Assembly: GCF_030845195.1 (NCBI RefSeq)
Contig: NZ_CP132543.1
Span: 3,613,501 to 3,677,500 of the forward strand
Reading direction: 5' to 3'
Origin: Sanyastnella coralliicola
Lineage (GTDB): Bacteria > Bacteroidota > Bacteroidia > Flavobacteriales_D > Sanyastnellaceae
Length of the DNA stretch: 64,000 bases
Of the stretch, positions 1-64,000 are shown piece after piece (the first letter of the stretch is position 1; every line of letters starts with the position of its first letter). Below the pieces are notes generated by a model. The model was not told where the DNA came from, did no database searches, and saw only the letters and a program-made list of their open reading frames with translations. Both the position numbers and the translations under genes were made by a program.

Positions 1-48
1 CTTTTTTCTTTGCCTTTTCGGCGTTTCAGCCGTTCATTCACCGTCACA

Positions 49-921
49 ATGAGCAAACGGCGCAAAAAAATAGTCAGAAAATTAAAGCGTGAATTTCGTC
101 TTTCTCTGCTTCACGAGGCAAGCTACGAAGAACGTTTTTCCATTCTGCTCACACCTTTTAACGTAATTCTGCTGATCGCAGGAATCGTGGTTGTCATTGG
201 TGGAATCACCTATGCTATCACCGCGCTCACGCCTTTGCGTGAATATGTGGTGCCGGGTTATATCGATCAGCAACACCGTCAAGATGCCTTGGATGCCAAG
301 CTCAAAGCTGACTCGTTAGAATACCGTTTGAAGCAGCAAGAGGCTTACTTGGTGAACCTTCAGACCATTCTCACCGGGGGTGTTCCTTCAGATAGTTTGC
401 TTCAACAACAAGCAGGTGGTGACGCTAGCGCGGAATTGGATTACGAAATCTCTCCGCAAGATTCTGCATTACGTGCTCAAGTGGAAGATGAAGATCGCTT
501 CGTCTTGCGCGTGAGTCAATCTAGCGCCGAAGAAGAAGGTGCAACTACTGGGTTTCTATTCAAGCCTGTAGAAGGCACCATCAGTTCAGGCTACGATGCC
601 GACAACGACCATTATGGTATCGATTTGGTAGCTCCAGAAAACAGTGTGGTCAAAGCAGTAACGGATGGAACCGTTATTCTATCAAGCTTCACCAGCGACG
701 GAGGGAATGTCATCGCTATTCAGCACAAAAACGAATTCATTTCCATCTACAAACACAACAGTGCCTTGTACAAGGAAATGGGTGAGCAAGTACGCGCGGG
801 GGAGTCGATCGCAGTGATCGGAAATACAGGAGACCACAGTGACGGGCCTCACCTGCATTTCGAATTATGGCATCGAGGGAACCCGGTGGATCCCCTCGAC
901 TATTTCATCTTTGAAGAGTAG
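49..921 (+). CDS. M23 family metallopeptidase (LytM-like, membrane anchored)
   Basis: Probable peptidoglycan endopeptidase or endopeptidase activator of the cell envelope. The 290-residue product has a very basic N-terminus, one membrane segment at about residues 38-60, a short coiled coil at about 75-105 and a C-terminal M23 (LytM/peptidase M23) domain. The zinc ligand motifs are visible: HYGIDL at about residue 190 and HLHFELW near the end, followed by the family-typical NPVDPL. A TTG at 10 is in frame, but the ATG at 49, followed by a Lys/Arg-rich stretch and then the membrane anchor, is the natural start. It converges with the PfkB kinase, the stops being one base apart. The family assignment is secure; whether it cuts peptidoglycan itself cannot be told from sequence. 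Confidence 0.9.
   Translation: MSKRRKKIVRKLKREFRLSLLHEASYEERFSILLTPFNVILLIAGIVVVIGGITYAITALTPLREYVVPGYIDQQHRQDALDAKLKADSLEYRLKQQEAYLVNLQTILTGGVPSDSLLQQQAGGDASAELDYEISPQDSALRAQVEDEDRFVLRVSQSSAEEEGATTGFLFKPVEGTISSGYDADNDHYGIDLVAPENSVVKAVTDGTVILSSFTSDGGNVIAIQHKNEFISIYKHNSALYKEMGEQVRAGESIAVIGNTGDHSDGPHLHFELWHRGNPVDPLDYFIFEE
423..435 (-). repeat. Iterated 13-mer TTCCGCGCTAGCG, copy 1
   Basis: Exact copy on the minus strand (reads CGCTAGCGCGGAA on the plus strand), inside the M23 peptidase gene, where it encodes Ala-Ser-Ala-Glu. One of seven exact copies in the window; see findings. Confidence 0.8.
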
Positions 922-922
922 A

Positions 923-1849
923 CTACTCTACAAGTACAATGTCAAAATCTACGAGATCAACGAACTTCTGAATTCGGTGGTCAATCTCATTTGTCGTTAG
1001 CGACATCAAACGCTCTGGTCCGAACGCCTCACATGTAAACGACGCCATCGCAGATCCGATGATCACCGCACGCTTCATGTTCTGGAATGAAATGTCGTCA
1101 GTGTGCGCAAGGTATCCGATGAACCCACCAGCGAAAGTATCTCCAGCTCCTGTTGGGTCAACTACGTCTTCCAACGGCAGTGCGGGTGCGAAGAACACTT
1201 TTTCTTCATCGAACAATAGTGCTCCGTGCTCACCCTTCTTGATGATCAGGTAACGTGGGCCCATTGTCAAGATCTTCTGCGCCGCCTTCACCAATGAGTG
1301 CTCGCCCGTCAACTGACGTGCTTCTTCATCGTTGATCGTCAATACGTCCACCTTCGCAATCACTGCTGCAAGCTTGTCCATTGCGATGTCCATCCAGAAG
1401 TTCATCGTATCAAGCACAACCAGCTTCGGACGTTTCGGCATTTGGTCAATCACAGACATCTGTACTGTTGGGTCAAGGTTTCCGAGCATCACATACTCAG
1501 CTCCTTTCGCCTCTTCAGGAACTACAGGTTGGAAATCAGCCAATACGTTCAACTGTGTATCGAGCGTATCACGAGAATTCATGTCGTAATGGTACTTTCC
1601 AGACCAGAAGAAAGACTTCTCTCCTTCTTTAATCTGCAGACCGCCTTGTGCGATACCGCGCGCTTTCATGTCAGCCAAAAACGCTGAAGGAAAGTCATCA
1701 CCCACCACAGAGATGAGTTCAGAATGCTTAACGAAGTAGCTGGCAGCCAGCGTGATGTAGGTTGCGGCACCTCCCACTACTTTATCGGTTTTCCCGAATG
1801 GTGTTTCAATGGCATCAAAGGCCACCGTTCCAACTGCGATTAGACTCAT
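923..1849 (-). CDS. PfkB/ribokinase family sugar kinase
   Basis: Predicted ATP-dependent kinase of the PfkB (ribokinase/adenosine kinase) superfamily, 308 residues, cytoplasmic. The N-terminal substrate-side signature VVGGAATYITLAA lies at about residues 24-36. The C-terminal PfkB signature DPTGAGDTFAGGF at about 231-243 includes the catalytic Asp of the GAGD anion-hole motif. An upstream TATCTTTG (minus strand, 1864-1871) fits a Bacteroidota -7 promoter element with a leader of only a few bases. The substrate (ribose, adenosine, fructose-6-P or other) cannot be decided from the sequence. It stands alone, convergent with the peptidase gene and divergent from tRNA-Asn. Confidence 0.9.
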   Translation of the reverse strand: MSLIAVGTVAFDAIETPFGKTDKVVGGAATYITLAASYFVKHSELISVVGDDFPSAFLADMKARGIAQGGLQIKEGEKSFFWSGKYHYDMNSRDTLDTQLNVLADFQPVVPEEAKGAEYVMLGNLDPTVQMSVIDQMPKRPKLVVLDTMNFWMDIAMDKLAAVIAKVDVLTINDEEARQLTGEHSLVKAAQKILTMGPRYLIIKKGEHGALLFDEEKVFFAPALPLEDVVDPTGAGDTFAGGFIGYLAHTDDISFQNMKRAVIIGSAMASFTCEAFGPERLMSLTTNEIDHRIQKFVDLVDFDIVLVE

Positions 1850-1863
1850 GTGAAATTTTTCCG

Positions 1864-1871
1864 CAAAGATA
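1864..1871 (-). promoter_or_regulatory. -7 promoter element (TATCTTTG) of the sugar kinase gene
   Basis: Exact match to the Bacteroidota -7 consensus TAnnTTTG on the minus strand, 14 bases before the ATG at 1849. No clear TTG -33 box was seen, so this is a moderate call. Confidence 0.5.
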
Positions 1872-1902
1872 TTGTTTTGCTTATAAGATTAGCGTAATAT
1901 TG
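1872..1902 (+). promoter_or_regulatory. Putative tRNA-Asn promoter (TTG-N20-TAATATTG)
   Basis: TTG at 1872-1874, then 20 bases, then TAATATTG at 1895-1902: a one-mismatch fit to the Bacteroidota TTG/TAnnTTTG promoter at the right spacing, 28 bases upstream of the mature tRNA. Confidence 0.5.
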
Positions 1903-1930
1903 CACCCCGTTTTACGCGGGCAACATACCT

Positions 1931-2004
1931 TCCCCTGTAGCTCAGTTGGTTAGAGCATCTGACTGTTAATCAGAGGGTCGTTGGTTCAAGTCCAACCGGG
2001 GGAG
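1931..2004 (+). tRNA. tRNA-Asn (anticodon GTT)
   Basis: Full cloverleaf: acceptor stem TCCCCTG pairing with CGGGGGA, a D-arm, anticodon stem TCTGA/TCAGA with loop CTGTTAA giving anticodon GTT, and T-arm GTTGG/CCAAC with loop TTCAAGT. The discriminator base is G at 2004. The CCA end is not encoded (CA then G follows), so CCA must be added enzymatically. It is followed at once by a rho-independent terminator, so it is a single-gene unit. Confidence 0.97.
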
Positions 2005-2012
2005 CAGAAATG

Positions 2013-2036
2013 AGGGGGCAATAGCCTCCTTTTTTT
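2013..2036 (+). terminator. Rho-independent terminator after tRNA-Asn
   Basis: Stem GGGGGC (2014-2019) pairs with GCCTCC (2024-2029), with one G-T wobble and loop AATA, followed by seven T residues. It sits nine bases after the tRNA. Confidence 0.85.
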
Positions 2037-2040
2037 GTGC

Positions 2041-2497
2041 CCTAGAATTTGGGGATTGTTGTTTTCGGATGGATTTCATCCATCCCTACGATACGCCCTT
2101 CTTCGCGGTTCTTCGTTGAGGCGCATAAATGCGCCGCTAAAGGACCAATTTCCCACACGGAGCGAGATGTAGGGGCGCATGAAATGCGTCCATATCCTGG
2201 GTCTCCAATTAATGGGTTCTTCCGGATCACCGAACCTTTTCAATTGGTTCTCACCTAAACCGGGGTGATCCCGGATGGATTTCATCCATCCCTACATATC
2301 CTTCTGTTTTTACGATTCTTCTGTTGAGGCGCATAAATCCCGAAGTGCGGGACAGGTGCGCCGCTAAAGGACCAATTTCCCACGAAAGGTGAGATGTAGG
2401 GGCGCATGAAATGCGTCCAAATCCCGGGCCGACCATTATTGGGTTCGGCCGTTTCAGGTTTAGAGGGATAAGACCTAAACCAGGGTGATGCCAGATG
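2041..2497. repeat. Composite hairpin repeat region R1 (two tandem units)
   Basis: This gene-free stretch holds two tandem copies of a composite repeat that recurs at 3541-3821, 5763-6049 and 7295-7600. Each unit is built of small perfect hairpins: H1 GGATGGATTTCATCCATCC (2067-2085 and 2273-2291), H2 GGCGCATAAATGCGCC (2120-2135; in the second unit split by an inserted hairpin), H3 GGGGCGCATGAAATGCGTCC (about 2172-2191 and 2400-2419) and, in the second unit only, H4 with core CCCGAAGTGCGGG (about 2339). The order is H1-H2-H3-H1, with the last H1 degenerate near 2495. Open frames here are by-products of the repeats; their translations recur at every copy and have no start signals. Confidence 0.85.
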
Positions 2498-2508
2498 GAG
2501 GTCAAGCA

Positions 2509-3015
2509 TTACCTTTTTTCAAACGTGTACAAATAGTGTTCGTTGGGACTTAAACCGTTCTCGTCAATAATCATCAACGAAGCAGTAGTAAACTTTTGTG
2601 TAGTCTCTAAATGCATGGAAAGCAGGTCTTCATGATCGAGAAAGTCTTTTAGTCTCGGGCACCGAAGAAAATAATCACCGTAGTCATCGTCATGGTTAGA
2701 TGACCATCGCTCAATTCTGGAGCTCTTTAACTTAGATCCGTCTCGATAAATACAAACTCTTCCTCGATCTATGAAACGAATTTCAAGGTCTATCGTCGAA
2801 GCGTTAAAGACTTGTGTTGTGTCAAAAGAAGGTGCTCCGGTTTCGTATTTCAGTTGATCAATTGAAACACATTCCCATGAGCCGATTAGAACATCGCCTT
2901 GGCCCTCAAGTGGTCTTTTTCTGCATCCTGGGGTTACCAAAACGGCGAACGCACAAGCGAGTATCAAGACCAGCCTACCTAGGTTGAAGTTCTTCTTTGA
3001 TTCTGTCGATTTCAT
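2509..3015 (-). CDS. Small lipoprotein, paralogue 6 of the tandem family
   Basis: Lipoprotein of 168 residues with a signal peptide ending in lipobox VTPGC at about residue 31. The family core is present: a GSWECV motif, an Asp-Thr-Thr-containing segment, then DLEIRFIDRGRVCIYRDG and KLKSSRIE. The GxW motif followed by short beta strands recalls small lipocalin-like lipoproteins, but that is a weak resemblance and the function is unknown. Its start overlaps the end of the upstream paralogue by 4 bases (ATGA), so the two are probably translationally coupled. It is the most distant member and the last gene of the second lipoprotein operon; hairpin repeats follow it directly. Confidence 0.8.
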   Translation of the reverse strand: MKSTESKKNFNLGRLVLILACAFAVLVTPGCRKRPLEGQGDVLIGSWECVSIDQLKYETGAPSFDTTQVFNASTIDLEIRFIDRGRVCIYRDGSKLKSSRIERWSSNHDDDYGDYFLRCPRLKDFLDHEDLLSMHLETTQKFTTASLMIIDENGLSPNEHYLYTFEKR

Positions 3016-3515
3016 TCTATTCTATCAAACACATAGTGAAACCCAAGAGAGATCTCGCTTTCTGATTGGAAATAATTCAGGTTTGCAGTTCCGAAAGAGT
3101 CCGGAGAGTCATGAAAAGCCATAATAAGAAAGTCCTGATGAAGAACCTTCTTCAAACCAGGGCACACAAGAAAAAGACTTTGGCGTTCAACTAAATCTGC
3201 ACTTCCAAGTTCTGTAATACTCTCAATTCTCGAGCTCTTTCGTTTGCGACCACCTTCATAAACACAAATCCTACCTTTATCTAAAATAAGTATCTCCAAA
3301 TCCGTAGAAAAGCTATGCTCAATAGTGTCCACCTGGTTCGTGGCATAGTTCCACTTCCGTTCAAAGATCCGAGTACATTCCCACCTGCCTACAGCTATTT
3401 CATTGTATCCCTCAAACTCCTCTTTCTGACAGGAAAGGATAGAGGTTAAAATGAATGCTAGCATTAACGCAATACTGATCTTTTGCATAAGACCGTTTCG
3501 TTGAGGTCGTTTCAT
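3012..3515 (-). CDS. Small lipoprotein, paralogue 5 of the tandem family
   Basis: 167 residues; signal peptide with lipobox SILSC near residue 29. The family core is visible as VGRWECTRI, then DLEILILDKGRICVYEGG, then KRKSSRIE. It is the first gene of a two-gene operon and overlaps the next paralogue by 4 bases. Its 5' end (MKRPQ) and the roughly 250 bases upstream are nearly identical to those of the paralogue at 5277-5756, so both operons seem to carry copies of the same upstream segment. An internal ATG at residue 10 would also leave a full signal peptide; the longer start is preferred because it matches the duplicated sister gene. Function unknown. Confidence 0.8.
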   Translation of the reverse strand: MKRPQRNGLMQKISIALMLAFILTSILSCQKEEFEGYNEIAVGRWECTRIFERKWNYATNQVDTIEHSFSTDLEILILDKGRICVYEGGRKRKSSRIESITELGSADLVERQSLFLVCPGLKKVLHQDFLIMAFHDSPDSFGTANLNYFQSESEISLGFHYVFDRIE

Positions 3516-3540
3516 AGTTGTTTTAGTGCAATGCCTTTGT

Positions 3541-3821
3541 CAAGGTACAGATGATACAAGAAATGTTGTTGAAACCCCAATGAGCGGGTGTAAATCCGTG
3601 GTTTGGTGGAGGGGTTGAAGCGCAAAATTCCCGAAGCACGGGACAGGTGAGGCGCATAAATGCGCCGCTAAAGGACAAATTTCCCACACGGAGCGAGATG
3701 TAGGGGCGCATGAAATGCGTCCAAATCCCGGGTCTACCATTATTGGGTTCGGCCGTTTCACGATTCAGGTTTAGAGGAATCACACCCAAAACCAGGGTGA
3801 TATCGGATGGATTTCCTTGGT
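3541..3821. repeat. Composite hairpin repeat region R2, upstream of lipoprotein operon 2
   Basis: Contains H4 (3629-3643), an intact H2 (3651-3666), H3 (3703-3722) and a truncated H1 (from about 3804, reading GGATGGATTTCC then diverging). The non-hairpin part at 3511-3640 and the tail at 3722-3805 are almost base-for-base the same as 5752-5870 and 5948-6031. The stretch 3516-3827 has no other gene; the promoter of the two-gene operon must lie in it. Confidence 0.85.
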
Positions 3822-3827
3822 TTGAGG

Positions 3828-4301
3828 CTACTCTACTTTCTCGAAATAGAAATTATACACGACCTCTGGATAGTTACTGACTAGTCCGTCTATTAGCAGG
3901 TGGTCGGACCAAAAACGCACTTCATCTATGGGCTGAATTCCAATATGTTCATCGTACTCTAATCCTTCTTGTAGATAGTCACCGAGCCCTCTCGTTCTCA
4001 CAGTAATTGATGTCGAGATTCCTGTTACGATTTCTCTTACCCTGGCACTTCTAAGTTTCTCATTACCATCATAAAGGCACAAACGCCCACGTTCAAGAAA
4101 AAGGATCTCTAAATCCGTTTCCAGTGTTATCGGTATCGTGTCAAAATCTCCAGATTCGGGATAAGAGATTGCTTCTGCTTTCACGCATTTCCATCGCCCA
4201 ACAAGGAAACTGGCTTCGTCATCGAAGTTGTTTTTCGTGCAGCTGCACAACATCAATGACGACAGAATTAGAACGCTGACGTTTCGTTGGAATGTGTTCA
4301 T
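3828..4301 (-). CDS. Small lipoprotein, paralogue 4 of the tandem family
   Basis: 157 residues with an N-terminal signal and a Cys-Ser-Cys at the lipobox position (about residues 19-21). The first half, from the mature N-terminus (TKNNFDDEASFLVGRWKCV) through the DLEILFLERGRLCLYDG strand region, is practically identical in DNA and protein to the next two upstream paralogues. The middle (about residues 90-130) is different, and the end (LLIDGLVSNYPEV) becomes similar again. It is the last gene of a four-gene operon, 15 bases after its neighbour. Function unknown; probably lipid-anchored in the envelope. Confidence 0.82.
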   Translation of the reverse strand: MNTFQRNVSVLILSSLMLCSCTKNNFDDEASFLVGRWKCVKAEAISYPESGDFDTIPITLETDLEILFLERGRLCLYDGNEKLRSARVREIVTGISTSITVRTRGLGDYLQEGLEYDEHIGIQPIDEVRFWSDHLLIDGLVSNYPEVVYNFYFEKVE

Positions 4302-4316
4302 TACCAGCTACGGGCG

Positions 4317-4790
4317 TTACTCGATCTTTTCAAAATAAAGGTCATAAAGAACTTCAGGATAGTCATTCACGAAACCATCAATCAGAAGAGTGTTCGTCGT
4401 AAACCTGTCATCACTCAAATATTGAATTCCAAGACTTTCGTCTTCTTTGTTTCCTTCTTGTAAATAATCGCTTAGTCCACCTGTCTCAATTCCAATGGAA
4501 TTTTCAACAGTAGAAAAGATTTCTCTTACCCTGGCGCTTTTAAGTTTTTCATTTCCATCATAAAGGCATAAACGCCCACGTTCAAGAAACAGGATCTCTA
4601 AATCCGTTTCCAGTGTTATCGGTATCGTGTCAAAATCTCCAGATTCGGGATAAGAGATTGCTTCTGCTTTCACGCATTTCCATCGCCCAACAAGGAAGCT
4701 GGCTTCGTCATCGAAGTTGTTTTTCGTGCAGCTGCACAACATCAATGACGACAGAATTAGAATGCTGACGTTCGGTTGGAATGTGTTCAT
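4317..4790 (-). CDS. Small lipoprotein, paralogue 3 of the tandem family
   Basis: 157 residues, with signal peptide and core nearly identical to the paralogue at 3828-4301, including the VGRWKCV and LERGRLCLYDG segments. The central stretch (about residues 90-130, starting IFSTVENSIGIETGG) is distinct. The C-terminal FEKIE ending is shared with the 4805-5275 paralogue. It lies 14-15 bases from both neighbours, so the genes are cotranscribed. High identity of the 5' halves with divergence in the middle points to recent duplication with either gene conversion or selection for variation. Function unknown. Confidence 0.82.
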   Translation of the reverse strand: MNTFQPNVSILILSSLMLCSCTKNNFDDEASFLVGRWKCVKAEAISYPESGDFDTIPITLETDLEILFLERGRLCLYDGNEKLKSARVREIFSTVENSIGIETGGLSDYLQEGNKEDESLGIQYLSDDRFTTNTLLIDGFVNDYPEVLYDLYFEKIE

Positions 4791-4804
4791 TACCTGCTTT
4801 AGGG

Positions 4805-5275
4805 TTACTCAATCTTTTCAAAATAAAGGTCATAAAGAACTTCAGGATAGTCATCCACAAACCCGTCTATGAGAAAGAGGTTTGTATAAAAGCTTTCGTC
4901 GTCAACTGGCACCAACCCGAAAGACTCGCTGTCTTTTACTGATGACTGCAAATATTCGCTCAAGCCTTTTGTTTCAACATTAATCGTTCCTAATGCGCCG
5001 GTAGAAACCTCCTTTACCCTTGCGCTTTTGAGTTTCTCATTACCATCATAAAGGCACAAACGCCCACGTTCAAGAAAAAGGATCTCTAAATCCGTTTCCA
5101 GTGTTATCGGTATCGTATCAAAATCTCCAGATTCGGGATAAGAGATTGCTTCTGCTTTCACGCATTTCCATCGGCCAACAAGGAAGCTGGCTTCGTCATC
5201 GAAGTTGTTTTTTGTGCAGCCTTGAATAAACAGCACAAAACAAATGCCCAATACATACGGCGCCCTTTTCAACAT
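4805..5275 (-). CDS. Small lipoprotein, paralogue 2 of the tandem family
   Basis: 156 residues starting at MLKRAPYVLG; lipobox FIQGC at about residue 20. An in-frame start exists at 5299, but the ATG at 5275 gives a clean signal peptide and sits at the junction TAACATG, one base from the stop of the upstream gene, which suggests translational coupling. The mature core is the same as in the two downstream paralogues, but the signal peptide is different. The middle segment (from about VSTGALGTINVETKG) is unique, and the C-terminus (FLIDGFVDDYPEV) is conserved. Function unknown. Confidence 0.82.
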   Translation of the reverse strand: MLKRAPYVLGICFVLFIQGCTKNNFDDEASFLVGRWKCVKAEAISYPESGDFDTIPITLETDLEILFLERGRLCLYDGNEKLKSARVKEVSTGALGTINVETKGLSEYLQSSVKDSESFGLVPVDDESFYTNLFLIDGFVDDYPEVLYDLYFEKIE

Positions 5276-5276
5276 G

Positions 5277-5756
5277 TTATTCAATTCGAATAAAAGCATA
5301 GTTCACATCTCCGTCGGGGTCAATTGGGTCGTTTGGGACAAAGTTCAAACTCTTTGTTACAATACTGTCTTCATTGTATACAGCAAAAGACAGCGCATCC
5401 TCTATACTCAAATAGTCATTTAAACCTGGGCAAGTGATAAAAACAACAGTCCACGTGTCATTTGTGCTTTCCCACACCTCACTTGCTCGAGAACTTTTCA
5501 ATCTAGAATCTCCATCATAAAGGCATAGCCTACCCCTTTCTATGATTTCTAATTCTAGATCTATATCCAAACTATGGTTAGTCGTATCATAATAAGGAGA
5601 TGGCTCGTAATCAACTTCTTGCACCAAAACACACTTCCACCTTCCAACCAAAACCGAGGCATCTCCATCGAAGTCATTTTTAGTGCAGCCGCTAATAATC
5701 AACGCCACAAAAAAGGACAGTATGAATAACAGGAAGCTTTGTTGAGGTCGTTTCAT
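5277..5756 (-). CDS. Small lipoprotein, paralogue 1 of the tandem family (first gene of operon 1)
   Basis: 159 residues starting at MKRPQQSFLL, with lipobox ALIISGC near residue 23. The open frame runs further upstream through repeat R3, but those codons translate the repeat; the ATG at 5756 is equivalent to that of the sister gene at 3515. The core reads VGRWKCVLV, DLELEIIERGRLCLYDG and RLKSSRASE. The C-terminal half differs from the other paralogues (ITCPGLNDYL resembles the VCPGLKKVL of the 3012-3515 gene). It heads a four-gene operon running to 3828. Function unknown. Confidence 0.82.
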   Translation of the reverse strand: MKRPQQSFLLFILSFFVALIISGCTKNDFDGDASVLVGRWKCVLVQEVDYEPSPYYDTTNHSLDIDLELEIIERGRLCLYDGDSRLKSSRASEVWESTNDTWTVVFITCPGLNDYLSIEDALSFAVYNEDSIVTKSLNFVPNDPIDPDGDVNYAFIRIE

Positions 5757-5762
5757 AGTTGT

Positions 5763-6049
5763 TTTAGTGCAATGCCTTTCCCAAGGTACAGATGATACAA
5801 GAAATGTTGTTGAAACCCCAATGAGTGGGTGTAAATCCGTGGTTTGGTGGAGGGGTTGAAGCGCAAAATTCCCGAAGCACGGGACAGGTGCGCCGCTAAA
5901 GGACCAGACCCTCCTGAGGCTTAATGTAGGGGCGCATGAAATGCGTCCAAATCCCGGGCCTACCATTATTGGGTTCGGCCGTTTCACGATTCAGGTTTAG
6001 AGGAATCACACCCAAAACCAGGGTGATATCGGATGGATTTCATCCATCC
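5763..6049. repeat. Composite hairpin repeat region R3, upstream of lipoprotein operon 1
   Basis: Contains H4 (5870-5884), only the right half of H2 (TGCGCCGC after H4), H3 (5929-5948) and an intact H1 (6031-6049). Nearly identical to R2 apart from the H2 region and an altered 30-base stretch before H3. It separates the divergent lipoprotein operon from the secreted-protein gene at 6174, and with the heptamer run after it fills the gene-free stretch 5757-6173. Confidence 0.85.
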
Positions 6050-6089
6050 CTACAACGACCTATTCCTTTAGTTTCCTCGCCGGTCACCC

Positions 6090-6112
6090 ACGAACCACGA
6101 ACCACGAACCAC
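6090..6112 (+). repeat. Short tandem heptamer (CGAACCA) run
   Basis: Three and a bit copies of the 7-base unit CGAACCA directly after repeat R3. A similar degenerate run (ACGAACC units) lies at about 7575-7596, so the gene at 6174-7286 is bracketed by both hairpin repeats and heptamer runs. Confidence 0.7.
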
Positions 6113-6142
6113 CCCTGGTTCACCACTCCCTAAACGATTGCG

Positions 6143-6150
6143 TACCTTTG
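6143..6150 (+). promoter_or_regulatory. -7 promoter element (TACCTTTG) of the Cys-rich secreted protein gene
   Basis: Exact TAnnTTTG match 23 bases before the ATG at 6174, with TTC at 6119-6121 as a possible -33 box. The site lies just after the heptamer run, so the promoter is outside the repeated DNA. Confidence 0.55.
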
Positions 6151-6173
6151 CAACCACTAACCAAGCTTTATTG

Positions 6174-7286
6174 ATGCACACTATGAAGGCCTTTATTACC
6201 CTTTCCACCCTCGTTTCGTTTTTACTTATTTCAGCTCTCGGGTTCTCCCAAACTACTTGGACCGGGAATGGGGATGGGATTCTTTGGGCAGATCCATCTA
6301 ACTGGGATAATGGGCTTCCTGCAGCTGGAAATGATGCCACCATTCCTACTGGAGCAATGGCTTTTATCTCATCATTTTTGACGGTGGATTATCTCATCAC
6401 TGTTGACGGGTCACTTATCCTTGATGGTTTTATGTACTTCACTTCAGGCGGACTAGATGTTCAAGGCAATTTCGAAATGTACAACGCCGAGATATACCTC
6501 TTTGAAGGCACTAGCATCAACAACAACGGGACCTTTTTCACGCAGGACGGTACTTTCGTCATACTGGAGACGGCTACTTTTTACAATTCTAGCTTCGTGA
6601 CGTTTAACACGGGGATTATCAACACGGGCAACATTGTCAACGAAGGAACAATCTTCTCGAACGCCAGCTTCAACACTGATGGAGTCATCGACAACTTCGG
6701 AACCTTTGAAAATGGTGCCTCAGTAACGAATGACGGGGTCATTAACCAATGCGGAATTTGGAATGGTCCAGACCCGACAAACAATCCATTTGCATTCGCT
6801 TGTCCTGGTTGTACTGACCCTACCGCTTGTAACTATGAGCCTGAGGCTATTAGTGACGACGGATCTTGCATCTTACCTGATGGCTGCACGGACAGCGGTG
6901 CCTGTAATTATGACCCCGCTGCCACTTGCGACGACGGGTCATGTGATTATATCTCGTGTGCTGACTGCTGTGGAATCCCGTTTGGTGACGGAACTACTTG
7001 TGACGGTATTTGCGGTCCTTGCAATGATGACACCTCTTGTTACGGATGCACATACGCTGTAGCAACAAACTATGACCCAGCCGTCACCTTTGACGACGGG
7101 TCGTGTGAGTTTGAAGTTTGTGATGTGACTGTAGACAACCAAGCAGTGTACGATGAGGCTTTTGCTGCTGGGGTAGCGTCTGTAGAAGGCTCATGTCCTA
7201 GTGACTTCAACAACGACGGTACCGTGGGTACGGCCGATCTTCTGGCTTTCCTTGGTACGTTGGGTACTACGTGTTCTCCGGAATAG
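6174..7286 (+). CDS. Secreted protein with Cys-rich CNYDP repeats and a terminal EF-hand/dockerin-like motif
   Basis: 370 residues from the ATG at 6174; an ATG at 6183 (MKAFITL) is equally good and begins the signal peptide. The mature protein begins TTWTGNGDGILWADPSNW, a start common in Bacteroidota surface proteins. An Asn/Gly-rich beta-helix-like region follows (about residues 60-205). Then come three copies of a loop of the form CTxxxACNYxPxAxxxDDGSC (about 215-325), the last less regular. The end is DFNNDGTVGTADLLAFLG, a calcium-binding EF-hand/dockerin-like motif. No T9SS type A or B sorting domain follows, although that would be usual for such proteins; the gene may have lost its tail where repeat R4 begins, or may use another anchor. 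Function unknown; probably exported. Confidence 0.78.
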   Translation: MHTMKAFITLSTLVSFLLISALGFSQTTWTGNGDGILWADPSNWDNGLPAAGNDATIPTGAMAFISSFLTVDYLITVDGSLILDGFMYFTSGGLDVQGNFEMYNAEIYLFEGTSINNNGTFFTQDGTFVILETATFYNSSFVTFNTGIINTGNIVNEGTIFSNASFNTDGVIDNFGTFENGASVTNDGVINQCGIWNGPDPTNNPFAFACPGCTDPTACNYEPEAISDDGSCILPDGCTDSGACNYDPAATCDDGSCDYISCADCCGIPFGDGTTCDGICGPCNDDTSCYGCTYAVATNYDPAVTFDDGSCEFEVCDVTVDNQAVYDEAFAAGVASVEGSCPSDFNNDGTVGTADLLAFLGTLGTTCSPE

Positions 7287-7294
7287 GGGTGCCC

Positions 7295-7600
7295 TTCGGG
7301 TGATGGATGGATTTCATCCATCCCTGCGAATACGCCTATGTTACGGAAACTTCGTTGAGGCGCATAAATCCCGAAGCACGGGACAGGTGCGCCGCTAAAG
7401 GACCAGACCCTACTGAGGCTTAATGTAGGGGCACATGAAATGCGTCCATTTCGGGATTAGAGGGATCACACCCAAAACCAGGGTGATGCCGGATGGATTT
7501 CATCCATCCCTACAATTGGTCTTTCTTCACGGTTCTGCGTTGAGGCGCATCAATGCGCACAGAAACAACAAAACCTACGAACCACGAACCACGACCTACG
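7295..7600. repeat. Composite hairpin repeat region R4
   Basis: Contains H1 (7305-7323), H2 split by an inserted H4 (H4 at 7369-7383), a variant H3 reading GGGGCACATGAAATGCGTCC (7428-7447), a second H1 (7491-7509), a variant H2 near 7543 (GGCGCATCAATGCGCAC) and the degenerate heptamer run at about 7575-7596. It fills the stretch between the secreted protein and the end of the minus-strand operon; no gene is seen in it. Confidence 0.85.
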
Positions 7601-8870
7601 AACTCCTAGTCACCTGTTTTGAGCGATCGCGTTCGAAAGACCATTGAATACCGAGCATTCCAAAAGCGTTGGTGTAGCTTCGGCGCACACGAGTGGTAAT
7701 CTCTGTGGTGTTCGATTCACGAGAAGCATAACCTCCTTCAATTCTCAACCACCAGTTGCCTTTGAGGCGGCGCATCACCTTTGCGTTGGCGCGCAAGTAG
7801 GTGTACTCTAGGGTTGGGAATGGGACTCCTTCTGCGGCTCGGGCTAGACGATCATCGTAATCACGGCTGGTGTAACTGACCGATGTGTTTACGTCCCAGT
7901 CATCAGACTTGACATAGAAGCGAATACCCGGTTGCCATTGCACGTAACTGAAGTCTCCGTTGCTGATGTCGAATCGACGGGTGTACTCGATGAAGGGTTT
8001 TACCTTCACTTGCTTACTCATCGGGAACACGTAATCTAGCTGACCAACTAAGTATCTCCAGCGTCTTGCCGTGTAGGTGATGTTCGGGTCAAACGGGAAG
8101 AAAGGGTCTGGCGCCAGTGGGTCTGGGTCTTCTTGAAGCAACTCGTAATTGATCCAATCGAAGTAGCGACGATCACGGGCGTGCACCTCTATTCCTATCT
8201 TCTGCGTTCGCTTGGCAATCTCGCCTGTCTTGATTTCTTGACGAAACTTTGCTCCCCACTCACGCTGGGTCAAACTCACATCTTGCTTATTCAAGTCACA
8301 ACCGAAACAGATGTCGTAATTCTTATACGAGTAGGTCACTTCCAGTTTTGAAGAGTTCCCCCTTGTTTTTTGTCGTTCCACATAAGCGCCTCCATCTACT
8401 TGGTTGAAAGAGAACGGTGTCAAGAGTTCGCTACCAAGAACGTTCAGTCCAAGTCGGTCTTGTGTTCTCAGTCGCACGTGCGCTCCCTTGCGCAAGCCCG
8501 TTTTCGGCTTGTGGTCATAACTCAACTTCGAGTAGGCCTCCGTTGCGTTCGCTTGCGTGGTGTTTTGGTAGCGTAATAGCTCACCATGCGTCTTCCAGTT
8601 GATGCGGTGGGCATTGAACGACCATTTCATGTTGATCGTTCCGTCTAATTGCAAGAAGGGTTCACTCACAATGAGCTGAGAACGTTCCAAGGTGTCAACT
8701 ACGTTCGTATTGTCACGAATGTAGATGTCAGGAGAATTGAAAACGTTGTCACGATATCCAGGCGCAGCGCTGAGTTCGATCGACATGGTCGACTGAGCAC
8801 TTGTTTGTGTTGTAAACGCAATGGCGAGTAGCGTCAACAGCAGGATCCGGTGTTCAAATTCCTTTCTCAT
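7596..8870 (-). CDS. Outer-membrane beta-barrel protein (last gene of the seven-gene operon)
   Basis: 424 residues from the ATG at 8870, two codons into the longest possible frame; the signal peptide is MRKEFEHRILLLTLLAIAF and ends near TSAQS. The rest is a regular alternation of aromatic/hydrophobic and polar residues in about 10-residue strands, with Arg/Tyr-rich turns and a near-terminal aromatic strand (GIQWSFERD), as expected for an integral outer-membrane barrel of 12-16 strands. No specific family is recognised. The start overlaps the end of the TPR gene by 17 bases, so the two are coupled. It could be a porin, export channel or assembly partner for the upstream TPR and ligase genes. 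Confidence 0.75.
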   Translation of the reverse strand: MRKEFEHRILLLTLLAIAFTTQTSAQSTMSIELSAAPGYRDNVFNSPDIYIRDNTNVVDTLERSQLIVSEPFLQLDGTINMKWSFNAHRINWKTHGELLRYQNTTQANATEAYSKLSYDHKPKTGLRKGAHVRLRTQDRLGLNVLGSELLTPFSFNQVDGGAYVERQKTRGNSSKLEVTYSYKNYDICFGCDLNKQDVSLTQREWGAKFRQEIKTGEIAKRTQKIGIEVHARDRRYFDWINYELLQEDPDPLAPDPFFPFDPNITYTARRWRYLVGQLDYVFPMSKQVKVKPFIEYTRRFDISNGDFSYVQWQPGIRFYVKSDDWDVNTSVSYTSRDYDDRLARAAEGVPFPTLEYTYLRANAKVMRRLKGNWWLRIEGGYASRESNTTEITTRVRRSYTNAFGMLGIQWSFERDRSKQVTRSS

Positions 8871-11115
8871 TTGCAAATTCAGGATATAAACTCCTTAGGC
8901 GCAGGGCATATTCCGCACTTCGGGGGTCGTTGGTTTCTGATAGTAGTTGTGTCAAACGATATAGGGTGAATTTGTGTTCTGCATCCACTTGCAAAGCTCT
9001 GGAGAATTCCGATTCCGCGCTAGCGAAATCACCCAAGTCATAAAATGCCTTGCCTTGCCAGTAGCGAATCCAAACGCCATCTTTACCCGCACTTTCAGCT
9101 TTGCGGTAATAGTCAATGGCGTTCTGAAATTGATCTGCCTTGTGCATGTCGCGCGCCAAATCATAGTATGGCTCAGACTCTTCTCTTAGCTCTACTTCAA
9201 ATGTTCGCGCTAATAATTCTTGTTCTTTATCCTTCGCCTTCACCGCCAATTCTGCCCATTTCTCAATGGCTTTAAGGTAGTCACGACGGATACGAACAGC
9301 CTTGTTGAGGTGAATAATGGCCTCGTCAAAATTGCCCTTCTTCTCGTACTGCAGCGCTAGATTGAAGCGAAGCTGTGCATCGCTATTATCGATGTCTAGT
9401 GCCTGTCGGTATTGAAGAATTGCTTGATCAAGATCACCCGTCGAGGCGTAAATGTTCCCTAGATTTTTCCAAGCCGAAGTATAATTCGGGTCAAGGTCAA
9501 TCGCACGCTCATAAGCAGCGATCGCCTCTTGGTTCGCTCCACTTTCCGCGCGAGCGACACCCAAGTTGAACCATGCTTTACTATAGTTTGGAAAGCGCAC
9601 CAACATCTCTTCATACACCTTACGCGCAATCTGAGGTTGGTCTTGATCTAAGTACAACGACCCAATGTTGTACCATGCTTTCAGATAATCAGGGTCAACG
9701 TCAATCAGCGCTCGGTAAGTCTCAATCGCCTTCTCCACATTCTTCTGATCACTGTAGATCTTACCTAAGTTATAGCGCGCCTTCACAGCCTTTGGGTTGA
9801 TCTCAATCGCTCGCTCATAACATCGAACAGCGTCTGCATCATTCCCCGCGCTGCGGTGGGCCAAAGCCATATTGTACCACGCCGATTCATAAGATGCGCG
9901 CACTTCCGTAGCCCGTTGGTATGAGGCAATGGCGTCGTCAATCTTGCCTTGCTTCTTCAAGAGAATTCCCCTGTTCAAGTAGGCCTCGGCATAATTGCCA
10001 TCAGAGAGATCAATGGCTTTTTCATAGAGGCTGATCGCCGTCTCTAACTCACCATTGCGGCTCGCAATTTTTGCTCTGTAGAAAAACTGCTGTGGCGCCA
10101 ATGTGTCTTGTCCATATACCTGATCGAAGTATTCTTCAGCTCGCACGATCAAATCATTGTTGATGTAGAACGAACCGAGCAATTGCGATAGGTCTTTGTC
10201 TGCTGGATTCAACTGCAGGGCCTTCTCGAAACTCTGACGTGCATCGTCTGTGCGACCCATGTCTTCCAACACCACACCTCTGTAGTAGTATGCCGGCGCA
10301 TACCCCGGACGCAGTGCGATGACTTTGTCTAATTCTTCTAATCGAACCTCATCTTCGGCGATAGCCAAGGTGCGGTAGATACGCGGCAAGATGTAAGACG
10401 GAGCCAAGTTGATCGCCTCTTCAAAGTAGCCGGTAGCCGCTAACGAATCGCCCAAGTTGAATGCCACCATTCCTCGGTAGGTGTTGGCTTTGGCTTTTTG
10501 TTCTCCGGCGGCATATTTGATGGCGTTATTTAACGCTAGCGCGGAAGCAGCCCACTCCTCAATTCGACAATGCATGATACCTCGATTAAGCCACGCCTTG
10601 GAGTTCGCCGGTGAATGTGTCACCACCAATTCATACACAGAATCTGCCGCTGCATAGTTCTCACAACGAGAGTAAACCAATGCCAAATTGATCAACGATG
10701 GTACGTATGCACTATCACTTGCCAAGGCTTGTTCAAACAGGGTTTTCGACTCTACGGTTTGATCTGTGTGTAGGTAAATCAACCCTAAGTAATTTCGAAT
10801 TGAAGGCTCTTCTGGGTACTTATTGACCAGCGAACTGAAGAACTCTTCGGCACGATTGTATTGACTACGGCGGTAAGCGTCTACGGCGTTCACAAACAGG
10901 GAATCCGCTTCGAGACCTTCGGTTGCGTCAACGAACTCTTCGCGTTCGAATTGCCAGATGTCGTTTCGCTCATTGTTAATCACGTCATCTGTGATGTACA
11001 CGATCGTTGGCTCGGCGCTTTTGTCGCGGGCCACTCGATCAGCCATAATCACGATAACAATGACAATCGCGAGGAAAATCAGGAAAGGGGTGGCTGTTGC
11101 TTTCTTCTTTCTCAT
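8854..11115 (-). CDS. Membrane-anchored TPR-repeat protein
   Basis: 753 residues. A single hydrophobic segment at about residues 7-25 follows a Lys-rich start, so the protein is anchored in the inner membrane with the bulk outside. From about residue 55 to the end it is a near-continuous array of about 18-20 tetratricopeptide repeats with the usual W-L-G-Y-A-F-A-P pattern (for example AWYNLGxxY and AIxxYExAIxLxP). Such solenoids are scaffolds for protein complexes. It overlaps the ATP-grasp gene upstream by 4 bases (ATGA) and the barrel gene downstream by 17, so its partners are most likely the products of this operon. Two copies of the iterated 13-mer lie inside it. Confidence 0.88.
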   Translation of the reverse strand: MRKKKATATPFLIFLAIVIVIVIMADRVARDKSAEPTIVYITDDVINNERNDIWQFEREEFVDATEGLEADSLFVNAVDAYRRSQYNRAEEFFSSLVNKYPEEPSIRNYLGLIYLHTDQTVESKTLFEQALASDSAYVPSLINLALVYSRCENYAAADSVYELVVTHSPANSKAWLNRGIMHCRIEEWAASALALNNAIKYAAGEQKAKANTYRGMVAFNLGDSLAATGYFEEAINLAPSYILPRIYRTLAIAEDEVRLEELDKVIALRPGYAPAYYYRGVVLEDMGRTDDARQSFEKALQLNPADKDLSQLLGSFYINNDLIVRAEEYFDQVYGQDTLAPQQFFYRAKIASRNGELETAISLYEKAIDLSDGNYAEAYLNRGILLKKQGKIDDAIASYQRATEVRASYESAWYNMALAHRSAGNDADAVRCYERAIEINPKAVKARYNLGKIYSDQKNVEKAIETYRALIDVDPDYLKAWYNIGSLYLDQDQPQIARKVYEEMLVRFPNYSKAWFNLGVARAESGANQEAIAAYERAIDLDPNYTSAWKNLGNIYASTGDLDQAILQYRQALDIDNSDAQLRFNLALQYEKKGNFDEAIIHLNKAVRIRRDYLKAIEKWAELAVKAKDKEQELLARTFEVELREESEPYYDLARDMHKADQFQNAIDYYRKAESAGKDGVWIRYWQGKAFYDLGDFASAESEFSRALQVDAEHKFTLYRLTQLLSETNDPRSAEYALRLRSLYPEFANEKGI
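9013..9025 (+). repeat. Iterated 13-mer TTCCGCGCTAGCG, copy 2
   Basis: Exact copy on the plus strand inside the minus-strand TPR gene (coding strand gives Ala-Ser-Ala-Glu). A one-mismatch copy (TTCCGCGCGAGCG) lies at 9544-9556 in the same gene. Confidence 0.8.
10534..10546 (-). repeat. Iterated 13-mer TTCCGCGCTAGCG, copy 3
   Basis: Exact copy on the minus strand in the TPR gene, orientation opposite to copy 2; here the coding strand is read Ser-Ala-Leu-Ala, a different peptide from the other copy in this gene. Confidence 0.8.
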
Positions 11116-11975
11116 ACGATCGTCCTCCTTAGTCCATCTTGATTAACGTTTTGAATTTCTAGTCCTGGTCGCACATTGATCTCGAGCACCATCGGCCCTT
11201 TGTGCTGATCAAAGGCGATATCTATTCCTAAATAATTGAGTGGAAATGCCGCGTCTACCTTCAAACAAGTGTCAAGCACCTTTGGCCAATCAGGAAGCTG
11301 TACTCCGGTAATTTGTTGTCCTGTATCTGGGTGAATTTCAGCATAAGATTGAAGGTCAAACACCTTCTTCAATATGCCTGTTTCAATATCCACACCTACT
11401 CCTACGGCTCCTTGGTGGAGGTTCGCTTTTCCATCTGAACCTTTGGTTGGAAGTCGGAGCATCGCCATGACGATTTCTCCTTCTTTCACGATCACACGGA
11501 CATCAGCAATACCTAAGTGGCATAGGTTAGTCACCGTTTCGTGCTGGATGATTTTCTCTTCAATCAGCACCTTATCATCTGCTCCGAAGCTGAATACTCC
11601 AAAGATGATGTTCGCGATGTGACGTTCAATGGTGTCCTCTGAAATCGGTTTTCCGCCTTTAGTCCAACCATTTTCTTCATCATAATCAACGATGAGAATT
11701 CCACCGCCTCCGGATCCTTTGCTGGGTTTAATCACACAACTCTTGCGGGGAGTTGCCGCCCATTTTTCCGTAATGTCTCCGACACTCTCGATGACCATAA
11801 ACTGCTCCGCTACCGAAACCTTATGCTCTTCGAGGATCGCCTTCGTCAACACCTTGTCGTCTGCCAAGTGGAAGTACTTTCTCGGATTCAATGGGTACAC
11901 CAGCTTTAGGTTACGCTCATTGATTCCCAGGGCCACCTGGTCGATCTCCTTACGTTTCTTGAACCACTTCATCAT
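11112..11975 (-). CDS. RimK-like ATP-grasp ligase (alpha-L-glutamate ligase-like)
   Basis: 287 residues from the ATG at 11975; in-frame ATGs at 11987 and 11972 are alternatives. The ATG at 11975 shares one base with the upstream stop (TGATG). ATP-grasp signatures: KPSKGSGGGG (about 82-91) is the glycine-rich nucleotide loop after a conserved Lys, and EINVRPGLEIQN near the C-terminus supplies Mg-binding Glu and Asn. The closest family I recognise is the alpha-L-glutamate ligase-like group related to RimK, which in Proteobacteria is found beside 7TM-transglutaminase genes. The expected reaction is ATP-dependent formation of an amide bond with an amino acid, but the substrate is unknown. No lysine biosynthesis carrier or ribosomal S6 context is present. 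Confidence 0.85.
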   Translation of the reverse strand: MMKWFKKRKEIDQVALGINERNLKLVYPLNPRKYFHLADDKVLTKAILEEHKVSVAEQFMVIESVGDITEKWAATPRKSCVIKPSKGSGGGGILIVDYDEENGWTKGGKPISEDTIERHIANIIFGVFSFGADDKVLIEEKIIQHETVTNLCHLGIADVRVIVKEGEIVMAMLRLPTKGSDGKANLHQGAVGVGVDIETGILKKVFDLQSYAEIHPDTGQQITGVQLPDWPKVLDTCLKVDAAFPLNYLGIDIAFDQHKGPMVLEINVRPGLEIQNVNQDGLRRTIV

Positions 11976-13540
11976 CACACCAACCATTTAAATCGACGGT
12001 ACTCCGTGACACGAAGTCCAATCCATCTTCCCAAGAGAAGCATGGCCGCGATAATCGTTAAGAAGAGCTCAGGGAAGGCGAGGAAAATAGCCTCCATAGT
12101 TGTTGAGTTCATGGCCACATAAGCACCCAACACAACCACTAAGGTTTGGATCGTAATCTTAATGGCATCTCCGTATCCTTCTTCCATCACGGTGCGCGCG
12201 AAGCGCTCGGCGGTAATGGTGATTACCACCACCGGGAAGAGTGTGATATAAGCCAACTCGGTGTAGTTCATTTTGATCCCGATGATCGATAGCAAGATGA
12301 ACGCGATCACCACGGTCACCAGCATGATGACCATCTTCGGAGTGTACAGCATTCCGAGCCGTTCGAGCGGGTAGTGCATCAGGCTTACAATGACAATCAC
12401 CAACACGAATGCCAGCATTCCCCAGAGTAATCCTGTGTATCCAACGGCCACGGCAATCAGTGCTGGTAGGAAGACTCCAAAGGTTTTTAAGCCGATTACA
12501 TTTCGGGCGATAGCCACTACCATCGCACCCAACGGCATGAGCAGAATTACCTTCAACAATGACAAAGGAATACCTGCCTTTTCGAAGGCCGTCCACATCA
12601 AGTAGGTATTGAAGGCGCTGCTTTTCAGCTCGCTTGCCAACTTCGGGTTACTCACCAGTTTTGGCTGGATGGTAAAGAGGTGGTCAAATTCAATGTTTGC
12701 CGTACGGCTGAATAGGAAGTTATCTTCTTTGTAGAGCTCCAAGTAATTGGCAGGAATCGATGCAAAGTGCCCGTTCAAACAGTCAAATGGAACCCAAAAG
12801 CCTCCCATATAAACCTCTGCCCATTGGTGGGTGGTTTTCTTGCTTCCTTGATCCATAATCAAGCCGCCCACCAATCGAGCTGGAATGCCTTTATTTCGAC
12901 AGAGTGCAACGAACAAACGCGACTTTCCATTACACGAGGCCTCTCCTAATTTCAACGTGGTCAACGCATCGGTCAACCCCTTGAAAGGACGTGACTCCAT
13001 GCCGTTAATCTCGGTGAAGATTGACGTCAAGATGGGGAGGAAGCGTTCCTCTGACCCTGTGAGTTCATCGGCCTTTGCTAAGATCTGCGGGTGGTTGCTT
13101 TGGATCGCTGCCGTGCTGTTCAGGTATTGGTATACCGAAGGCGGCAGGTCGCGTGGCACCGCCATGTCAGGATCGATGTCAAACTGAATCGCCTTTCCTC
13201 GTGCTTCGAAAGAGTAGCGAATGAGCTTTTTTCCGTTCACGGCTTGGGCAGTCCAAGTGACCCTTCGGCCCGTGGCGTCGTTCAACTGAGTGACCCCAAA
13301 GACACCCGTTTCTTGAATTTCATTTGTGATTTCCTGGCGCTCGTTAGAAATTGGCAGCCAGGTGCTTACTTGTATCTCATCCCCGAAACCTTCGATATCA
13401 AAAGTTACGCTTACCTCGTAGCTAGTTGTCGGAAGGATATTGTTGAATGAATATCCATACACGAAAACCTTGAACAAGATTAGAATAAGGGGGATGATCA
13501 GAAATAAGCCAACGATGACGTGATAACTTCTGATCTTCAA
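11975..13540 (-). CDS. Transglutaminase-like domain fused to seven transmembrane helices
   Basis: 521 residues. Order: an N-terminal membrane anchor (about 7-30), a beta-rich extracytoplasmic region (about 40-130), a transglutaminase-like domain (about 160-270), and a C-terminal block of seven hydrophobic helices (about 327-349, 354-370, 371-390, 402-421, 428-443, 461-476, 487-505). This matches the family known as inactive transglutaminase fused to 7 transmembrane helices. Here, however, the papain-like triad seems intact: Cys203 in ASCNGKS, His238 in THQWAEVY and Asp253 in FWVPFDC. Its neighbour is the RimK-like ligase, the usual partner of this family. The zinc protease found with the pair in Proteobacteria is not in the window. 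Probable role: envelope peptide or amide modification, or sensing. Biochemistry is unknown. Confidence 0.85.
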   Translation of the reverse strand: MKIRSYHVIVGLFLIIPLILILFKVFVYGYSFNNILPTTSYEVSVTFDIEGFGDEIQVSTWLPISNERQEITNEIQETGVFGVTQLNDATGRRVTWTAQAVNGKKLIRYSFEARGKAIQFDIDPDMAVPRDLPPSVYQYLNSTAAIQSNHPQILAKADELTGSEERFLPILTSIFTEINGMESRPFKGLTDALTTLKLGEASCNGKSRLFVALCRNKGIPARLVGGLIMDQGSKKTTHQWAEVYMGGFWVPFDCLNGHFASIPANYLELYKEDNFLFSRTANIEFDHLFTIQPKLVSNPKLASELKSSAFNTYLMWTAFEKAGIPLSLLKVILLMPLGAMVVAIARNVIGLKTFGVFLPALIAVAVGYTGLLWGMLAFVLVIVIVSLMHYPLERLGMLYTPKMVIMLVTVVIAFILLSIIGIKMNYTELAYITLFPVVVITITAERFARTVMEEGYGDAIKITIQTLVVVLGAYVAMNSTTMEAIFLAFPELFLTIIAAMLLLGRWIGLRVTEYRRFKWLV

Positions 13541-13561
13541 ATAGCTTGCGGTTTAAATTTT

Positions 13562-14311
13562 CTAAAGCAGGTTGATGCGTTTCCCGAGTGCATCTTTGTA
13601 CGAACCACCAATCGGTATCTCTTTCTCGGTTCCTTCCAGGATCAAACCATTAGAAGTGATAGCTCGAATTCGGTCCATGTTCGTAATGTATGAACGGTGA
13701 ACTCTTAAAAAATGTTTTCCTGGCAATTTTCTTTCAATGTCTTTCATGGTGCTGTGGATGGTGTATTTCTCCTCCGGCGTATGAATGACTACATAGTCTT
13801 TCAATGCCTCCACAAATAGCACCTCATTGACATCTAACTTTACCAGTGCTGACTGGTGTTTCACGAACAAATACTCAGCGTCATCTTTGTGTTCCGCCAT
13901 GCTCTTTAAGAGCTCTGCTTCGACCTTAAACTCCTTCTCTTTTTTGTGCTTGTGAATGGCCATTTCAATCGACGTATGGATGTCGATCTCTTTGAAGGGC
14001 TTAAGAATATAACCATGGGGCTCTGTCACTTTGGCCTTTGCCAAGGTGGAATCGTCCGCATATGCTGTTAGAAAAATGATCGGTATATCGATCGAACTTT
14101 TGATCTGCTCCGCTGCCTCTATTCCGGTCATATCGCCTTTCAACATGATGTCCATTAAGGCTAGATCCGGCTTTAACTTCCCCGCTAACTCCACTGCTTT
14201 TTCGCCTGTATCGGCAGAGCCTATGACGTTGTAGCCCAATTTCTTAAGGCTTCTTTCGATGTCTTTTCTGACGATACTTTCGTCTTCAGTGACTAGAATG
14301 TTAACTGACAT
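13562..14311 (-). CDS. LytTR-family response regulator
   Basis: 249 residues. N-terminal receiver domain (about 3-118) with acidic pocket Asp10/Glu11, phospho-acceptor Asp54 in LALMDIML, Thr82 and Lys104 in YILKPF. A short linker leads to a C-terminal LytTR DNA-binding domain (about 147-249) with the family pattern FVEALKDYVVIH and HFLRVHRSYITNMDRI. It lies 15 bases after the PAS histidine kinase and 21 bases before the transglutaminase-7TM gene. It is therefore the likely cognate regulator of the kinase and may control its own operon. LytTR targets are usually paired direct repeats near promoters; none was identified with confidence here. Confidence 0.93.
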   Translation of the reverse strand: MSVNILVTEDESIVRKDIERSLKKLGYNVIGSADTGEKAVELAGKLKPDLALMDIMLKGDMTGIEAAEQIKSSIDIPIIFLTAYADDSTLAKAKVTEPHGYILKPFKEIDIHTSIEMAIHKHKKEKEFKVEAELLKSMAEHKDDAEYLFVKHQSALVKLDVNEVLFVEALKDYVVIHTPEEKYTIHSTMKDIERKLPGKHFLRVHRSYITNMDRIRAITSNGLILEGTEKEIPIGGSYKDALGKRINLL

Positions 14312-14326
14312 GTGGGAGGGTGGTGT

Positions 14327-17300
14327 TTATCGCTTTTCAAATGTAATCAAAAAGGTAGTGCCTGCTTCAGAATCGATCTTGATCTCTGCATCGAGTTGTT
14401 CTACCAATGCGTAAACCAGATAGATACCCAATGAATCTGAATCTTCGTATTTGAAGTCTTTTGGGAGTCCAATACCGTCATCCGCCACCAACATCGCGAT
14501 CTTCCCTTCTTTTTCGGTGATATTCAGGGTCAGGGTGCCTTTATCCCGATCAGGGAAGGCATATTTCAAGGCGTTACTTACAAGCTCGTTGATAATCAAA
14601 CCACAAGGAATGGCTTGATCCAGGTCGAGAAATATCTTGTCAAATTTCGTTTCAAGATCCACTTGAACATCACTTCGGCTGTACGACAGGATCAAATTCC
14701 GCGCTAGCGAAGAGATATAATCAGTGAATTCAATCGAACTAAAATCAGAAGTCTGATAGAGCGTCTCATGAATGTAACTCATGGTTTTGATGCGGCTCTG
14801 ACTTTCTTCAAGTAGCTCCAGTGTGCGTTCATCGTCAACGAATGAACTTTGCAGATTCAAGATGGAACTGATCACCTGAAGGTTGTTCTTCACACGGTGG
14901 TGTACCTCTTGAAGCAGTACTTCTTTTTCTTTGAGGGAGTTTCGAATCTTCAGGTCAATCTCCTTTCGATCTGTGATGTCGTAAGCCAGACATGAGACCT
15001 CTGCCAATTCATTTTTGATGCGCACCGGGTTGATGAATACCTGTAACCACAACTCCCCGTTTTTCGCATTCAATACCGGTAGTTCGAACTGCTGTGCTTT
15101 CCCTTCTACCGCCGCCTCGAAGTTCTTCAACTGACCTTGGTATGAATCAGGATTGGTAAAACCTTTCAAGGCCTCCAAGAAGTTATCTCCCATGGCATAG
15201 CTAGCGCCGAAATCGTGCTCAGTCCATCGGATGAAGTTCTGATTGAACGAAGTCAATTCACCATTGACATCCATCGTCCACATCATCATATTCTCCGTGG
15301 AATTGAAGATGGATTCGAGCTTCGCTCCTTCTTTCAGTGCCACCTCTTCATGGCGGCGCAAATCGGTAATATCTCGGTAAATCGCACGGATGGATTCCGC
15401 TTGACCCTCGTTGTATCGAATGGAGCTATCGCCGAATACTTTGATGATGTTCCCACTTCGCGAAATGAAATCCAGCTCAAGTGGTTTTCCGCCGAAGGCG
15501 GCGACGAGATCATTGCATTTGGAAATGGCATCGTTTGCAACAATTTCTTTCAGCTGCATTTGATCAAGCTCTTCACGGGTGCTTTCCATCGCCTCCAAGA
15601 AGGCGTTGTTCGCGTAGATAAATCGTCCATCAGCATCAATAGAAAAAATCAAATCCGATGCGTTCTCAAAGAGATCTCGATAGCGCTCTTCACTTTCTCG
15701 AAGCTCGCGTTCTCTCTTTTTTAGTTCAGTGATATCACGCGCCACACCCATAAATCCGACGGCCTCGTCTTCATCATTTTTCATGATACTGGCAGAGAGC
15801 AAACTTGTAAAGGTTTTGCCTGATTTCGACACCATCTGAATCTCACCTGAGAAAGCTTCATTGCTTCTCAACTCTTTCTGCACTCGCTTAAAGTCTGCCT
15901 TGTTTCGGTAAAGATCCTCAGAGCTTTCACCCATGATTTCTTCCAAGCGATATCCGAACTGCTGCAAGGCCGCTTGGTTGAATTCTGTAATGCGGTTATC
16001 GCGGTCTACCGCAATGATCATATCAATCGAACTCTCAATGATGTTTCGAGAGAAGTCTTCTGCTTCACGCAGTTTCTGCTGTGTTCGCTTATGCTCTTCA
16101 ATCTCCCGTTTCAAGACCACATTGATTTCCTCTGCCAACTGTGCACGCAAGGTTTCTTGCATCAACTTCATACGAAGTGTCACGTTGTTCAAGGTCACTT
16201 GGATCGACGGCTTGTAATCGTAAACAGAAAGGGTGGCTTTTAGTCCTAAGACCAATTCTTCATCACCTCTTCTGATCTTGTACTCGCGCAATTCAATGTC
16301 TTCTCCTTCCCGCACTGATTGGAGATCACGTTCAATTTGCACCGCATCTTCGTGGTCAAAGAAGTCGATAAATTTCTCTCCGTAGAGATCATCTTCATCT
16401 TCACCGTTGAAGAGTTTGATACCTGAGCTGTTGACATATTTGATTTCACCGTCGGTCAAAATCATGATGCCATTCGGTGAATTCTCTACTACCGATTTGA
16501 AACGCTCGGTACTTTGCTCAAGGGCTTGTTCTGTGCGTTTTCTAGCCGTGATGTCGTAGAAAAGGAATACACTAAAGTCTGTATTCTGGAACTCGATTTT
16601 ACTACCGGTAGACTCCAAGATAAGATGACGTCCATCTCGTGTACTGGTGTAAATTTCTGTTCGATTCAGGCTGCGAATACTGAGGGTTTGTTCCAGTCTT
16701 CTCCATTCACTTTCTGAGATGAAATCAAGGAGGTCTCGACCTAAAATTTCTTCTTGCTTCTTGTATCCAAAGAGCTCCACAAACTGCTTGTTGCAGTCGC
16801 GCACTTTTCGGTCAACCACAAACACAACCCCCTCAATGGCCACCTCGGAAAGGAGTTTGAATCGCTCTTCACTTTCCTTCAGTGCCTCTTCATAGAACAC
16901 ACGTTCACTGACATCTCGCACAACCAGCTGGATGTTCTCTGGATTGATTTCATCCAGACGGGAAAGATTCAGCTCAGCATAGAACTGACTGTCATCACTT
17001 CTCTTCGAAAGAACGCTTGAACGCTGGGGTTCTCCCATACGCATGCGATCAATTTTGATGTCGAGGTATTCGCGTTCGCTGGGCGATAACACAAACAATC
17101 CATCTTTCGGATCGAAGACATTCAGTCCAACGAGATCATGCTTTTCTAGTCCATAAAGCTCACAGGCGCGCTTATTTGCCCTTACTACCTTCTTTCCATC
17201 AAGTAGCATTACTGCATCCGCGCTAGCGTAAAATAAAGCCTCAAATTGATCTGAAAATCGTTTTTGCTGGGTGATATCCACTAAGGTCCCTACAATGCTC

Positions 17301-17911
17301 TGTTTGCCATTATAATCGATCACATAGGCATTCTCAACACAGTAAGCGATCGACTCATCTTTGCGTTGGTAGCGAACTTCTTTGTTTCGAACGCTTCCTT
17401 CTTTGATCAAATCACGAAGGAATTTCGCGCGGTCTTTTTCGTGGACGTACAGTGCATTTCCATTGAGCTTCGCCAACTCAGCTTTTGTGTAACCCATTAA
17501 TTGGCAAAAGGCATCGTTGTACGCTAGAATTTCTCCATCCAAGGTTGTCTCGTAGATACCTGCGACATTGTTCTCAAATACCTTGACAGCATGGCTCCCA
17601 GGGTAAATCATTTGAGGATGATGGAGGCTAATCAAGGCATGCGATTGTTCTCCACAGAACGGAGCAATCGTGACTTGGCCGAAGGTAGATGACTCTTCAA
17701 CCACCCAATTTCCACTGCTCAATTCTTCAGTAGATCGGGTCAGTAAATCTTTGAGTTCTTCAGGAAGTGCATTGTCTTCAGTGTCAACTCCTAGGTTTTG
17801 GAGAAACCAATTTGCGCTATCATTCACGCACACCATGGTATGGTCAGCGGCGCTCACCACTAACTGTGCATCTTGATTACGTTCTACCCACTGAAGGAGT
17901 GCTTTGTTCAC
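14327..17911 (-). CDS. Soluble multi-PAS sensor histidine kinase (HisKA_2/HATPase)
   Basis: 1194 residues with no membrane segment, so it is probably cytoplasmic. Seven clear PAS/PAC modules (about 106-215, 220-340, 345-455, 470-585, 640-760, 765-880, 885-1000) follow a divergent PAS-like N-terminus; a coiled stretch (about 600-640) sits between modules 5 and 6. The C-terminus is a HisKA_2 dimerisation domain with the phospho-acceptor region EVHHRVKNNLQ (His1004/1005) and an ATPase domain with N-box NELVSNALKYAF (about 1109-1120) and DDGIGLP. HisKA_2 kinases often pair with LytTR or atypical regulators, as here. The signals sensed are unknown; no heme or flavin ligand motif was assigned. It contains one exact 13-mer and one 12-of-13 copy. 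Confidence 0.92.
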   Translation of the reverse strand: MNKALLQWVERNQDAQLVVSAADHTMVCVNDSANWFLQNLGVDTEDNALPEELKDLLTRSTEELSSGNWVVEESSTFGQVTIAPFCGEQSHALISLHHPQMIYPGSHAVKVFENNVAGIYETTLDGEILAYNDAFCQLMGYTKAELAKLNGNALYVHEKDRAKFLRDLIKEGSVRNKEVRYQRKDESIAYCVENAYVIDYNGKQSIVGTLVDITQQKRFSDQFEALFYASADAVMLLDGKKVVRANKRACELYGLEKHDLVGLNVFDPKDGLFVLSPSEREYLDIKIDRMRMGEPQRSSVLSKRSDDSQFYAELNLSRLDEINPENIQLVVRDVSERVFYEEALKESEERFKLLSEVAIEGVVFVVDRKVRDCNKQFVELFGYKKQEEILGRDLLDFISESEWRRLEQTLSIRSLNRTEIYTSTRDGRHLILESTGSKIEFQNTDFSVFLFYDITARKRTEQALEQSTERFKSVVENSPNGIMILTDGEIKYVNSSGIKLFNGEDEDDLYGEKFIDFFDHEDAVQIERDLQSVREGEDIELREYKIRRGDEELVLGLKATLSVYDYKPSIQVTLNNVTLRMKLMQETLRAQLAEEINVVLKREIEEHKRTQQKLREAEDFSRNIIESSIDMIIAVDRDNRITEFNQAALQQFGYRLEEIMGESSEDLYRNKADFKRVQKELRSNEAFSGEIQMVSKSGKTFTSLLSASIMKNDEDEAVGFMGVARDITELKKRERELRESEERYRDLFENASDLIFSIDADGRFIYANNAFLEAMESTREELDQMQLKEIVANDAISKCNDLVAAFGGKPLELDFISRSGNIIKVFGDSSIRYNEGQAESIRAIYRDITDLRRHEEVALKEGAKLESIFNSTENMMMWTMDVNGELTSFNQNFIRWTEHDFGASYAMGDNFLEALKGFTNPDSYQGQLKNFEAAVEGKAQQFELPVLNAKNGELWLQVFINPVRIKNELAEVSCLAYDITDRKEIDLKIRNSLKEKEVLLQEVHHRVKNNLQVISSILNLQSSFVDDERTLELLEESQSRIKTMSYIHETLYQTSDFSSIEFTDYISSLARNLILSYSRSDVQVDLETKFDKIFLDLDQAIPCGLIINELVSNALKYAFPDRDKGTLTLNITEKEGKIAMLVADDGIGLPKDFKYEDSDSLGIYLVYALVEQLDAEIKIDSEAGTTFLITFEKR
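14697..14709 (+). repeat. Iterated 13-mer TTCCGCGCTAGCG, copy 4
   Basis: Exact copy in the histidine kinase gene; the coding strand reads Ser-Leu-Ala-Arg-Asn, a third reading frame relative to copies 1-3. Confidence 0.8.
17217..17228 (+). repeat. Iterated motif, 12 of 13 bases (TCCGCGCTAGCG)
   Basis: Matches the 13-mer except for the first base (A instead of T). It lies in the histidine kinase gene, with flanks GCA and TAAA that resemble the other copies. Confidence 0.65.
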
Positions 17912-17916
17912 GTTAC

Positions 17917-19440
17917 CTACTCTTCGAAATCTGCAGGTAATTTAGCACCATTGATCTTTACTTTCTCATCCATCTCATACTTGATGGTAACAATTAAGAT
18001 TCCATCTTCCTCGTAGTAGCGCCAATCGCCGTCTTTAGCGCCACCCTCGTACTTTCCGAAGATCTTCACTTGACCATTGCGATACCACCATCGATGTTTC
18101 CCGATTGGAACACCACTTAGGAATTCACCTTGAAAGTATTTTTTGCCATTATCGTAGGTGTAGAGCCATTCTCCGTTCTTCTCACCATCGATGTATTCGC
18201 CTTCTTCCTTGTGGTCATTGACATGATAAAACCACGGTCCATTCTTATATCCATCGATGTACATTCCCTTGTGGATGATCTCACCGTTGCGATCGTACTC
18301 TACGAATTCGCCGTCTTCTTTTCCTTTTCGGTAGACCTCTTCACGTTGTGTTTCTCCATCTTCGAAGAACCAAGTCCAAGATCCATGAGGCTTCCCTTGT
18401 CGGTAGTTTCCATTCTGTTCTTTCTTTCCACTAGGGAAATAGAATTTCCACTTGCCTTCACGAAGTCCGTCTACATACTCCCCTTCCGCACGGATTTCTC
18501 CCGTTGGGTAGAATAGTTTCCACGGACCCTGGTATCTACCTTCCGCATCCACAATTCCTTCTCCCAATTTGACATTGCCGTCGTACACGTAGCTGGTGAT
18601 GATCTCACCTTCCTTGTTGTACTCACGGAATACCCCTTGCTTGGAATCATCTCGATATGAACCCACAATTTTCAGATGTCCATCTGGGTAGTATTCTTTT
18701 CGAATGTCGAGCATCACTGCCTCATCAGCATCTGTGACAAGCTCTCCACCCAAGTATTTTTCAATGCGATCGAGTCGGCCATTCTTCTTGTAGATCTTAA
18801 AGACTCCATTTTTGACGCCGTTCGTCCAGTATCCTTCTTCTTTCTTTTTCCCGTTCGGAAAGAACTCTACCCAGTATCCGGTTTTCTTGCCTTCGCGATT
18901 GAATCGATTCAACTTTTCAATACTGCGTAGGAAGCCGTTCTCGTAATTGAGGTAAGTGATAATTCGGCCATCTTTCGCGAATTCTTGTCCTTTCCCTTCT
19001 TCTTTGTTGTCAACGAATGTCAAGGTGCGGTAAAGCTCACCGCTTTCGTAGAAGTATTTCGCTTCCCCTTGTTTTTGATTCTGATCCCACGGTGTAATCG
19101 AAATCATATTTCCTTCTTCAGAAAACTCGATTTCTTCGCCTTGCTTCAAATCCTCGCTGTAGTTGATGATGCGCTCGAGCTCACCATTCTCTCGATAGAA
19201 ACTCCAAGAGCCTTCTAGTTTTCCGTTTTTACGATCGCCTTCTGTTTTCAGCAATCCGTTCTCGAAATATGTCTTCCAAGTGCCGGTAGGTAATCCGTCT
19301 TTCATGACCCCCTCGCTCGACAACACTCCATTGGCATAAAAGAATTGAGTGTAGCCTGCATCTGTGGTGTCAATCTGGGCTGAGACTGTCACACAAAAAA
19401 AGAGGATGCTCAGGGAGCTTATCAGAGTTTTCAACTTCAT
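17917..19440 (-). CDS. Secreted MORN/YwqK-repeat protein (first gene of the operon)
   Basis: 507 residues with a signal peptide ending near TVSAQ (about residue 21). The remainder is about 18 repeats of 22-25 residues with the pattern G-x-W-x-x-Y-x-x-x-G-x-x-x-x-x-G-x-Y, for example GTWKTYFENGLLKTEGD and GSWTWFFEDGETQ. These are the antitoxin YwqK/MORN-like repeats common in Bacteroidota. They form an elongated beta-hairpin stack; no enzymatic function is implied and the toxin-antitoxin name of the family should not be taken literally. It is followed after 5 bases by the PAS kinase and so heads the seven-gene run. A weak -7 candidate (TATTTTTG, minus strand, 19703-19710) lies 263 bases upstream. 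Confidence 0.88.
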   Translation of the reverse strand: MKLKTLISSLSILFFCVTVSAQIDTTDAGYTQFFYANGVLSSEGVMKDGLPTGTWKTYFENGLLKTEGDRKNGKLEGSWSFYRENGELERIINYSEDLKQGEEIEFSEEGNMISITPWDQNQKQGEAKYFYESGELYRTLTFVDNKEEGKGQEFAKDGRIITYLNYENGFLRSIEKLNRFNREGKKTGYWVEFFPNGKKKEEGYWTNGVKNGVFKIYKKNGRLDRIEKYLGGELVTDADEAVMLDIRKEYYPDGHLKIVGSYRDDSKQGVFREYNKEGEIITSYVYDGNVKLGEGIVDAEGRYQGPWKLFYPTGEIRAEGEYVDGLREGKWKFYFPSGKKEQNGNYRQGKPHGSWTWFFEDGETQREEVYRKGKEDGEFVEYDRNGEIIHKGMYIDGYKNGPWFYHVNDHKEEGEYIDGEKNGEWLYTYDNGKKYFQGEFLSGVPIGKHRWWYRNGQVKIFGKYEGGAKDGDWRYYEEDGILIVTIKYEMDEKVKINGAKLPADFEE

Positions 19441-19925
19441 TAATAATGAATATCTAATTCTTTAAAAAAGGAATAGATGTTATTATAGGCTTGTTAGTAC
19501 CGTGTAAAATGTAGTCCAAGTTTTCTTGGTTCTGTAATTTGTACACATTCATCGGGATTTACCCACATTCTACTCACAATTTTTCTTCTTGAATACCAAG
19601 GTCATAACGTACATATCAACATTTAGGTGTGTTATTGAATGTGTACAACCAACCTTGTGCATAGCGTTTAATAAATCTTCATTCCTCGTTCATGAATGTG
19701 CGCAAAAATAGTACCGAGACTTTCTGCGATTGTTCATAAGCTTTTATACCTGGAAGAAATTTTCGCATTTCAAACTAAAACTTGTCATGACTAGTTAACA
19801 CCAACTAACATCTACTTAACATTTTGTTGACAACGTCGATATTTTCTTGATATAAGGTCATATGTCTTGACCAGGTTCAATGGTAACCGTGCAAATGTGG
19901 TTACTTTTGAGGCAAAGATTCAGAA
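19441..19925. other. Intergenic region between divergent operons
   Basis: 485 bases, AT-rich, no open frame with coding character and no RNA gene recognised. It must hold the promoter of the MORN-to-barrel operon (candidate TATTTTTG on the minus strand at 19703-19710, without a clear -33 box) and that of rpiB (19902-19909). Several imperfect GTTAACA/CTAACA-like words occur at 19794-19820 but were not assigned to a regulator. The long leader on the minus side would leave room for regulator sites or a small RNA, but none could be shown. Confidence 0.6.
19902..19909 (+). promoter_or_regulatory. -7 promoter element (TACTTTTG) of rpiB
   Basis: Exact TAnnTTTG, 16 bases before the rpiB ATG, giving a predicted leader of about ten bases. 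No good TTG box at the ideal distance was found. Confidence 0.55.
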
Positions 19926-20357
19926 ATGAAAGTAGCAATCGGAGCAGATCACGCCGGATACGAGCGTAAAGATTTCATTAAAGAGGTATTAAGCGCTCTC
20001 GGACACGAGGCAGATGATAAAGGAACGCATTCAGGTGATTCAGTAGATTACCCTGATTTCGCGCACCCAACAGCTGAAGCTGTAGAATCTGGAGATGCTG
20101 AACTCGGTGTATTGATCTGTGGATCTGCCCAAGGTGTGGCCATGACGGCGAACAAACACCAAGGGATTCGTGCAGCTGTGTGCTGGACACCTGAGATTGC
20201 TGCCCTAGCTCGTCAGCATAACAACGCAAACATTTGTTGTATCCCTGCTCGATTTGTTGATGAGGACGTAACCAAGGAGATTATCGAAACTTTCTTCAAG
20301 ACTGATTTTGAAGGAGGAAGACATGATCGTCGAGTAGGAAAAATTGCATGTTCATGA
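19926..20357 (+). CDS. rpiB: Ribose-5-phosphate isomerase B
   Basis: 143 residues, full length for RpiB. Interconverts ribose-5-phosphate and ribulose-5-phosphate in the pentose phosphate pathway. Seen: N-terminal IGADHAGYERKDF with the phosphate and ring-opening residues Asp-His, the segment DYPDFA, the catalytic Cys in LICGSAQGVAMTANK (about residues 66-80), and the C-terminal RHDRRVGKI that closes the active site of the other subunit. Its stop overlaps the start of the M28 peptidase by 4 bases (ATGA). Confidence 0.95.
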   Translation: MKVAIGADHAGYERKDFIKEVLSALGHEADDKGTHSGDSVDYPDFAHPTAEAVESGDAELGVLICGSAQGVAMTANKHQGIRAAVCWTPEIAALARQHNNANICCIPARFVDEDVTKEIIETFFKTDFEGGRHDRRVGKIACS

Positions 20358-21928
20358 GGAAGTTCATTGTAATGGCGCTAGTTCTTCTAGCGATGGGTAC
20401 CAATGCCCAACAGATTGATTCATTGGCAGTTAAGTATGCAGAAACAATCACTGCAGACGAATTGAAGGAGCACCTGATGATCCTGGCAAGCGATGAATAC
20501 GAAGGTCGCGAGACAGGTGAAAAGGGCCAGAAGATGGCAGCGGAATATATTGCTAACTACTTTAAGTCACTAGGAGTTGAGCCTGTGGTGAATGGTAGTT
20601 ACTTCCAAGAGTTCCCATTGAAAACGGAACGCACGAATAAAGGAAGTCTTATGATGGGAGACATCAATCTTTCATTCTATGAAGACTTCTACTTCTTTTC
20701 AGGATTCAGCGCTCAAGAGATTAAAGGTGAAGCCGTATTCGCCGGATACGGAGTAAATGCTGACAACTACAGCGATTACAAAGACATTGACGTCAAAGGA
20801 AAGATCGTATTCGTTCTTCCAGGTGAACCAAAAGATTCAGAAGGAAACTCAATCATTACAGGAAACGACAAAGTTTCTGAGTGGACTACCGATTGGAGAA
20901 TGAAGCGTGACTACGCGATGGAAATGGGTGCAAAAGCACTCATCACATACCGTCCGGGTTACGACCAGTACATTGGTAGAATCAAGTACTGGTTAGAGAA
21001 TCCAGGGATGAGCCTTGACATGGAACGCGAAGAGCGTACTGAAGTACTCCCTATGTTCTTCACCTCTGAGGAGCACTTTGCTGAGTTGATTGCGAACGGT
21101 AAAGGCGGTAAACTAGCGAAGCTTCAGAAGAAGATCATGAAGAAAGGAGTTTCGATTTATAAGGAACTTTCAAAGGAGGTGAGCATTAGCGTACAGCGTG
21201 AGCAACGCAAGTTTACCAGTGAAAATGTACTGTGTTTCATTCCTGGATCGGATCCTGAATTGGCTGATGAAGTAGTGGTGGTAACCTCTCACTATGATCA
21301 CGTTGGAAAGAACGAAACGGAAGTCTTTAACGGAGCTGATGATGATGGCTCAGGTACGGTGACTGTGCTTGAAATTGCTGAAGCATTCATGCAGGCCAAA
21401 AAAGATGGAAACGGACCACGAAGAAGTGTTCTTATCATGACAGTGAGTGGTGAAGAGAAAGGACTCCTTGGAAGTGAGTGGTACTCTGAAAACCCAATTT
21501 TCCCGCTAGAGAATACGGTTTGTGACTTGAACGTAGATATGATCGGACGAGTTGATGAGGCGCATGCTGACAATGAGAACTACATCTACCTTATTGGTTC
21601 TGATAAGTTGAGCACACAGCTGCACGATGCGAGTGAGGCGATGAACTCTACCTACACAAAGTTGGAATTGGATTACACTTACAATGATCCTGACGATCCG
21701 AATCGATTCTACTACCGAAGTGATCACTACAACTTTGCGAAGCATGGTATTCCAGTAATCTTCTACTTCTCAGGGGTGCACGAAGATTACCACCAGCCTA
21801 CGGATACACCTGATAAGATCATGTACGAAAAGACTTCAACGATTGCGAAATTGATCTTCCATACGGCATGGGAGATTGCGAATCGTGATCAACGTCTAGT
21901 GGTAGATGTAGAGAATGATTTTGAGTGA
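20354..21928 (+). CDS. M28 family zinc aminopeptidase with PA domain, exported
   Basis: 524 residues starting at MRKFIVMALVLLAMGTNAQ, a signal peptide; an ATG two codons earlier (20348) is possible, but 20354 gives an ATGA overlap with rpiB. A protease-associated insert (about 115-260) sits within the peptidase. All M28 zinc ligands are visible: SHYDHVG (His), GADDDGSGT (Asp), GEEKGLLGSEW (Glu catalytic base and Glu ligand), DMIGR (Asp) and the C-terminal DYHQPTDT (His). It probably trims N-terminal residues from peptides in the periplasm or outside. The pairing with rpiB looks positional, not metabolic. Confidence 0.93.
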   Translation: MRKFIVMALVLLAMGTNAQQIDSLAVKYAETITADELKEHLMILASDEYEGRETGEKGQKMAAEYIANYFKSLGVEPVVNGSYFQEFPLKTERTNKGSLMMGDINLSFYEDFYFFSGFSAQEIKGEAVFAGYGVNADNYSDYKDIDVKGKIVFVLPGEPKDSEGNSIITGNDKVSEWTTDWRMKRDYAMEMGAKALITYRPGYDQYIGRIKYWLENPGMSLDMEREERTEVLPMFFTSEEHFAELIANGKGGKLAKLQKKIMKKGVSIYKELSKEVSISVQREQRKFTSENVLCFIPGSDPELADEVVVVTSHYDHVGKNETEVFNGADDDGSGTVTVLEIAEAFMQAKKDGNGPRRSVLIMTVSGEEKGLLGSEWYSENPIFPLENTVCDLNVDMIGRVDEAHADNENYIYLIGSDKLSTQLHDASEAMNSTYTKLELDYTYNDPDDPNRFYYRSDHYNFAKHGIPVIFYFSGVHEDYHQPTDTPDKIMYEKTSTIAKLIFHTAWEIANRDQRLVVDVENDFE

Positions 21929-22396
21929 TCAAGAGTTCATGAGTCGGTAGTAGAATACACCACCGATAAGCGAACCAGGTATACTCGTTGCAAACACAAA
22001 AAGCAACGGCAGTTCTGCTGTGAGCCAAGCACTGAGTGAAAGCTCCATGTTCACGGCAAAGAGAATCATGTAGGTCATCCCGGCGAGATTCACCAAAAAT
22101 GCCAACGGAAAGAGTACTCCTTTTAAGATTGGATTCTTGACTGGGGCGAAAACCTTGGTGTTTGGTGAAGTTTCTTCAGAATCTAGCAGGTCTTCATTTG
22201 ATTGACTTTGCTGATGCCGATTCCAAAGTACGGCAACGATAATGCAGTTGAAGGCGTGCATTAAGCCGATTAAATGCTCATTGAGTGTATCAGCACTATC
22301 ATGTGTCATTCCATCGCCAATACCACTAAATCCGACTAGATAGACGAGAAAATATGGGATTGAAAGTGCGAGAAGGAATACACCGAGGTCTTTCAT
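21929..22396 (-). CDS. Small four-helix membrane protein of unknown function
   Basis: 155 residues with four hydrophobic segments at about 5-24, 41-59, 91-112 and 122-150, and a charged loop rich in Ser/Glu/Asp between the second and third. No family is recognised. It overlaps the TlpA-like lipoprotein gene by 4 bases (ATGA) and abuts the M28 gene tail to tail. Coupling to a thioredoxin-fold lipoprotein suggests an envelope role, but nothing specific. Confidence 0.72.
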   Translation of the reverse strand: MKDLGVFLLALSIPYFLVYLVGFSGIGDGMTHDSADTLNEHLIGLMHAFNCIIVAVLWNRHQQSQSNEDLLDSEETSPNTKVFAPVKNPILKGVLFPLAFLVNLAGMTYMILFAVNMELSLSAWLTAELPLLFVFATSIPGSLIGGVFYYRLMNS

Positions 22397-23622
22397 GAAG
22401 TACTTTCTTCCAATAACTCGGAAATGATGCTTTCTGTTGCTTCCTGGTACATTTCGTATTTCACACCAGTTCCAGGACCATAGAAGCCTGTATGGATGTG
22501 ACGAATATTTCCGTCCCCATCAATGAAAAGACTCGTTGGGAATGAGCTGATATTACTTAGCATAGGAAACTTCTCAGCAGCCTTTGATTTGCTAGCCTTT
22601 CCACCAAGGTAAATGGTATAAGGCAACTCCAATTCATCAATGTATTTCTGAAGATGAATCTGGTTGGTAGAGAAGTCATCAGATCGTTCAAAAGCAATCG
22701 GAAGAATCTGTAAGCCTTGATCCGCATAACGTGCATGAAGATCTGCGAAGTAGCGTGATTCATCAAGACAATTCGGACACCAAGAACCGAAGATTTGTAC
22801 GATAGTCACTTTGTTAGCGAAAGTCTCCGCGTTGATTTCCATGAGTTCACCGTCCATATCAATGGCTGTGAATGCAAGTGCTTCATCGCTCACCAATTCT
22901 GTAATCTCAAAAGGATCTCGAAGTTCGGCAGTGTCATCACGAACACCTTCAAATGACTCATGCCAATGTGTTCCACTTTTGAATACCCCGGCGATGCTGT
23001 CTGCTGTATGATCAAATTCAAACCAAAAGACGTGACTTCCATCGAAGCATTGGAGGGTACTTTTTCCATTTACCGTTTCACCGTAGAGGTAGCGATAATC
23101 ACCAGTTTCTGTTTCGAAAGTACCGGTGATTGAACCATCAGAAGTTTTGAATTGACCAAGGGCGCGGTACATATCGTCAGTATTCGGACTGAATGAAACG
23201 TCATAGGTCTGCTCTTCCGTTTCTCCTTTTGTAGCCATCATTTCCTCTTCTGATACACTAGCGTGGAATGGGATCATATAATCTCCCCCACGAGCGGGAT
23301 TGTACCAGTTACCATCAATGGTATTGGTCTCAGAAATGGTTCCAATAAAGTAAGTGTGGTAGACAGGCATTTCGATGTAAATGCTATCTCCGCCGATCAT
23401 CGCAGGGTCGGTAGTAATCTCTTCTTCACCGTTATGAAAAGTAAAGCGGAAAGTACTGTCAATGGATACGTGTTGCTTCAGCATGGTGTCTGGAGCGAGC
23501 TCGTATTCAAAGGCCCAATTACCTGTTGTTAGCGGACTTTTTGGTTCAGATGGTTTCTCATCTGGAGTTACCTGCGAAGTACATCCAGCGATGAGGAGTA
23601 TTAGTAGTAAGTAAAGGCGCAT
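22393..23622 (-). CDS. TlpA-like thioredoxin-domain lipoprotein
   Basis: 409 residues; signal peptide with lipobox LIAGC (Cys14), so lipid-anchored. The N-terminal half (about 30-240) is a beta-rich region of unknown fold. The C-terminal half (about 265-400) is an AhpC/TSA-thioredoxin domain with active site WCPNC and cis-Pro loop SSFPTSLFIDG, as in TlpA/ResA. Expected function: periplasm-facing thiol-disulfide exchange, probably reducing. A 4-base overlap couples it to the four-helix membrane protein, which could be its electron or membrane partner, though it lacks the DsbD-type cysteines. Confidence 0.9.
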   Translation of the reverse strand: MRLYLLLILLIAGCTSQVTPDEKPSEPKSPLTTGNWAFEYELAPDTMLKQHVSIDSTFRFTFHNGEEEITTDPAMIGGDSIYIEMPVYHTYFIGTISETNTIDGNWYNPARGGDYMIPFHASVSEEEMMATKGETEEQTYDVSFSPNTDDMYRALGQFKTSDGSITGTFETETGDYRYLYGETVNGKSTLQCFDGSHVFWFEFDHTADSIAGVFKSGTHWHESFEGVRDDTAELRDPFEITELVSDEALAFTAIDMDGELMEINAETFANKVTIVQIFGSWCPNCLDESRYFADLHARYADQGLQILPIAFERSDDFSTNQIHLQKYIDELELPYTIYLGGKASKSKAAEKFPMLSNISSFPTSLFIDGDGNIRHIHTGFYGPGTGVKYEMYQEATESIISELLEESTS

Positions 23623-23637
23623 TGGGTGAAGATAAGA

Positions 23638-23661
23638 GAAGCCCCCGAATTTGGAGGCTTC
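23638..23661 (-). terminator. Possible weak terminator or attenuator hairpin after the ALDH gene
   Basis: GAAGCC (23638-23643) pairs with GGCTTC (23656-23661), with further C-G pairs inside and a GAATTT loop. On the minus strand only a broken T tract follows. It sits between the dehydrogenase and the TlpA-like gene. Confidence 0.45.
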
Positions 23662-23690
23662 AATGCATATTTTGACGTGGAATGCTAAGA

Positions 23691-25238
23691 TCAGATATCG
23701 AACTTGATACCTTGAGCTAGAGGCAAATCACGGCCATAGTTAATCGTGTTCGTCTGACGACGCATGTACGCTTTCCAGGCATCAGATCCTGACTCGCGTC
23801 CGCCACCAGTTTCTTTCTCACCACCGAATGCACCACCGATTTCAGCACCAGAAGTTCCGATGTTGACGTTGGCGATACCACAGTCAGATCCATTTGCTGA
23901 GAGGAACTGCTCAGCTTCACGGATACTTCCTGTCATGATTGCTGATGAAAGTCCTTGCTTCACACCATTCTGCTTAGCGATAGCATCATCAAGATCAGAG
24001 TAAGACATCACGTAAAGGATAGGAGCGAACGTCTCTTCCTGTACAATGTGGTAGTGGTTCTCTACTTTAGCGATAGCTGGCTTCACGTAACATCCAGACT
24101 CATACCCTGGTCCTTCAAGTACACCGTGATCAGTAATGATCTCACCACCTTCTTTTGTCACTTGTTCAAGTGCACCTAAGTATGCGTTTACGGCATCTTT
24201 ATCGATCAATGGACCAACGTGGTTGCTCTCATCCAATGGATCACCGATACGTAGTTGTCCGTATGCTTTTACCAATGTTTCAGTAACACGATCTACCATT
24301 GAATCATGAACGATGAGACGACGTGTAGAAGTACAACGTTGTCCTGCCGTACCAACAGCACCGAATACCAATGCTGGAATAATCATTTCAAGGTCAGCTT
24401 CAGGAGTAATGATCACAGCGTTGTTACCACCAAGCTCGAGAAGAGACTTTCCAAGACGACCGGCAACTGTTTGTCCAACGATTTTACCCATACGGATAGA
24501 ACCTGTTGCACTGATCAATGGAATGCGTGTATCAGTTGTCATCATTTCACCTACAGTGTAATCTCCGTTCACAAGACAAGAGATACCTTCAGGCAGGTTG
24601 TTTGCTTTCGCAACATCTTCCCAGATGTTCTGACAAGCAACACCACAGATAGGAGCTTTTTCAGATGGCTTCCATACACAAACATCACCAGCGATCCATG
24701 CGATAGCAGTGTTCCAGTTCCAAACGGCAACAGGGAAGTTGAACGCAGAGATGATACCTACAATACCTAGTGGGTGCCATTGCTCGTACATGCGGTGACC
24801 TGGACGCTCAGAGTGCATTGTCAAACCGTACAGCTGACGAGAAAGACCTACAGCGAAGTCACAGATGTCGATCATCTCTTGTACTTCTCCAAGACCTTCT
24901 TGGTAAGACTTACCCATTTCGTAGCTCACCAATGCGCCAAGTGCTTCTTTCTTTTCACGAAGCGCCTCTCCATATTGGCGAACGATTTCACCACGCTTGG
25001 GCGCAGGAATATTTCTCCAGTGTGCGTAAGCTGATGTAGCCGTCGCAATCACTTTTTCGTAATCTTCTTTAGTAGTTGTACTCACCGATGCGATAGCAGA
25101 ACCATCTACTGGTGTGTATGAAGTAATGCTCGGTCCATTTCCGAAGTGATCACTTCCTGTGCTTGTACCGTGATTCTGTTCTTTAATTCCGAGGTCACTC
25201 AGAATTGAACGAATGTCAAGTGCTGTTGTGGTTTCCAT
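23691..25238 (-). CDS. Aldehyde dehydrogenase, ALDH7 (antiquitin) type
   Basis: 515 residues, NAD-dependent aldehyde dehydrogenase. Seen: SAFNFPVAVWNWNTA and WKPSEKAP (cofactor site), ATGSIRMGKIVG, LELGGNNAVI with the general-base Glu, GTAGQRCTSTRRL with the catalytic Cys, and EETFAPILYV. The GTAGQRCTS variant and the C-terminal IGGAFGGEKETGGGRESGSDAWK are typical of the ALDH7 group (alpha-aminoadipic semialdehyde dehydrogenase), which acts in lysine degradation; the substrate here is inferred from family only. A -7 element lies close upstream. It appears monocistronic. Confidence 0.92.
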   Translation of the reverse strand: METTTALDIRSILSDLGIKEQNHGTSTGSDHFGNGPSITSYTPVDGSAIASVSTTTKEDYEKVIATATSAYAHWRNIPAPKRGEIVRQYGEALREKKEALGALVSYEMGKSYQEGLGEVQEMIDICDFAVGLSRQLYGLTMHSERPGHRMYEQWHPLGIVGIISAFNFPVAVWNWNTAIAWIAGDVCVWKPSEKAPICGVACQNIWEDVAKANNLPEGISCLVNGDYTVGEMMTTDTRIPLISATGSIRMGKIVGQTVAGRLGKSLLELGGNNAVIITPEADLEMIIPALVFGAVGTAGQRCTSTRRLIVHDSMVDRVTETLVKAYGQLRIGDPLDESNHVGPLIDKDAVNAYLGALEQVTKEGGEIITDHGVLEGPGYESGCYVKPAIAKVENHYHIVQEETFAPILYVMSYSDLDDAIAKQNGVKQGLSSAIMTGSIREAEQFLSANGSDCGIANVNIGTSGAEIGGAFGGEKETGGGRESGSDAWKAYMRRQTNTINYGRDLPLAQGIKFDI

Positions 25239-25255
25239 TGCGTTTTATTAGGCCA

Positions 25256-25263
25256 CAAAGGTA
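25256..25263 (-). promoter_or_regulatory. -7 promoter element (TACCTTTG) of the ALDH gene
   Basis: Exact TAnnTTTG on the minus strand, 17 bases before the ATG at 25238; a TTC lies 19 bases further upstream as a possible -33 box. Confidence 0.55.
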
Positions 25264-25422
25264 CTACAATGCTAATCAAGGCGAAAATTACGTAAACAAT
25301 TGAAAATCAGTAAACTATCATCACTAACGGAAATGGGGTGATTTTCTTGTTTCTCGAATTATTGATATGCTACCCCTAGCGAAGGGTGAAACAGGCTTAA
25401 AAGGCCTTAAAACGACTCAAAC

Positions 25423-25440
25423 ATGTTCCACGTGGAACAT
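25423..25440. promoter_or_regulatory. parS-like site 1 (perfect 18-base palindrome)
   Basis: ATGTTCCACGTGGAACAT is a perfect palindrome just after the mnmG stop. Its 16-base centre TGTTCCACGTGGAACA differs at one base from the ParB-binding consensus TGTTCCACGTGAAACA. Confidence 0.75.
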
Positions 25441-25448
25441 TTAGGGGG

Positions 25449-27311
25449 TTATCGACCTAAGTAGACTAAAAGGACAGAAATATCCGCCGGTGACACCCCA
25501 CTGACGCGAGAGGCTTGTCCGATCGTTCCAGGTTGAGCATCTTTCAATTTTTGACGTGCCTCACTACTCATGGATGTCAATCGATCGAATTCAATGTCTG
25601 ATGGAATGATGATGTTTTCAAGTCGGTTCATCTTGTCAGCCATCTCTTGCTCCTTAGCGATATACCCTTCGTACTTCTGCATGATCTGAACAGACTCGAT
25701 GACCACAGGATCGTACTTCGAAAGTTCCACGTGGAACATTTCGCTGGCGTTGGCTAGTGTTTCCATGTCTATATGCGGACGAGTAATCACAGACGACAGC
25801 TTCACTTTTTGCTTGATCGGCGCACTGTTTTTCTCTGTAAGAACAGGGTTCGCTTCTTCAGGAGAGATGCTGGTTTTGTCCATGTATTTCCGAAGCGACT
25901 TCATAGACTCTTGCTTCTTCCCTACTAATTCCATGCGTTCATCAGAGGCTAAACCTAGACTATGGGCAAGTGGAGTGAGTCGTTCATCGGCATTGTCTTG
26001 ACGAAGAAGAATACGGTACTCTGCCCTTGACGTGAACATGCGATAAGGTTCATTCGTGCCCTTCGTGACGAGGTCATCAATCAACACACCGATGTATGCT
26101 TCGGAACGTTGCAGTGTGAATGGATCTTTCTCGTTGACTTTGTGGTGTGCATTGATACCTGCCATCATACCCTGGCATGCGGCTTCCTCGTATCCAGTAG
26201 TTCCGTTAATCTGTCCTGCGAAGAACAGATTCGAAATCAATTTTGTCTCGAGTGTATGGCGCAATTGCGTTGGCGGGAAGTAGTCATATTCCACGGCATA
26301 ACCTGGACGGAACATGCGAGCATTTTCAAATCCTGGGATCTCTCGCATCGCCTTCATTTGAATCTCTTCAGGTAGACTCGTTGAGAAACCGTTGACATAG
26401 ACTTCTACGGTATCCCACCCCTCTGGCTCAACAAAAACTTGGTGTCGATCTCGCTCTGCAAAGCGATCAATCTTGTCTTCAATACTCGGACAATATCTTG
26501 GGCCACTACCTCGAATCCGACCATTGAACATCGGACTGCGATCAAATCCTTCCTTCAGAATGTCGTGTACCGTTGGGTTGGTATAAGTGATATGGCAACT
26601 ACGTTGAGTGGTCAAACGATGTTGTGCGAGGTAGGAGAATCCACTAGGGTTTTCATCTCCAGGTTGCTCATCCATCACGTCGTAATTCAAAGAACGGCCA
26701 TCCACACGTGGAGGTGTTCCTGTTTTCATTCGACCAGACTCAAACCCTAAAGATTCGAGTTGAGCTGTGATACCAGTAGCTGCTCGTTCACCTGCACGTC
26801 CACCCCCGAACTGTTTTTCACCAAGGTGAATGAGGCCATTGAGAAAGGTTCCATTCGTAAGAACAACACTTTTAGCTTTGATTTGAAGACCCATTTGTGT
26901 CTCCACACCAACACATTTTTCGCCTTCGATAAGTAGTCCGCTGACCATATCTTGCCAGAAGTCTACGCCCGGTGTACGCTCTAACATGAGGCGCCATTCT
27001 GTAGCAAAAATGAGACGATCATTCTGCGTTCTTGGGCTCCACATGGCAGGTCCTTTGGAACGGTTAAGCATGCGGAATTGAATAGCCGATTTATCGCTAA
27101 CAATCCCAGAGTAACCACCCAAGGCATCAATTTCTCGAACGATCTGACCTTTGGCTATCCCTCCCATTGCGGGGTTACAGCTCATTTGTCCGATGGTTCC
27201 CATGTTCATGGTAATCAACAGGACGGAAGATCCTAGGTTGGCAGCAGCGGCTGCGGCTTCGTTGCCGGCGTGTCCTCCACCTACAACGATGACATCATAA
27301 TCTCGTAGCAT
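25449..27311 (-). CDS. mnmG: tRNA uridine-5-carboxymethylaminomethyl synthesis enzyme MnmG
   Basis: 620 residues from the ATG at 27311 (an in-frame TTG lies at 27317). FAD-dependent partner of MnmE that makes 5-carboxymethylaminomethyl-uridine at wobble position 34. Seen: N-terminal FAD loop VVGGGHAGNEAA, the GidA signature GPRYCPSIEDKI, a second signature GQINGTTGYEEAA, and the C-terminal helical domain for MnmE and tRNA binding. One parS-like site is embedded in the coding sequence (25723-25738, encoding Phe-His-Val-Glu) and two more flank the gene. mnmG (gidA) is near the replication origin in many bacteria, consistent with these sites. It is the last gene of the group downstream of ybeY. 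Confidence 0.97.
   Translation of the reverse strand: MLRDYDVIVVGGGHAGNEAAAAAANLGSSVLLITMNMGTIGQMSCNPAMGGIAKGQIVREIDALGGYSGIVSDKSAIQFRMLNRSKGPAMWSPRTQNDRLIFATEWRLMLERTPGVDFWQDMVSGLLIEGEKCVGVETQMGLQIKAKSVVLTNGTFLNGLIHLGEKQFGGGRAGERAATGITAQLESLGFESGRMKTGTPPRVDGRSLNYDVMDEQPGDENPSGFSYLAQHRLTTQRSCHITYTNPTVHDILKEGFDRSPMFNGRIRGSGPRYCPSIEDKIDRFAERDRHQVFVEPEGWDTVEVYVNGFSTSLPEEIQMKAMREIPGFENARMFRPGYAVEYDYFPPTQLRHTLETKLISNLFFAGQINGTTGYEEAACQGMMAGINAHHKVNEKDPFTLQRSEAYIGVLIDDLVTKGTNEPYRMFTSRAEYRILLRQDNADERLTPLAHSLGLASDERMELVGKKQESMKSLRKYMDKTSISPEEANPVLTEKNSAPIKQKVKLSSVITRPHIDMETLANASEMFHVELSKYDPVVIESVQIMQKYEGYIAKEQEMADKMNRLENIIIPSDIEFDRLTSMSSEARQKLKDAQPGTIGQASRVSGVSPADISVLLVYLGR
25723..25738. promoter_or_regulatory. 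parS-like site 2, within mnmG
   Basis: AGTTCCACGTGGAACA, with a perfect 14-base palindromic core GTTCCACGTGGAAC, differing from the ParB consensus at the first base and at one inner base. It lies in frame in mnmG. Confidence 0.7.
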
Positions 27312-27319
27312 GTGCAAAT

Positions 27320-27335
27320 TGTTCCACGTGAAACG
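27320..27335. promoter_or_regulatory. parS-like site 3, mnmG-ybeY gap
   Basis: TGTTCCACGTGAAACG matches the ParB consensus TGTTCCACGTGAAACA at 15 of 16 bases. It occupies most of the 31-base gap between ybeY and mnmG. Confidence 0.8.
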
Positions 27336-27342
27336 TCAAAAA

Positions 27343-27807
27343 CTAAAAGGTGCGCAAAGTTAGGCAGTAATCCTCTTTACTTCGCATAACTGTTTGATCA
27401 GCTGGAGTCTTGTCTTTGTATCCCATCAAGTGAAGTACCCCGTGAATAATCACCCTGTGCAGCTCGTCGGTCATGGTTGACCCACCACTTTTAGCGTTGT
27501 CTTTCACACGGTCAAGAGAGATAAAAAGATCGCCTGAGACGAGGGTGTCTTCAGTGTAATCGAAGGTGATGATATCAGTGTAGTAATCGTGATTCAGATG
27601 CTCACGATTCATGTCAAGTAGGTAGTCATCGCTACAGAAAACAATGGTGATTTCACCTACCTCATGGTCGTGTTTTTGGATGCAATCATTCACCCAGTTT
27701 CTAACAGAGCGAAGCTTACGTAGGCGATAGGAAGTGTCAGCGTTCGTGAACGCAATTGAAGAATCAAGCAAGAGCTTCGAATTCGAGTTGAACGAGCTTT
27801 CCGTCAT
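27343..27807 (-). CDS. ybeY: rRNA maturation RNase YbeY
   Basis: 154 residues, single-strand endoribonuclease in 16S rRNA 3'-end maturation and ribosome quality control. The zinc motif HGVLHLMGYKDK is present; the first two His are kept, but the third His of the general H-x3-H-x5-H pattern is replaced, as I recall for Bacteroidota YbeY proteins (GYKDK). The ATG at 27807 lies 44 bases inside the upstream ATPase gene; a TTG at about residue 13 is a shorter alternative. It belongs to the run DUF4175 - ATPase - ybeY - mnmG. Confidence 0.92.
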   Translation of the reverse strand: MTESSFNSNSKLLLDSSIAFTNADTSYRLRKLRSVRNWVNDCIQKHDHEVGEITIVFCSDDYLLDMNREHLNHDYYTDIITFDYTEDTLVSGDLFISLDRVKDNAKSGGSTMTDELHRVIIHGVLHLMGYKDKTPADQTVMRSKEDYCLTLRTF

Positions 27808-28180
27808 CGTGGAACTCGCAGTGATCAGCGAGGTTTCGCATCAAGAATACACCACGTCCGTTAGGCTTCTCACGATTCTCTGGAGCTGTTGGATCAGGAA
27901 GATTGTCGTAATCAAAACCAGGACCTTCATCTTCGATAAAGAAACGAAGAGTCTTTCCGTCGATCTCGTAGCGAACCATAACTTGCTTCTCTTCGTCAAG
28001 TTTGTTGCCGTGTACGATCGCATTGTTGACCGCTTCTGTCAAAGAGATCAAGATGTTTCCATAGTGATCTTCTGTGACCTTGAAGTTCTCAACGACTTGA
28101 TCGATCAGCTTTTCTACGATAGCAATGTTCTCGGTCTGAGAAGCAAAGCGCACTACATTTCCGGTCTCCGGTGTGGTCAT
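27764..28180 (-). CDS. RsbW-like ATP-binding protein (anti-sigma regulatory kinase family)
   Basis: 138 residues, a stand-alone GHKL ATPase domain of the HATPase_c_2 type. Seen: N-box EAVNNAIVHGN (about residues 49-59), G1 box DEGPGFD and G2 box GRGVFLMRNLAD. Proteins of this size act as serine kinases/anti-sigma factors (RsbW, SpoIIAB) or as partners of STAS proteins; no antagonist gene is adjacent. It ends inside the start of ybeY (44-base overlap) and begins 13 bases after DUF4175. Confidence 0.88.
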   Translation of the reverse strand: MTTPETGNVVRFASQTENIAIVEKLIDQVVENFKVTEDHYGNILISLTEAVNNAIVHGNKLDEEKQVMVRYEIDGKTLRFFIEDEGPGFDYDNLPDPTAPENREKPNGRGVFLMRNLADHCEFHDDGKLVQLEFEALA

Positions 28181-28193
28181 TGAACGTCTGTAA

Positions 28194-31100
28194 TTAGCGA
28201 TCCAAATTATTAAAATAATCGTTGACTTTCTCTTTGTAGTACGGTTTCAATGAAGGTGGCACTGTTCGTAACAGCTCAATCTCCTTCTCTTTCTTACGCA
28301 GATACTCTTCCATAGAGTCTGGCTCACCTTTCAAATTCTGGTCTCCAGTGCGTGATTTACGCTTCTCTTCTTCTCCACGGGTACGCTCTGATTCTTCTGC
28401 TTTTAGCAGTCGAATCAGGATGTCTTGCTGACGCTCGATGGTCTGTTGATCAATCTGCTTGTTGACGATGTCTTCTTCGATCTGCTCCATTTCTTTCGCG
28501 ATCTGCTTAAAGCCATTTCCATTGCCACTTCCATCTTCATTCAGCTTCTGGCCCATCTGTTCCATCATCTGTCGAATAGCGGCCTGTTGAGCGGCCATTT
28601 TAGCGAGCTCTTTGCTCATTGGCTTCTTGCCATTTTCTCCTTGGCCATCTTTACCACTCTTGCCCATCTGTTCCTTCATTTGCTCTAGCTGCTTCGATAG
28701 CTGCTCTTGCATCTTCTTCATCTCTCCTGCCGATGGAGATGGCTTAGGTTGACCGTTTCCACCAGGCTTCTCACAGTTCCCTTGTCCAGGCTTTTGACAA
28801 GACATTTGATTCTGCATTTGCTGTAGGGCTTCATCGAGCAGCAATGCCAAGTTGTTGAACGAGGTCATCACGTATTGCTGGTGCATGGTTACCTCTGGGG
28901 TGTTGCGCTCACCTACTTCATCGAGTGCATCTCCCATGTGGCTATTGACCAGGCCAATTTCTCTGTTGACGATAGGTGCTAATTGCATAATACGCATGCT
29001 CAACGCGTAGAGTGAATCCTCCACCATTTTTGCATCGTCTTTTAGCTTGCGCTGCACTTGTCCGTACTGCACATATTTCGGGTCGTTCTTATCAACTACT
29101 TTGAAGTCGCCCATCAAGCCTTCTTGATCGAACGAGAGGGTAATGATGTTCTCCAACAAAGCCCGAAGAGCATCCATGTCTTCTTCCATCTGTTCAGACT
29201 CACCGCTTTCCATGGCCATCTCCATTTGTTGGGCCATTTGCTCCATCTGTTCACCTGCATTCTGCTGAGAATCAGAGGCTTTGTTCTTTTTATTCTTGTC
29301 TAGCTGCTCAGAACTTTCCTGCATTTCCTGTTCAATGCTCTCCTGCTCTTCTTCCGTATCAGGCATCGCGTTCGGATTTTCGAGGTCTTGGTTCATTTCC
29401 TCGAGCTTATCCATCTCTTCTTTGAGCTCTTCAAAACGCTCGTTCAATTCGTCTTGCTTCTCCTTAAGTTCTTCGCTATCAGCTTCTTTGTCTTTGCTTT
29501 CTTCAGCAAGCTCTTTCTGATCCTCAGCAAGTTCTTTGAGTTCGTCAATGGTTTCTTCCATCTTCTGTTCGAACTCTAATTGCTTGAACTGTTCTAAGGC
29601 ACGATCGAGTTCTTTTTCCAAGTCCTCAGCGTCCATATCCATCTGCTCCACCTGCTCTTGAAGCTCTTCTTTGTCGAGTTCCTCCATGAGCTTTTGGATC
29701 TCATCGTAGAGCTCTTGAAGCTCTTCGTTCATCACTTCATTCATCAACTCTTGAAGCTGTTCTTGCTTCTCCTGAATTGACTCATTCTGCTGGTCGAGCT
29801 GGTTCTGGCGTTCGTTCTTTTCTTTATTCTGGCGCTGAATGTCTTCTACTTGCTCCTTTAGCTGCTTCTGCTTGTCAAGGATCTCTTCGAGCTTCTGCTT
29901 CTCTTGCCACCCCACCTCTTCTTTTTCAAGTAGTTCACGGCGTAGTTCTTCTAGCTCATCTTGAAGTTCTTTGGCGTCGTCAATGCTCTCTTCAAGCTTG
30001 TCTTTAATTTCTTCGTTTTCTTGATCTCGTTCTTCACGCACCTCTTCCGTAGATGGAGCCGCGTATACGCGATTCAGGGTGCGTGTAGACTTAGATCCGT
30101 TCACACCGTCGTTGTCCCAAACCTCAAAGAAGTAAGTGATCTCCTCTCCTGCTTGAAGGTTGAGTTCTCCAAGATCCCAGTAGTGGAAGAAGCCATCAGC
30201 TGTTCCTTGTGGGCGCGCTAGATCTACACGCTCGTACTCATTCAACGGACGATTTTCATCTTCACTCGCAACAAACGCGTAATTGAACGTCAATCGACGG
30301 AATCCGTAATCATCTTGCACATCACCGGTGAAGAAGAGTTGCTTGATCGCAACCGAGTCACGTTCTTCTTCAACCTGAATCACCGGGTAGCGATCAGGGG
30401 TTACTTGAAGACGGTATTGCATGCTGTCACTGACACCAATCAGTTCGTTTGATGGTGCAATCGTGTAGTTCTGACTGTTCGTTGCAATATGGCTAGCGCC
30501 GAATGCGTCTCCTCCAATTTGACGAAGCTTCATGCTACTGTCTGCAATGGACAAAAACAGCTCTGTGGTATTCTGTGTGTTGAAGTTCCAGCTCACTTTT
30601 GTTCCGGCAGGAACGCTCAAATCACCTGCGTTACGCAGTGTTTCGTTGCTTAGGCCGGTATAGTCTGGGTAATCAAGACTAACGTCGAAATTCACCAATA
30701 CCGGACGCGCCAATACTTCCAAGGTGTATGGACCGAACTCAAATCCATCCGCTACCAACATGAACTCTTGTGTAGCGTCTAGGTTGCGGAATTCGTAGGT
30801 GAAATCTGTTCGACTATCGTTCGAGAGCTTGAACTTATTTCCGCTCAAATCGATGTATACTTTTTCAGGAACGACCTCTCCTTCTGCCGAAACCTGAAGG
30901 GTAAAGTCTGTGCGTTCAGGAACACTCAATGCCTCGTTGCCAATGATTAGATCAAATGGCGCTTGTTCTACGATTTCTTCGTCGTAGCGAAGAATACGGT
31001 CAGTAGAATCAGTGATAAGCGAAGGAGCGGCGAATAGGAGAATGATCAATACCGCCAATGGAGGCAGCGCATACTTCAAGTACTTACTGTTTTCACGGAA

Positions 31101-31550
31101 GTCGATAGCAGACGAGAATGGAACCGGAGAAAGTTCTTCCATTCGCTGATCAATACTAGCGGCCAACAGGCTGTCAGAACCTGATATACCGTGCTCTTCT
31201 TGAAGCTGAAGCGTATTGAGAAGTTTGTCTTTTACATCCGGGAAGTGATCACCAACAATGATGGAAGCTTCTTCGTACGAGATGGTTCTTCCCATCTTGA
31301 ACAGCTTCAACAGTGGAATCACCACATAGTATCCAAGGATAGACAGGCTCGTGATGGCAAGCCCCCAAAACAACATCGTTCGAACGTTGCTGTTGAATCG
31401 CCCAAAGCCTTCAAACACGGTGACGAACAGGTAAGTACCAACGATGATACCCACACTGTACAGCAAACCGCGAAGAATGCGATTGGTATAGTATTTCTTG
31501 ATGAACGCGTCGAGTTTGTTCAGCAAGAGTGAATTATTCTTCTCTGACAT
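28194..31550 (-). CDS. DUF4175 family large membrane protein with coiled coils
   Basis: 1118 residues from the ATG at 31550 (MSEKNNSLLL); an in-frame ATG nine codons upstream is less likely. Two membrane helices near the N-terminus (about 25-45 and 55-75), a third at about 160-180, then an extracytoplasmic region with beta-sandwich-like segments (about 200-500). From about 510 to 760 it is a Glu/Gln/Lys coiled coil of exceptional charge, and from about 830 to 1010 a Met/Gln/Gly/Lys-rich low-complexity zone. This layout matches the DUF4175 family of Bacteroidota and Alphaproteobacteria, of unknown function. The conserved position before the RsbW-like ATPase, ybeY and mnmG supports the call. 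Confidence 0.85.
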   Translation of the reverse strand: MSEKNNSLLLNKLDAFIKKYYTNRILRGLLYSVGIIVGTYLFVTVFEGFGRFNSNVRTMLFWGLAITSLSILGYYVVIPLLKLFKMGRTISYEEASIIVGDHFPDVKDKLLNTLQLQEEHGISGSDSLLAASIDQRMEELSPVPFSSAIDFRENSKYLKYALPPLAVLIILLFAAPSLITDSTDRILRYDEEIVEQAPFDLIIGNEALSVPERTDFTLQVSAEGEVVPEKVYIDLSGNKFKLSNDSRTDFTYEFRNLDATQEFMLVADGFEFGPYTLEVLARPVLVNFDVSLDYPDYTGLSNETLRNAGDLSVPAGTKVSWNFNTQNTTELFLSIADSSMKLRQIGGDAFGASHIATNSQNYTIAPSNELIGVSDSMQYRLQVTPDRYPVIQVEEERDSVAIKQLFFTGDVQDDYGFRRLTFNYAFVASEDENRPLNEYERVDLARPQGTADGFFHYWDLGELNLQAGEEITYFFEVWDNDGVNGSKSTRTLNRVYAAPSTEEVREERDQENEEIKDKLEESIDDAKELQDELEELRRELLEKEEVGWQEKQKLEEILDKQKQLKEQVEDIQRQNKEKNERQNQLDQQNESIQEKQEQLQELMNEVMNEELQELYDEIQKLMEELDKEELQEQVEQMDMDAEDLEKELDRALEQFKQLEFEQKMEETIDELKELAEDQKELAEESKDKEADSEELKEKQDELNERFEELKEEMDKLEEMNQDLENPNAMPDTEEEQESIEQEMQESSEQLDKNKKNKASDSQQNAGEQMEQMAQQMEMAMESGESEQMEEDMDALRALLENIITLSFDQEGLMGDFKVVDKNDPKYVQYGQVQRKLKDDAKMVEDSLYALSMRIMQLAPIVNREIGLVNSHMGDALDEVGERNTPEVTMHQQYVMTSFNNLALLLDEALQQMQNQMSCQKPGQGNCEKPGGNGQPKPSPSAGEMKKMQEQLSKQLEQMKEQMGKSGKDGQGENGKKPMSKELAKMAAQQAAIRQMMEQMGQKLNEDGSGNGNGFKQIAKEMEQIEEDIVNKQIDQQTIERQQDILIRLLKAEESERTRGEEEKRKSRTGDQNLKGEPDSMEEYLRKKEKEIELLRTVPPSLKPYYKEKVNDYFNNLDR

Positions 31551-31653
31551 TTCCGTTTCTCCAAAGCGAGGAAACAATTCCCCACGTTAAAAATACGGAA
31601 ACAAGGCCCAGTAAGTTCACAGAAATCTCATATGGGCCTCCTTTTGCAATTAT

Positions 31654-33402
31654 TTAACGCTGAATCAGCACCCTGGCGGTAAGAACGGAGTGGTCTTGCG
31701 CAAGGCGAACGAGGTAGTGACCATCACTCAAATCAGAAACATTGAACACGCTCAGACCTGTTGAGTTGATTTGCGCGTTTCGCACCACACGTCCTTGATT
31801 ATCAAACACTTGCACGTCCCAAATGCCGGCCGGCACTTCTAGATTCAACACGTCTTGCGCAGGGTTTGGCCAAACCTTGATCTTCGCCATGTCGAGATCA
31901 ATGACGCTCACCGGCACGGTAAATACTTCTGCGGACACCTCACAGCCGTATGATGTCGTAATCGTTACACCATAGTTCCCAGGCACTGCGTTTTCGAGCA
32001 CTGGTCCTTCCTGCCCTGTTACTTCGAGGCCGTTAAAGAACCAAGTGTAGCTATCGAAACCACCAGCCACGGTGAGGGTTGAATCCCCATTGTCAAAGAC
32101 AATTGAGATTTCAGGACACTGTACGTATTCCTCAGACCAGGCTGAACATCCGTAGATGTTTGTGACCTCGCATTGATAGATACCCGGTGAGCTGAGAACC
32201 AACGAATCTTGTGCACCTGTCTGAACGGTATCGCCGAACAAGGTCCAAACGAATGTGGCAAACTCTTCGTTGTCGTAGTCAAGTGTTGCCGGGTCTTCAA
32301 GTATGGAGAATGTAGGGTCAGGTATCGGGAAAACAGTGACCGTTTCCTCGTTAGAGAAAACAGTAGTCACCTCTAAACTAACATTGATTGAACCTTCATT
32401 TCCACCGCCGTTGAAGGCTTGATCGCCCGTCTGAATTTCAAAAGAGGCTGAGCCCAGCGCATCATCATCAGAGCCAAATAGACCGCCTGAGTCTTGGTCA
32501 AACCAAGCGATGGAATACGGAGGGTTGTTCAAGATCAACCCAATATTACTCCAGGTGCCGGTGCCTTGGTCTTCAATGGCGCTCGAGGTATAGACCGGAG
32601 CGTTGTTTCCATCGTAAATGATGAAGTAGGGATCAGGATTGAAAAGTGCTTCCGAGAGTTCTTCAACATCTCCTCCCCATCCACTGGAAAGCTGTGACAA
32701 CACCACTGAATTCAGGGTGTAATCTTCGATCGTCGTTTCTAAAGTCACGGTGTACTCACCAGCATCATTGTATGATTGCACAGGAGGTGTAGCCACATTT
32801 CCGATGTTCCCGTTTCCAAAATCCCAGTCGTAGGTAGTGACTCCTGGAGCCCCGTCAATCAAGGCTTCAAACGCTACATCTAGCGAACCGCAGCCAAAGA
32901 GGTCATTGTAAGTGAATGAGGTATTGCCCCCTTCACCAGGCAGCACATTGAGCGGGAGCGCAAAGCCTTCTTGCACTTCTTGTTCGAAACCGAAGGCTGT
33001 CACGACAACGGTTACAGAAATGTTGACCAGGTATTCACCCGGAACCAATGGGGTTCCGCAAATGGTAGCACAACCGTAGTTCTCTCCTTGGCTAGGAAAA
33101 TAAGTGTTGTCAGGGCTGTTGGCTTGCCACTCGATACCGAAAGGAGTTCCCGTTACGCTGGTGATGGTCACCTGGTTGAGCTCAGCTTCTAATTGAGTAT
33201 CCGGATCTACTATCTCTGAAGGCAGGTAGAAGGTCAATACGGTTTCGTAATAGCTTCCCGCGGTAGCGTCAGGTAATACCAAAGGACAAATCGTTGGGAA
33301 CGCGTCTTCAGAAACACACATTTCATCAGGCATACAATCAGGACACTGCGCTTGAGCAAACACCACTAAAACGGCGAATAGCAAGGTATAGAAGAGCTTC
33401 AT
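31654..33402 (-). CDS. T9SS cargo protein with PKD domain and type A sorting domain
   Basis: 582 residues. Signal peptide to about residue 18 (FAQAQ), then a Cys-rich start (CPDCMPDEMC), a PKD-type domain with the WDFGNG motif at about 192-235, and a further Ig-like segment with LVLSSPGIYQCEVTN at about 400-425. The last 75 residues form a type A T9SS sorting domain: VWPNPAQDVLNLEVP, VFDNQGRVV, and a final YLVRLA strand ending in VLIQR. Exported through the type IX system to the surface or medium; no catalytic domain is seen. Divergent from the next cargo gene, with 140 bases between. Confidence 0.87.
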   Translation of the reverse strand: MKLFYTLLFAVLVVFAQAQCPDCMPDEMCVSEDAFPTICPLVLPDATAGSYYETVLTFYLPSEIVDPDTQLEAELNQVTITSVTGTPFGIEWQANSPDNTYFPSQGENYGCATICGTPLVPGEYLVNISVTVVVTAFGFEQEVQEGFALPLNVLPGEGGNTSFTYNDLFGCGSLDVAFEALIDGAPGVTTYDWDFGNGNIGNVATPPVQSYNDAGEYTVTLETTIEDYTLNSVVLSQLSSGWGGDVEELSEALFNPDPYFIIYDGNNAPVYTSSAIEDQGTGTWSNIGLILNNPPYSIAWFDQDSGGLFGSDDDALGSASFEIQTGDQAFNGGGNEGSINVSLEVTTVFSNEETVTVFPIPDPTFSILEDPATLDYDNEEFATFVWTLFGDTVQTGAQDSLVLSSPGIYQCEVTNIYGCSAWSEEYVQCPEISIVFDNGDSTLTVAGGFDSYTWFFNGLEVTGQEGPVLENAVPGNYGVTITTSYGCEVSAEVFTVPVSVIDLDMAKIKVWPNPAQDVLNLEVPAGIWDVQVFDNQGRVVRNAQINSTGLSVFNVSDLSDGHYLVRLAQDHSVLTARVLIQR

Positions 33403-33505
33403 AAGTTGGTTTTGGACACATCAAAGTAGCCAAATTTCCTGAGCTGTGCTTTCCAGAATGCCAGGGATTTAACTCTGACTTAATTCGTAAACCGCAGAAC
33501 CGTAT

Positions 33506-33513
33506 TACCTTCG
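33506..33513 (+). promoter_or_regulatory. -7-like promoter element (TACCTTCG) with TTC 19 bases upstream
   Basis: One mismatch to TAnnTTTG, with TTC at 33484-33486 at the expected spacing, 29 bases before the ATG of the 1099-residue cargo gene. Confidence 0.4.
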
Positions 33514-33542
33514 CAAGTCCGAAAAATGCTAAATACCCTAAT

Positions 33543-36500
33543 ATGCGTTTGTTAATCACTCTCTTAGCGATGGTTTCGCTGTCACTCAACGCACAACAGG
33601 AGATCAATCTGAACACCTTTGCAACGCAAGGCGTTGATGACACCGTGGTGATCAATGAGGTTGACTCTGATAGTCCTGGTACTGATGTGTTAGAATTCAT
33701 TGAACTGTATGGTCCAGCCAGCTTTCCTCTTGATGGATATGTGGTGGTACTGTACAACGGATCGAGCGATCAGAGCTACGGAAGCTTTGATCTTGATGGT
33801 ATGTCTTTAGACGAAAACGGATTCTTTGTTTTGGGTTCTGCTGCAGTACCAAACGTTGACATGATTATCAACGACAACACGCTTCAGAATGGTCCGGATG
33901 CGATTGCCTTGTACCAAGCGAATGGCGATGACTTCCCAACGAACACCGCAATTACTTTCGACAACCTCGTTGACGCGGTGGTTTATGAAACCAACGATTC
34001 AGATGACGAAGGATTACTCGCACTATTGAATGAAGGCGAAGGTCAGGCGAATGAATCGGCGAACTCAAACTCAGGTGGCGATGCGGTTGCTCGAATCCCT
34101 GATGGTGGAGCGCCGTTCATTACAAGCACCTATGTAGCTCAGGAACCGACTCCTGGCTTTACCAACGAATTGCAATGTGACGGAGGAAGCATTGGCTTCG
34201 AAGGAATTGAAGAATCAACAACAGAAATCTGTGTTGATCAAGAACCATCTATTCTTGAGTTCAACTTCATGAACACCACGCCTGATGCAGATTACTACTT
34301 CGTCTTGGCGGATGAGAATAACAACATCATTTCTATCCTCCCTGGAAGCAGCTTTGATTTCCTTGGGCAGCCAGAAGGCGTAAATCACGTATGGGGTCTT
34401 TCAGCTATGGGAGCGCTTGATGAGGAAACAACAGGAGCTGGCTCTCCCGTTGAAGGGCTTGACGCGGCAATGTGTGCCGTTCTTTCAACCAACTTCTTGA
34501 CCATTAACAAGGTGAACTGCATCCCACCAAACTGTGATGGAGGAACCATTTTCGTGAACGGTTCAACAGAAGGGGTGGCGATTTGTGTGAACGGATTCGA
34601 AACGGTTGTTCAGATTAGCCAGATTACTGACACCGAAGAGCAAGAGTACCTGTATGCACTCACAGATTTCTTCGGAGAGATCATAGAGGTATTTGATTTT
34701 GACGAGTACGATTTCGGAGGCTTTGACCCAGCGGTCTGCCTTCTTTACGGAGTGGCTTACACAGGAAACCTTGACACCGAGTCGATTCAACCCGGTGAGC
34801 CAGTAGGACAGATTTCTTCTGACGACTGTGTTTCAATTTCTGAAAACGCGATTGAGATCAACAAAGTGTTGTGCTCGGAAGACATTGGTTGTTCTGACCT
34901 ATTCTTCTCAGAATACATTGAAGGAAACTCACAGAACAAGGCGCTTGAGATTTACAACCCAACACCTTTTACGATTGATTTGAGTGCTTACTCGGTATCA
35001 ACCTATAATGACGGATCGATTGTGGCGGTAAACACCCTGAACATGTCAGGTATGCTCGAGCCAGGAGAGGTGTACGTTATCGGAAATTCAAATGCGAACC
35101 CACAGATTACTGCGGAGTCAGACATCTTCAACAACGTGACCTTCTTCAACGGAAACGATGCCATCGTGCTTCGCAACAACGGAGTAGAAATCGACATCAT
35201 CGGAATCGTCGGAGAAAACCCAGGAAAGGCCACACCATGGGAAGTAGACGGTGGAGCAGGAAGCCTTGGAGAGCACACGATCGTTCGCTACCCAACGGTA
35301 ACAGAAGGGCAAACAGATTGGGACATCGCTCAAGACGAGTGGCAAGCCTACCCACAAGACACTTTTGGGTTCTTGGGAGATCACACCGTGGTTCCATGTA
35401 ACTACCCAGAAGTACCAACGCTAGGATTTAGCACGGCGAACATCAATGTGGTCGAAGGGAATTCAGTGACGGTCACTGTAAACATCGCCTTCCCGATTGC
35501 GGAAACAGACGTTCAGGTAGTATATGCTGGAGGTTCAGCGACAGAAGAAGTAGACTTCGAAAATGAGATGCCGGTGGATATGACCTTCCCAGAAGGTGAA
35601 TTCGAAAGCATGAGCTTTACTTTCAACACGATTGACGACCTAGAATTAGAAGGGGCAGAAGACATCATTATTGAACTTCAGGAAGTCAGCGAAGCAGAGT
35701 TTTTGATTTCTTCTTTGATTGTAACGATCCTTCCTTCTGACGACATCATTCCAGTGTACGACATTACAGAGGTTTCAGGAAATAGTGAAACCTTATCTGC
35801 AGATTCTCTTGGTGTTGTTTGTGAACTTCGAGGCATCTCACATGGCCTGAACACCAATCCTGACGGGGTTCAGTTCACTTTGATTGATGACACGGATGGA
35901 ATCAATGTGTACCACCCTGAAAACAATTTCTCGTACGATGTGGCAGAAGGTGACAGCCTACACATTATCGGAACCATTGATCAATTTAGCGGGTTAACGC
36001 AGATTGTTCCTGACACAATCATCCTCATTGAAAGCGGCTTGGATTTATACGAACCGCAACTCGTGGATGAGCTGAATGAAACGACAGAGTCAAACATGAT
36101 CCAATTGAAGTGTATGGAGATTGTAGACCCTTCTGAATGGACGAATAGCGAACCAGGGTTTAGTGTAACTGTAACCGACGGTAGTGACGAGTTCGAACTC
36201 CGAATTGATGCGGATACAGACATCTTCGGTACTGATGTGCCGGAAGGGGTGTTCTCCATCTTTGGTATCGGCGGTCAGTTTGATTCAAGCGAACCGTTTG
36301 ATGATGGTTACCAGATCTTACCACGTTACTTGGCAGATTTGAGTACGCCAGTATTCGCGTCATTCGACGCACCCGCAACGGCTGAGGTAGGAGAGGAGAT
36401 CTCTTTCGCGAATATGAGCGAAGGAGCAGCGAACTACCTATGGGACTTCGGTGACGACACCACAACCCAGGAAGAAGGGCCGAGTCATACATATACGGTT

Positions 36501-36842
36501 CCTGGAACCTACACCATAACGTTGACCGCTTTCGATAGTGAAGGTATTTGTCAAGACCAATTCACCTTCGTGATTGAAGTAGGGATCGATAGTGTAGATG
36601 AACTCGACGCGTTGGAGTTGATCGCCTACCCGAACCCAACGAACGGACAAATGACCGTGAAAGCGAATACGAGCATTGACTTGATCCGTGTTTTTGACGC
36701 CACAGGTCGCGTAGTGGTGCAAGAAGCTGGAGCAGGCAACATGCTTGTGAATCTTGACCTAAGTCAACTAGCCCAAGGCAGCTACACCATGGAAGTGAAC
36801 GCTGCTGAGCATAGATCGGTGATGCGCATCATGGTGAAGTAA
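33543..36842 (+). CDS. Large T9SS cargo protein: lamin-tail domains, Calx-beta, PKD, type A sorting domain
   Basis: 1099 residues. Signal peptide to about residue 18 (SLNAQQ). A lamin-tail-like domain starts at VINEVDSDSPGTDVLEFIELYG (split as VINEVDSD, then VLEFIELYG, about 36-60) and a second at FFSEYIEGNSQNKALEIYN (about 457-475). A Calx-beta domain lies at about 625-735, an OB-like beta domain at about 745-935, a PKD domain with YLWDFGDDTTTQEEGPSHTY at about 965-990, and a type A sorting domain over the last 75 residues (IAYPNPTNGQMTV, VFDATGRVV, ending MRIMVK). Lamin-tail domains often accompany secreted nucleases in Bacteroidota, but no nuclease domain is seen here. A strong terminator follows. 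Confidence 0.87.
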   Translation: MRLLITLLAMVSLSLNAQQEINLNTFATQGVDDTVVINEVDSDSPGTDVLEFIELYGPASFPLDGYVVVLYNGSSDQSYGSFDLDGMSLDENGFFVLGSAAVPNVDMIINDNTLQNGPDAIALYQANGDDFPTNTAITFDNLVDAVVYETNDSDDEGLLALLNEGEGQANESANSNSGGDAVARIPDGGAPFITSTYVAQEPTPGFTNELQCDGGSIGFEGIEESTTEICVDQEPSILEFNFMNTTPDADYYFVLADENNNIISILPGSSFDFLGQPEGVNHVWGLSAMGALDEETTGAGSPVEGLDAAMCAVLSTNFLTINKVNCIPPNCDGGTIFVNGSTEGVAICVNGFETVVQISQITDTEEQEYLYALTDFFGEIIEVFDFDEYDFGGFDPAVCLLYGVAYTGNLDTESIQPGEPVGQISSDDCVSISENAIEINKVLCSEDIGCSDLFFSEYIEGNSQNKALEIYNPTPFTIDLSAYSVSTYNDGSIVAVNTLNMSGMLEPGEVYVIGNSNANPQITAESDIFNNVTFFNGNDAIVLRNNGVEIDIIGIVGENPGKATPWEVDGGAGSLGEHTIVRYPTVTEGQTDWDIAQDEWQAYPQDTFGFLGDHTVVPCNYPEVPTLGFSTANINVVEGNSVTVTVNIAFPIAETDVQVVYAGGSATEEVDFENEMPVDMTFPEGEFESMSFTFNTIDDLELEGAEDIIIELQEVSEAEFLISSLIVTILPSDDIIPVYDITEVSGNSETLSADSLGVVCELRGISHGLNTNPDGVQFTLIDDTDGINVYHPENNFSYDVAEGDSLHIIGTIDQFSGLTQIVPDTIILIESGLDLYEPQLVDELNETTESNMIQLKCMEIVDPSEWTNSEPGFSVTVTDGSDEFELRIDADTDIFGTDVPEGVFSIFGIGGQFDSSEPFDDGYQILPRYLADLSTPVFASFDAPATAEVGEEISFANMSEGAANYLWDFGDDTTTQEEGPSHTYTVPGTYTITLTAFDSEGICQDQFTFVIEVGIDSVDELDALELIAYPNPTNGQMTVKANTSIDLIRVFDATGRVVVQEAGAGNMLVNLDLSQLAQGSYTMEVNAAEHRSVMRIMVK

Positions 36843-36863
36843 GAAAAGATTGCATTCAATGAA

Positions 36864-36887
36864 GCCCTGCAATCGCAGGGCTTTTTT
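36864..36887 (+). terminator. Rho-independent terminator after the 1099-residue cargo gene
   Basis: Perfect 7-base stem GCCCTGC/GCAGGGC with loop AATC, followed by six T residues, 21 bases after the stop. Confidence 0.93.
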
Positions 36888-36942
36888 GTTCCTTCTATTG
36901 TGGAAGTCTGACAATTAGATTTCATTTGATGAAAATTCCGTC

Positions 36943-37509
36943 ATGCTGCGCAGAATACTCGGTTTCTTTCTGAACGGGATCATTTTCATTGTTCCCATCG
37001 CCATTACGGTGTTCATCATCTATCGACTTTTCGTTTTCCTTGATGGGCTTTTGCCTGTAGAAAAGCAGTTCCCTGGTTCTGGGTTAATCATTCTTGTAGC
37101 TGTTGTTACCCTGATTGGTTTCTTGGGATCAACCTTCGTTGCCACTCCGATTCGAAACTGGTTCAATTCCTTGATTGATCGGATTCCTTTGGTGAAGACC
37201 TTGTACTCTTCCATTACGGATTTACTATCGGCTTTTGTTGGCCAGAAGAAACGATTCAACCAGCCGGTTTTAGTCAAGCTTTCGAGGGAGTCAGAACTCG
37301 AACGCATCGGCTTTGTTACCGATGAAGACCTATTGCTTTTGGATAGCCCAGAAGGGAAAGTGGCGGTGTATTTCCCGCATTCCTATAGCTACACAGGCAA
37401 TGTATTTATCGTTCCAAGATCCAACATTACACCGATCGACAAGAACTCATCTGAAGTAATGAAATACATCGTGTCAGGTGGAGTTGCTGAAATAGACGAA
37501 GAACCATGA
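36943..37509 (+). CDS. DUF502 family membrane protein
   Basis: 188 residues with two membrane helices (about 9-33 and 46-68), separated by a short loop, and a C-terminal soluble domain (about 95-185) containing LLLDSPEGKVAVYFPHSYSYTG. Length, topology and the segment RIPLVKTLYSSITDLL fit the DUF502 family, whose function is unknown. It overlaps the EamA transporter gene by 4 bases (ATGA), so the two are an operon. Confidence 0.88.
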   Translation: MLRRILGFFLNGIIFIVPIAITVFIIYRLFVFLDGLLPVEKQFPGSGLIILVAVVTLIGFLGSTFVATPIRNWFNSLIDRIPLVKTLYSSITDLLSAFVGQKKRFNQPVLVKLSRESELERIGFVTDEDLLLLDSPEGKVAVYFPHSYSYTGNVFIVPRSNITPIDKNSSEVMKYIVSGGVAEIDEEP

Positions 37510-38426
37510 ATTCCCGCACGAAAAATCTGTTGTTGATGCACGTGATCGTGCTCATCTTCGGCTTCACTGGAATCTTAGGAAAGTTGATTTCGATTGATGC
37601 GGTGCCCTTGGTTTTTTGGCGATGCGCCATAGCTGCCGCCGCACTTGGATTGTTTCTCGGGTTCAATGGTAACATGAGGAGATACGAACCCAAAGTCGTT
37701 CTCCAAATGGCCGGTATTGGATTGGTGGCAGCTGCTCACTGGATTACGTTTTTCGCCGCGATCAAAGTCTCGACTGTATCGGTTGCATTAGCTACTTTGG
37801 CGTCTTCAGCGCTTTTTGTAAGCATCTTCGATCCCTTGGTCACCAAACGAAAACTTGACTACCGAGAGATTATTCTAGGGGTACTGGTGATTGTTGGTTT
37901 GATCTTCATCTTCAGCTTTGAAACGCAGTACAAGTTGGGGATTCTATTAGCACTGATAAGCGCATTTCTCGCGGGAGCATTTAGCACCTTCAACGCGATC
38001 CAAATCAAACATCGAGATGCGGTAAACATCAGTTTCTATGAGATGCTCTCGGCAACGATCGGTGTATTGATCTACTTATACGCCACCGGAGGAGTGAATG
38101 AGGAGCTCGTAGAATTGAGCCGTGAAGATTGGACATGGTTGCTTCTATTAGGAACCATTGCCACCGCGTTCGCCTTTGTGATCAGTGTTGAGGTGATGAA
38201 GGTGCTTTCACCGTTTACTGTAGCCCTCACGATTAATTTGGAACCCGTCTACAGCATCTTGCTTGCGCTGCTCATATTCGGTGAAGAAGAGAAAATGACT
38301 TCGGGGTTTTATCTCGGCGCCATTATCATTTTGGGCTCGCTATTCGTTGACGCACTCATGAAAAGAAAAGGGTCTGAGGCGAAGAATGACATTGGGACCT
38401 TAGACAGCGAAGAAACGGGCGGCTAA
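37506..38426 (+). CDS. EamA/DMT-superfamily transporter
   Basis: 306 residues with ten predicted membrane helices in two homologous halves (two EamA repeats, about 8-140 and 152-285). Typical features: conserved Trp-Arg after the second helix start (FWRCAIAA), the loop after repeat one, and NLEPVYSILLALLIFGE at the start of the last helices. Likely exports or imports a small metabolite; the substrate cannot be told. It runs 27 bases past the end of the convergent hemW gene. Confidence 0.92.
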   Translation: MNSRTKNLLLMHVIVLIFGFTGILGKLISIDAVPLVFWRCAIAAAALGLFLGFNGNMRRYEPKVVLQMAGIGLVAAAHWITFFAAIKVSTVSVALATLASSALFVSIFDPLVTKRKLDYREIILGVLVIVGLIFIFSFETQYKLGILLALISAFLAGAFSTFNAIQIKHRDAVNISFYEMLSATIGVLIYLYATGGVNEELVELSREDWTWLLLLGTIATAFAFVISVEVMKVLSPFTVALTINLEPVYSILLALLIFGEEEKMTSGFYLGAIIILGSLFVDALMKRKGSEAKNDIGTLDSEETGG

Positions 38427-39524
38427 ATCATCAGCAATCATCCAAAAGGGTTCCGCTACACGGAAGCGATTTTCTTCACGAATTATTTGACCTCGCTCTA
38501 GCGCCTGTTTCCACTCTTTGGGTTCCACCATTGAAGGGTTCGTTCCGAAGTGTGTATTCATTTCTTCCAAGTTGATGCCGCGTGCTGTTCTGAGACCGGT
38601 CATCAATGACTCATTGTATCGATCAAGAGGGGAGAGGTCTTCGGTTTCAAAGTACGGCGCGTCTTGAAGGAGCGCATTGATATACTTGCGGTTGTGACTG
38701 ACGTTCCATCGGCGTTGTCCATTCACGAATGAGTGAGCGCCAGGACCAATTCCGAGGTAGGGCGTGCCTTCCCAGTATGATGAGTTGTGTTGAGCTTTAT
38801 GCTGATTTCGAGCAAAGTTCGAGATCTCGTAATGCGAGAATCCATGTTTTTGAGCGAGTGAACAGAGTAGTTCATATTCATGCGCCAACTGTACTTCTGG
38901 TGCGATGGGCGCCTTGCCCTTGCGCACTTGATGTCCGTAGGCCGTGCCTTCTTCTACGGTCAAAATGTAGGCTGAGAAGTGATTGATGTCTAAGCTAAAC
39001 AGGTGGTTGAGGTTTTCTTCCCACTCTTTTCCTTTCCACAAGGGAACGCCATAGATCAAATCGACGGTGAGCGAATGAAAGCCGGCATTTGTAGCACGGT
39101 CAACAGCACGTAAGGCTTCTTCAGCATTGTGCGCTCGGTTCATCCACTTCAAATCGCTATCGCGGAATGACTGGATTCCGATAGAAAGGCGGTTGATTCC
39201 TGCTTCTTTCCACGCGGCCAACTTCTCTGGAAGCAAGTCGTCAGGGTTGGCCTCTAAGGTAATTTCAGCGTCAGGGTTCAGGGAAGCGTTCGAGCGGACA
39301 AAGTCGATGAACTCCCGAATCGAGTTTGGAGACAAGATGCTTGGTGTTCCTCCTCCGAAGTAAATGCTGTTGATGCCGCCCTCGGCTTCATCTATGCGCA
39401 GGCGAAGTTCCTTAAGCATAGCGCGCTGCATATCCTCAGCAGTATCCATGACAGTGCTGAAATGGAAATCACAGTAGTGACACGCTTGTTTGCAGTACGG
39501 TATGTGCAGATAAATTCCCGCCAT
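38400..39524 (-). CDS. hemW: Radical SAM protein HemW (heme chaperone, coproporphyrinogen oxidase-like)
   Basis: 374 residues. The radical SAM cluster motif CKQACHYCDF (Cys at about 11, 15, 18) starts after YLHIPY. Further HemW hallmarks are IYFGGGTPSIL, ITLEANPDDL, LSIGIQSFRD and YEISNFA, and a C-terminal HemN_C domain. HemW binds heme and delivers it to membrane proteins; older annotations call it oxygen-independent coproporphyrinogen III oxidase. Cys-x2-Cys followed by Asp-Phe and the short length fit HemW better than HemN. Its start shares one base with the stop of the M1 peptidase gene (TAATG), so it is translated with it. Confidence 0.93.
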   Translation of the reverse strand: MAGIYLHIPYCKQACHYCDFHFSTVMDTAEDMQRAMLKELRLRIDEAEGGINSIYFGGGTPSILSPNSIREFIDFVRSNASLNPDAEITLEANPDDLLPEKLAAWKEAGINRLSIGIQSFRDSDLKWMNRAHNAEEALRAVDRATNAGFHSLTVDLIYGVPLWKGKEWEENLNHLFSLDINHFSAYILTVEEGTAYGHQVRKGKAPIAPEVQLAHEYELLCSLAQKHGFSHYEISNFARNQHKAQHNSSYWEGTPYLGIGPGAHSFVNGQRRWNVSHNRKYINALLQDAPYFETEDLSPLDRYNESLMTGLRTARGINLEEMNTHFGTNPSMVEPKEWKQALERGQIIREENRFRVAEPFWMIADDLAARFFAV

Positions 39525-42100
39525 TATTCTAATTCGCTCAAGACCCCTTGAAGTGAAGGGTTTTCTTCGTTTTCAAGCAGGCGTGCATGCAGTTCTCGAG
39601 CGTCTTCCAAGACGGGATTATCTACGCCCTCCACAGACATTGATTCCAAATGGACGATCACTGCATTGAGTAATCGGTAGTTTGAAACATTGACCCACCA
39701 AACACCAGGGTCCGCGGAAACTTCTTCAACCAATGAAAGGGCTGATCGACAGGTTTCGGCATTTTGGGTTTGTAGGTAAGCGGCGTACTGCTGTAGTAAG
39801 CCGTACTTCATGAACGGCGACTTTTCTCTGATTTGCAGCTCAAAGAATGATTGGTGTGAAGGTTCGCCAGAGGCAATATACACTTCGGCGATAGCCTCAA
39901 GAACATCACTAGACTCAGAACCAGCCATGTCATTCGCATAGCCAACGGCTTTTTCCATATTGACACTCGCCAACGCCTCGAGGGACGCTGCATTGATGAA
40001 GTAACTGCGCTCTTTCTCGATACCCGCGATGAGGTCAGCTTCTGTGATAAGCTCAGGAGCATCTTCAGCTAAGAAGCGAATGGCACGTGATCGCGTGCTC
40101 GTTTTCGGATCGTTTTGAGCAATCAACTGAATTTCCTTCAACGCCATATCCGAAATGGTGTCTAATTCTGAAAGAAGGCTCATGCTCTTCGATCGAATGT
40201 ACCAATGAGGATCGCTTAGCGCGGCCTCCAGAATCATGGCGTGTTCTTGCTTTGGATCCTTATCAATGTGTTCCAAGACTTCCAAGCGGTGACGGAAGTC
40301 GCCTCCTTTCATGAATTGTTTAGCCCACCAGTCTTCAGGTTTGCGGTCATCCCTTTCACAAAGCAGTGCGCGGTTCGCGTCAACATCAATCCAACTCGGC
40401 TCTTCGCTCACGTCAAATCGGAAAACTTCTTCTTCTTGAGAGACCATGATTTCATGACGAACAACATCATCTCCGTAGTAGATGTCCAATTGCACAGGGA
40501 AGCTGTACAATGGATTGTTATCTAGGTTTTGAGTCTGCTCCACGACCACTTGCATTTGCTTGAGCGAGTCATCGTAGAAGTAGCTGTAAGTCAATTCAGG
40601 GTGTCCTGCCTGGTAGAACCACTGGTCAAAGAACCAGTTGAGGTCTAGTCCGGTAACATCTTCAAATGCATGACGCAGCTTGTCGGCTTCGGCATCTTTG
40701 AAAGCGTTCTCTTTGAGGTAAACATTGAGCGACTTAAAGAAGGCGGAATCACCCACTGTGCGACGAAGCATATGTAAGATGCGCCCTCCCTTATTGTATG
40801 AGTGCGCGTCGAACATATCCTCCTTATCGTCATATTCAAAACGAATGAGTGGAACGCGCTTCGTACGCGCTTCATTGATATAACCACGCTCACTTTGCCA
40901 ACCGCGGAAGTCAGCCTCGTCTACTCCGTTTTTGTATTCCGCCCATAGGTACTCACCATAGGTGGCGAATGACTCGTTCAGCGGAAGGTGTGACCAGCTT
41001 TCACAGGTCACAAGATCACCGAACCAATGGTGGAACAGCTCATGTGCAATCACGTCTTCATAATCATAGTCGAGCAGCTCGCGGTCTGTTTGATTTAGGA
41101 ACTCACCGTGAATCACCGAGGTGGTGTTCTCCATGGCACCAGAAACGTAGTCGCGCACGATGATTTGAGAGTATTTATCCCAAGGGTACTCGTAATCGAG
41201 CACATCGCTATAGAACGTCAGCATTTCTGGGGTGTTCCCGAAGATGTTATAGGCGTAATTAGCATAGTCACGCTCGACATAGTAATTCACAGGGATTTCT
41301 GCGCCATTGGCCTTTTCCCAGCTGTCATGCGCAATGATGAAATCTCCAGCTGCCATCATCGCAAGGTAAGGAGGGTGAGCGAGGTCCATCTTCCAATAAT
41401 CAGTGCGCGTGTTGTCGGCGTTGAAGTTGCTGTAGATGAGCGTCCCGTTCGATAGCGTTTGGAACTCTTTGCGCACAGTCATGAAAATTTCTTGTGTCAT
41501 GCGCTCCGCAGGGGTATCAATGGTGGGGAACCATACAGAACTTGACTCCGTTTGCCCTTGGGTCCAGACTTGGGTTGGCTTGTCTACTTCGGAGCTATCA
41601 GGGTTGATGAAGTACAGCCCTTTCGCATCGGTAATGGCTGCGCTTCCTTGCGCTTCGAATTCATCCGGTTTAGCAACGTAATCAATGCGCAAGGTGTATT
41701 CTTCGAATCGACTGTATTTCCGCGCTAGCGAAATGTCAAGGAACAAACCGTCATACTCAAAAGTCAAAGGCGTTTCCACAGAATCTAGAAGAACCACGCT
41801 GTTGATGTCCATGCCTTTGGCATCGAGAATCAAGCGATCAGAAGGGTAGAACCAAGGTTTCAGCGTGAGCTCAGCCACCCCGTTTAGGTAGCGGTTTTGC
41901 CAATCGAAACTAACGTCGAGACGTGTGTGAAGAAGGTCGTGCACCTTCTTTTCGGTTGGACGAAGCTCACGAGGCTTTTCAGGGGTGATTTCTATTTCAT
42001 CGAGAACGATCTCAATGGGTTCTGGAGCTGTAGTTTCACGGATGACACCACAGGCTGCCAGCAAGAAACACAGAGATAGGGGAAGGATAATTCTGATCAT
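39524..42100 (-). CDS. M1 family aminopeptidase, lipoprotein
   Basis: 858 residues. Lipoprotein signal with lipobox LLAAC (Cys17). M1 hallmarks: the substrate-binding GAMEN box (SGAMENTT), the zinc motif HELFHHW followed 18 residues later by the Glu ligand in NESFA, and the Tyr of the catalytic domain downstream. A C-terminal HEAT-like helical region (about 620-850) follows. It removes N-terminal amino acids from peptides at the cell envelope. One exact 13-mer lies in the N-terminal beta domain at 41718-41730. It is coupled to hemW by a one-base stop/start overlap. Confidence 0.94.
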   Translation of the reverse strand: MIRIILPLSLCFLLAACGVIRETTAPEPIEIVLDEIEITPEKPRELRPTEKKVHDLLHTRLDVSFDWQNRYLNGVAELTLKPWFYPSDRLILDAKGMDINSVVLLDSVETPLTFEYDGLFLDISLARKYSRFEEYTLRIDYVAKPDEFEAQGSAAITDAKGLYFINPDSSEVDKPTQVWTQGQTESSSVWFPTIDTPAERMTQEIFMTVRKEFQTLSNGTLIYSNFNADNTRTDYWKMDLAHPPYLAMMAAGDFIIAHDSWEKANGAEIPVNYYVERDYANYAYNIFGNTPEMLTFYSDVLDYEYPWDKYSQIIVRDYVSGAMENTTSVIHGEFLNQTDRELLDYDYEDVIAHELFHHWFGDLVTCESWSHLPLNESFATYGEYLWAEYKNGVDEADFRGWQSERGYINEARTKRVPLIRFEYDDKEDMFDAHSYNKGGRILHMLRRTVGDSAFFKSLNVYLKENAFKDAEADKLRHAFEDVTGLDLNWFFDQWFYQAGHPELTYSYFYDDSLKQMQVVVEQTQNLDNNPLYSFPVQLDIYYGDDVVRHEIMVSQEEEVFRFDVSEEPSWIDVDANRALLCERDDRKPEDWWAKQFMKGGDFRHRLEVLEHIDKDPKQEHAMILEAALSDPHWYIRSKSMSLLSELDTISDMALKEIQLIAQNDPKTSTRSRAIRFLAEDAPELITEADLIAGIEKERSYFINAASLEALASVNMEKAVGYANDMAGSESSDVLEAIAEVYIASGEPSHQSFFELQIREKSPFMKYGLLQQYAAYLQTQNAETCRSALSLVEEVSADPGVWWVNVSNYRLLNAVIVHLESMSVEGVDNPVLEDARELHARLLENEENPSLQGVLSELE
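41718..41730 (+). repeat. Iterated 13-mer TTCCGCGCTAGCG, copy 5
   Basis: Exact copy in the M1 peptidase gene (coding strand reads Ser-Leu-Ala-Arg-Lys), flanked by TT and AAAT as at copy 2. Confidence 0.8.
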
Positions 42101-42206
42101 AGATCGCGTTCTATGAGTACAAACATCGTTAATCAGCGCTAGTTCTGTTCAACCGCCTGTCAAGATTGCTTCAGCTATTTAGTAGTTTAGCGGAAAATTC
42201 TTCGAG

Positions 42207-42716
42207 ATGTCGAAAGTCACAGTAAACGGAAAAGATAGTTGGGAATTCGAGCAGAGCGCTACGAAACTCCTTATCGACGGTGTAACCAACGACGCGGTGG
42301 TTGAGCCGATTTCTGACACGCAACTTATGGTGAAGCCAGGTGGTGGGGCACGTCAGTTCGTTATCGACATCATTGAAGTAGATCACGAAGCGAAGAAAGC
42401 AGTGTTGAGCATTGGGTCTAGTCGTTACGAAGTAGATCTAAAATCAGAGCTTGACCAACTTCTCGAGAAAATGGGAATGGGAGCAGGAGCCGGAGCATTG
42501 CAGCGTAAAGTGAAGGCACCAATGCCAGGACTAGTGATCGACGTGATGGTATCTCCAGGACAAGAAGTTCAGAAAGACGAGCCGATCTTGATTTTGGAAG
42601 CCATGAAGATGGAAAATGTCATCAAAGCACCACGTGACGGCGCCATCAAAGCCGTTGGCGTTGAGAAAGGTGCAGCCATCGAGAAAAACGCCCTTCTGAT
42701 AGAATTCGAATCATAG
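42207..42716 (+). CDS. Biotin/lipoyl carrier protein (biotin carboxyl carrier subunit)
   Basis: 169 residues. The C-terminal half (about 95-168) is a biotinyl domain with the modified Lys in EAMKMEN (about residue 133), preceded by KAPMPGLVIDVMVSPGQ. The N-terminal half is the extension seen in acyl-CoA carboxylase carrier proteins of Bacteroidota, joined by a short Gly/Ala linker. Likely the biotin subunit of a propionyl- or acetyl-CoA carboxylase whose other subunits are not adjacent. A hairpin GAACGCT/AGCGTTC follows at 42721-42746 without a T tract. Confidence 0.92.
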   Translation: MSKVTVNGKDSWEFEQSATKLLIDGVTNDAVVEPISDTQLMVKPGGGARQFVIDIIEVDHEAKKAVLSIGSSRYEVDLKSELDQLLEKMGMGAGAGALQRKVKAPMPGLVIDVMVSPGQEVQKDEPILILEAMKMENVIKAPRDGAIKAVGVEKGAAIEKNALLIEFES

Positions 42717-42847
42717 GCGGGAACGCTTTCCTTCTTTTTAGCGTTCTATACACACAAGCGTGTGAAAAATAAGCGAGCGGCTCCGTGGAGGGCCCTGTGC
42801 TAGTTGTACCTTTATTTTTTGACGTACAGCACGCGAAAAGCTGTGTT

Positions 42848-43831
42848 ATGACCAGATTTACAACAATACTCATCCTGTGTCTTTTGAGTGGTTTTCAGAC
42901 CCTTGCTCAAGACTGTGGATCGCCTACGCTACTTTGCGCAGAAACTTCAAACCCGGATTCGCTGACGAATGCGGCTCCTGTTGCTTTCAGCTGCATGGAT
43001 GCCCTCTACACGAATTACTACAGTTTCTCTACGAACACCAATGCCAACAACACAGGCAATGTCACGCTTTCAGTGAGTGGCATCGATTGCATGACCAATG
43101 GTGGCAATGACACGATCCAAGCGATCATCGTAGAAATACCAGCAGGAGGTGACCCGTGTCAACCGATTAGCTACGTTCAGGTTTCTGACTGCTTATCGGA
43201 TACACTTGACTTTTCCTTAGAAAGTGATGACCTCTCGGCGAACACCGACTACATCGTGATTCTGGGTACGAACCATGACCCAGCGAACGGGCCATGTGAC
43301 TTCAACGTCAGCATTGACGGTCCAGCGGTGGATATCAACGCATGTTGTGATCAAGAGATTTCCCTCGGACAGAGCGCTACGATTAACGCCAGTGGGGCAG
43401 AAGCGATTCCGGGATACTCTTGGAGCCCGGCATTGACACTTGACACTGCTATTGGTAACGAAGTTGTAGCGATTCCAAATGAAACAACGGAGTACACCGT
43501 AACAGGTTTTGTTGGTGATTGCGAGGTGACAGACATTGTGACGATCATCGTGGGCCCACCCGTCGGAATCCCGAATACGATCACACCAAACGGCGATGAA
43601 ATCAACGATCTCTGGAAGATCAGTGGAATCTCTGATTTCCCGAATGCCCAAATCACCGTGTTTGATCGTTGGGGGCAAGTGGTGTTCAAAGACATTGGAT
43701 ACGCTGAACCTTGGGATGGAACAAATCGCGGAAAGAGACTTCCAACAGCGACTTACTACTACGTGATTGAGCTGAATTCAACAGACATTCAAATTGACCC
43801 GATTACCGGCGCAATAACACTGGTGCACTAA
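42848..43831 (+). CDS. T9SS cargo protein with CHU_C (type B) C-terminal domain
   Basis: 327 residues from the ATG at 42848 (MTRFTTILI); the frame is open further upstream, but this ATG starts a clean signal peptide ending near TLAQD. A Cys-rich N-terminal domain with CGSPTLLC and later CDFNV lies at about 22-165. A short Ig-like segment at 170-235 leads to the gliding-motility-associated C-terminal domain (about 240-327): TITPNGDEINDLWKI, VFDRWGQVVF, WDGTNRGKRLP and TYYYVIEL. Secreted by T9SS and probably surface attached. Its stop overlaps the start of the PorP/SprF gene (TAATG), which points to a dedicated partner. Confidence 0.87.
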   Translation: MTRFTTILILCLLSGFQTLAQDCGSPTLLCAETSNPDSLTNAAPVAFSCMDALYTNYYSFSTNTNANNTGNVTLSVSGIDCMTNGGNDTIQAIIVEIPAGGDPCQPISYVQVSDCLSDTLDFSLESDDLSANTDYIVILGTNHDPANGPCDFNVSIDGPAVDINACCDQEISLGQSATINASGAEAIPGYSWSPALTLDTAIGNEVVAIPNETTEYTVTGFVGDCEVTDIVTIIVGPPVGIPNTITPNGDEINDLWKISGISDFPNAQITVFDRWGQVVFKDIGYAEPWDGTNRGKRLPTATYYYVIELNSTDIQIDPITGAITLVH

Positions 43832-44760
43832 TGAAGAAGATTCTGCTCATCAGCATACTAGCGCTTTCAGGCCTCTCAATGAATGGTCAGCAAATGCCGT
43901 TGTATTCGCATTACGTCCTGAATTACCTTCAGATCAACCCTGCCGTTGCAGGTTCACAACCATGTCTCGACATGAAGATCGGTTATCGCAGACAATGGAT
44001 GGGAATTGGCGAAGGACCACGAACAGCTTTTGGTAATATTCACGGGTCTTTCGGAAAGAAGAAACACAACTTCCACGGAGTGGGTGGACAGGTGTTTACA
44101 GATGATACCGGTCCGATTGGCTTCACTGGAATGAACGGGGTGTATGCTTATCACATGAAGATGAACCGCAAGTATTACCTCAGCGCAGGTATTGGAGTTG
44201 GGTTCATGCAGTACCGGATTGACCTTGGCGGGGTGGTGTTGCCTGATGTTCAGGTGGTGAACGACCCGGCATTTGCAGGGTCATCTAGTGAGTTTTTATT
44301 CCCGCAGATTCAATTTGGTCTTTGGTTGTATAAAGAAGATCGTTTCTATGGTTTTGCCATTCACAACTTGACAGAGAACGCCCTTTCGATTCTACCAGGA
44401 TCTGCATTGAGAAGACACTATTCGTTTGCTGCAGGTAGAGCGATTGAGATGCAAGATGGGTTTATGTTTAAGCCATCAGCTCACTTGCAATACGTGGCTT
44501 CTTCACGAGCGTCGATTGACCTCACAGCAATGTTTGATTACAAAGAGAAGGTTCAAGTAGGAGTTGGTTTCCGCAGTGAAAGTGGGATTACCGGACTCCT
44601 TCGTGTAGACCTTTTCCGATATGTAACCCTTGGCTATGCGTATGACTTCGCATTGTCGAGAATTAGATTTGACGGGCGTCACACGCATGAAGTAGTGCTT
44701 GGAATTCAGGCGTGTGCAGGAAATGAAGGCAGAGCGGTGCCTTGTGCGGCTTATCAATAA
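43831..44760 (+). CDS. PorP/SprF family T9SS outer-membrane protein (first of two)
   Basis: 309 residues; signal peptide to about residue 19 (LSMNGQQ), then the PorP/SprF signature MPLYSHYVLNYLQINPAVAGS and a 14-16 strand barrel. SprF-type proteins bring a CHU_C adhesin such as SprB to the surface and hold it there. This gene directly follows a CHU_C cargo gene with a one-base stop/start overlap, the arrangement seen for sprB-sprF. Confidence 0.93.
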   Translation: MKKILLISILALSGLSMNGQQMPLYSHYVLNYLQINPAVAGSQPCLDMKIGYRRQWMGIGEGPRTAFGNIHGSFGKKKHNFHGVGGQVFTDDTGPIGFTGMNGVYAYHMKMNRKYYLSAGIGVGFMQYRIDLGGVVLPDVQVVNDPAFAGSSSEFLFPQIQFGLWLYKEDRFYGFAIHNLTENALSILPGSALRRHYSFAAGRAIEMQDGFMFKPSAHLQYVASSRASIDLTAMFDYKEKVQVGVGFRSESGITGLLRVDLFRYVTLGYAYDFALSRIRFDGRHTHEVVLGIQACAGNEGRAVPCAAYQ

Positions 44761-44826
44761 GCCCCCCAGACTGAAACAACACGACCACCCTATACGTATG
44801 GGGAGGAAGGTATAAATCGAAAACAC

Positions 44827-47800
44827 TTGATATCAACCTTTCGCCTCTTCTTTTTCGTGGGCTTTTGCCTGCTGGCATCCGTTGCTTCTAGCCAGTATTC
44901 CTGGGTAGGAGGAAATGGATCTTGGAATGACCCTTCGCATTGGTCTTCTTCGGAAGGAGCCAATGGCATTGGGCTGCCTGCTGCAACCGATTATGTAGTC
45001 ATTCCTTCAAACGCCCAGATCACGATTGATGAGACTGCCCAATGCGCAGACCTTATCTCAGAAGGAGATGCCCAAGTACAACTCACCGGAAACGGAACCC
45101 TGAATGTATCAGGAGACCTCATCGGCAACAACTTGGTCATTTCTATTCCCCAGGTAACGTTCTCTGCAGGGGTTCATCAGATCGACCTCGCTCAAGCTCA
45201 AGCCACAAATTTCCATTTCAACAATGGCTGTGAAGCACACTTATTGAAAACCATACACACTGGCGGCACCATCTCTGGAGATGAGTGCTTGTTCCATTTG
45301 AATGGAAGAGGTGTGGTGTGTGATCGTTTTCTTTTTTCTGACGCTCGCGCGGAATTGGACGTGGCCAGCGGAAAGATCTACGTGAACGAACAACTTGAAG
45401 TAGACTCAGGAGTTGAAGTTGACGAATTCGAGCCAAGTATATGGCCAAATGATGAAGCGACGATTAACCCTGGAGCACTCACAGTAAATGTGGCAAGAAC
45501 AGCCACCTGTGGTACAGGGCCGGGTCAAACACCGTTTACGATTACCGCTTCAGTAGCAACAAACTACAACGGAGAAGATATTAGCTGTAATGGCGCGGAA
45601 GACGGCGAAGCTACCGTATCGGTAGTAGGCGGCGTAGGACCGTTCTCATTCCAATGGATTGGTGGCGACAGCCCAGGCTTCTTACAATCATATACAGGAC
45701 TTGGCGCAGGTACATACACCGTACTTGTTACTGATCAAGGACAGGGAATCACTTGCGTAGACAACGTGCAGTTGACGGAGCCGCCACCGTTGACGGTATT
45801 CGACTTCATTTACACACCGCCATCATGTACAGGAAATTGTGATGGATCGGGGACACCGATTGTAATTGGTGGTGTAGCTCCTTACGACTTCGACTGGGGT
45901 AACGGCGAAACAACGCAGACCGCTTTCGCACTTTGTGAAGGAAACAACACCCTTGAATTTACAGATCTAAACGGGTGTGCTTTTGACACCTCTTTTGTGG
46001 TTGAAGTAGTTCCAATCTACGCCAACCTTGATATCACGAACGTACTATGTAACGGCACTTCAACCGGAGCGGTGACAGCCAACCCTGAAGGAGGAACCGG
46101 TGGTTCGTACCAAGTAGACTGGTCTACTGGAGACGACGGAAACACGGTAACAGGCCTTGATGCAAATAGCTACACGGTGACGATTACCGATATCGGCGGG
46201 TGTTCTTATGACACAGCTTTTGTCATTACCGAAGAGCCACCGGTTACCATTACGCTAGACAACAGCAACGACCCTTCTTGTGATGGAGGAAACGACGGAA
46301 CAATTGAAATTACCATCAATGGTGGACTTGCCCCGTATGATACTGATTGGACAGGTCCGAACGGCTTTGTTTCTACCGACGAAGATCTGACAACCCTTGA
46401 AGCTGGAACCTACGATCTAACGGTAACAGATCAGAATGGATGTCAGGCGCTCTTGAGCGTGACTTTGGACAATCCTGATGCGATTGTTGTTGACGAAGAC
46501 ATCGAAGACATTGAATGTTTTGGTGACGCCAATGGATCCATTGAGATCTCTATTTCCGGCGGTCAGCCAAACTATACCACAGATTGGACAGGCCCGAACG
46601 GCTACACGAGCGGTGATGAAGATATTTCAAACCTGGAGAATGGTGTGTATGACCTTGTAGTTACAGACGACAACGGTTGCCAGGCATTTTTCAGCTACAA
46701 CATTACTTCGCCTTTCCCGATTGACGTGGATGAAACCATTACTCCGATCTCTTGTAGCGGAGCAGATGATGGTCAAATCGACATCAGCATCACTGGAGGT
46801 TCCAATCCGTACGACGCCGATTGGACGGGGCCAGGAGGATTCAACACCACAGGCACATCGATTTCAGGACTGGAACCAGGAACCTATGACCTTGTGGTGA
46901 CTGATGACAATGGGTGTCAGGCCTTCTTTAGCTATGAATTGGAAGACCCAGATCCGTTGGTGTTCATCGTGTTCATCACACCAATTAGCTGTAACGGGGC
47001 AAATGATGCGTCGATTACAGTGACTGTTGCTGGTGGTACAGCGCCTTATGATTTCAGCTGGACAGGCCCGAACGGCTTTGTGAGTACTGACCAAAACTTG
47101 GTTGATTTAGGTCCGGGCACCTATGATCTCACTGTGACTGATGACGCAGGTTGTCAAGGCTTCACGACAGCAGTAATTGCGGAACCAGACCCAATTACGT
47201 TGATACCAGACATCACAGACCTTTCATGTGGAGGTGCTGGTGATGGTGAAATTGATCTTTCTATTCTTGGTGGAACACCGGACTATGATGTCGACTGGAC
47301 AGGCCCAAATGGATTTACCTCTACCGACGAAGACATTACAAATCTTGAAGCCGGTGACTACGACGTTGTAGTAACTGACGTAGAAGGTTGTCAAGTTCTT
47401 GCCACCTACACTGTGAGTGAACTACCTCCGATTGTGTTGACCTTAGACGTCACACCAATCAGCTGTAACGGCGCAGATGATGCGGCTATTGACCTCAGCA
47501 TTGCTGGCGGTCAACCACCATACGACGTTAGCTGGGCGGGCCCGAACCTCTTCATCTCTACGATGGAAGATATCTCAGGATTGGAACCAGGTTTCTACAA
47601 CGTGTTGGTCGTAGATCAGAACGGTTGTTTCACTGAATCGAGCGTTGAGATTACCGAACCGGATGCGATTGATGTAACGGTTGATTCTGTAGATCCAGAA
47701 TGTAATGGCGAAGCTACGGGGTCGATCACATTGACCATTAATGGAGGTGTTGATCCGGTTACTGTTTCATGGGATAGCGGCGATAACGGACCCATCTTGA

Positions 47801-50800
47801 CTGACTTACCAGCGGGAGATTACGAAGCCACGGTAACCGACGGTTCCGGATGTTCTGTCGTGCTGCCTGTCATCACGTTAACAGAAGCACCAGCAATTGA
47901 CATCTCTGTAGACGTAACGCACGTTCAGTGTGCCGGAGATACCAACGGAGCCATTGACTTGACAGTCAGCGGAGGAACAGGAGATTTAAGCATCTCTTGG
48001 ACAGGGCCAAACGGCTTTGCTTCTAACGACGAAGACATCGATAACCTCGAAGCAGGAACCTACGACTTGACAGTGACAGACGATCTAGGTTGTACAGAAA
48101 CACAGGCGGTGACCATCAATGAGAACAGCCCTATCATGGTTGATTTCTCGACGGCGCTTCCTTTGTGTGCTGATGACTTGATCTCAATTGACATTACCAT
48201 CACTGGAGGTCAACCTCCTTATGACGTGTCATGGACAGGTCCTGACGGCTTTACGAGCACTGATGAAGACCTCGTTGATGAAGCACAGGGTGTTTATGAC
48301 TTGACAGTGACAGATGACCTTGGATGTATCTTCACGGCAAGCGCAGACCTGACCGCACCAGACCCGTTGACGGCCACTGCGGATCTAACGGAACTCGATT
48401 GTTCAGGAGACCCTATCGCGGCAATTGATCTGACGGTTTCAGGCGGACTTCCTCCGTACGACATTAGCTGGACTGGTCCGAATGGGTTCAACAGTACAGA
48501 CGAAGACATTGACAACCTCGAGGCGGGAACCTACGAAGTGACCATCCTTGATAATTTTGACTGTGAATTGATTCAATCATTTGAGTTCGTTCAGCCGATA
48601 TCCTTGGATGTTGATGTGAACGTAACTGATCCTTTGTGTTTTGGAGACAACACAGGAGCTATTGACATTGAAATCTCAGGAGGAACAGCGCCATACTTCG
48701 TAACGTGGACAGGTCCAAACGCATTTAACTCTACCGCAGAAGACATTTCAAATCTTGAGGCGGGCAGCTATGACCTATTCATCGTTGATTCTGGAAACTG
48801 TGATGCCAATTTGACGATTGATGTGGTTGCTCCAGATGAGATTCAAGTTGACGCGACCATCACGAACGTGCTGTGTGGAGGAGGAGCAACAGGAGCCATT
48901 GAAATTGATATTACAGGAGGTGTAGGACCATACGTGACCGTTTGGACAGCCCCTGGATTTAACTCCGTAGCAGAAGACCTTTTCGACTTGGAAGCGGGTA
49001 GCTACCAGCTTGACTTGGTTGACAGTCAGGGTTGTTTGTTCTCTGCGAGCTATGATGTTTCAGAAGAGACGCCGATTACCATTGACCTCAATACAGAAGA
49101 CTCAACATGTGGTGATAACTCAGGAAGCGCTGAAGCAACAGCAACAGGCGGAGTTGACCCAATCACCATTGAGTGGTTTGACGAGAATATGATCTCCATT
49201 GGAAATGGAGGAACCATTTCAGACCTAGCAGCAGGCAATTACTTTGTCACTGCGACTGATGACAATGGTTGTTTCCTTACCCAAGGGTTTACAATTAGCG
49301 ACAGCGATGCCATTCAGCTCGATAGTGACGCAACAGATCCGTTGTGTAGCGGTGATACGAATGGAGCGATTGATCTAACGATCACAGGAGGAACGGGTAA
49401 CATCACCCTTGGGTGGGTTGGTCCTAACGGATTCGTTTCTGACCAAGAAGATATTGCAGACCTTGAAGCGGGTGATTACACGGTAACAGTGGTTGACGAA
49501 CTTGGATGTCAATCTTCGCTTTTGGTGACATTATCTGAGCCTGAAACGCTTGTACTAACCGCTGCTACTGCGCCTGTTTCTTGTGGCGCAACTGACAATG
49601 GAAGCATTGATTTGACAATTACCGGAGGAACACCTGATTACACCATTTCATGGGTTGGTCCGAATGCCTTTGTTTCAGACCAAGAAGATTTGACAGGCCT
49701 CGAAGCAGGTATTTATGATCTGCAGGTGGAAGACTTCAACGGTTGTTCTGAGGTGCTTTCAGTAGAGGTTATTCAAACCACTAGCGTGGAAGCGGATTTC
49801 GTTGTAACGAACATTACTTGTGCAGGTGATAATGATGGCTCCATCTCGACCTCGATTACAAGCGGTGAATCACCTTTCGATTTCGTGTGGTCTGGTCCTG
49901 ATGGATTCACAAACACCAACAGTGACATTGCCTTGCTTGAGCCAGGTGATTACAACTTAGTGGTTACCGATGCCATTGGTTGTACCCTAGACACCACCTT
50001 GACGGTTACTGAGAACCCTGCGGTTACGATTGATGTGACTACGGTTCAACCGAACTGTCTAGCAAACGACGGGGCTCTTGAAGCTGTGGTTAGCGGCGGA
50101 CAGGTTGCTGACGATTACACTTACTTCTGGTATGACCTCGACAATGGGAATGCCCTTATTGGCACTGAAGCGCTTCTAGAAGACATTCCTTCAGGCAGCT
50201 ACTTCCTTGAGGTTTTTGATGATTTGGGTTGTTTCGCTACCGCGGAAATCACATTGGCAGATAACGCTGGTGAACTCGAGGCAGACATTACGACTCCGCT
50301 ATGTTTCGGAGATGCCAATGGAGCGATTGATCTTACCGTAGTGGGAGCAACAGCGCCATTCACCTATAGTTGGGCTGGCCCGAACGGCTTCACCTCAGAT
50401 CAAGAAGACATCGCTGATTTGGAAGCTGGTGATTACGCAATTGAAGTAATAGATGACCTCGGCTGTTTGTTAGCAAGTACGTTCACGGTTGACCAACCAG
50501 ATTCGTTGATCACCACCCTCGTGGAAGGCGATCTACTATGTGCTGACGGCAACACCGGGACGATTCTCGCAGCGATCGATGGCGGAACACAGCCATACAC
50601 GATCAACTGGACAAGCGACAACGGTTTCACGTCTACTGAGCAAAGCTTAAGTGACCTGGCTCCGGGTTGTTATTACCTTGAAATCATTGATGATAACGGT
50701 TGTGTTGCCCAAGACACAGCTTGTGTGGAAGCACCAGAAGCGTTGCTACTTGATGCCATCCTCACAGACATTGCTTGTTTCGGAGATTCAACCGGATCCA

Positions 50801-52443
50801 TCGAAATCACGGCTACTGGAGGTGTAGGTGGATTCACTTATGACTGGACAGGTCCAGGTGACTTTGTTTCTTCTGATGAAGACTTATTCGATGTACCAGC
50901 AGGAGGATACGAACTGACCGTAACAGACTTGAATTTCTGTACCCTTGACACATTGTTGGTGCTGGCACAAAACCCACAGATTGTCTTTGAGATTGATACG
51001 ATCTTGCCAAGCTGTCCAGGATTTAATGATGGCTCAATTACTGTCACACCGTCTGGAGGTATCGCACCATACGATGTGGCTTGGTACGAAGACGATATAC
51101 CTGTAGCCACGGGAGAAACTTATGACAACCTCGCTGCTGGCGAGTACCATGTGGCTGTCTCTGACGCTTTTGGTTGTGTCGTAAGCGAGACGATCACACT
51201 AGTAAATCCTGAACCATTCGAACTTGATACGGTACTGACTGATATTTCTTGTTTCGGTGCGGCCGACGGATCGATTGAGATCTTGATTGCTGGAGGTGAA
51301 GCACCATACAGCACCTTCTGGATTGGGCCAAACGGTTTCTCTAGCACTCAAGAAGACATCTTCAGCCTTGAATTAGGCACCTACGAGTTGACACTCGGTG
51401 ACGCCAATGGATGTGTTCAAGTATTCAGCTTTGACATCAACGAACCAGAAGAACTGACCATTTCTCTCGACGAAATCAACAACACAAGCTGTCTGATTTC
51501 TTCTGATGGATCCATCGAGATCACCATAGAAGGAGGAACACCTGAGTTCACCTTCGTTTGGGAAGACGAAGAGGCGAATACCTTTGACACGGAAGATCTA
51601 CTAGACATTCCTGTAGGTAACTACAACGTGGTGGTAACCGATGCCAACGGTTGTGAAGTTTCCGTCGAAGATATCCCTGTAGGTTTCTCTGGAGATGTAA
51701 CTGCAGATGCAGGGCCTGATGCAGCGCACTGTTTTGGAATCGAGACGAATCTAATTGGCACCAACACAGGTGGTGATGGATCATTCTGGGCAGACAGCCT
51801 AGGTACACAGATTGATTCTGGTGACCTTCTAGACATCTTCCTTGACCCTGGAGTGTATGAGTTCATTTATGTAGCTCAAGACGGTGATTGTATCTCACAA
51901 GACACTGTTCTGGTGACGATTTATGACCTTCCACTTGCAGATGCTGGATTAGATCAAGAGGTGTACTTCGAAGAGCAAACAACGCTTGGAGGTAACCCAG
52001 CTGCAGATGAAGAAAACTTGATTGTCTGGACGCCATCAGACCTCTTACTAGGAGACGACGTACCAAATCCAACCACTGTGGAGATGACGGAGAACGCCAT
52101 TTTCGTGTTGGAGGTGACCGACTTGAATGGATGTGTGAGCATTGACTCTGTGATGGTGACCGTGATTCCTGAACTAGATGTTCCTTCTGGATTCACGCCA
52201 AATGGAGACAACATGAACGACTTGTGGACTCTTGGAAACAACTTGTTCTACCCTTCACTAAACGTGGAGATCTACAACCGTTGGGGAGACCTCTTATTCA
52301 GGGATGATCGCGGCTATGCGAACGCCTGGGATGGAACCTTTAACGGAAACCCTCTGCCGATTGGCACGTACTACTACGTGATAACCATCGATGAGCCAGA
52401 GTTCAAGACAACATTGACTGGACCTGTAACCATACTGCGATGA
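44827..52443 (+). CDS. Giant SprB-repeat surface adhesin with CHU_C domain
   Basis: 2538 residues. No ATG fits; the start is TTG at 44827, followed at once by a signal peptide ending near VASSQ. Order: signal (1-23), a beta-helix-like N-terminal domain starting SWVGGNGSWNDPSHW (about 25-230), about 26 tandem SprB-type repeats of 75-82 residues (about 237-2290), an Ig-like region with TADAGPDA (about 2293-2440), and a CHU_C domain (about 2450-2538) with GFTPNGDNMNDLWTL and IYNRWGDLLF. The repeat consensus includes C-x-G-x-x-x-G-x-I, GG-x-x-PY, W-x-GPNGF-x-S, ED-(IL), LE-(AP)-G-x-Y-(DE) and VTD-x-x-GC. SprB is the mobile gliding adhesin of Flavobacterium johnsoniae; this is an SprB-like protein, not necessarily an orthologue. 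The DNA repeats could recombine and change length. Confidence 0.88.
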   Translation: MISTFRLFFFVGFCLLASVASSQYSWVGGNGSWNDPSHWSSSEGANGIGLPAATDYVVIPSNAQITIDETAQCADLISEGDAQVQLTGNGTLNVSGDLIGNNLVISIPQVTFSAGVHQIDLAQAQATNFHFNNGCEAHLLKTIHTGGTISGDECLFHLNGRGVVCDRFLFSDARAELDVASGKIYVNEQLEVDSGVEVDEFEPSIWPNDEATINPGALTVNVARTATCGTGPGQTPFTITASVATNYNGEDISCNGAEDGEATVSVVGGVGPFSFQWIGGDSPGFLQSYTGLGAGTYTVLVTDQGQGITCVDNVQLTEPPPLTVFDFIYTPPSCTGNCDGSGTPIVIGGVAPYDFDWGNGETTQTAFALCEGNNTLEFTDLNGCAFDTSFVVEVVPIYANLDITNVLCNGTSTGAVTANPEGGTGGSYQVDWSTGDDGNTVTGLDANSYTVTITDIGGCSYDTAFVITEEPPVTITLDNSNDPSCDGGNDGTIEITINGGLAPYDTDWTGPNGFVSTDEDLTTLEAGTYDLTVTDQNGCQALLSVTLDNPDAIVVDEDIEDIECFGDANGSIEISISGGQPNYTTDWTGPNGYTSGDEDISNLENGVYDLVVTDDNGCQAFFSYNITSPFPIDVDETITPISCSGADDGQIDISITGGSNPYDADWTGPGGFNTTGTSISGLEPGTYDLVVTDDNGCQAFFSYELEDPDPLVFIVFITPISCNGANDASITVTVAGGTAPYDFSWTGPNGFVSTDQNLVDLGPGTYDLTVTDDAGCQGFTTAVIAEPDPITLIPDITDLSCGGAGDGEIDLSILGGTPDYDVDWTGPNGFTSTDEDITNLEAGDYDVVVTDVEGCQVLATYTVSELPPIVLTLDVTPISCNGADDAAIDLSIAGGQPPYDVSWAGPNLFISTMEDISGLEPGFYNVLVVDQNGCFTESSVEITEPDAIDVTVDSVDPECNGEATGSITLTINGGVDPVTVSWDSGDNGPILTDLPAGDYEATVTDGSGCSVVLPVITLTEAPAIDISVDVTHVQCAGDTNGAIDLTVSGGTGDLSISWTGPNGFASNDEDIDNLEAGTYDLTVTDDLGCTETQAVTINENSPIMVDFSTALPLCADDLISIDITITGGQPPYDVSWTGPDGFTSTDEDLVDEAQGVYDLTVTDDLGCIFTASADLTAPDPLTATADLTELDCSGDPIAAIDLTVSGGLPPYDISWTGPNGFNSTDEDIDNLEAGTYEVTILDNFDCELIQSFEFVQPISLDVDVNVTDPLCFGDNTGAIDIEISGGTAPYFVTWTGPNAFNSTAEDISNLEAGSYDLFIVDSGNCDANLTIDVVAPDEIQVDATITNVLCGGGATGAIEIDITGGVGPYVTVWTAPGFNSVAEDLFDLEAGSYQLDLVDSQGCLFSASYDVSEETPITIDLNTEDSTCGDNSGSAEATATGGVDPITIEWFDENMISIGNGGTISDLAAGNYFVTATDDNGCFLTQGFTISDSDAIQLDSDATDPLCSGDTNGAIDLTITGGTGNITLGWVGPNGFVSDQEDIADLEAGDYTVTVVDELGCQSSLLVTLSEPETLVLTAATAPVSCGATDNGSIDLTITGGTPDYTISWVGPNAFVSDQEDLTGLEAGIYDLQVEDFNGCSEVLSVEVIQTTSVEADFVVTNITCAGDNDGSISTSITSGESPFDFVWSGPDGFTNTNSDIALLEPGDYNLVVTDAIGCTLDTTLTVTENPAVTIDVTTVQPNCLANDGALEAVVSGGQVADDYTYFWYDLDNGNALIGTEALLEDIPSGSYFLEVFDDLGCFATAEITLADNAGELEADITTPLCFGDANGAIDLTVVGATAPFTYSWAGPNGFTSDQEDIADLEAGDYAIEVIDDLGCLLASTFTVDQPDSLITTLVEGDLLCADGNTGTILAAIDGGTQPYTINWTSDNGFTSTEQSLSDLAPGCYYLEIIDDNGCVAQDTACVEAPEALLLDAILTDIACFGDSTGSIEITATGGVGGFTYDWTGPGDFVSSDEDLFDVPAGGYELTVTDLNFCTLDTLLVLAQNPQIVFEIDTILPSCPGFNDGSITVTPSGGIAPYDVAWYEDDIPVATGETYDNLAAGEYHVAVSDAFGCVVSETITLVNPEPFELDTVLTDISCFGAADGSIEILIAGGEAPYSTFWIGPNGFSSTQEDIFSLELGTYELTLGDANGCVQVFSFDINEPEELTISLDEINNTSCLISSDGSIEITIEGGTPEFTFVWEDEEANTFDTEDLLDIPVGNYNVVVTDANGCEVSVEDIPVGFSGDVTADAGPDAAHCFGIETNLIGTNTGGDGSFWADSLGTQIDSGDLLDIFLDPGVYEFIYVAQDGDCISQDTVLVTIYDLPLADAGLDQEVYFEEQTTLGGNPAADEENLIVWTPSDLLLGDDVPNPTTVEMTENAIFVLEVTDLNGCVSIDSVMVTVIPELDVPSGFTPNGDNMNDLWTLGNNLFYPSLNVEIYNRWGDLLFRDDRGYANAWDGTFNGNPLPIGTYYYVITIDEPEFKTTLTGPVTILR

Positions 52444-53342
52444 GGACGAAGACACTACATATCATGATCGTCGTGCTATTTTCCGCGCTAGCGGGAAAAA
52501 TCAACGCGCAACAATTGCCGCAGTTGAGCATGTACCTTGACAACGCCTTCGTGCTGAACCCAGCAGTAGCAGGTAGCAATGATTATTTCGATGTCAAAGG
52601 AATGAACCGCAGCCAATGGGCCGGCATTACCGATGCACCGAGAACGTTCACGTTGTCACTTCAAGGCCCTCTCAAGAATCCACACATTGGCTTAGGAGGA
52701 CATCTATTCACAGATAACGTTGGACCAACACGCAGAACAGGAATTCAGCTGACTTACGCATGGCATTTCTTCTTGAACGAAGACATGCGGCTGGGCCTAG
52801 GACTTTCTGCTGGCGCGATTCAATTCGCGATTGACGGAAGTAAAATCACCTTGGCCGAAGAAGGCGACCCCGCACTATTTGGAGAGTTGAGATCGGAAAC
52901 AGTAGTTGATGCCACATTCGGCGCGATGCTTTACACAGACAAGTATTTCATTGGGTTCTCTTTGCCACAGTTGTTGCAGAATCAAATGAACCTCTACGAT
53001 AGCCAGCAACAAGCGAGCAACCGTTTGGAAGACCACTACTTTGTGATGGGTGGATACCGCTATACCTTCAGCGATGATTGGATGGTGGAGCCTTCGTTCC
53101 TTGTCAAGTATGTAAACCCAACCCCACTGAAGTGGGAAATCTCAACGAGAGCGTGGTATCAGAACATGGTGTTTGCTGGTTTGAGTTACCGAAGCAATGA
53201 CGCGTTGGTTGCCATGGCCGGTTATCAATACATGGAAAGCGTTTCGATCGCTTATGCCTATGATATGACGACTTCAGGTCTGCGCGAGCACACAACCGGC
53301 ACCCACGAGATTTTGATCGGGTTCCGTTTTAATCAGCGTTAG
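52440..53342 (+). CDS. PorP/SprF family T9SS outer-membrane protein (second)
   Basis: 300 residues; signal peptide to about residue 24 (KINAQQ), then the family start LPQLSMYLDNAFVLNPAVAGS and an outer-membrane barrel. It overlaps the SprB-like gene by 4 bases (ATGA), so adhesin and partner are coupled as in sprB-sprF. It is a diverged paralogue of the protein at 43831-44760. It contains an exact 13-mer at 52481-52493. Its end overlaps the convergent zinc-protein gene by 14 bases. Confidence 0.93.
   Translation: MRTKTLHIMIVVLFSALAGKINAQQLPQLSMYLDNAFVLNPAVAGSNDYFDVKGMNRSQWAGITDAPRTFTLSLQGPLKNPHIGLGGHLFTDNVGPTRRTGIQLTYAWHFFLNEDMRLGLGLSAGAIQFAIDGSKITLAEEGDPALFGELRSETVVDATFGAMLYTDKYFIGFSLPQLLQNQMNLYDSQQQASNRLEDHYFVMGGYRYTFSDDWMVEPSFLVKYVNPTPLKWEISTRAWYQNMVFAGLSYRSNDALVAMAGYQYMESVSIAYAYDMTTSGLREHTTGTHEILIGFRFNQR
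52481..52493 (+). repeat. Iterated 13-mer TTCCGCGCTAGCG, copy 6
   Basis: Exact copy in the signal-peptide region of the second PorP/SprF gene (read Ser-Ala-Leu-Ala). Here it extends to an imperfect palindrome, TTTTCCGCGCTAGCGGGAAA. Confidence 0.8.
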
Positions 53343-53577
53343 CCGCCGCTACTTGTTCTTCTAAGGCTTCAGAGGCACTTCCGAAAGCCTGTTGATGAAG
53401 TGTACAATACCATTGATCGCGATCTAGGCTGACCACTGAACCTCCGTAGTGTACTTTACCCGCTTTTACTTCTTTTTCTGCTCTTCTTGAAAGACTGCCA
53501 TATAGCACAGGAATCACATGTGCTTCAGATTGACAATGAGGACAGCTCTTTCTGCGAACATCCCAAGGAAAAATCAT
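53329..53577 (-). CDS. Small zinc-ribbon-like protein of unknown function
   Basis: 82 residues with CPHC at about 12-15 and CTLH at about 58-61, spaced as in a zinc-binding ribbon (Cys2-Cys/His), and a basic central stretch. No signal peptide. The function is unknown; it resembles small conserved proteins that carry a single metal site. It overlaps the end of the PorP/SprF gene on the other strand by 14 bases, and its upstream region is shared with the divergent MmcQ/YjbR gene. Confidence 0.6.
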   Translation of the reverse strand: MIFPWDVRRKSCPHCQSEAHVIPVLYGSLSRRAEKEVKAGKVHYGGSVVSLDRDQWYCTLHQQAFGSASEALEEQVAAANAD

Positions 53578-53642
53578 GCAGAAGACTTTTTATCAAGTTT
53601 ATTGCATCTTCGAACTGATATCCAGTAATCCGAAGAAAGGTT

Positions 53643-53993
53643 ATGAACATCGAAACGTTTCGCGAATTCTGTTTGAAGCTTCCTGCTGTCACAGAATCCT
53701 TCCCATTTGACAATAAAACCTTGGTTTTCAAGGTGGCGGGCAAGATGTTCGCCTTATGTGACGTTGATAGTTTTGAAGGGGTGAACCTGAAATGCGATCC
53801 AGACATGGCGCTCGAGTTAAGAGAGACCTATTCCGCCGTTAGGCCAGGTTATCATATGAGCAAAAAGCACTGGAATACCGTTGATATGGATGGTTCTATC
53901 CCGCCTAAACTATTTGAAGAATGGGTACTCAACAGTTATCATTTGGTCATCAAGGGATTGACAAAAAAACAGCGGATGGACGCTGGGCTCTAA
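53643..53993 (+). CDS. MmcQ/YjbR family DNA-binding-fold protein
   Basis: 116 residues, the full length of the MmcQ/YjbR (CyaY-like fold) family. Seen: ETFREFCLKLPAVTESFPFD, KMFALCDVD, VNLKCDPDMALELRE, GYHMSKKHWNTVDMDGSIP and SYHLVIKGL, which follow the family pattern through its whole length. Members bind DNA or act in unknown roles in many bacteria. The start ATG at 53643 is the only good one. Its end lies 41 bases before the next gene. Confidence 0.92.
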   Translation: MNIETFREFCLKLPAVTESFPFDNKTLVFKVAGKMFALCDVDSFEGVNLKCDPDMALELRETYSAVRPGYHMSKKHWNTVDMDGSIPPKLFEEWVLNSYHLVIKGLTKKQRMDAGL

Positions 53994-54012
53994 AAGTTTG
54001 TAATGAACCCAC

Positions 54013-54020
54013 TACTTTTG
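54013..54020 (+). promoter_or_regulatory. -7 promoter element (TACTTTTG) before the acidic protein gene
   Basis: Exact TAnnTTTG, 14 bases before the ATG at 54035, giving a leader of about eight bases. No TTG box at the ideal distance. Confidence 0.5.
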
Positions 54021-54034
54021 CATCAGATAAGCCC

Positions 54035-54967
54035 ATGCAATACACGCTGAAGCACATAGCAGAAATGTTGGCCAAGAACCTTGGACAACTAGAGAAAGGA
54101 GAGCTCAAATTCGAAGATGTTCACAGTCTAACTGAACAGTCTCGCGAGTTGTATGAAGGGCTGATTGCTTTGCGTTACGCTATCGCGGAAAAGGGATTGA
54201 AGCCTAATGACAACCCGCCATTCCGCATTCATCCAGGACAAACCTCTCTTATTGACGCCATCGATGAGGTGGTAGCTGAAACGAACCAGAAGAATGATCT
54301 GTTTTCTTCGATGTTGCTTGATCAAACGGAAGAGGAAGAGGAAGAATCAGAAGGAGAAGGAGAATCTGAGGCTAGGGGTGCACATGTGCACCCAGAAGAA
54401 TTAGAGAGGGACGCATCTTTGCGTCCGGAAAACCAGCCTGCAGAAGAAAACAACCCAGATTCTGAACCAACGCCTGATGTTCCTGAGGTGATGATTCAGC
54501 CTGTTGGTGATGTTGAAGAGATAGAGGAAGAAAAAGAATTAGAGGGAGAGATAGAAGGGGAATTAGAATCAGAAGGAGAGTCAGAGGTTAGGGGTGCACA
54601 TGTGCACCCAGAAGAATCAGAGGAAGAAATAGAAGAAGAGGCTAATGTTAGCGTTGCACCAGTGCACCCGTCTGAAAAATCAGAACCTGACCCCAACGAT
54701 GATTCCCTAGCCGCAAAGCTGAGTCGTTCTCCGATTGAAGACCTTCGGAAAGCGATTGGCTTGAACCAGAAGTTCCAATTCATTCGCGAACTGTTTGACG
54801 GAGACGCCTCTTCTTATGATGCTTTTGTTGACGGCGTGAATGGCTCCAACTCACTTGAGGAGGCGATGTCGTTGGTGAATGATCAAGTGCCACAGTTGGC
54901 GTCGAAAGAAGAAGGGGATGAGGTAGTTGAAGTCTTCATGGACCTGATCGAACGCCGCTTCTTATGA
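54035..54967 (+). CDS. Acidic low-complexity protein with in-frame palindromic repeats
   Basis: 310 residues from the ATG at 54035 (MQYTLKHIAEML); the open frame extends upstream over the previous gene but without initiation signals. A helical N-terminal domain (about 1-95, beginning MQYTLKHIAEMLAKNLG) and a helical C-terminal domain (about 220-310, KLSRSPIEDLRKAIGLNQKF) enclose a Glu/Ser-rich linker (about 96-215). The C-terminal part resembles a domain seen at the end of Bacteroidota proteins next to rsmI. The linker holds four DNA hairpins that all translate in the same frame as short His/Pro- or Arg/Pro-containing peptides (see separate entries). The gene overlaps rsmI by 4 bases. Function unknown. 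Confidence 0.72.
   Translation: MQYTLKHIAEMLAKNLGQLEKGELKFEDVHSLTEQSRELYEGLIALRYAIAEKGLKPNDNPPFRIHPGQTSLIDAIDEVVAETNQKNDLFSSMLLDQTEEEEEESEGEGESEARGAHVHPEELERDASLRPENQPAEENNPDSEPTPDVPEVMIQPVGDVEEIEEEKELEGEIEGELESEGESEVRGAHVHPEESEEEIEEEANVSVAPVHPSEKSEPDPNDDSLAAKLSRSPIEDLRKAIGLNQKFQFIRELFDGDASSYDAFVDGVNGSNSLEEAMSLVNDQVPQLASKEEGDEVVEVFMDLIERRFL
54376..54393. repeat. Perfect 18-base palindrome inside the acidic protein gene, copy A
   Basis: GGGTGCACATGTGCACCC, preceded by TAG as is hairpin H3 of the repeats at 2-7.5 kb. Translated in frame as Gly-Ala-His-Val-His-Pro. Confidence 0.85.
54409..54426. repeat. Hairpin GGACGCATCTTTGCGTCC inside the acidic protein gene
   Basis: Seven-base stem GGACGCA/TGCGTCC with loop TCTT. 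The right arm is the same as the right arm of hairpin H3 (ATGCGTCC). Translated in frame as Arg-Asp-Ala-Ser-Leu-Arg-Pro. Confidence 0.75.
54592..54609. repeat. Perfect 18-base palindrome inside the acidic protein gene, copy B
   Basis: Second exact copy of GGGTGCACATGTGCACCC with the same flanks (AGG before, AGAAGAA after), same frame and same peptide as copy A. A degenerate third version (TTGCACCAGTGCACCC) lies at about 54654-54669. Confidence 0.85.
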
Positions 54968-55656
54968 GCAAGTTGTATCTCGTTCCGACCCCGATCGGGA
55001 ATCTTGAAGATATCACTTACCGCGCTGTGCGGATCCTAAACGAAGTTGATTTAATCCTTGCTGAGGATACGCGTACGAGCTCAAAACTCCTTCGCCATTA
55101 TGCCATCGAGACGCCCATGCGTTCGTTCCATGCGCACAATGAACACAAAACTGTAGACCGCATTCTTGAAGAATTAGAGGCAGGGCACACCTACGCCCAA
55201 ATCTCGGATGCGGGAAGTCCTGGAATCAGTGACCCAGGGTTTTTGTTGGTGCGCGGCTGCATTGAACGAGGAATCGAGGTAGAATCGCTACCAGGCCCAA
55301 CCGCTGTTATTCCTGCGCTTGTCTTGAGTGGGATGTCTCTAGATCGTTTCATCTACGAAGGCTTCCTTCCACAGAAGAAAGGACGTCAAACTAGGGTAAA
55401 GGCGATTGCTCAACACGACGCCACGACAGTGATGTACGAATCACCACATCGAATTGTCAAGTTGCTTACCCAGCTTATAGAGGAGTGCGGCGAAGAGCGT
55501 CTGGTATCAGCCAGCCGAGAGATCACCAAACTCCACGAAGAGACCGTTAGAGGCTCATTAGCCGAGGTAAAGGCTCATTTTGAGGCCCATGCACCTAAAG
55601 GCGAGTTTGTGGTCGTATTTCAAGGCTTAAACGCCGCTCAGAAGAGCAGTCGATGA
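54964..55656 (+). CDS. rsmI: 16S rRNA (cytidine(1402)-2'-O)-methyltransferase
   Basis: 230 residues. SAM-dependent ribose methylation of C1402 in the 16S P-site. Seen: N-terminal LYLVPTPIGNLEDITYRAV, AEDTRTSSKLLRHY, the SAM loop SDAGSPGISDPG, SLPGPTAVIPALVLSG, and the late motif YESPHRIV followed by REITKLHEE. It overlaps the acidic-protein gene by 4 bases and ends 18 bases into the convergent radA gene. Confidence 0.96.
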   Translation: MSKLYLVPTPIGNLEDITYRAVRILNEVDLILAEDTRTSSKLLRHYAIETPMRSFHAHNEHKTVDRILEELEAGHTYAQISDAGSPGISDPGFLLVRGCIERGIEVESLPGPTAVIPALVLSGMSLDRFIYEGFLPQKKGRQTRVKAIAQHDATTVMYESPHRIVKLLTQLIEECGEERLVSASREITKLHEETVRGSLAEVKAHFEAHAPKGEFVVVFQGLNAAQKSSR

Positions 55657-56999
55657 ATGTCGGCGACTTTCTCTACGCCAACCACTTTCAAGTTACCGTA
55701 AGAGTCTTTCACATTGCGTGTGTATGAACTCACAAGCATGCGCTTGAAGCCCATTTTTTCCGCTTCCGAAATTCGTTGTTCGATGCGACTGACTGGTCGG
55801 ATTTCTCCAGACAGCCCAATCTCTCCTGCGAACACTGTATCTGACGGCAGAGCGATATCCAAACTGCTCGATAGGCAAGCAGCCACAACGGCTAAGTCAA
55901 TAGCAGGGTCTTCAATGCGCAGACCACCAGCGATGTTGAGGAAGACGTCTTTCATACCCAACTTGAAGCCGCAGCGTTTTTCGAGAACCGCAAGAAGCAT
56001 GTTCAATCGGCGAGTATTATAACCGGTAGCGCTTCGTTGCGGCGTACCGTAAACGGCGGTACTAACGAGGGCCTGAATCTCCAAAAGGAGCGGGCGCATT
56101 CCTTCCAAGGAAGCCGCAATGGCTGAACCTGAAAGCGACGGGTCTTTTTCACCAATCAGTACAGCAGAAGGATTCAACACGGGTTGAAGTCCGTTGCTGT
56201 TCATCTCGTATATCCCGAGTTCGTGTGTAGAGCCGAATCGGTTCTTCACTGTACGCAGAATGCGGAAGGCATGGAAACGGTCACCTTCAAACTGAAGCAC
56301 GACGTCAACCATGTGCTCTAGCACTTTTGGCCCTGCGAGTGAGCCTTCTTTGGTGATGTGACCGATTAAGAATACAGGGATGTGCTTGGTCTTGGCAATC
56401 GTCAAAAGATCAGCTGCCGTTTCTCGAATTTGGCTCACACTACCAGGCGAAGATTCAATTTCTGGTGTAAACAGCGTTTGAATCGAGTCAACGATAATCA
56501 AAGAAGGGTTGAGTTCTTCTGCCTGTTCGGCAATGATCTTCACGTTGGTTTCGGGAAGAACATAAAGGCTGTCTTTTAGCGGGCCAATGCGTTCAGCGCG
56601 CATCTTTATTTGCTCGGGGCTTTCCTCACCAGAAACATACAGCACGTTGCCTCCTGAGAAGCGCATCGCCGTTTGAAGCAAAAGGGTTGATTTCCCAATT
56701 CCGGGCTCACCCCCGCAAAGGATGAGGCTGCCAGGAACAAGTCCACCGCCTAGTACGCGGTCGAGCTCTTGATCATCAACAGGAGTGCGCACACCACTGC
56801 TTGATTCGAAACTCTGAAGTGGAGCCGCCTTTTGTTGCGTCACAGGAATCATGGCGCGCCTGCGCGTCTGGCGAGTATCTGGTTGAACAGATTCTTCAAC
56901 GTAAGTATTCCACTCATTGCATGAAGGACACTTACCAATCCATTTTGCGGCGGTAGCGCCACAGCTTTGGCAGACGTATTTTGTTTTGACTTTGGCCAC
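55638..56999 (-). CDS. radA: DNA repair protein RadA
   Basis: 453 residues, starting at GTG (56999). RecA-like branch-migration ATPase in recombinational repair. Order: zinc finger (YVCQSCGATAAKWIGKCPSC, about 8-27), ATPase with Walker A GEPGIGKST (about 96-104) and Walker B LIIVDSI, the RadA-specific KNRFG motif (about 255-259), and a Lon-protease-like C-terminal domain (about 300-453). The GTG start is fixed by the zinc finger needing the first residues and by the lack of an upstream ATG. It converges with rsmI. Confidence 0.97.
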   Translation of the reverse strand: MAKVKTKYVCQSCGATAAKWIGKCPSCNEWNTYVEESVQPDTRQTRRRAMIPVTQQKAAPLQSFESSSGVRTPVDDQELDRVLGGGLVPGSLILCGGEPGIGKSTLLLQTAMRFSGGNVLYVSGEESPEQIKMRAERIGPLKDSLYVLPETNVKIIAEQAEELNPSLIIVDSIQTLFTPEIESSPGSVSQIRETAADLLTIAKTKHIPVFLIGHITKEGSLAGPKVLEHMVDVVLQFEGDRFHAFRILRTVKNRFGSTHELGIYEMNSNGLQPVLNPSAVLIGEKDPSLSGSAIAASLEGMRPLLLEIQALVSTAVYGTPQRSATGYNTRRLNMLLAVLEKRCGFKLGMKDVFLNIAGGLRIEDPAIDLAVVAACLSSSLDIALPSDTVFAGEIGLSGEIRPVSRIEQRISEAEKMGFKRMLVSSYTRNVKDSYGNLKVVGVEKVADIHRLLF

Positions 57000-57010
57000 G
57001 AGGGAAGCTA

Positions 57011-57043
57011 TAAAAAAAGAGGCCGCCCTTCAAGGGCAGCCTC
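57011..57043 (-). terminator. Rho-independent terminator after the nidogen-like cargo gene
   Basis: On the minus strand a GC-rich stem of about eleven pairs (GAGGC-x-GCCCT against its complement, one mismatch, loop of three), followed by a run of seven T residues. It lies about 20 bases after the stop at 57065. Confidence 0.93.
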
Positions 57044-57064
57044 CGCTATATTCGAGATAAGTTA

Positions 57065-60000
57065 TTATCTGCTGATGTTCACTGTACCGTTGTGCTCTTT
57101 TCCGTTTGGAAGGATGATCACGTACCAGTAAGTTCCTTCAGCTACGTCACGTCCGTCCCAGTCACCTGAGCGGTAATCTTGGCTTTCGTAAACTGAAGTT
57201 CCCCAACGGTTGTAGATGTATACCTGAACGTCATTGTACACGTCGAGTCCTTCGATGTGGAAACGCTCATTGGTAGCATCACCGTTTGGAGTGAAGATGT
57301 TCGGAATAGTAATCTCACATGCATCGATTACTACTTCGAAGTTCGCTTGTGTAGAACCACAAGGGTTGATTGAAGTACCTGTCAATGTTTGAACGATTCC
57401 CCAACACTCAGTACCGAGGTCAGAAGCGTTCAACGTCAAATCATCTGCGTTGTCTTCGAAGTAAATGATGTCTCCGTCACAGTTAATTTCCCATACCCAT
57501 TGTGTTGGTCCACCTGTAGAGTTCAACTGGAATACGTTGTTGATCTCAGGACAAAGCGTCAATGGCGTTGTTGGGAATGGATCTACGTTTGGAGCAGAAC
57601 CAATAAACACTTCAGTACAGATGGTTTCTGTAGCACAGTTTCCTGGGTCTGTTACATCCACACAAACTTCTTGGTTTGAAGTCACTTCGTACTGGATTCC
57701 GTTGGATCCGTCAGGCCAAACAACATCCCAATCAAGGTTAGGAACGTTCGCAGCCATGATGTACGGGCCATCAGAATCACAGAATGCGTAGTAAGGTTGT
57801 GGAAGAACAGTATCAAGCTCTCCAGCGATTGACACCTCTGCACAAGCGCTTGCTCCAACAGGGTCACATTCGTTGCTTACCGTTACACAGTATGTTCCAG
57901 TTTCGCCGGCTTCAAATGTTTCACCGTTGCCTACCGCAGCACCTTCGAATGTCCACTCGTAAATGAGTGATGGGTCATCGTTGGCAATTGGATCGAGGAT
58001 CACCGTTCCACCGTCACATAGCACTTGGTCTTCAAGCACAGGGGCTGAAGGAAGGCTTGTTGCGATGATGTCAAAGGTATCAGAGTCTTCACCACACCCG
58101 TTTTCGATGGTTACAGTGAATGTCTCGTTTGTTGCTTGGTCGAAGCTGTATGTGTTCGTAAGAACGTCGTCAACTCCCGGGCTCGGCCAATCGATTTCGG
58201 CAGTACCACCAAGGTCGTATACGTCAGCGTTGACAACCGCTTCTTCATCTCCACAAAGTACGAACGCATCAGGAGAAAGCTCGATTGTTGGTGCTTCTGT
58301 GAATTCAAGTTGGTATTCGTAGAAGATTCCACATGATGCTTCTTCGAATGAGAAGATGTGCATTCCGTAATCGTCTGGAGTGAATACAGTATCGAACTCA
58401 TCGTCTGGATCGAACGTTCCACCAGGACCGCTAATGTATGTCCATACACCAATTGCAGGATCCGCCGTACAGCCTACCTCACCTTCAAAAAGAATTTGTC
58501 CGTTAGTAAATGGAGGCTCAGGGTCAACCTGGTTGTTTGTAGAACAGTTGAAGAAGAGAACGTCATTGAACTCATCTCCTGTACCTGCACTGATGTATTC
58601 GATTTCGATGTAATCACCCGCTTCAATTGCCACCTGCTCAATCAAGAAGGTAGAGAATGAAGTGAAAGTTGCTACAAGCTCTTCGTTCACATAAACGTTG
58701 ATGAAAGAACCGTCCCAACCGTCGTTGTTCGACGACTGCAGGTAGATGTTGAAGAATCCTTCTGCTGGGTTGCTGAAACCTCCAAAGAACTCTACTGGCT
58801 CAAGACCGTCACAGTATGCTCCAGACCACGTATCTTCTGGGATAAATGGATCTACGCTCAACACGTTAAATACGTATTGACCTTGACATCCTTGTTCGTC
58901 AGTTACAAGAAGTCGGTAAGTACCCGGGGTCAATTCTGCGCTCAAATTGTCATCTGCAACAGAGACTACTTCACCACCGAGGCCGTTCCAATCACCTTCC
59001 CATGAAATATCTGTGTAAAGTTCCCATTCGTCTTCACAGATCTGAGCTACAGCTAGCTCGTCAGAACAAATAGGGTTTGGTAATACCGTAACACATGGAA
59101 GGAAGTATGGCGTCTGATCAATGGTAACCGTTGTTTCTGCAGTACATCCTTCGTCGATTCCTGCAACTACGATTACTTGTCCACCTGTTGTTACGTCACA
59201 AATAGGTGTTGTACATCCTGATGACCAGTCGTAGAAGTCGAATCCGTCGCTGGCCTCGAGTGTAGTTGCAGATCCGGCACAGATGGTGAAGTCACCAGAT
59301 ACTGTCAGTTCTGGAAGTACTACGTCGATTACCTCTACTACAATGTTCAATTCAGTTACTCCCTCAGGGTCACCTGAGTCGGTAGCTATTACGTTGATGG
59401 TGTTGAATCCGATGTTATCGACGCTACCCACGTAACCACCGTCGAAAGTTGCGGTGTTTCCGTTGATGACGTTGTTGATGTATAAACCATCTTCGTACCC
59501 ATCTACGTCGTATTCAATCGTTACCTGCTGATTGTTCTCAGGCGCCAAGAATTGGAAGTCAAGAACAAGGGTGTCTTGAAGACAAAGCGTGATGGTGTCA
59601 CACCCAACGTTTGCTGTAGAGATAGGAGGTATGTTGTTCTGTTGGACCCCGATCGTGTTGAAGTTGAACGTTTTATTGTTCAACCAGTACACACCGTCAA
59701 TTTCGTCATTATCATCACCGTAAGGTCCGTTGTATGTATCGCTACAGCTTCCGAAACGTCCATACTGGATGTTTGGTCCTGTCGTAGCTGACTTATCTGC
59801 ACCGTTGGTTGCAGGTGTTGGACCTTGACAACCACCAGATCCACCTACGTCACCGTGAGCCCATCCCATGTTGAGGTAGCAAAGCTGCACGTTTGTTCCT
59901 TCTGGAAGTACAGGGCTATCTTCTGGAGTGAAGATGATTTGGAAGGTATTCGTTTTGTCGTCGTGGTTGTTGTAGTAACCCACGTCGATGAAGTTCACGT

Positions 60001-60619
60001 ATACCGCGTCTTCAGTAATCTTGTACCAAATTTCACCTGTTGCACGGATATCGATATCTGCCCAGAAACCGGCAATCTGATCATACGTTGCATCAGGGAA
60101 TTCTTCCGGAGTCCAGTCAATGATACCGGCACCGAAAGAAACAGAACCTTTGGAGTTGATGTAAACAGCGTTGAAGTTTTCACCGTAGTGGTCATGGCTC
60201 CATCCTGGAAGAGCAAGCGGCCCGATCCAAGCGTCTACGTCGGCACCTGCACCCCCTGTTTCGTCCCAGTCATCTGTTTGAATTTGTGTGTAAGTGTCGT
60301 CTGGTTCAACCCAGCACTCACATCCGCCCGAGGCCAACAGGCGAGCTGCACGACGAGCTGCACGCTCATCTTCGTCAACTACTTTACGCTCCTTTACGAT
60401 GCGGCGAGCATCTTCTTCAGAGTAGTGCTCCCATTCACGAATCACGTCCCATTCAGCACGTGTCATGTTGATTACAGCACCTTCAAAACCATTGTACTTT
60501 GCAATGATTTGCTCAGCATTTAGGGTGGTTTCAGAACCATCCATGTTGTTGATTTCCTGAGAGAATGCTACGCTTCCGGAGAGGAGGAAAGCGACTAATA
60601 ATAGAATCGATTGTTTCAT
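57065..60619 (-). CDS. Large T9SS cargo protein: nidogen-like domain and CHU_C domain
   Basis: 1184 residues from the ATG at 60619 (MKQSILLLV), four codons inside a possible longer start at 60631; signal peptide ends near VAFSQE. An N-terminal helical segment with an Arg-rich stretch is followed by a nidogen-like beta domain (about 140-330: GWSHDHYGENFNAVYINSKG, then GFWADIDIRATGE). A series of Ig/PKD-like domains (about 340-1090) repeats CxxxxxxLxxxxG patterns. The C-terminal CHU_C domain (about 1095-1184) has IFTPNGDATNERFHI, IYNRWGTSVY and WDGRDVAEGTYWYVI. Exported by T9SS; probably an adhesin. The -7 element TATATTTG lies about 76 bases upstream. Confidence 0.86.
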   Translation of the reverse strand: MKQSILLLVAFLLSGSVAFSQEINNMDGSETTLNAEQIIAKYNGFEGAVINMTRAEWDVIREWEHYSEEDARRIVKERKVVDEDERAARRAARLLASGGCECWVEPDDTYTQIQTDDWDETGGAGADVDAWIGPLALPGWSHDHYGENFNAVYINSKGSVSFGAGIIDWTPEEFPDATYDQIAGFWADIDIRATGEIWYKITEDAVYVNFIDVGYYNNHDDKTNTFQIIFTPEDSPVLPEGTNVQLCYLNMGWAHGDVGGSGGCQGPTPATNGADKSATTGPNIQYGRFGSCSDTYNGPYGDDNDEIDGVYWLNNKTFNFNTIGVQQNNIPPISTANVGCDTITLCLQDTLVLDFQFLAPENNQQVTIEYDVDGYEDGLYINNVINGNTATFDGGYVGSVDNIGFNTINVIATDSGDPEGVTELNIVVEVIDVVLPELTVSGDFTICAGSATTLEASDGFDFYDWSSGCTTPICDVTTGGQVIVVAGIDEGCTAETTVTIDQTPYFLPCVTVLPNPICSDELAVAQICEDEWELYTDISWEGDWNGLGGEVVSVADDNLSAELTPGTYRLLVTDEQGCQGQYVFNVLSVDPFIPEDTWSGAYCDGLEPVEFFGGFSNPAEGFFNIYLQSSNNDGWDGSFINVYVNEELVATFTSFSTFLIEQVAIEAGDYIEIEYISAGTGDEFNDVLFFNCSTNNQVDPEPPFTNGQILFEGEVGCTADPAIGVWTYISGPGGTFDPDDEFDTVFTPDDYGMHIFSFEEASCGIFYEYQLEFTEAPTIELSPDAFVLCGDEEAVVNADVYDLGGTAEIDWPSPGVDDVLTNTYSFDQATNETFTVTIENGCGEDSDTFDIIATSLPSAPVLEDQVLCDGGTVILDPIANDDPSLIYEWTFEGAAVGNGETFEAGETGTYCVTVSNECDPVGASACAEVSIAGELDTVLPQPYYAFCDSDGPYIMAANVPNLDWDVVWPDGSNGIQYEVTSNQEVCVDVTDPGNCATETICTEVFIGSAPNVDPFPTTPLTLCPEINNVFQLNSTGGPTQWVWEINCDGDIIYFEDNADDLTLNASDLGTECWGIVQTLTGTSINPCGSTQANFEVVIDACEITIPNIFTPNGDATNERFHIEGLDVYNDVQVYIYNRWGTSVYESQDYRSGDWDGRDVAEGTYWYVIILPNGKEHNGTVNISR

Positions 60620-60694
60620 TTTACCACTCATCTTATCTAGTCTGAACTAAATTAGTTCTGTTCGTCAAAGGTTGTACCCCGTTCAAAGGGCTAG

Positions 60695-60702
60695 CAAATA
60701 TA
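60695..60702 (-). promoter_or_regulatory. -7 promoter element (TATATTTG) of the nidogen-like cargo gene
   Basis: Exact TAnnTTTG on the minus strand in the gap between the anti-sigma-like gene and the cargo gene. It implies the cargo gene has a promoter of its own. Confidence 0.5.
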
Positions 60703-60713
60703 GTATTTCAGAG

Positions 60714-61832
60714 CTAACGAAGGAGCTTCACAATACGCCGTTCGTTGAATACTTTACCAGCGTCCGAGTATGCTACCACAGTCAAAATGTACGCGCCTTC
60801 AGGACATTGATTCCCTGCTTGGTCGTTTCCATCCCAGCCTGAGCCATTTCCAGACTCCTCAAATACTACTTTACCATTGGAATCGTAAACCACCATTTGT
60901 TGTACAGTGACCTTACGAGATTCCGGGTGTATGCCGAGAATATCATTTACTCCGTCGTTGTTTGGAGTAAAGACATTCGCCAGAACCAATTTCGCAGGAA
61001 GATCAACCGTGATTTGCTGTTCTTCCGTTCTATCAAACCCTGCAGCATCAACTACTTGGAGAATGACTGTGTAGTCATCTTCAAATTCGTAGGTGTGTTG
61101 TGGACTGCGTTCTGTTGACATTTCTCCGTCGCCGAAGAACCAGATGTATTGTACCCCGTTGCGGAATGCCGGTTCGAAGTGGCGCGTGAGCGTTTCGCGA
61201 TCATAAATCGAAACCGTGAATTCAGCACTGAGATTGGCATCTGGTTGTGCTTGTTCTTCCGTTGTTTCCGATTCCGCGCTAGCGTCTGAATTATCCGAAG
61301 CCTCAGCAGCGCCTTGTTCATCAGCTACCACAGGGGTCTCAGACGCTTCTTCAGTCTCTTGCTCTGATGAGTAGATGGTTTCAACGGTAATGGTATCAGC
61401 CACCGGGTCATCAGTGTTCGTGATCATTTTTAATTCTCTTGAAGGCTTCTCGTCAGAGCGATCATCAACAGTTGTAGTTTCCTCACTTACATCACGTTGA
61501 GTATCCTCGGAAGGTTGCTCAGTGGCAGTATTCGTTTCCGCGTTAGCGACAACCACTTCTTCTTGAGCAGGAGCAGACGCCACAGTATCATCACCACTGA
61601 AGTATACACCCAGTGCAATCGCACCTCCAACGACAACAGTGGCGATTACACCAGCCACAGCGCTAAATCCGCCGGAAGCGCCAGCAGCGCCACCACCGGC
61701 ACTACCACTGGCAGCACCACCTGGCGTCGGCAACTGCTGCTGCAATTGCGACCAGATATTTGGATCTACCGGTGCTTCGGCTCCGGATAGCTTCTGCTGA
61801 AGCAGATCTCTTATGTGCTGATCTTCTGTCAT
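60714..61832 (-). CDS. Membrane anti-sigma-like protein fused to PKD and CHU_C domains
   Basis: 372 residues. The N-terminus (about 1-45, IRDLLQQKLSGAEAPVDPNIWSQLQQQL) looks like the cytoplasmic sigma-binding helix region of Bacteroidota anti-sigma factors. A Gly/Ala-rich stretch and one membrane helix (about 55-77) follow. The outside part is a Thr/Glu/Ser-rich acidic stalk (about 80-200), a PKD-like domain with WFFGDGEMSTERSPQHTYEF (about 222-245) and a CHU_C-type domain (about 282-372: VFTPNNDGVNDILGI, WDGNDQAGNQCPEGAY). Start and stop overlap the ECF sigma gene by 4 bases (ATGA), the usual layout of sigma/anti-sigma pairs. Sigma binding is inferred from this layout, not shown. Confidence 0.78.
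   Translation of the reverse strand: MTEDQHIRDLLQQKLSGAEAPVDPNIWSQLQQQLPTPGGAASGSAGGGAAGASGGFSAVAGVIATVVVGGAIALGVYFSGDDTVASAPAQEEVVVANAETNTATEQPSEDTQRDVSEETTTVDDRSDEKPSRELKMITNTDDPVADTITVETIYSSEQETEEASETPVVADEQGAAEASDNSDASAESETTEEQAQPDANLSAEFTVSIYDRETLTRHFEPAFRNGVQYIWFFGDGEMSTERSPQHTYEFEDDYTVILQVVDAAGFDRTEEQQITVDLPAKLVLANVFTPNNDGVNDILGIHPESRKVTVQQMVVYDSNGKVVFEESGNGSGWDGNDQAGNQCPEGAYILTVVAYSDAGKVFNERRIVKLLR
61272..61284 (+). repeat. Iterated 13-mer TTCCGCGCTAGCG, copy 7
   Basis: Exact copy in the anti-sigma-like gene (coding strand reads Ala-Ser-Ala-Glu). A one-mismatch copy, TTCCGCGTTAGCG, lies at 61536-61548 in the same gene. Confidence 0.8.
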
Positions 61833-62365
61833 CGTCCTTGTTCTAGTGCGTTCAGTTGATTGCGCAACTGAATCTTGGCTTTGTGAAATTGGGTCTTTGA
61901 AGTGCTTTCAGAGATTTCGAGCTTCTCAGCAATCTCCTTATGACTGTATCCTTCGATGGCGTATAAGTTGAAGACTGTGCGATATCCTGTGGGCAGCTGA
62001 GCGATCAAAGCCAAAATATCTTTGGCGGCGAGTTCACTCAACACGTTGAAGTCAGTTATGTGAAGATCATAAGCTTCATCAATCGACTCTTGGAAGGCGT
62101 GGCGTTTTTCTTTTCGGATGTGAATGAGGGCCGAATTAACCATCACCCTTCGAATCCAAGCGCCTAAAGCACCATCCCCTTTGTATTGACCCAATTTTTC
62201 AAAGACCTTAATGAACCCCTCTTGCATCATGTCTGCTGCATCATTGGGATTCCCTGCATAGCGCAGGCAAACCGCCATCATTTGACCGGAGAACTGGTCA
62301 TAGAGCTCTTTTTGTGCCGAGCGTTCGTTTGCTAAGCATGCATCTACAAGTTCTCTTTCCGTCAT
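61829..62365 (-). CDS. ECF-type RNA polymerase sigma factor
   Basis: 178 residues from MTERELVDACL at 62365; a start at 62401 (MKSHPHH) would add 12 residues of no recognised type. Region 2 is visible as YDQFSGQMMAVCLRYAGN and DAADMMQEGFIKVFEKLGQY, and region 4 as LPTGYRTVFNLYAIEGYSHKEIAEKLEISESTSKTQFHKAK, which binds the -35-like element. This is the large SigE/SigW-like ECF group of Bacteroidota (sigma-70 family). The next gene overlaps it by 4 bases and is its probable regulator. The promoter was not identified; the 140 bases upstream are shared with lepA. Confidence 0.92.
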   Translation of the reverse strand: MTERELVDACLANERSAQKELYDQFSGQMMAVCLRYAGNPNDAADMMQEGFIKVFEKLGQYKGDGALGAWIRRVMVNSALIHIRKEKRHAFQESIDEAYDLHITDFNVLSELAAKDILALIAQLPTGYRTVFNLYAIEGYSHKEIAEKLEISESTSKTQFHKAKIQLRNQLNALEQGR

Positions 62366-62490
62366 GGCGTTCGTGGTGATATGATGCGGGTGAGATTTCA
62401 AAAGTTGCCTGAAAGATGACTTTTCATTGAATTTTTACGCTTTTCTCAGAACCTTCGACACATAGTGCTCGTTAATTCAGTGGTTAACGC

Positions 62491-62498
62491 TATTTTTG
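62491..62498 (+). promoter_or_regulatory. -7 promoter element (TATTTTTG) immediately before lepA
   Basis: Exact TAnnTTTG with only seven bases between it and the lepA ATG. Transcription would start at or very near the ATG, so the message would be leaderless or nearly so. Confidence 0.55.
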
Positions 62499-62505
62499 CG
62501 ATTCC

Positions 62506-64000
62506 ATGGAGAACATCCGCAATTTCTGCATTATCGCTCATATTGACCACGGTAAGAGTACCCTGGCCGACCGATTACTTCAAGTAACCGGAACAATCAG
62601 CGAACGTCAACTGCAAGAGCAGACCCTTGATGATATGGATCTCGAGCGCGAGCGCGGGATCACAATCAAGAGTCATGCGATTCAGATGAACTATAAAAAA
62701 GACGGCGTAAACTACGTCTTCAACTTGATCGACACCCCAGGGCACGTTGACTTCTCGTATGAGGTGTCACGCTCGATTGCCGCGTGTGAAGGAGCCCTAC
62801 TTATTGTAGATGCTTCACAAGGAATTGAAGCCCAAACGATATCCAATCTTTACCTAGCCATCGAACACGATTTGGAGATTATTCCGATCCTGAACAAGAT
62901 GGACCTTCCTTCTGCTGACCCAGAAATGGTGACTGACCAGATCGTTGACCTTATCGGTTGTGATCCGGAAGACGTGATTCCAGCGAGTGGTAAGACAGGA
63001 CTAGGAGTAGAGAATATCCTCGACGCTATTGTGGCGCGTGTTCCTGCCCCAAAAGGTGATGTGGAAGCGCCGTTGCAAGCGATGATCTTTGACTCGGTGT
63101 TCAACTCATTTCGTGGAATCATCGCTTACTACCGCATCTTGAATGGAAAGATCAAGAAAGGTGATCGTGTGAAATTCATGAACACTGACCGCGAGTACGA
63201 TGCCGATGAGATTGGTGTACTTGGCCTTGACCTCATCCCAAGAAAAGACTTGAGTGCAGGTGATGTTGGATACATCATCTCTGGAATCAAGAACGCAAAA
63301 GAGGTGAAGGTGGGAGATACCTTAACCTTGAAGAGCGATCCTTGTAGCGAAGCGGTGAAAGGATTCGAGGATGTGAAGCCAATGGTATTCGCCGGAATCT
63401 ATCCTGTAGACACGGAAGACTACGAAGAGCTTCGTTACTCCATGGAGAAACTTCAGCTCAATGATGCCTCTTTGGTGTTTGAACCTGAAAGCTCAGCAGC
63501 GCTTGGGTTTGGTTTCCGATGTGGGTTCCTCGGAATGCTCCACATGGAGATTATTCAAGAGCGTCTCGAACGTGAGTTCAACATGACCGTGATCACTACC
63601 GTGCCTAACGTATCGTATCAAGCGAAAAACAAAGACGGGGCGGAGTACATGATCAACAACCCGAGTGATATGCCTGACCCATCAAAGCTTGATTGGGTGA
63701 AGGAACCATACATCACGGCACAGATCATTACGAAGTCAGATTACGTAGGAGCTGTGATGACCCTTTGTATTGAGAAGCGAGGCATCTTGAAGAATCAAGT
63801 GTACTTGACTGCTGATCGTGTTGAGCTCTCATTCGATATGCCGCTTGGAGAAGTGGTATTCGACTTCTACGATAAACTCAAATCAGTTTCTCGTGGGTAC
63901 GCCAGCTTCGATTACTTCGCAGCGGATTACCGCGAGTCGAGCTTGGTGAAACTTGATATTCTCCTCAACGGAGATCAAGTAGATGCCCTTTCAGCACTAA
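62506..64000 (+). CDS. lepA: Elongation factor 4 (LepA), 5' part
   Basis: About 498 codons are present; the reading frame is open to the window edge, so the last about 100 residues are missing. Ribosome-binding GTPase that affects elongation and initiation. Seen: N-terminal [20 protein letters not shown] (the G1 loop AHIDHGKST), RGITIKSH (G2), [12 protein letters not shown] (G3), NKMDLP (G4), and the LepA domains after it, including [21 protein letters not shown], the typical EF4 motif. Start fixed by the conserved [19 protein letters not shown]. Divergent from the ECF sigma gene. Confidence 0.97.

Follow-up and report, generated by a model that had tools for sequence, protein, structure and literature searches.

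What do six tandem small lipoprotein genes do in the genome of Sanyastnella coralliicola (G000), and how did their coding sequences come to alternate between near-identity and strong divergence? These questions are raised by the window analysed here, a stretch of 64,000 nucleotides of contig NZ_CP132543.1 (positions 3,613,501 to 3,677,500). Bacteroidota genomes encode many small lipoproteins without assigned function. For this family, the best explanation, given tentatively and at somewhat below an even chance, is that its members partner or inhibit secreted enzymes in the manner of potempins and were diversified by recombination, and that the array here lacks its enzyme. Sequence patterns show that recombination turns the family over at three levels. 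Genes B, C and D have undergone partial gene conversion. Nearly whole coding sequences have been replaced while the leader stayed conserved, as between A and E and, at a single-copy locus, between G000 and its sister genome G001. The array itself, which lies next to tRNA-Asn in a slot bordered by repeats, is present in one genome and absent from another.

Layout and mosaic structure of the array

All six genes, A to F (Table 1), are open at the coordinates given in an earlier sequence-only reading of the window and can be aligned from end to end, bearing out its claim of six lipoprotein paralogues. The lipobox claimed for them is likewise present, with its cysteine found by sequence in all six proteins (by eye in F), and lipidation is predicted. 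Of the motifs described as shared, the exact pair VGRWKC and LERGRLCLYDG is confined to B, C and D, A carrying VGRWKC with IERGRLCLYDG, whereas the looser forms (V/I)G(R/S)W(K/E)C and (E/D)(R/K)GR(L/I/V)C(L/V/I)Y occur in all six. The paralogues A, E and F are old: identity to the others is 25-39%, and dS is saturated or about 2-3. A single base lies between A and B, E and F overlap by ATGA, and the tandem spacing in the array is 489 and 488 bp. A seventh, single copy is found elsewhere in the same genome, and all seven copies are open frames without internal stops.

At E values up to 1, the six window proteins matched no Pfam family and the seven members no PADLOC defence family. NCBIfam returned only chance-level matches for the seven (best 0.14), PHROGs gave nothing useful for the lipoproteins, a sequence search of the PDB found nothing beyond a chance match, and plasmids and phages held no match to gene B (tblastn, E up to 0.01).

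Table 1. Features of the array and its surroundings (window positions)
Feature	Position	Strand	Remark
tRNA-Asn(GTT)	1931..2005	+	borders variable slot
Variable slot	2047..7608	.	between tRNA-Asn and gene 7596-8876
Gene F	2509..3015	-	lipoprotein paralogue, 168 aa
Gene E	3012..3515	-	lipoprotein paralogue, 167 aa, heads E-F run
Leader of E	3497..3815	-	near-identical to leader of A
Gene D	3828..4301	-	lipoprotein paralogue, 157 aa
D variable segment	3888..4022	-	
D front tract	4041..4241	-	homogenised
Gene C	4317..4790	-	lipoprotein paralogue, 157 aa
C variable segment	4377..4511	-	
C front tract	4530..4730	-	homogenised; dS 0.145 to D
Gene B	4805..5275	-	lipoprotein paralogue, 156 aa, own signal peptide
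B variable segment (codons 93-137)	4865..4999	-	synonymous sites saturated
B front tract (codons 20-86)	5018..5218	-	homogenised; dS 0.23 to C, 0.17 to D
Gene A	5277..5756	-	lipoprotein paralogue, 159 aa, heads A-B-C-D run
Leader of A	5738..6041	-	upstream DNA and first codons (MKRPQ), common to E

In pairwise comparison of B, C and D, dS over codons 20-86 (B numbering) is 0.145-0.232 and dN is 0-0.006, placing this front tract under strong purifying selection, and synonymous differences as few as these were obtained in none of 20,000 shuffles for each of the three pairs. Over codons 93-137, pS is 0.78-0.81 (saturated) and pN is 0.37-0.43. The strongly differing middle segment described from sequence was therefore confirmed, and divergence is far from uniform along the genes, the front tract and the variable segment being sharply different. 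The near-identical stretch that had been placed before it also extends to synonymous sites, but is about 67-70 residues long from the lipobox cysteine; the earlier figure of about 90 includes the signal peptide, which is common to C and D and differs in B. The likeness of C and D reaches back through this signal peptide and 8 nt upstream. Renewed convergence at the 3' end holds in DNA for B and C (last 19 codons, dS 0.285) but not for D, whose similarity there is attributed to protein conservation because its synonymous sites are saturated against both (pS 1.0).

To judge from these sequences, gene conversion or chimeric duplication recently homogenised the front segment of B, C and D. The earlier suggestion of recent duplication with gene conversion is supported because near-identity reaches synonymous sites and stops abruptly, and because copy number varies among relatives. 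Diversifying selection on one exposed segment, the other suggestion, was not demonstrated: pN/pS is about 0.5 and dN/dS gives no sign of positive selection, but it is a weak test for this segment because the synonymous sites are saturated.

Replacement of coding sequences and variable presence of the whole array

Genes A and E have about 290 bp of upstream DNA and their first codons in common, and then diverge. The two leaders are 96% and 99% identical in two blocks, which are separated by a weakly matching patch and an insertion of 13 bases. The outer part of the leader is an interspersed repeat, and the ~100 bp nearest the gene are found only at A and E. The array may thus be read as two gene runs, A-B-C-D and E-F, each behind a copy of one leader.

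The seventh, single copy is syntenic in G001. Between G000 and G001, four flanking genes have dS of 0.19-0.31; the lipoprotein has a saturated pS of 0.81, with 68 of 148 aligned residues identical. In 30-base windows, identity is 0.97-1.0 until ~35 bases upstream of the start codon, falls to 0.87 and 0.80 in the windows around it, lies at 0.40-0.63 across the rest of the gene and returns to 0.93 just past the stop. Divergence at this locus is bounded close to the start and stop codons. Such replacement of a coding sequence hints at selection for diversity.

Replacement bounded by the coding sequence is compatible with surface antigens or receptors (for phage, predator or bacteriocin) that are under frequency-dependent selection and exchanged between strains, and allelic exchange of surface proteins in a Bacteroidota species has been described (PMC5266723). 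The Porphyromonas gingivalis surface loci treated there, rag among them, are alike in having divergent alleles at one place, spread by recombination; unlike here, they encode other protein families, the unit exchanged in the present case being a lipoprotein coding sequence of about 150 aa. For Capnocytophaga-type surface export, the rule given in PMC5080379 is C-X-K-(D/E)2, or a related minimal signal, after the cysteine. Gene E is the only one of 35 family members to carry CxK(D/E)2 after the lipobox, although the rule may not be that of this lineage. Because the known export signal is missing from the other 34, the surface-antigen reading, which had been among the roles proposed from sequence, was lowered and is now weak, at a decidedly small probability. 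The same lack counts in favour of the potempin-like reading. Passages of PMC12853789 were searched for replacement of receptors by bacteria that make Bacteroidales antimicrobial proteins, and nothing from them was used here.

At the largest scale, the slot holds the six lipoprotein genes, gene 6138-7286 and REP-like repeats in the window, and tRNA-Asn adjoins it in G001 and G002 too. The array is absent from G001, where the slot is about 1.4 kb long and contains a flavodoxin-like gene (named by eye) with the same repeats on either side. Comparison of copy number among relatives, which had been proposed as a check, revealed a difference, with 7, 1 and 2 copies in three genomes of the genus (one in G001). 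The distribution of the family is patchy (19 of 199 genomes, its own included), and tandem members occur in other genera too. In two scans of the genome contigs, alignment A2 confirmed none of 24 pattern matches, and alignment A3 gave five loci. A search for a transposase link of the REP-like repeats gave a single Y1_Tnp match in G000 (E 3e-4, passing the cut-off only with in-frame neighbours), far from the array.

Neutral turnover would explain these patterns without a selected function: an ancestral array would have changed by ordinary tandem duplication, unequal crossing-over and reciprocal loss, with sharp boundaries arising by recombination between duplicated leaders. The tandem spacing and the duplicated leaders agree with such a history, and an ancestral tandem pair that underwent reciprocal loss would yield the pattern at the single-copy locus; the purifying selection on the front tract, the intact reading frames of all seven genome copies and the tandem arrangement in other genera speak against it, leaving it highly improbable.

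Predicted fold and candidate secreted partners in relatives

The lipocalin-like fold raised earlier is supported by an AlphaFold2 model of gene B (mean pLDDT 80.9) and its structural matches, which predict one small beta barrel per protein. In the GxW motif, G34 and W36 are invariant in 16 of 16 alignment rows, and the barrel follows in the model. In the barrel predicted for B, the variable segment makes up the second half and includes a helical insert. Potempin E of Tannerella was matched by gene B at Z 8.0 (rank 6) and by an enzyme-linked family member at Z 8.6 (rank 1, 2.8 A over 88 residues); in both searches lipocalins and fatty-acid-binding proteins tied with it. Further structural matches in the family include Bacteroides structures titled 'lipocalin family' and 'putative monosaccharide binding protein', and surface glycan-binding protein B (Z 7.0). 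Gene B also matched Treponema Tp0751, which scored above potempin E (Z 9.9); this match was set aside because it resembles that of a generic small barrel. Bacteroidota lipocalin-like proteins (PDB 4gzv, 4i95, 4iab, 4qrl) share the GxW start and the single small barrel; unlike them, the window proteins lack a curated family match, form a tandem mosaic and have a T9SS gene context in relatives.

This context is found at 7 of 24 family loci (G002, G007, G043 contigs C6 and C7, G049, G111 and G171), where a member stands directly, or one small gene, behind a type IX-secreted (T9SS) DUF5060/glycosidase-like protein or its C-terminal fragment. One such member belongs to the same genus. The main product of these runs is about 910-1000 aa in length and T9SS-sorted, the family members come last, and gene junctions are 4-base overlaps in five of eight cases and overlaps of 11-16 bases in three. 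At the remaining 17 loci, the family is not behind the enzyme. Eight further enzyme loci carry divergent family members in two cases (four in G100, one in G010) and other small lipoproteins or barrel-like proteins, named by eye, in six.

Among four partner proteins, Por_Secre_tail was over the Pfam cut-off in three, and TIGR04183 was matched by all. Comparison with the DUF5060 structures 9gmj and 9gpc gave E values of 1e-36 and 3e-36, with two glutamates aligned. No Pfam peptidase matched the partners; the model of a T9SS-dependent M36 peptidase was matched by one of the four (2.6e-6), perhaps via the shared tail. In the window, no T9SS enzyme adjoins the array. With 4 of 84 candidates scored, one homologue of the enzyme reaching E 1e-10 was found in the genome of S. 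coralliicola; it ends before the sorting tail and has no adjoining family member. A TonB-receptor-like gene, named by eye, stands before a weak family member in G080.

As ligand-binding lipoproteins, the barrels would bind sugars or lipids, such as products of the glycosidase-like enzyme, with specificities differing between paralogues. This role draws on the lipocalin-like fold, the 'monosaccharide binding' and glycan-binding matches, the gene run with the DUF5060 protein and the TonB-receptor-like neighbour in G080. However, divergence that fills a coding sequence between conserved flanks, as at the single-copy locus, is commoner in conflict than in nutrient binding, and ligand binding is considered rather unlikely, if a substantial alternative.

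Candidate control of secreted enzymes

Potempins are encoded by small lipoprotein genes beside T9SS proteases, vary among strains and are said to inhibit the co-expressed enzyme, according to two accounts (PMC7296668; PMC4404884). The potempins of Tannerella forsythia resemble the present family in their position beside genes for T9SS-secreted enzymes, as seen in relatives (the seven loci above) and not in the window, and potempin E has what is predicted to be the same kind of small barrel. The likeness seen lies in gene context and predicted fold rather than in sequence, and there are differences: potempin genes precede the protease gene, whereas here the lipoprotein gene follows that of the enzyme, the partner is DUF5060/glycosidase-like, and the window array has no adjoining enzyme. 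Also weighing against a potempin-like role are the 17 family loci away from the enzyme, the other small proteins at six of the eight further enzyme loci, and the fold matches that tie with or outscore potempin E.

If the family acts in this manner, the lipoprotein would bind the secreted enzyme where the outer membrane faces the periplasm and, after the example of potempins and the T9SS-secreted KLIKK proteases, keep it inactive or escort it until export. Partner specificity would come from the variable half of the barrel. The least secure step is that the window array may represent an expanded, enzyme-less set neutralising several secreted enzymes, or the enzymes of other strains.

A bolder proposal, which must be called unlikely as it stands, is a two-part system of the Flavobacteriales in which a T9SS-exported glycosidase-like enzyme would be controlled by a hypervariable lipocalin-like lipoprotein. 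Behind a leader that stays fixed, alleles of the lipoprotein would be swapped as cassettes of coding sequence, and they would accumulate in enzyme-less arrays that guard against the enzymes of kin. A limited literature search found no published account of such a system. 

Genome context ties one small-lipoprotein family to type IX-secreted enzymes, and the coding sequences of this family are replaced as units within conserved surroundings. If the lipoproteins restrain the enzymes, potempin-type control would no longer be confined to oral proteases but would include glycosidase-like enzymes in other Bacteroidota, and a conserved leader followed by an exchanged coding sequence would offer a simple way to find other conflict genes.

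Immunity or decoy lipoproteins would instead neutralise incoming or kin-secreted antibacterial effectors, making the array a set of orphan immunity genes. A tandem, exchanged array beside tRNA-Asn, the patchy distribution, and sets of an enzyme C-terminal fragment with small genes repeated in G007, G140 and G185 are in line with this role; set against it are the lack of PADLOC families among the seven members and of Pfam toxin families in ten linked proteins, and the glycosidase-like nature of the linked secreted protein. No toxin gene was recognised by eye at window positions 1-12000. Immunity is judged quite unlikely overall. The placement of relatives behind a T9SS-secreted enzyme is an idea related to that of an immunity array.

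Copied and replaced coding sequence

The six tandem lipoprotein paralogues (A to F) were correctly recognised in the sequence-only reading, and all six lie on the minus strand of a 4.10 Mb genome assembled as one contig. A and B are 1 base apart, B and C 14, and C and D 15, and E and F overlap by ATGA; this spacing suggests that A-B-C-D and E-F are each one transcript. One leader (~290 bp plus the first codons) occurs in two copies, 5′ of A and of E, as two blocks of 96% and 99% identity with a weak patch in between. The outer part of the leader is an interspersed repeat (43 leader matches in total in the genome, E up to 0.001), and about 100 bp of gene-proximal leader DNA matches at A and E only in a search of the same genome. 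Beyond the leader and first codons that they have in common, the coding sequences of A and E are strongly diverged.

Features of the array and its surroundings, in window coordinates
Feature	Position	Strand	Remark
Gene A, lipoprotein	5277-5756	minus	
Gene B, lipoprotein	4805-5275	minus	
Gene C, lipoprotein	4317-4790	minus	
Gene D, lipoprotein	3828-4301	minus	
Gene E, lipoprotein	3012-3515	minus	
Gene F, lipoprotein	2509-3015	minus	
REP-like palindromic repeats	2047-2505, 3600-3815, 5855-6053, 7301-7554		types GGATGGATTTCATCCATCC and, by eye, GGCGCAT..ATGCGCC
Secreted-looking protein, cysteine-rich repeats (ACNYxxxAxxDDGSC), dockerin-like end	6138-7286		by eye; inside the slot beside tRNA-Asn

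By Nei-Gojobori counts (dS, dN, pS and pN), codons 20-86 of B, C and D have a dS of 0.145-0.232 and a dN of 0-0.006, and codons 93-137 have a pS of 0.78-0.81 and a pN of 0.37-0.43. Shuffling each of the three pairs 20,000 times gave synonymous differences this few in codons 20-86 in 0 cases, and the longest runs of identical codons (18, 28 and 35) had p 0.0019, 0 and 0 of 20,000. Since selection at the protein level alone does not produce such a synonymous contrast between adjoining segments of one gene, the counts indicate recent copying of the front tract among B, C and D. The earlier suggestion of recent duplication with gene conversion therefore holds, the near-identity of this tract reaching synonymous sites. 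In B, C and D the front is conserved, as had been read; for the diversifying selection offered as an alternative there is no evidence in codons 93-137, where pN/pS is ~0.5 and synonymous saturation makes the test weak. The signal peptide and upstream bases are common to C and D, not B, and the last 19 codons are common to B and C (dS 0.285), with D differing (pS 1.0), so that the borders of the tracts are specific to each pair. The front-tract dS resembles that of flanking genes between this genome and its sister genome G001 (0.19-0.31), and A, E, F and the seventh copy, a single gene elsewhere in the genome, are old paralogues with dS saturated or almost so.

By synteny, the seventh copy (L008:4356-4814) corresponds to the sole copy of G001 (L016:7660-8112), and the four genes flanking it have a dS of 0.187-0.306 between the two genomes. 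The two copies themselves differ with a pS of 0.81 and agree at 68 of 148 aligned residues. Scored in 30-base windows, identity is 0.97-1.0 across L008 4201-4320, 0.87 in the final window before the start, 0.80 over the start and first codons, and 0.40-0.63 in the remaining coding sequence; 3′ of the stop, the first windows reach 0.93 and more, and the lowest farther out is 0.80. Because a start codon is not a place where the mutation rate should shift, this comparison of two genomes indicates that the coding sequence has been replaced between them. The data fit two routes, allelic exchange and reciprocal loss from an ancestral tandem pair. The A/E pair repeats this picture inside the window, with the leader kept and the coding sequence diverged. 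A 327-aa neighbour gene of the seventh copy was found in two of eight genomes, namely these two.

T9SS-sorted enzymes beside the family

Across the order, the local mosaic widens to a recombining lipoprotein family, linked to T9SS enzymes in part of its range. A profile built from seven members, all from the window's genome, detected members in 19 of 199 genomes, its own genome counted, with 39 matches at 24 loci by our count (two, in G080 and G097, weak and within longer frames). Tandem loci include those in the congener G002 and in G033, G043 and G049, and the proposed comparison of copy number among relatives gave differing numbers (7, 1 and 2 in three genomes of the genus).

At seven of the 24 loci (G002, G043 contigs C6 and C7, G049, G111, G171 and G007), the family gene lies 3′ of, and on the same strand as, the gene for a T9SS-sorted protein (~910-1000 aa, homologous among these loci) or for a C-terminal fragment of it; G049 has undetermined bases, the family gene of G111 is truncated where its contig stops, G171 has the fragment only, and in G007 one 119-aa lipoprotein gene intervenes. 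Eight junctions were read; five are 4-base overlaps, and the other three overlap by 11-16 bases. No such enzyme stands ahead of the family gene at the other 17 loci. With a few such enzymes among ~3000 genes, adjacency at seven of 24 loci is, by a rough estimate, very unlikely to be due to chance. Ahead of the enzyme stands a gene with a coiled-coil-like end (for example EELTLYLIELNKR) in G002, G007, both G043 contigs, G111 and eight further enzyme loci. Two of these eight carry divergent family members (four in G100; one in G010, which there follows a distinct 271-aa protein bearing a T9SS-type tail), and six have other small lipoproteins or barrel-like proteins in place, as judged by eye. 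G007, G140 and G185 have C-terminal enzyme fragments with a further set of small genes behind them, a pattern that looks like duplication of cassettes.

Four enzymes were compared, with pairwise identities of 25-38%. All four match TIGR04183, and Por_Secre_tail exceeds the Pfam cut-off in three and falls below it in G007. The enzyme profile matches DUF5060 structures (9gmj, E 9.9e-37; 9gpc, E 2.7e-36), with aligned glutamates in SEINN/NEVDI and SELG/GEFG, the putative catalytic pair of such barrels. One of the four also matches a T9SS-dependent M36 peptidase model (2.6e-6). In the window's genome, one homologue was found (G000:C1:2774386-2776455; E 1e-10 or better, four of 84 candidates scored); its match ends at position 804 of 920, short of the sorting tail, and inspection of its neighbourhood found no family member beside it. 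Separate C-terminal enzyme pieces were seen at L118:5396-7437, L108:2501-3016 and L111:7084-8187, most of them followed by another small lipoprotein or barrel-like gene, in the manner of duplicated cassettes.

Predicted fold and possible role

An AlphaFold2 model of B (16-row alignment, mean pLDDT 80.9) shows a small barrel after the signal helix, and the variable segment, mapped onto it as had been suggested, forms the second half of the barrel with a helical insert. Foldseek gave no match to this model at E 0.001 or better, the best being a Bacteroides lipocalin-family protein (E 3.4e-3). VIA-align placed Tp0751 at the top (Z 9.9); next came lipocalin-family proteins together with a fatty-acid-binding protein and potempin E, each within Z 8.0-8.2. 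When a G043 member linked to the enzyme (L059) was modelled (mean pLDDT 75.6), potempin E headed the list, tied with others, at Z 8.6 over 88 residues (2.8 A, 15% identity). As modelled, the family fold is lipocalin-like, in agreement with one sequence-only proposal, and its closeness to potempin E is suggestive only.

According to two reports, the potempins of Tannerella are small lipoproteins encoded directly before T9SS-secreted KLIKK proteases, and act as inhibitors of the co-expressed protease, varying along with it (PMC7296668; PMC4404884). The present family resembles them in size, lipid anchor, general fold and, in part of its loci, kind of neighbourhood; unlike potempin genes, which lie 5′ of the protease, the family gene lies 3′ of the enzyme. 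In addition, the known surface-export signal is absent from 34 of 35 members checked, which fits a periplasm-facing location if the signal rule holds in this lineage. From these likenesses and the missing export signal we infer, with somewhat less than even confidence, that the likeliest role would be to bind the secreted enzyme and restrain or escort it, the variable barrel half determining the choice of partner enzyme. The main rival is ligand binding: the partner resembles a glycosidase, and lipocalin-like folds often bind small molecules. If enzyme binding is the role, the array may give protection from enzymes whose genes lie elsewhere or in neighbours, as the enzyme is missing in the window; this is the least secure step.

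The slot beside tRNA-Asn

The array shares a 5.6 kb slot, between tRNA-Asn and gene 7596-8876, with REP-like repeats and gene 6138-7286, whose product has a sub-threshold Pfam match only. The palindrome GGATGGATTTCATCCATCC has 13 exact copies in the genome, five of them within the slot, against 0 for its backward-read control, and is present in G001 and absent from G002. REP-like repeats are crowded in the slot and also occur elsewhere in the genome. G001 is 96.7% identical to the window on the tRNA-Asn side of the slot and 92.5% on the opposite side; its own slot, from tRNA-Asn to the counterpart of 7596-8876, is occupied by a gene that looks flavodoxin-like by eye, flanked by the same repeats, and profile search and reading of that slot found no lipoprotein of the family. 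At the same place in G002 (L024:9965-11388), the 3′ end of tRNA-Asn and the DNA after it are partially matched 13 more times, ~110 bp apart, and ARAGORN finds a single tRNA at this locus. In G171, what looks by eye like a REP-associated transposase gene (L056:4723-5355) lies immediately 5′ of the enzyme fragment and the lipoprotein gene.
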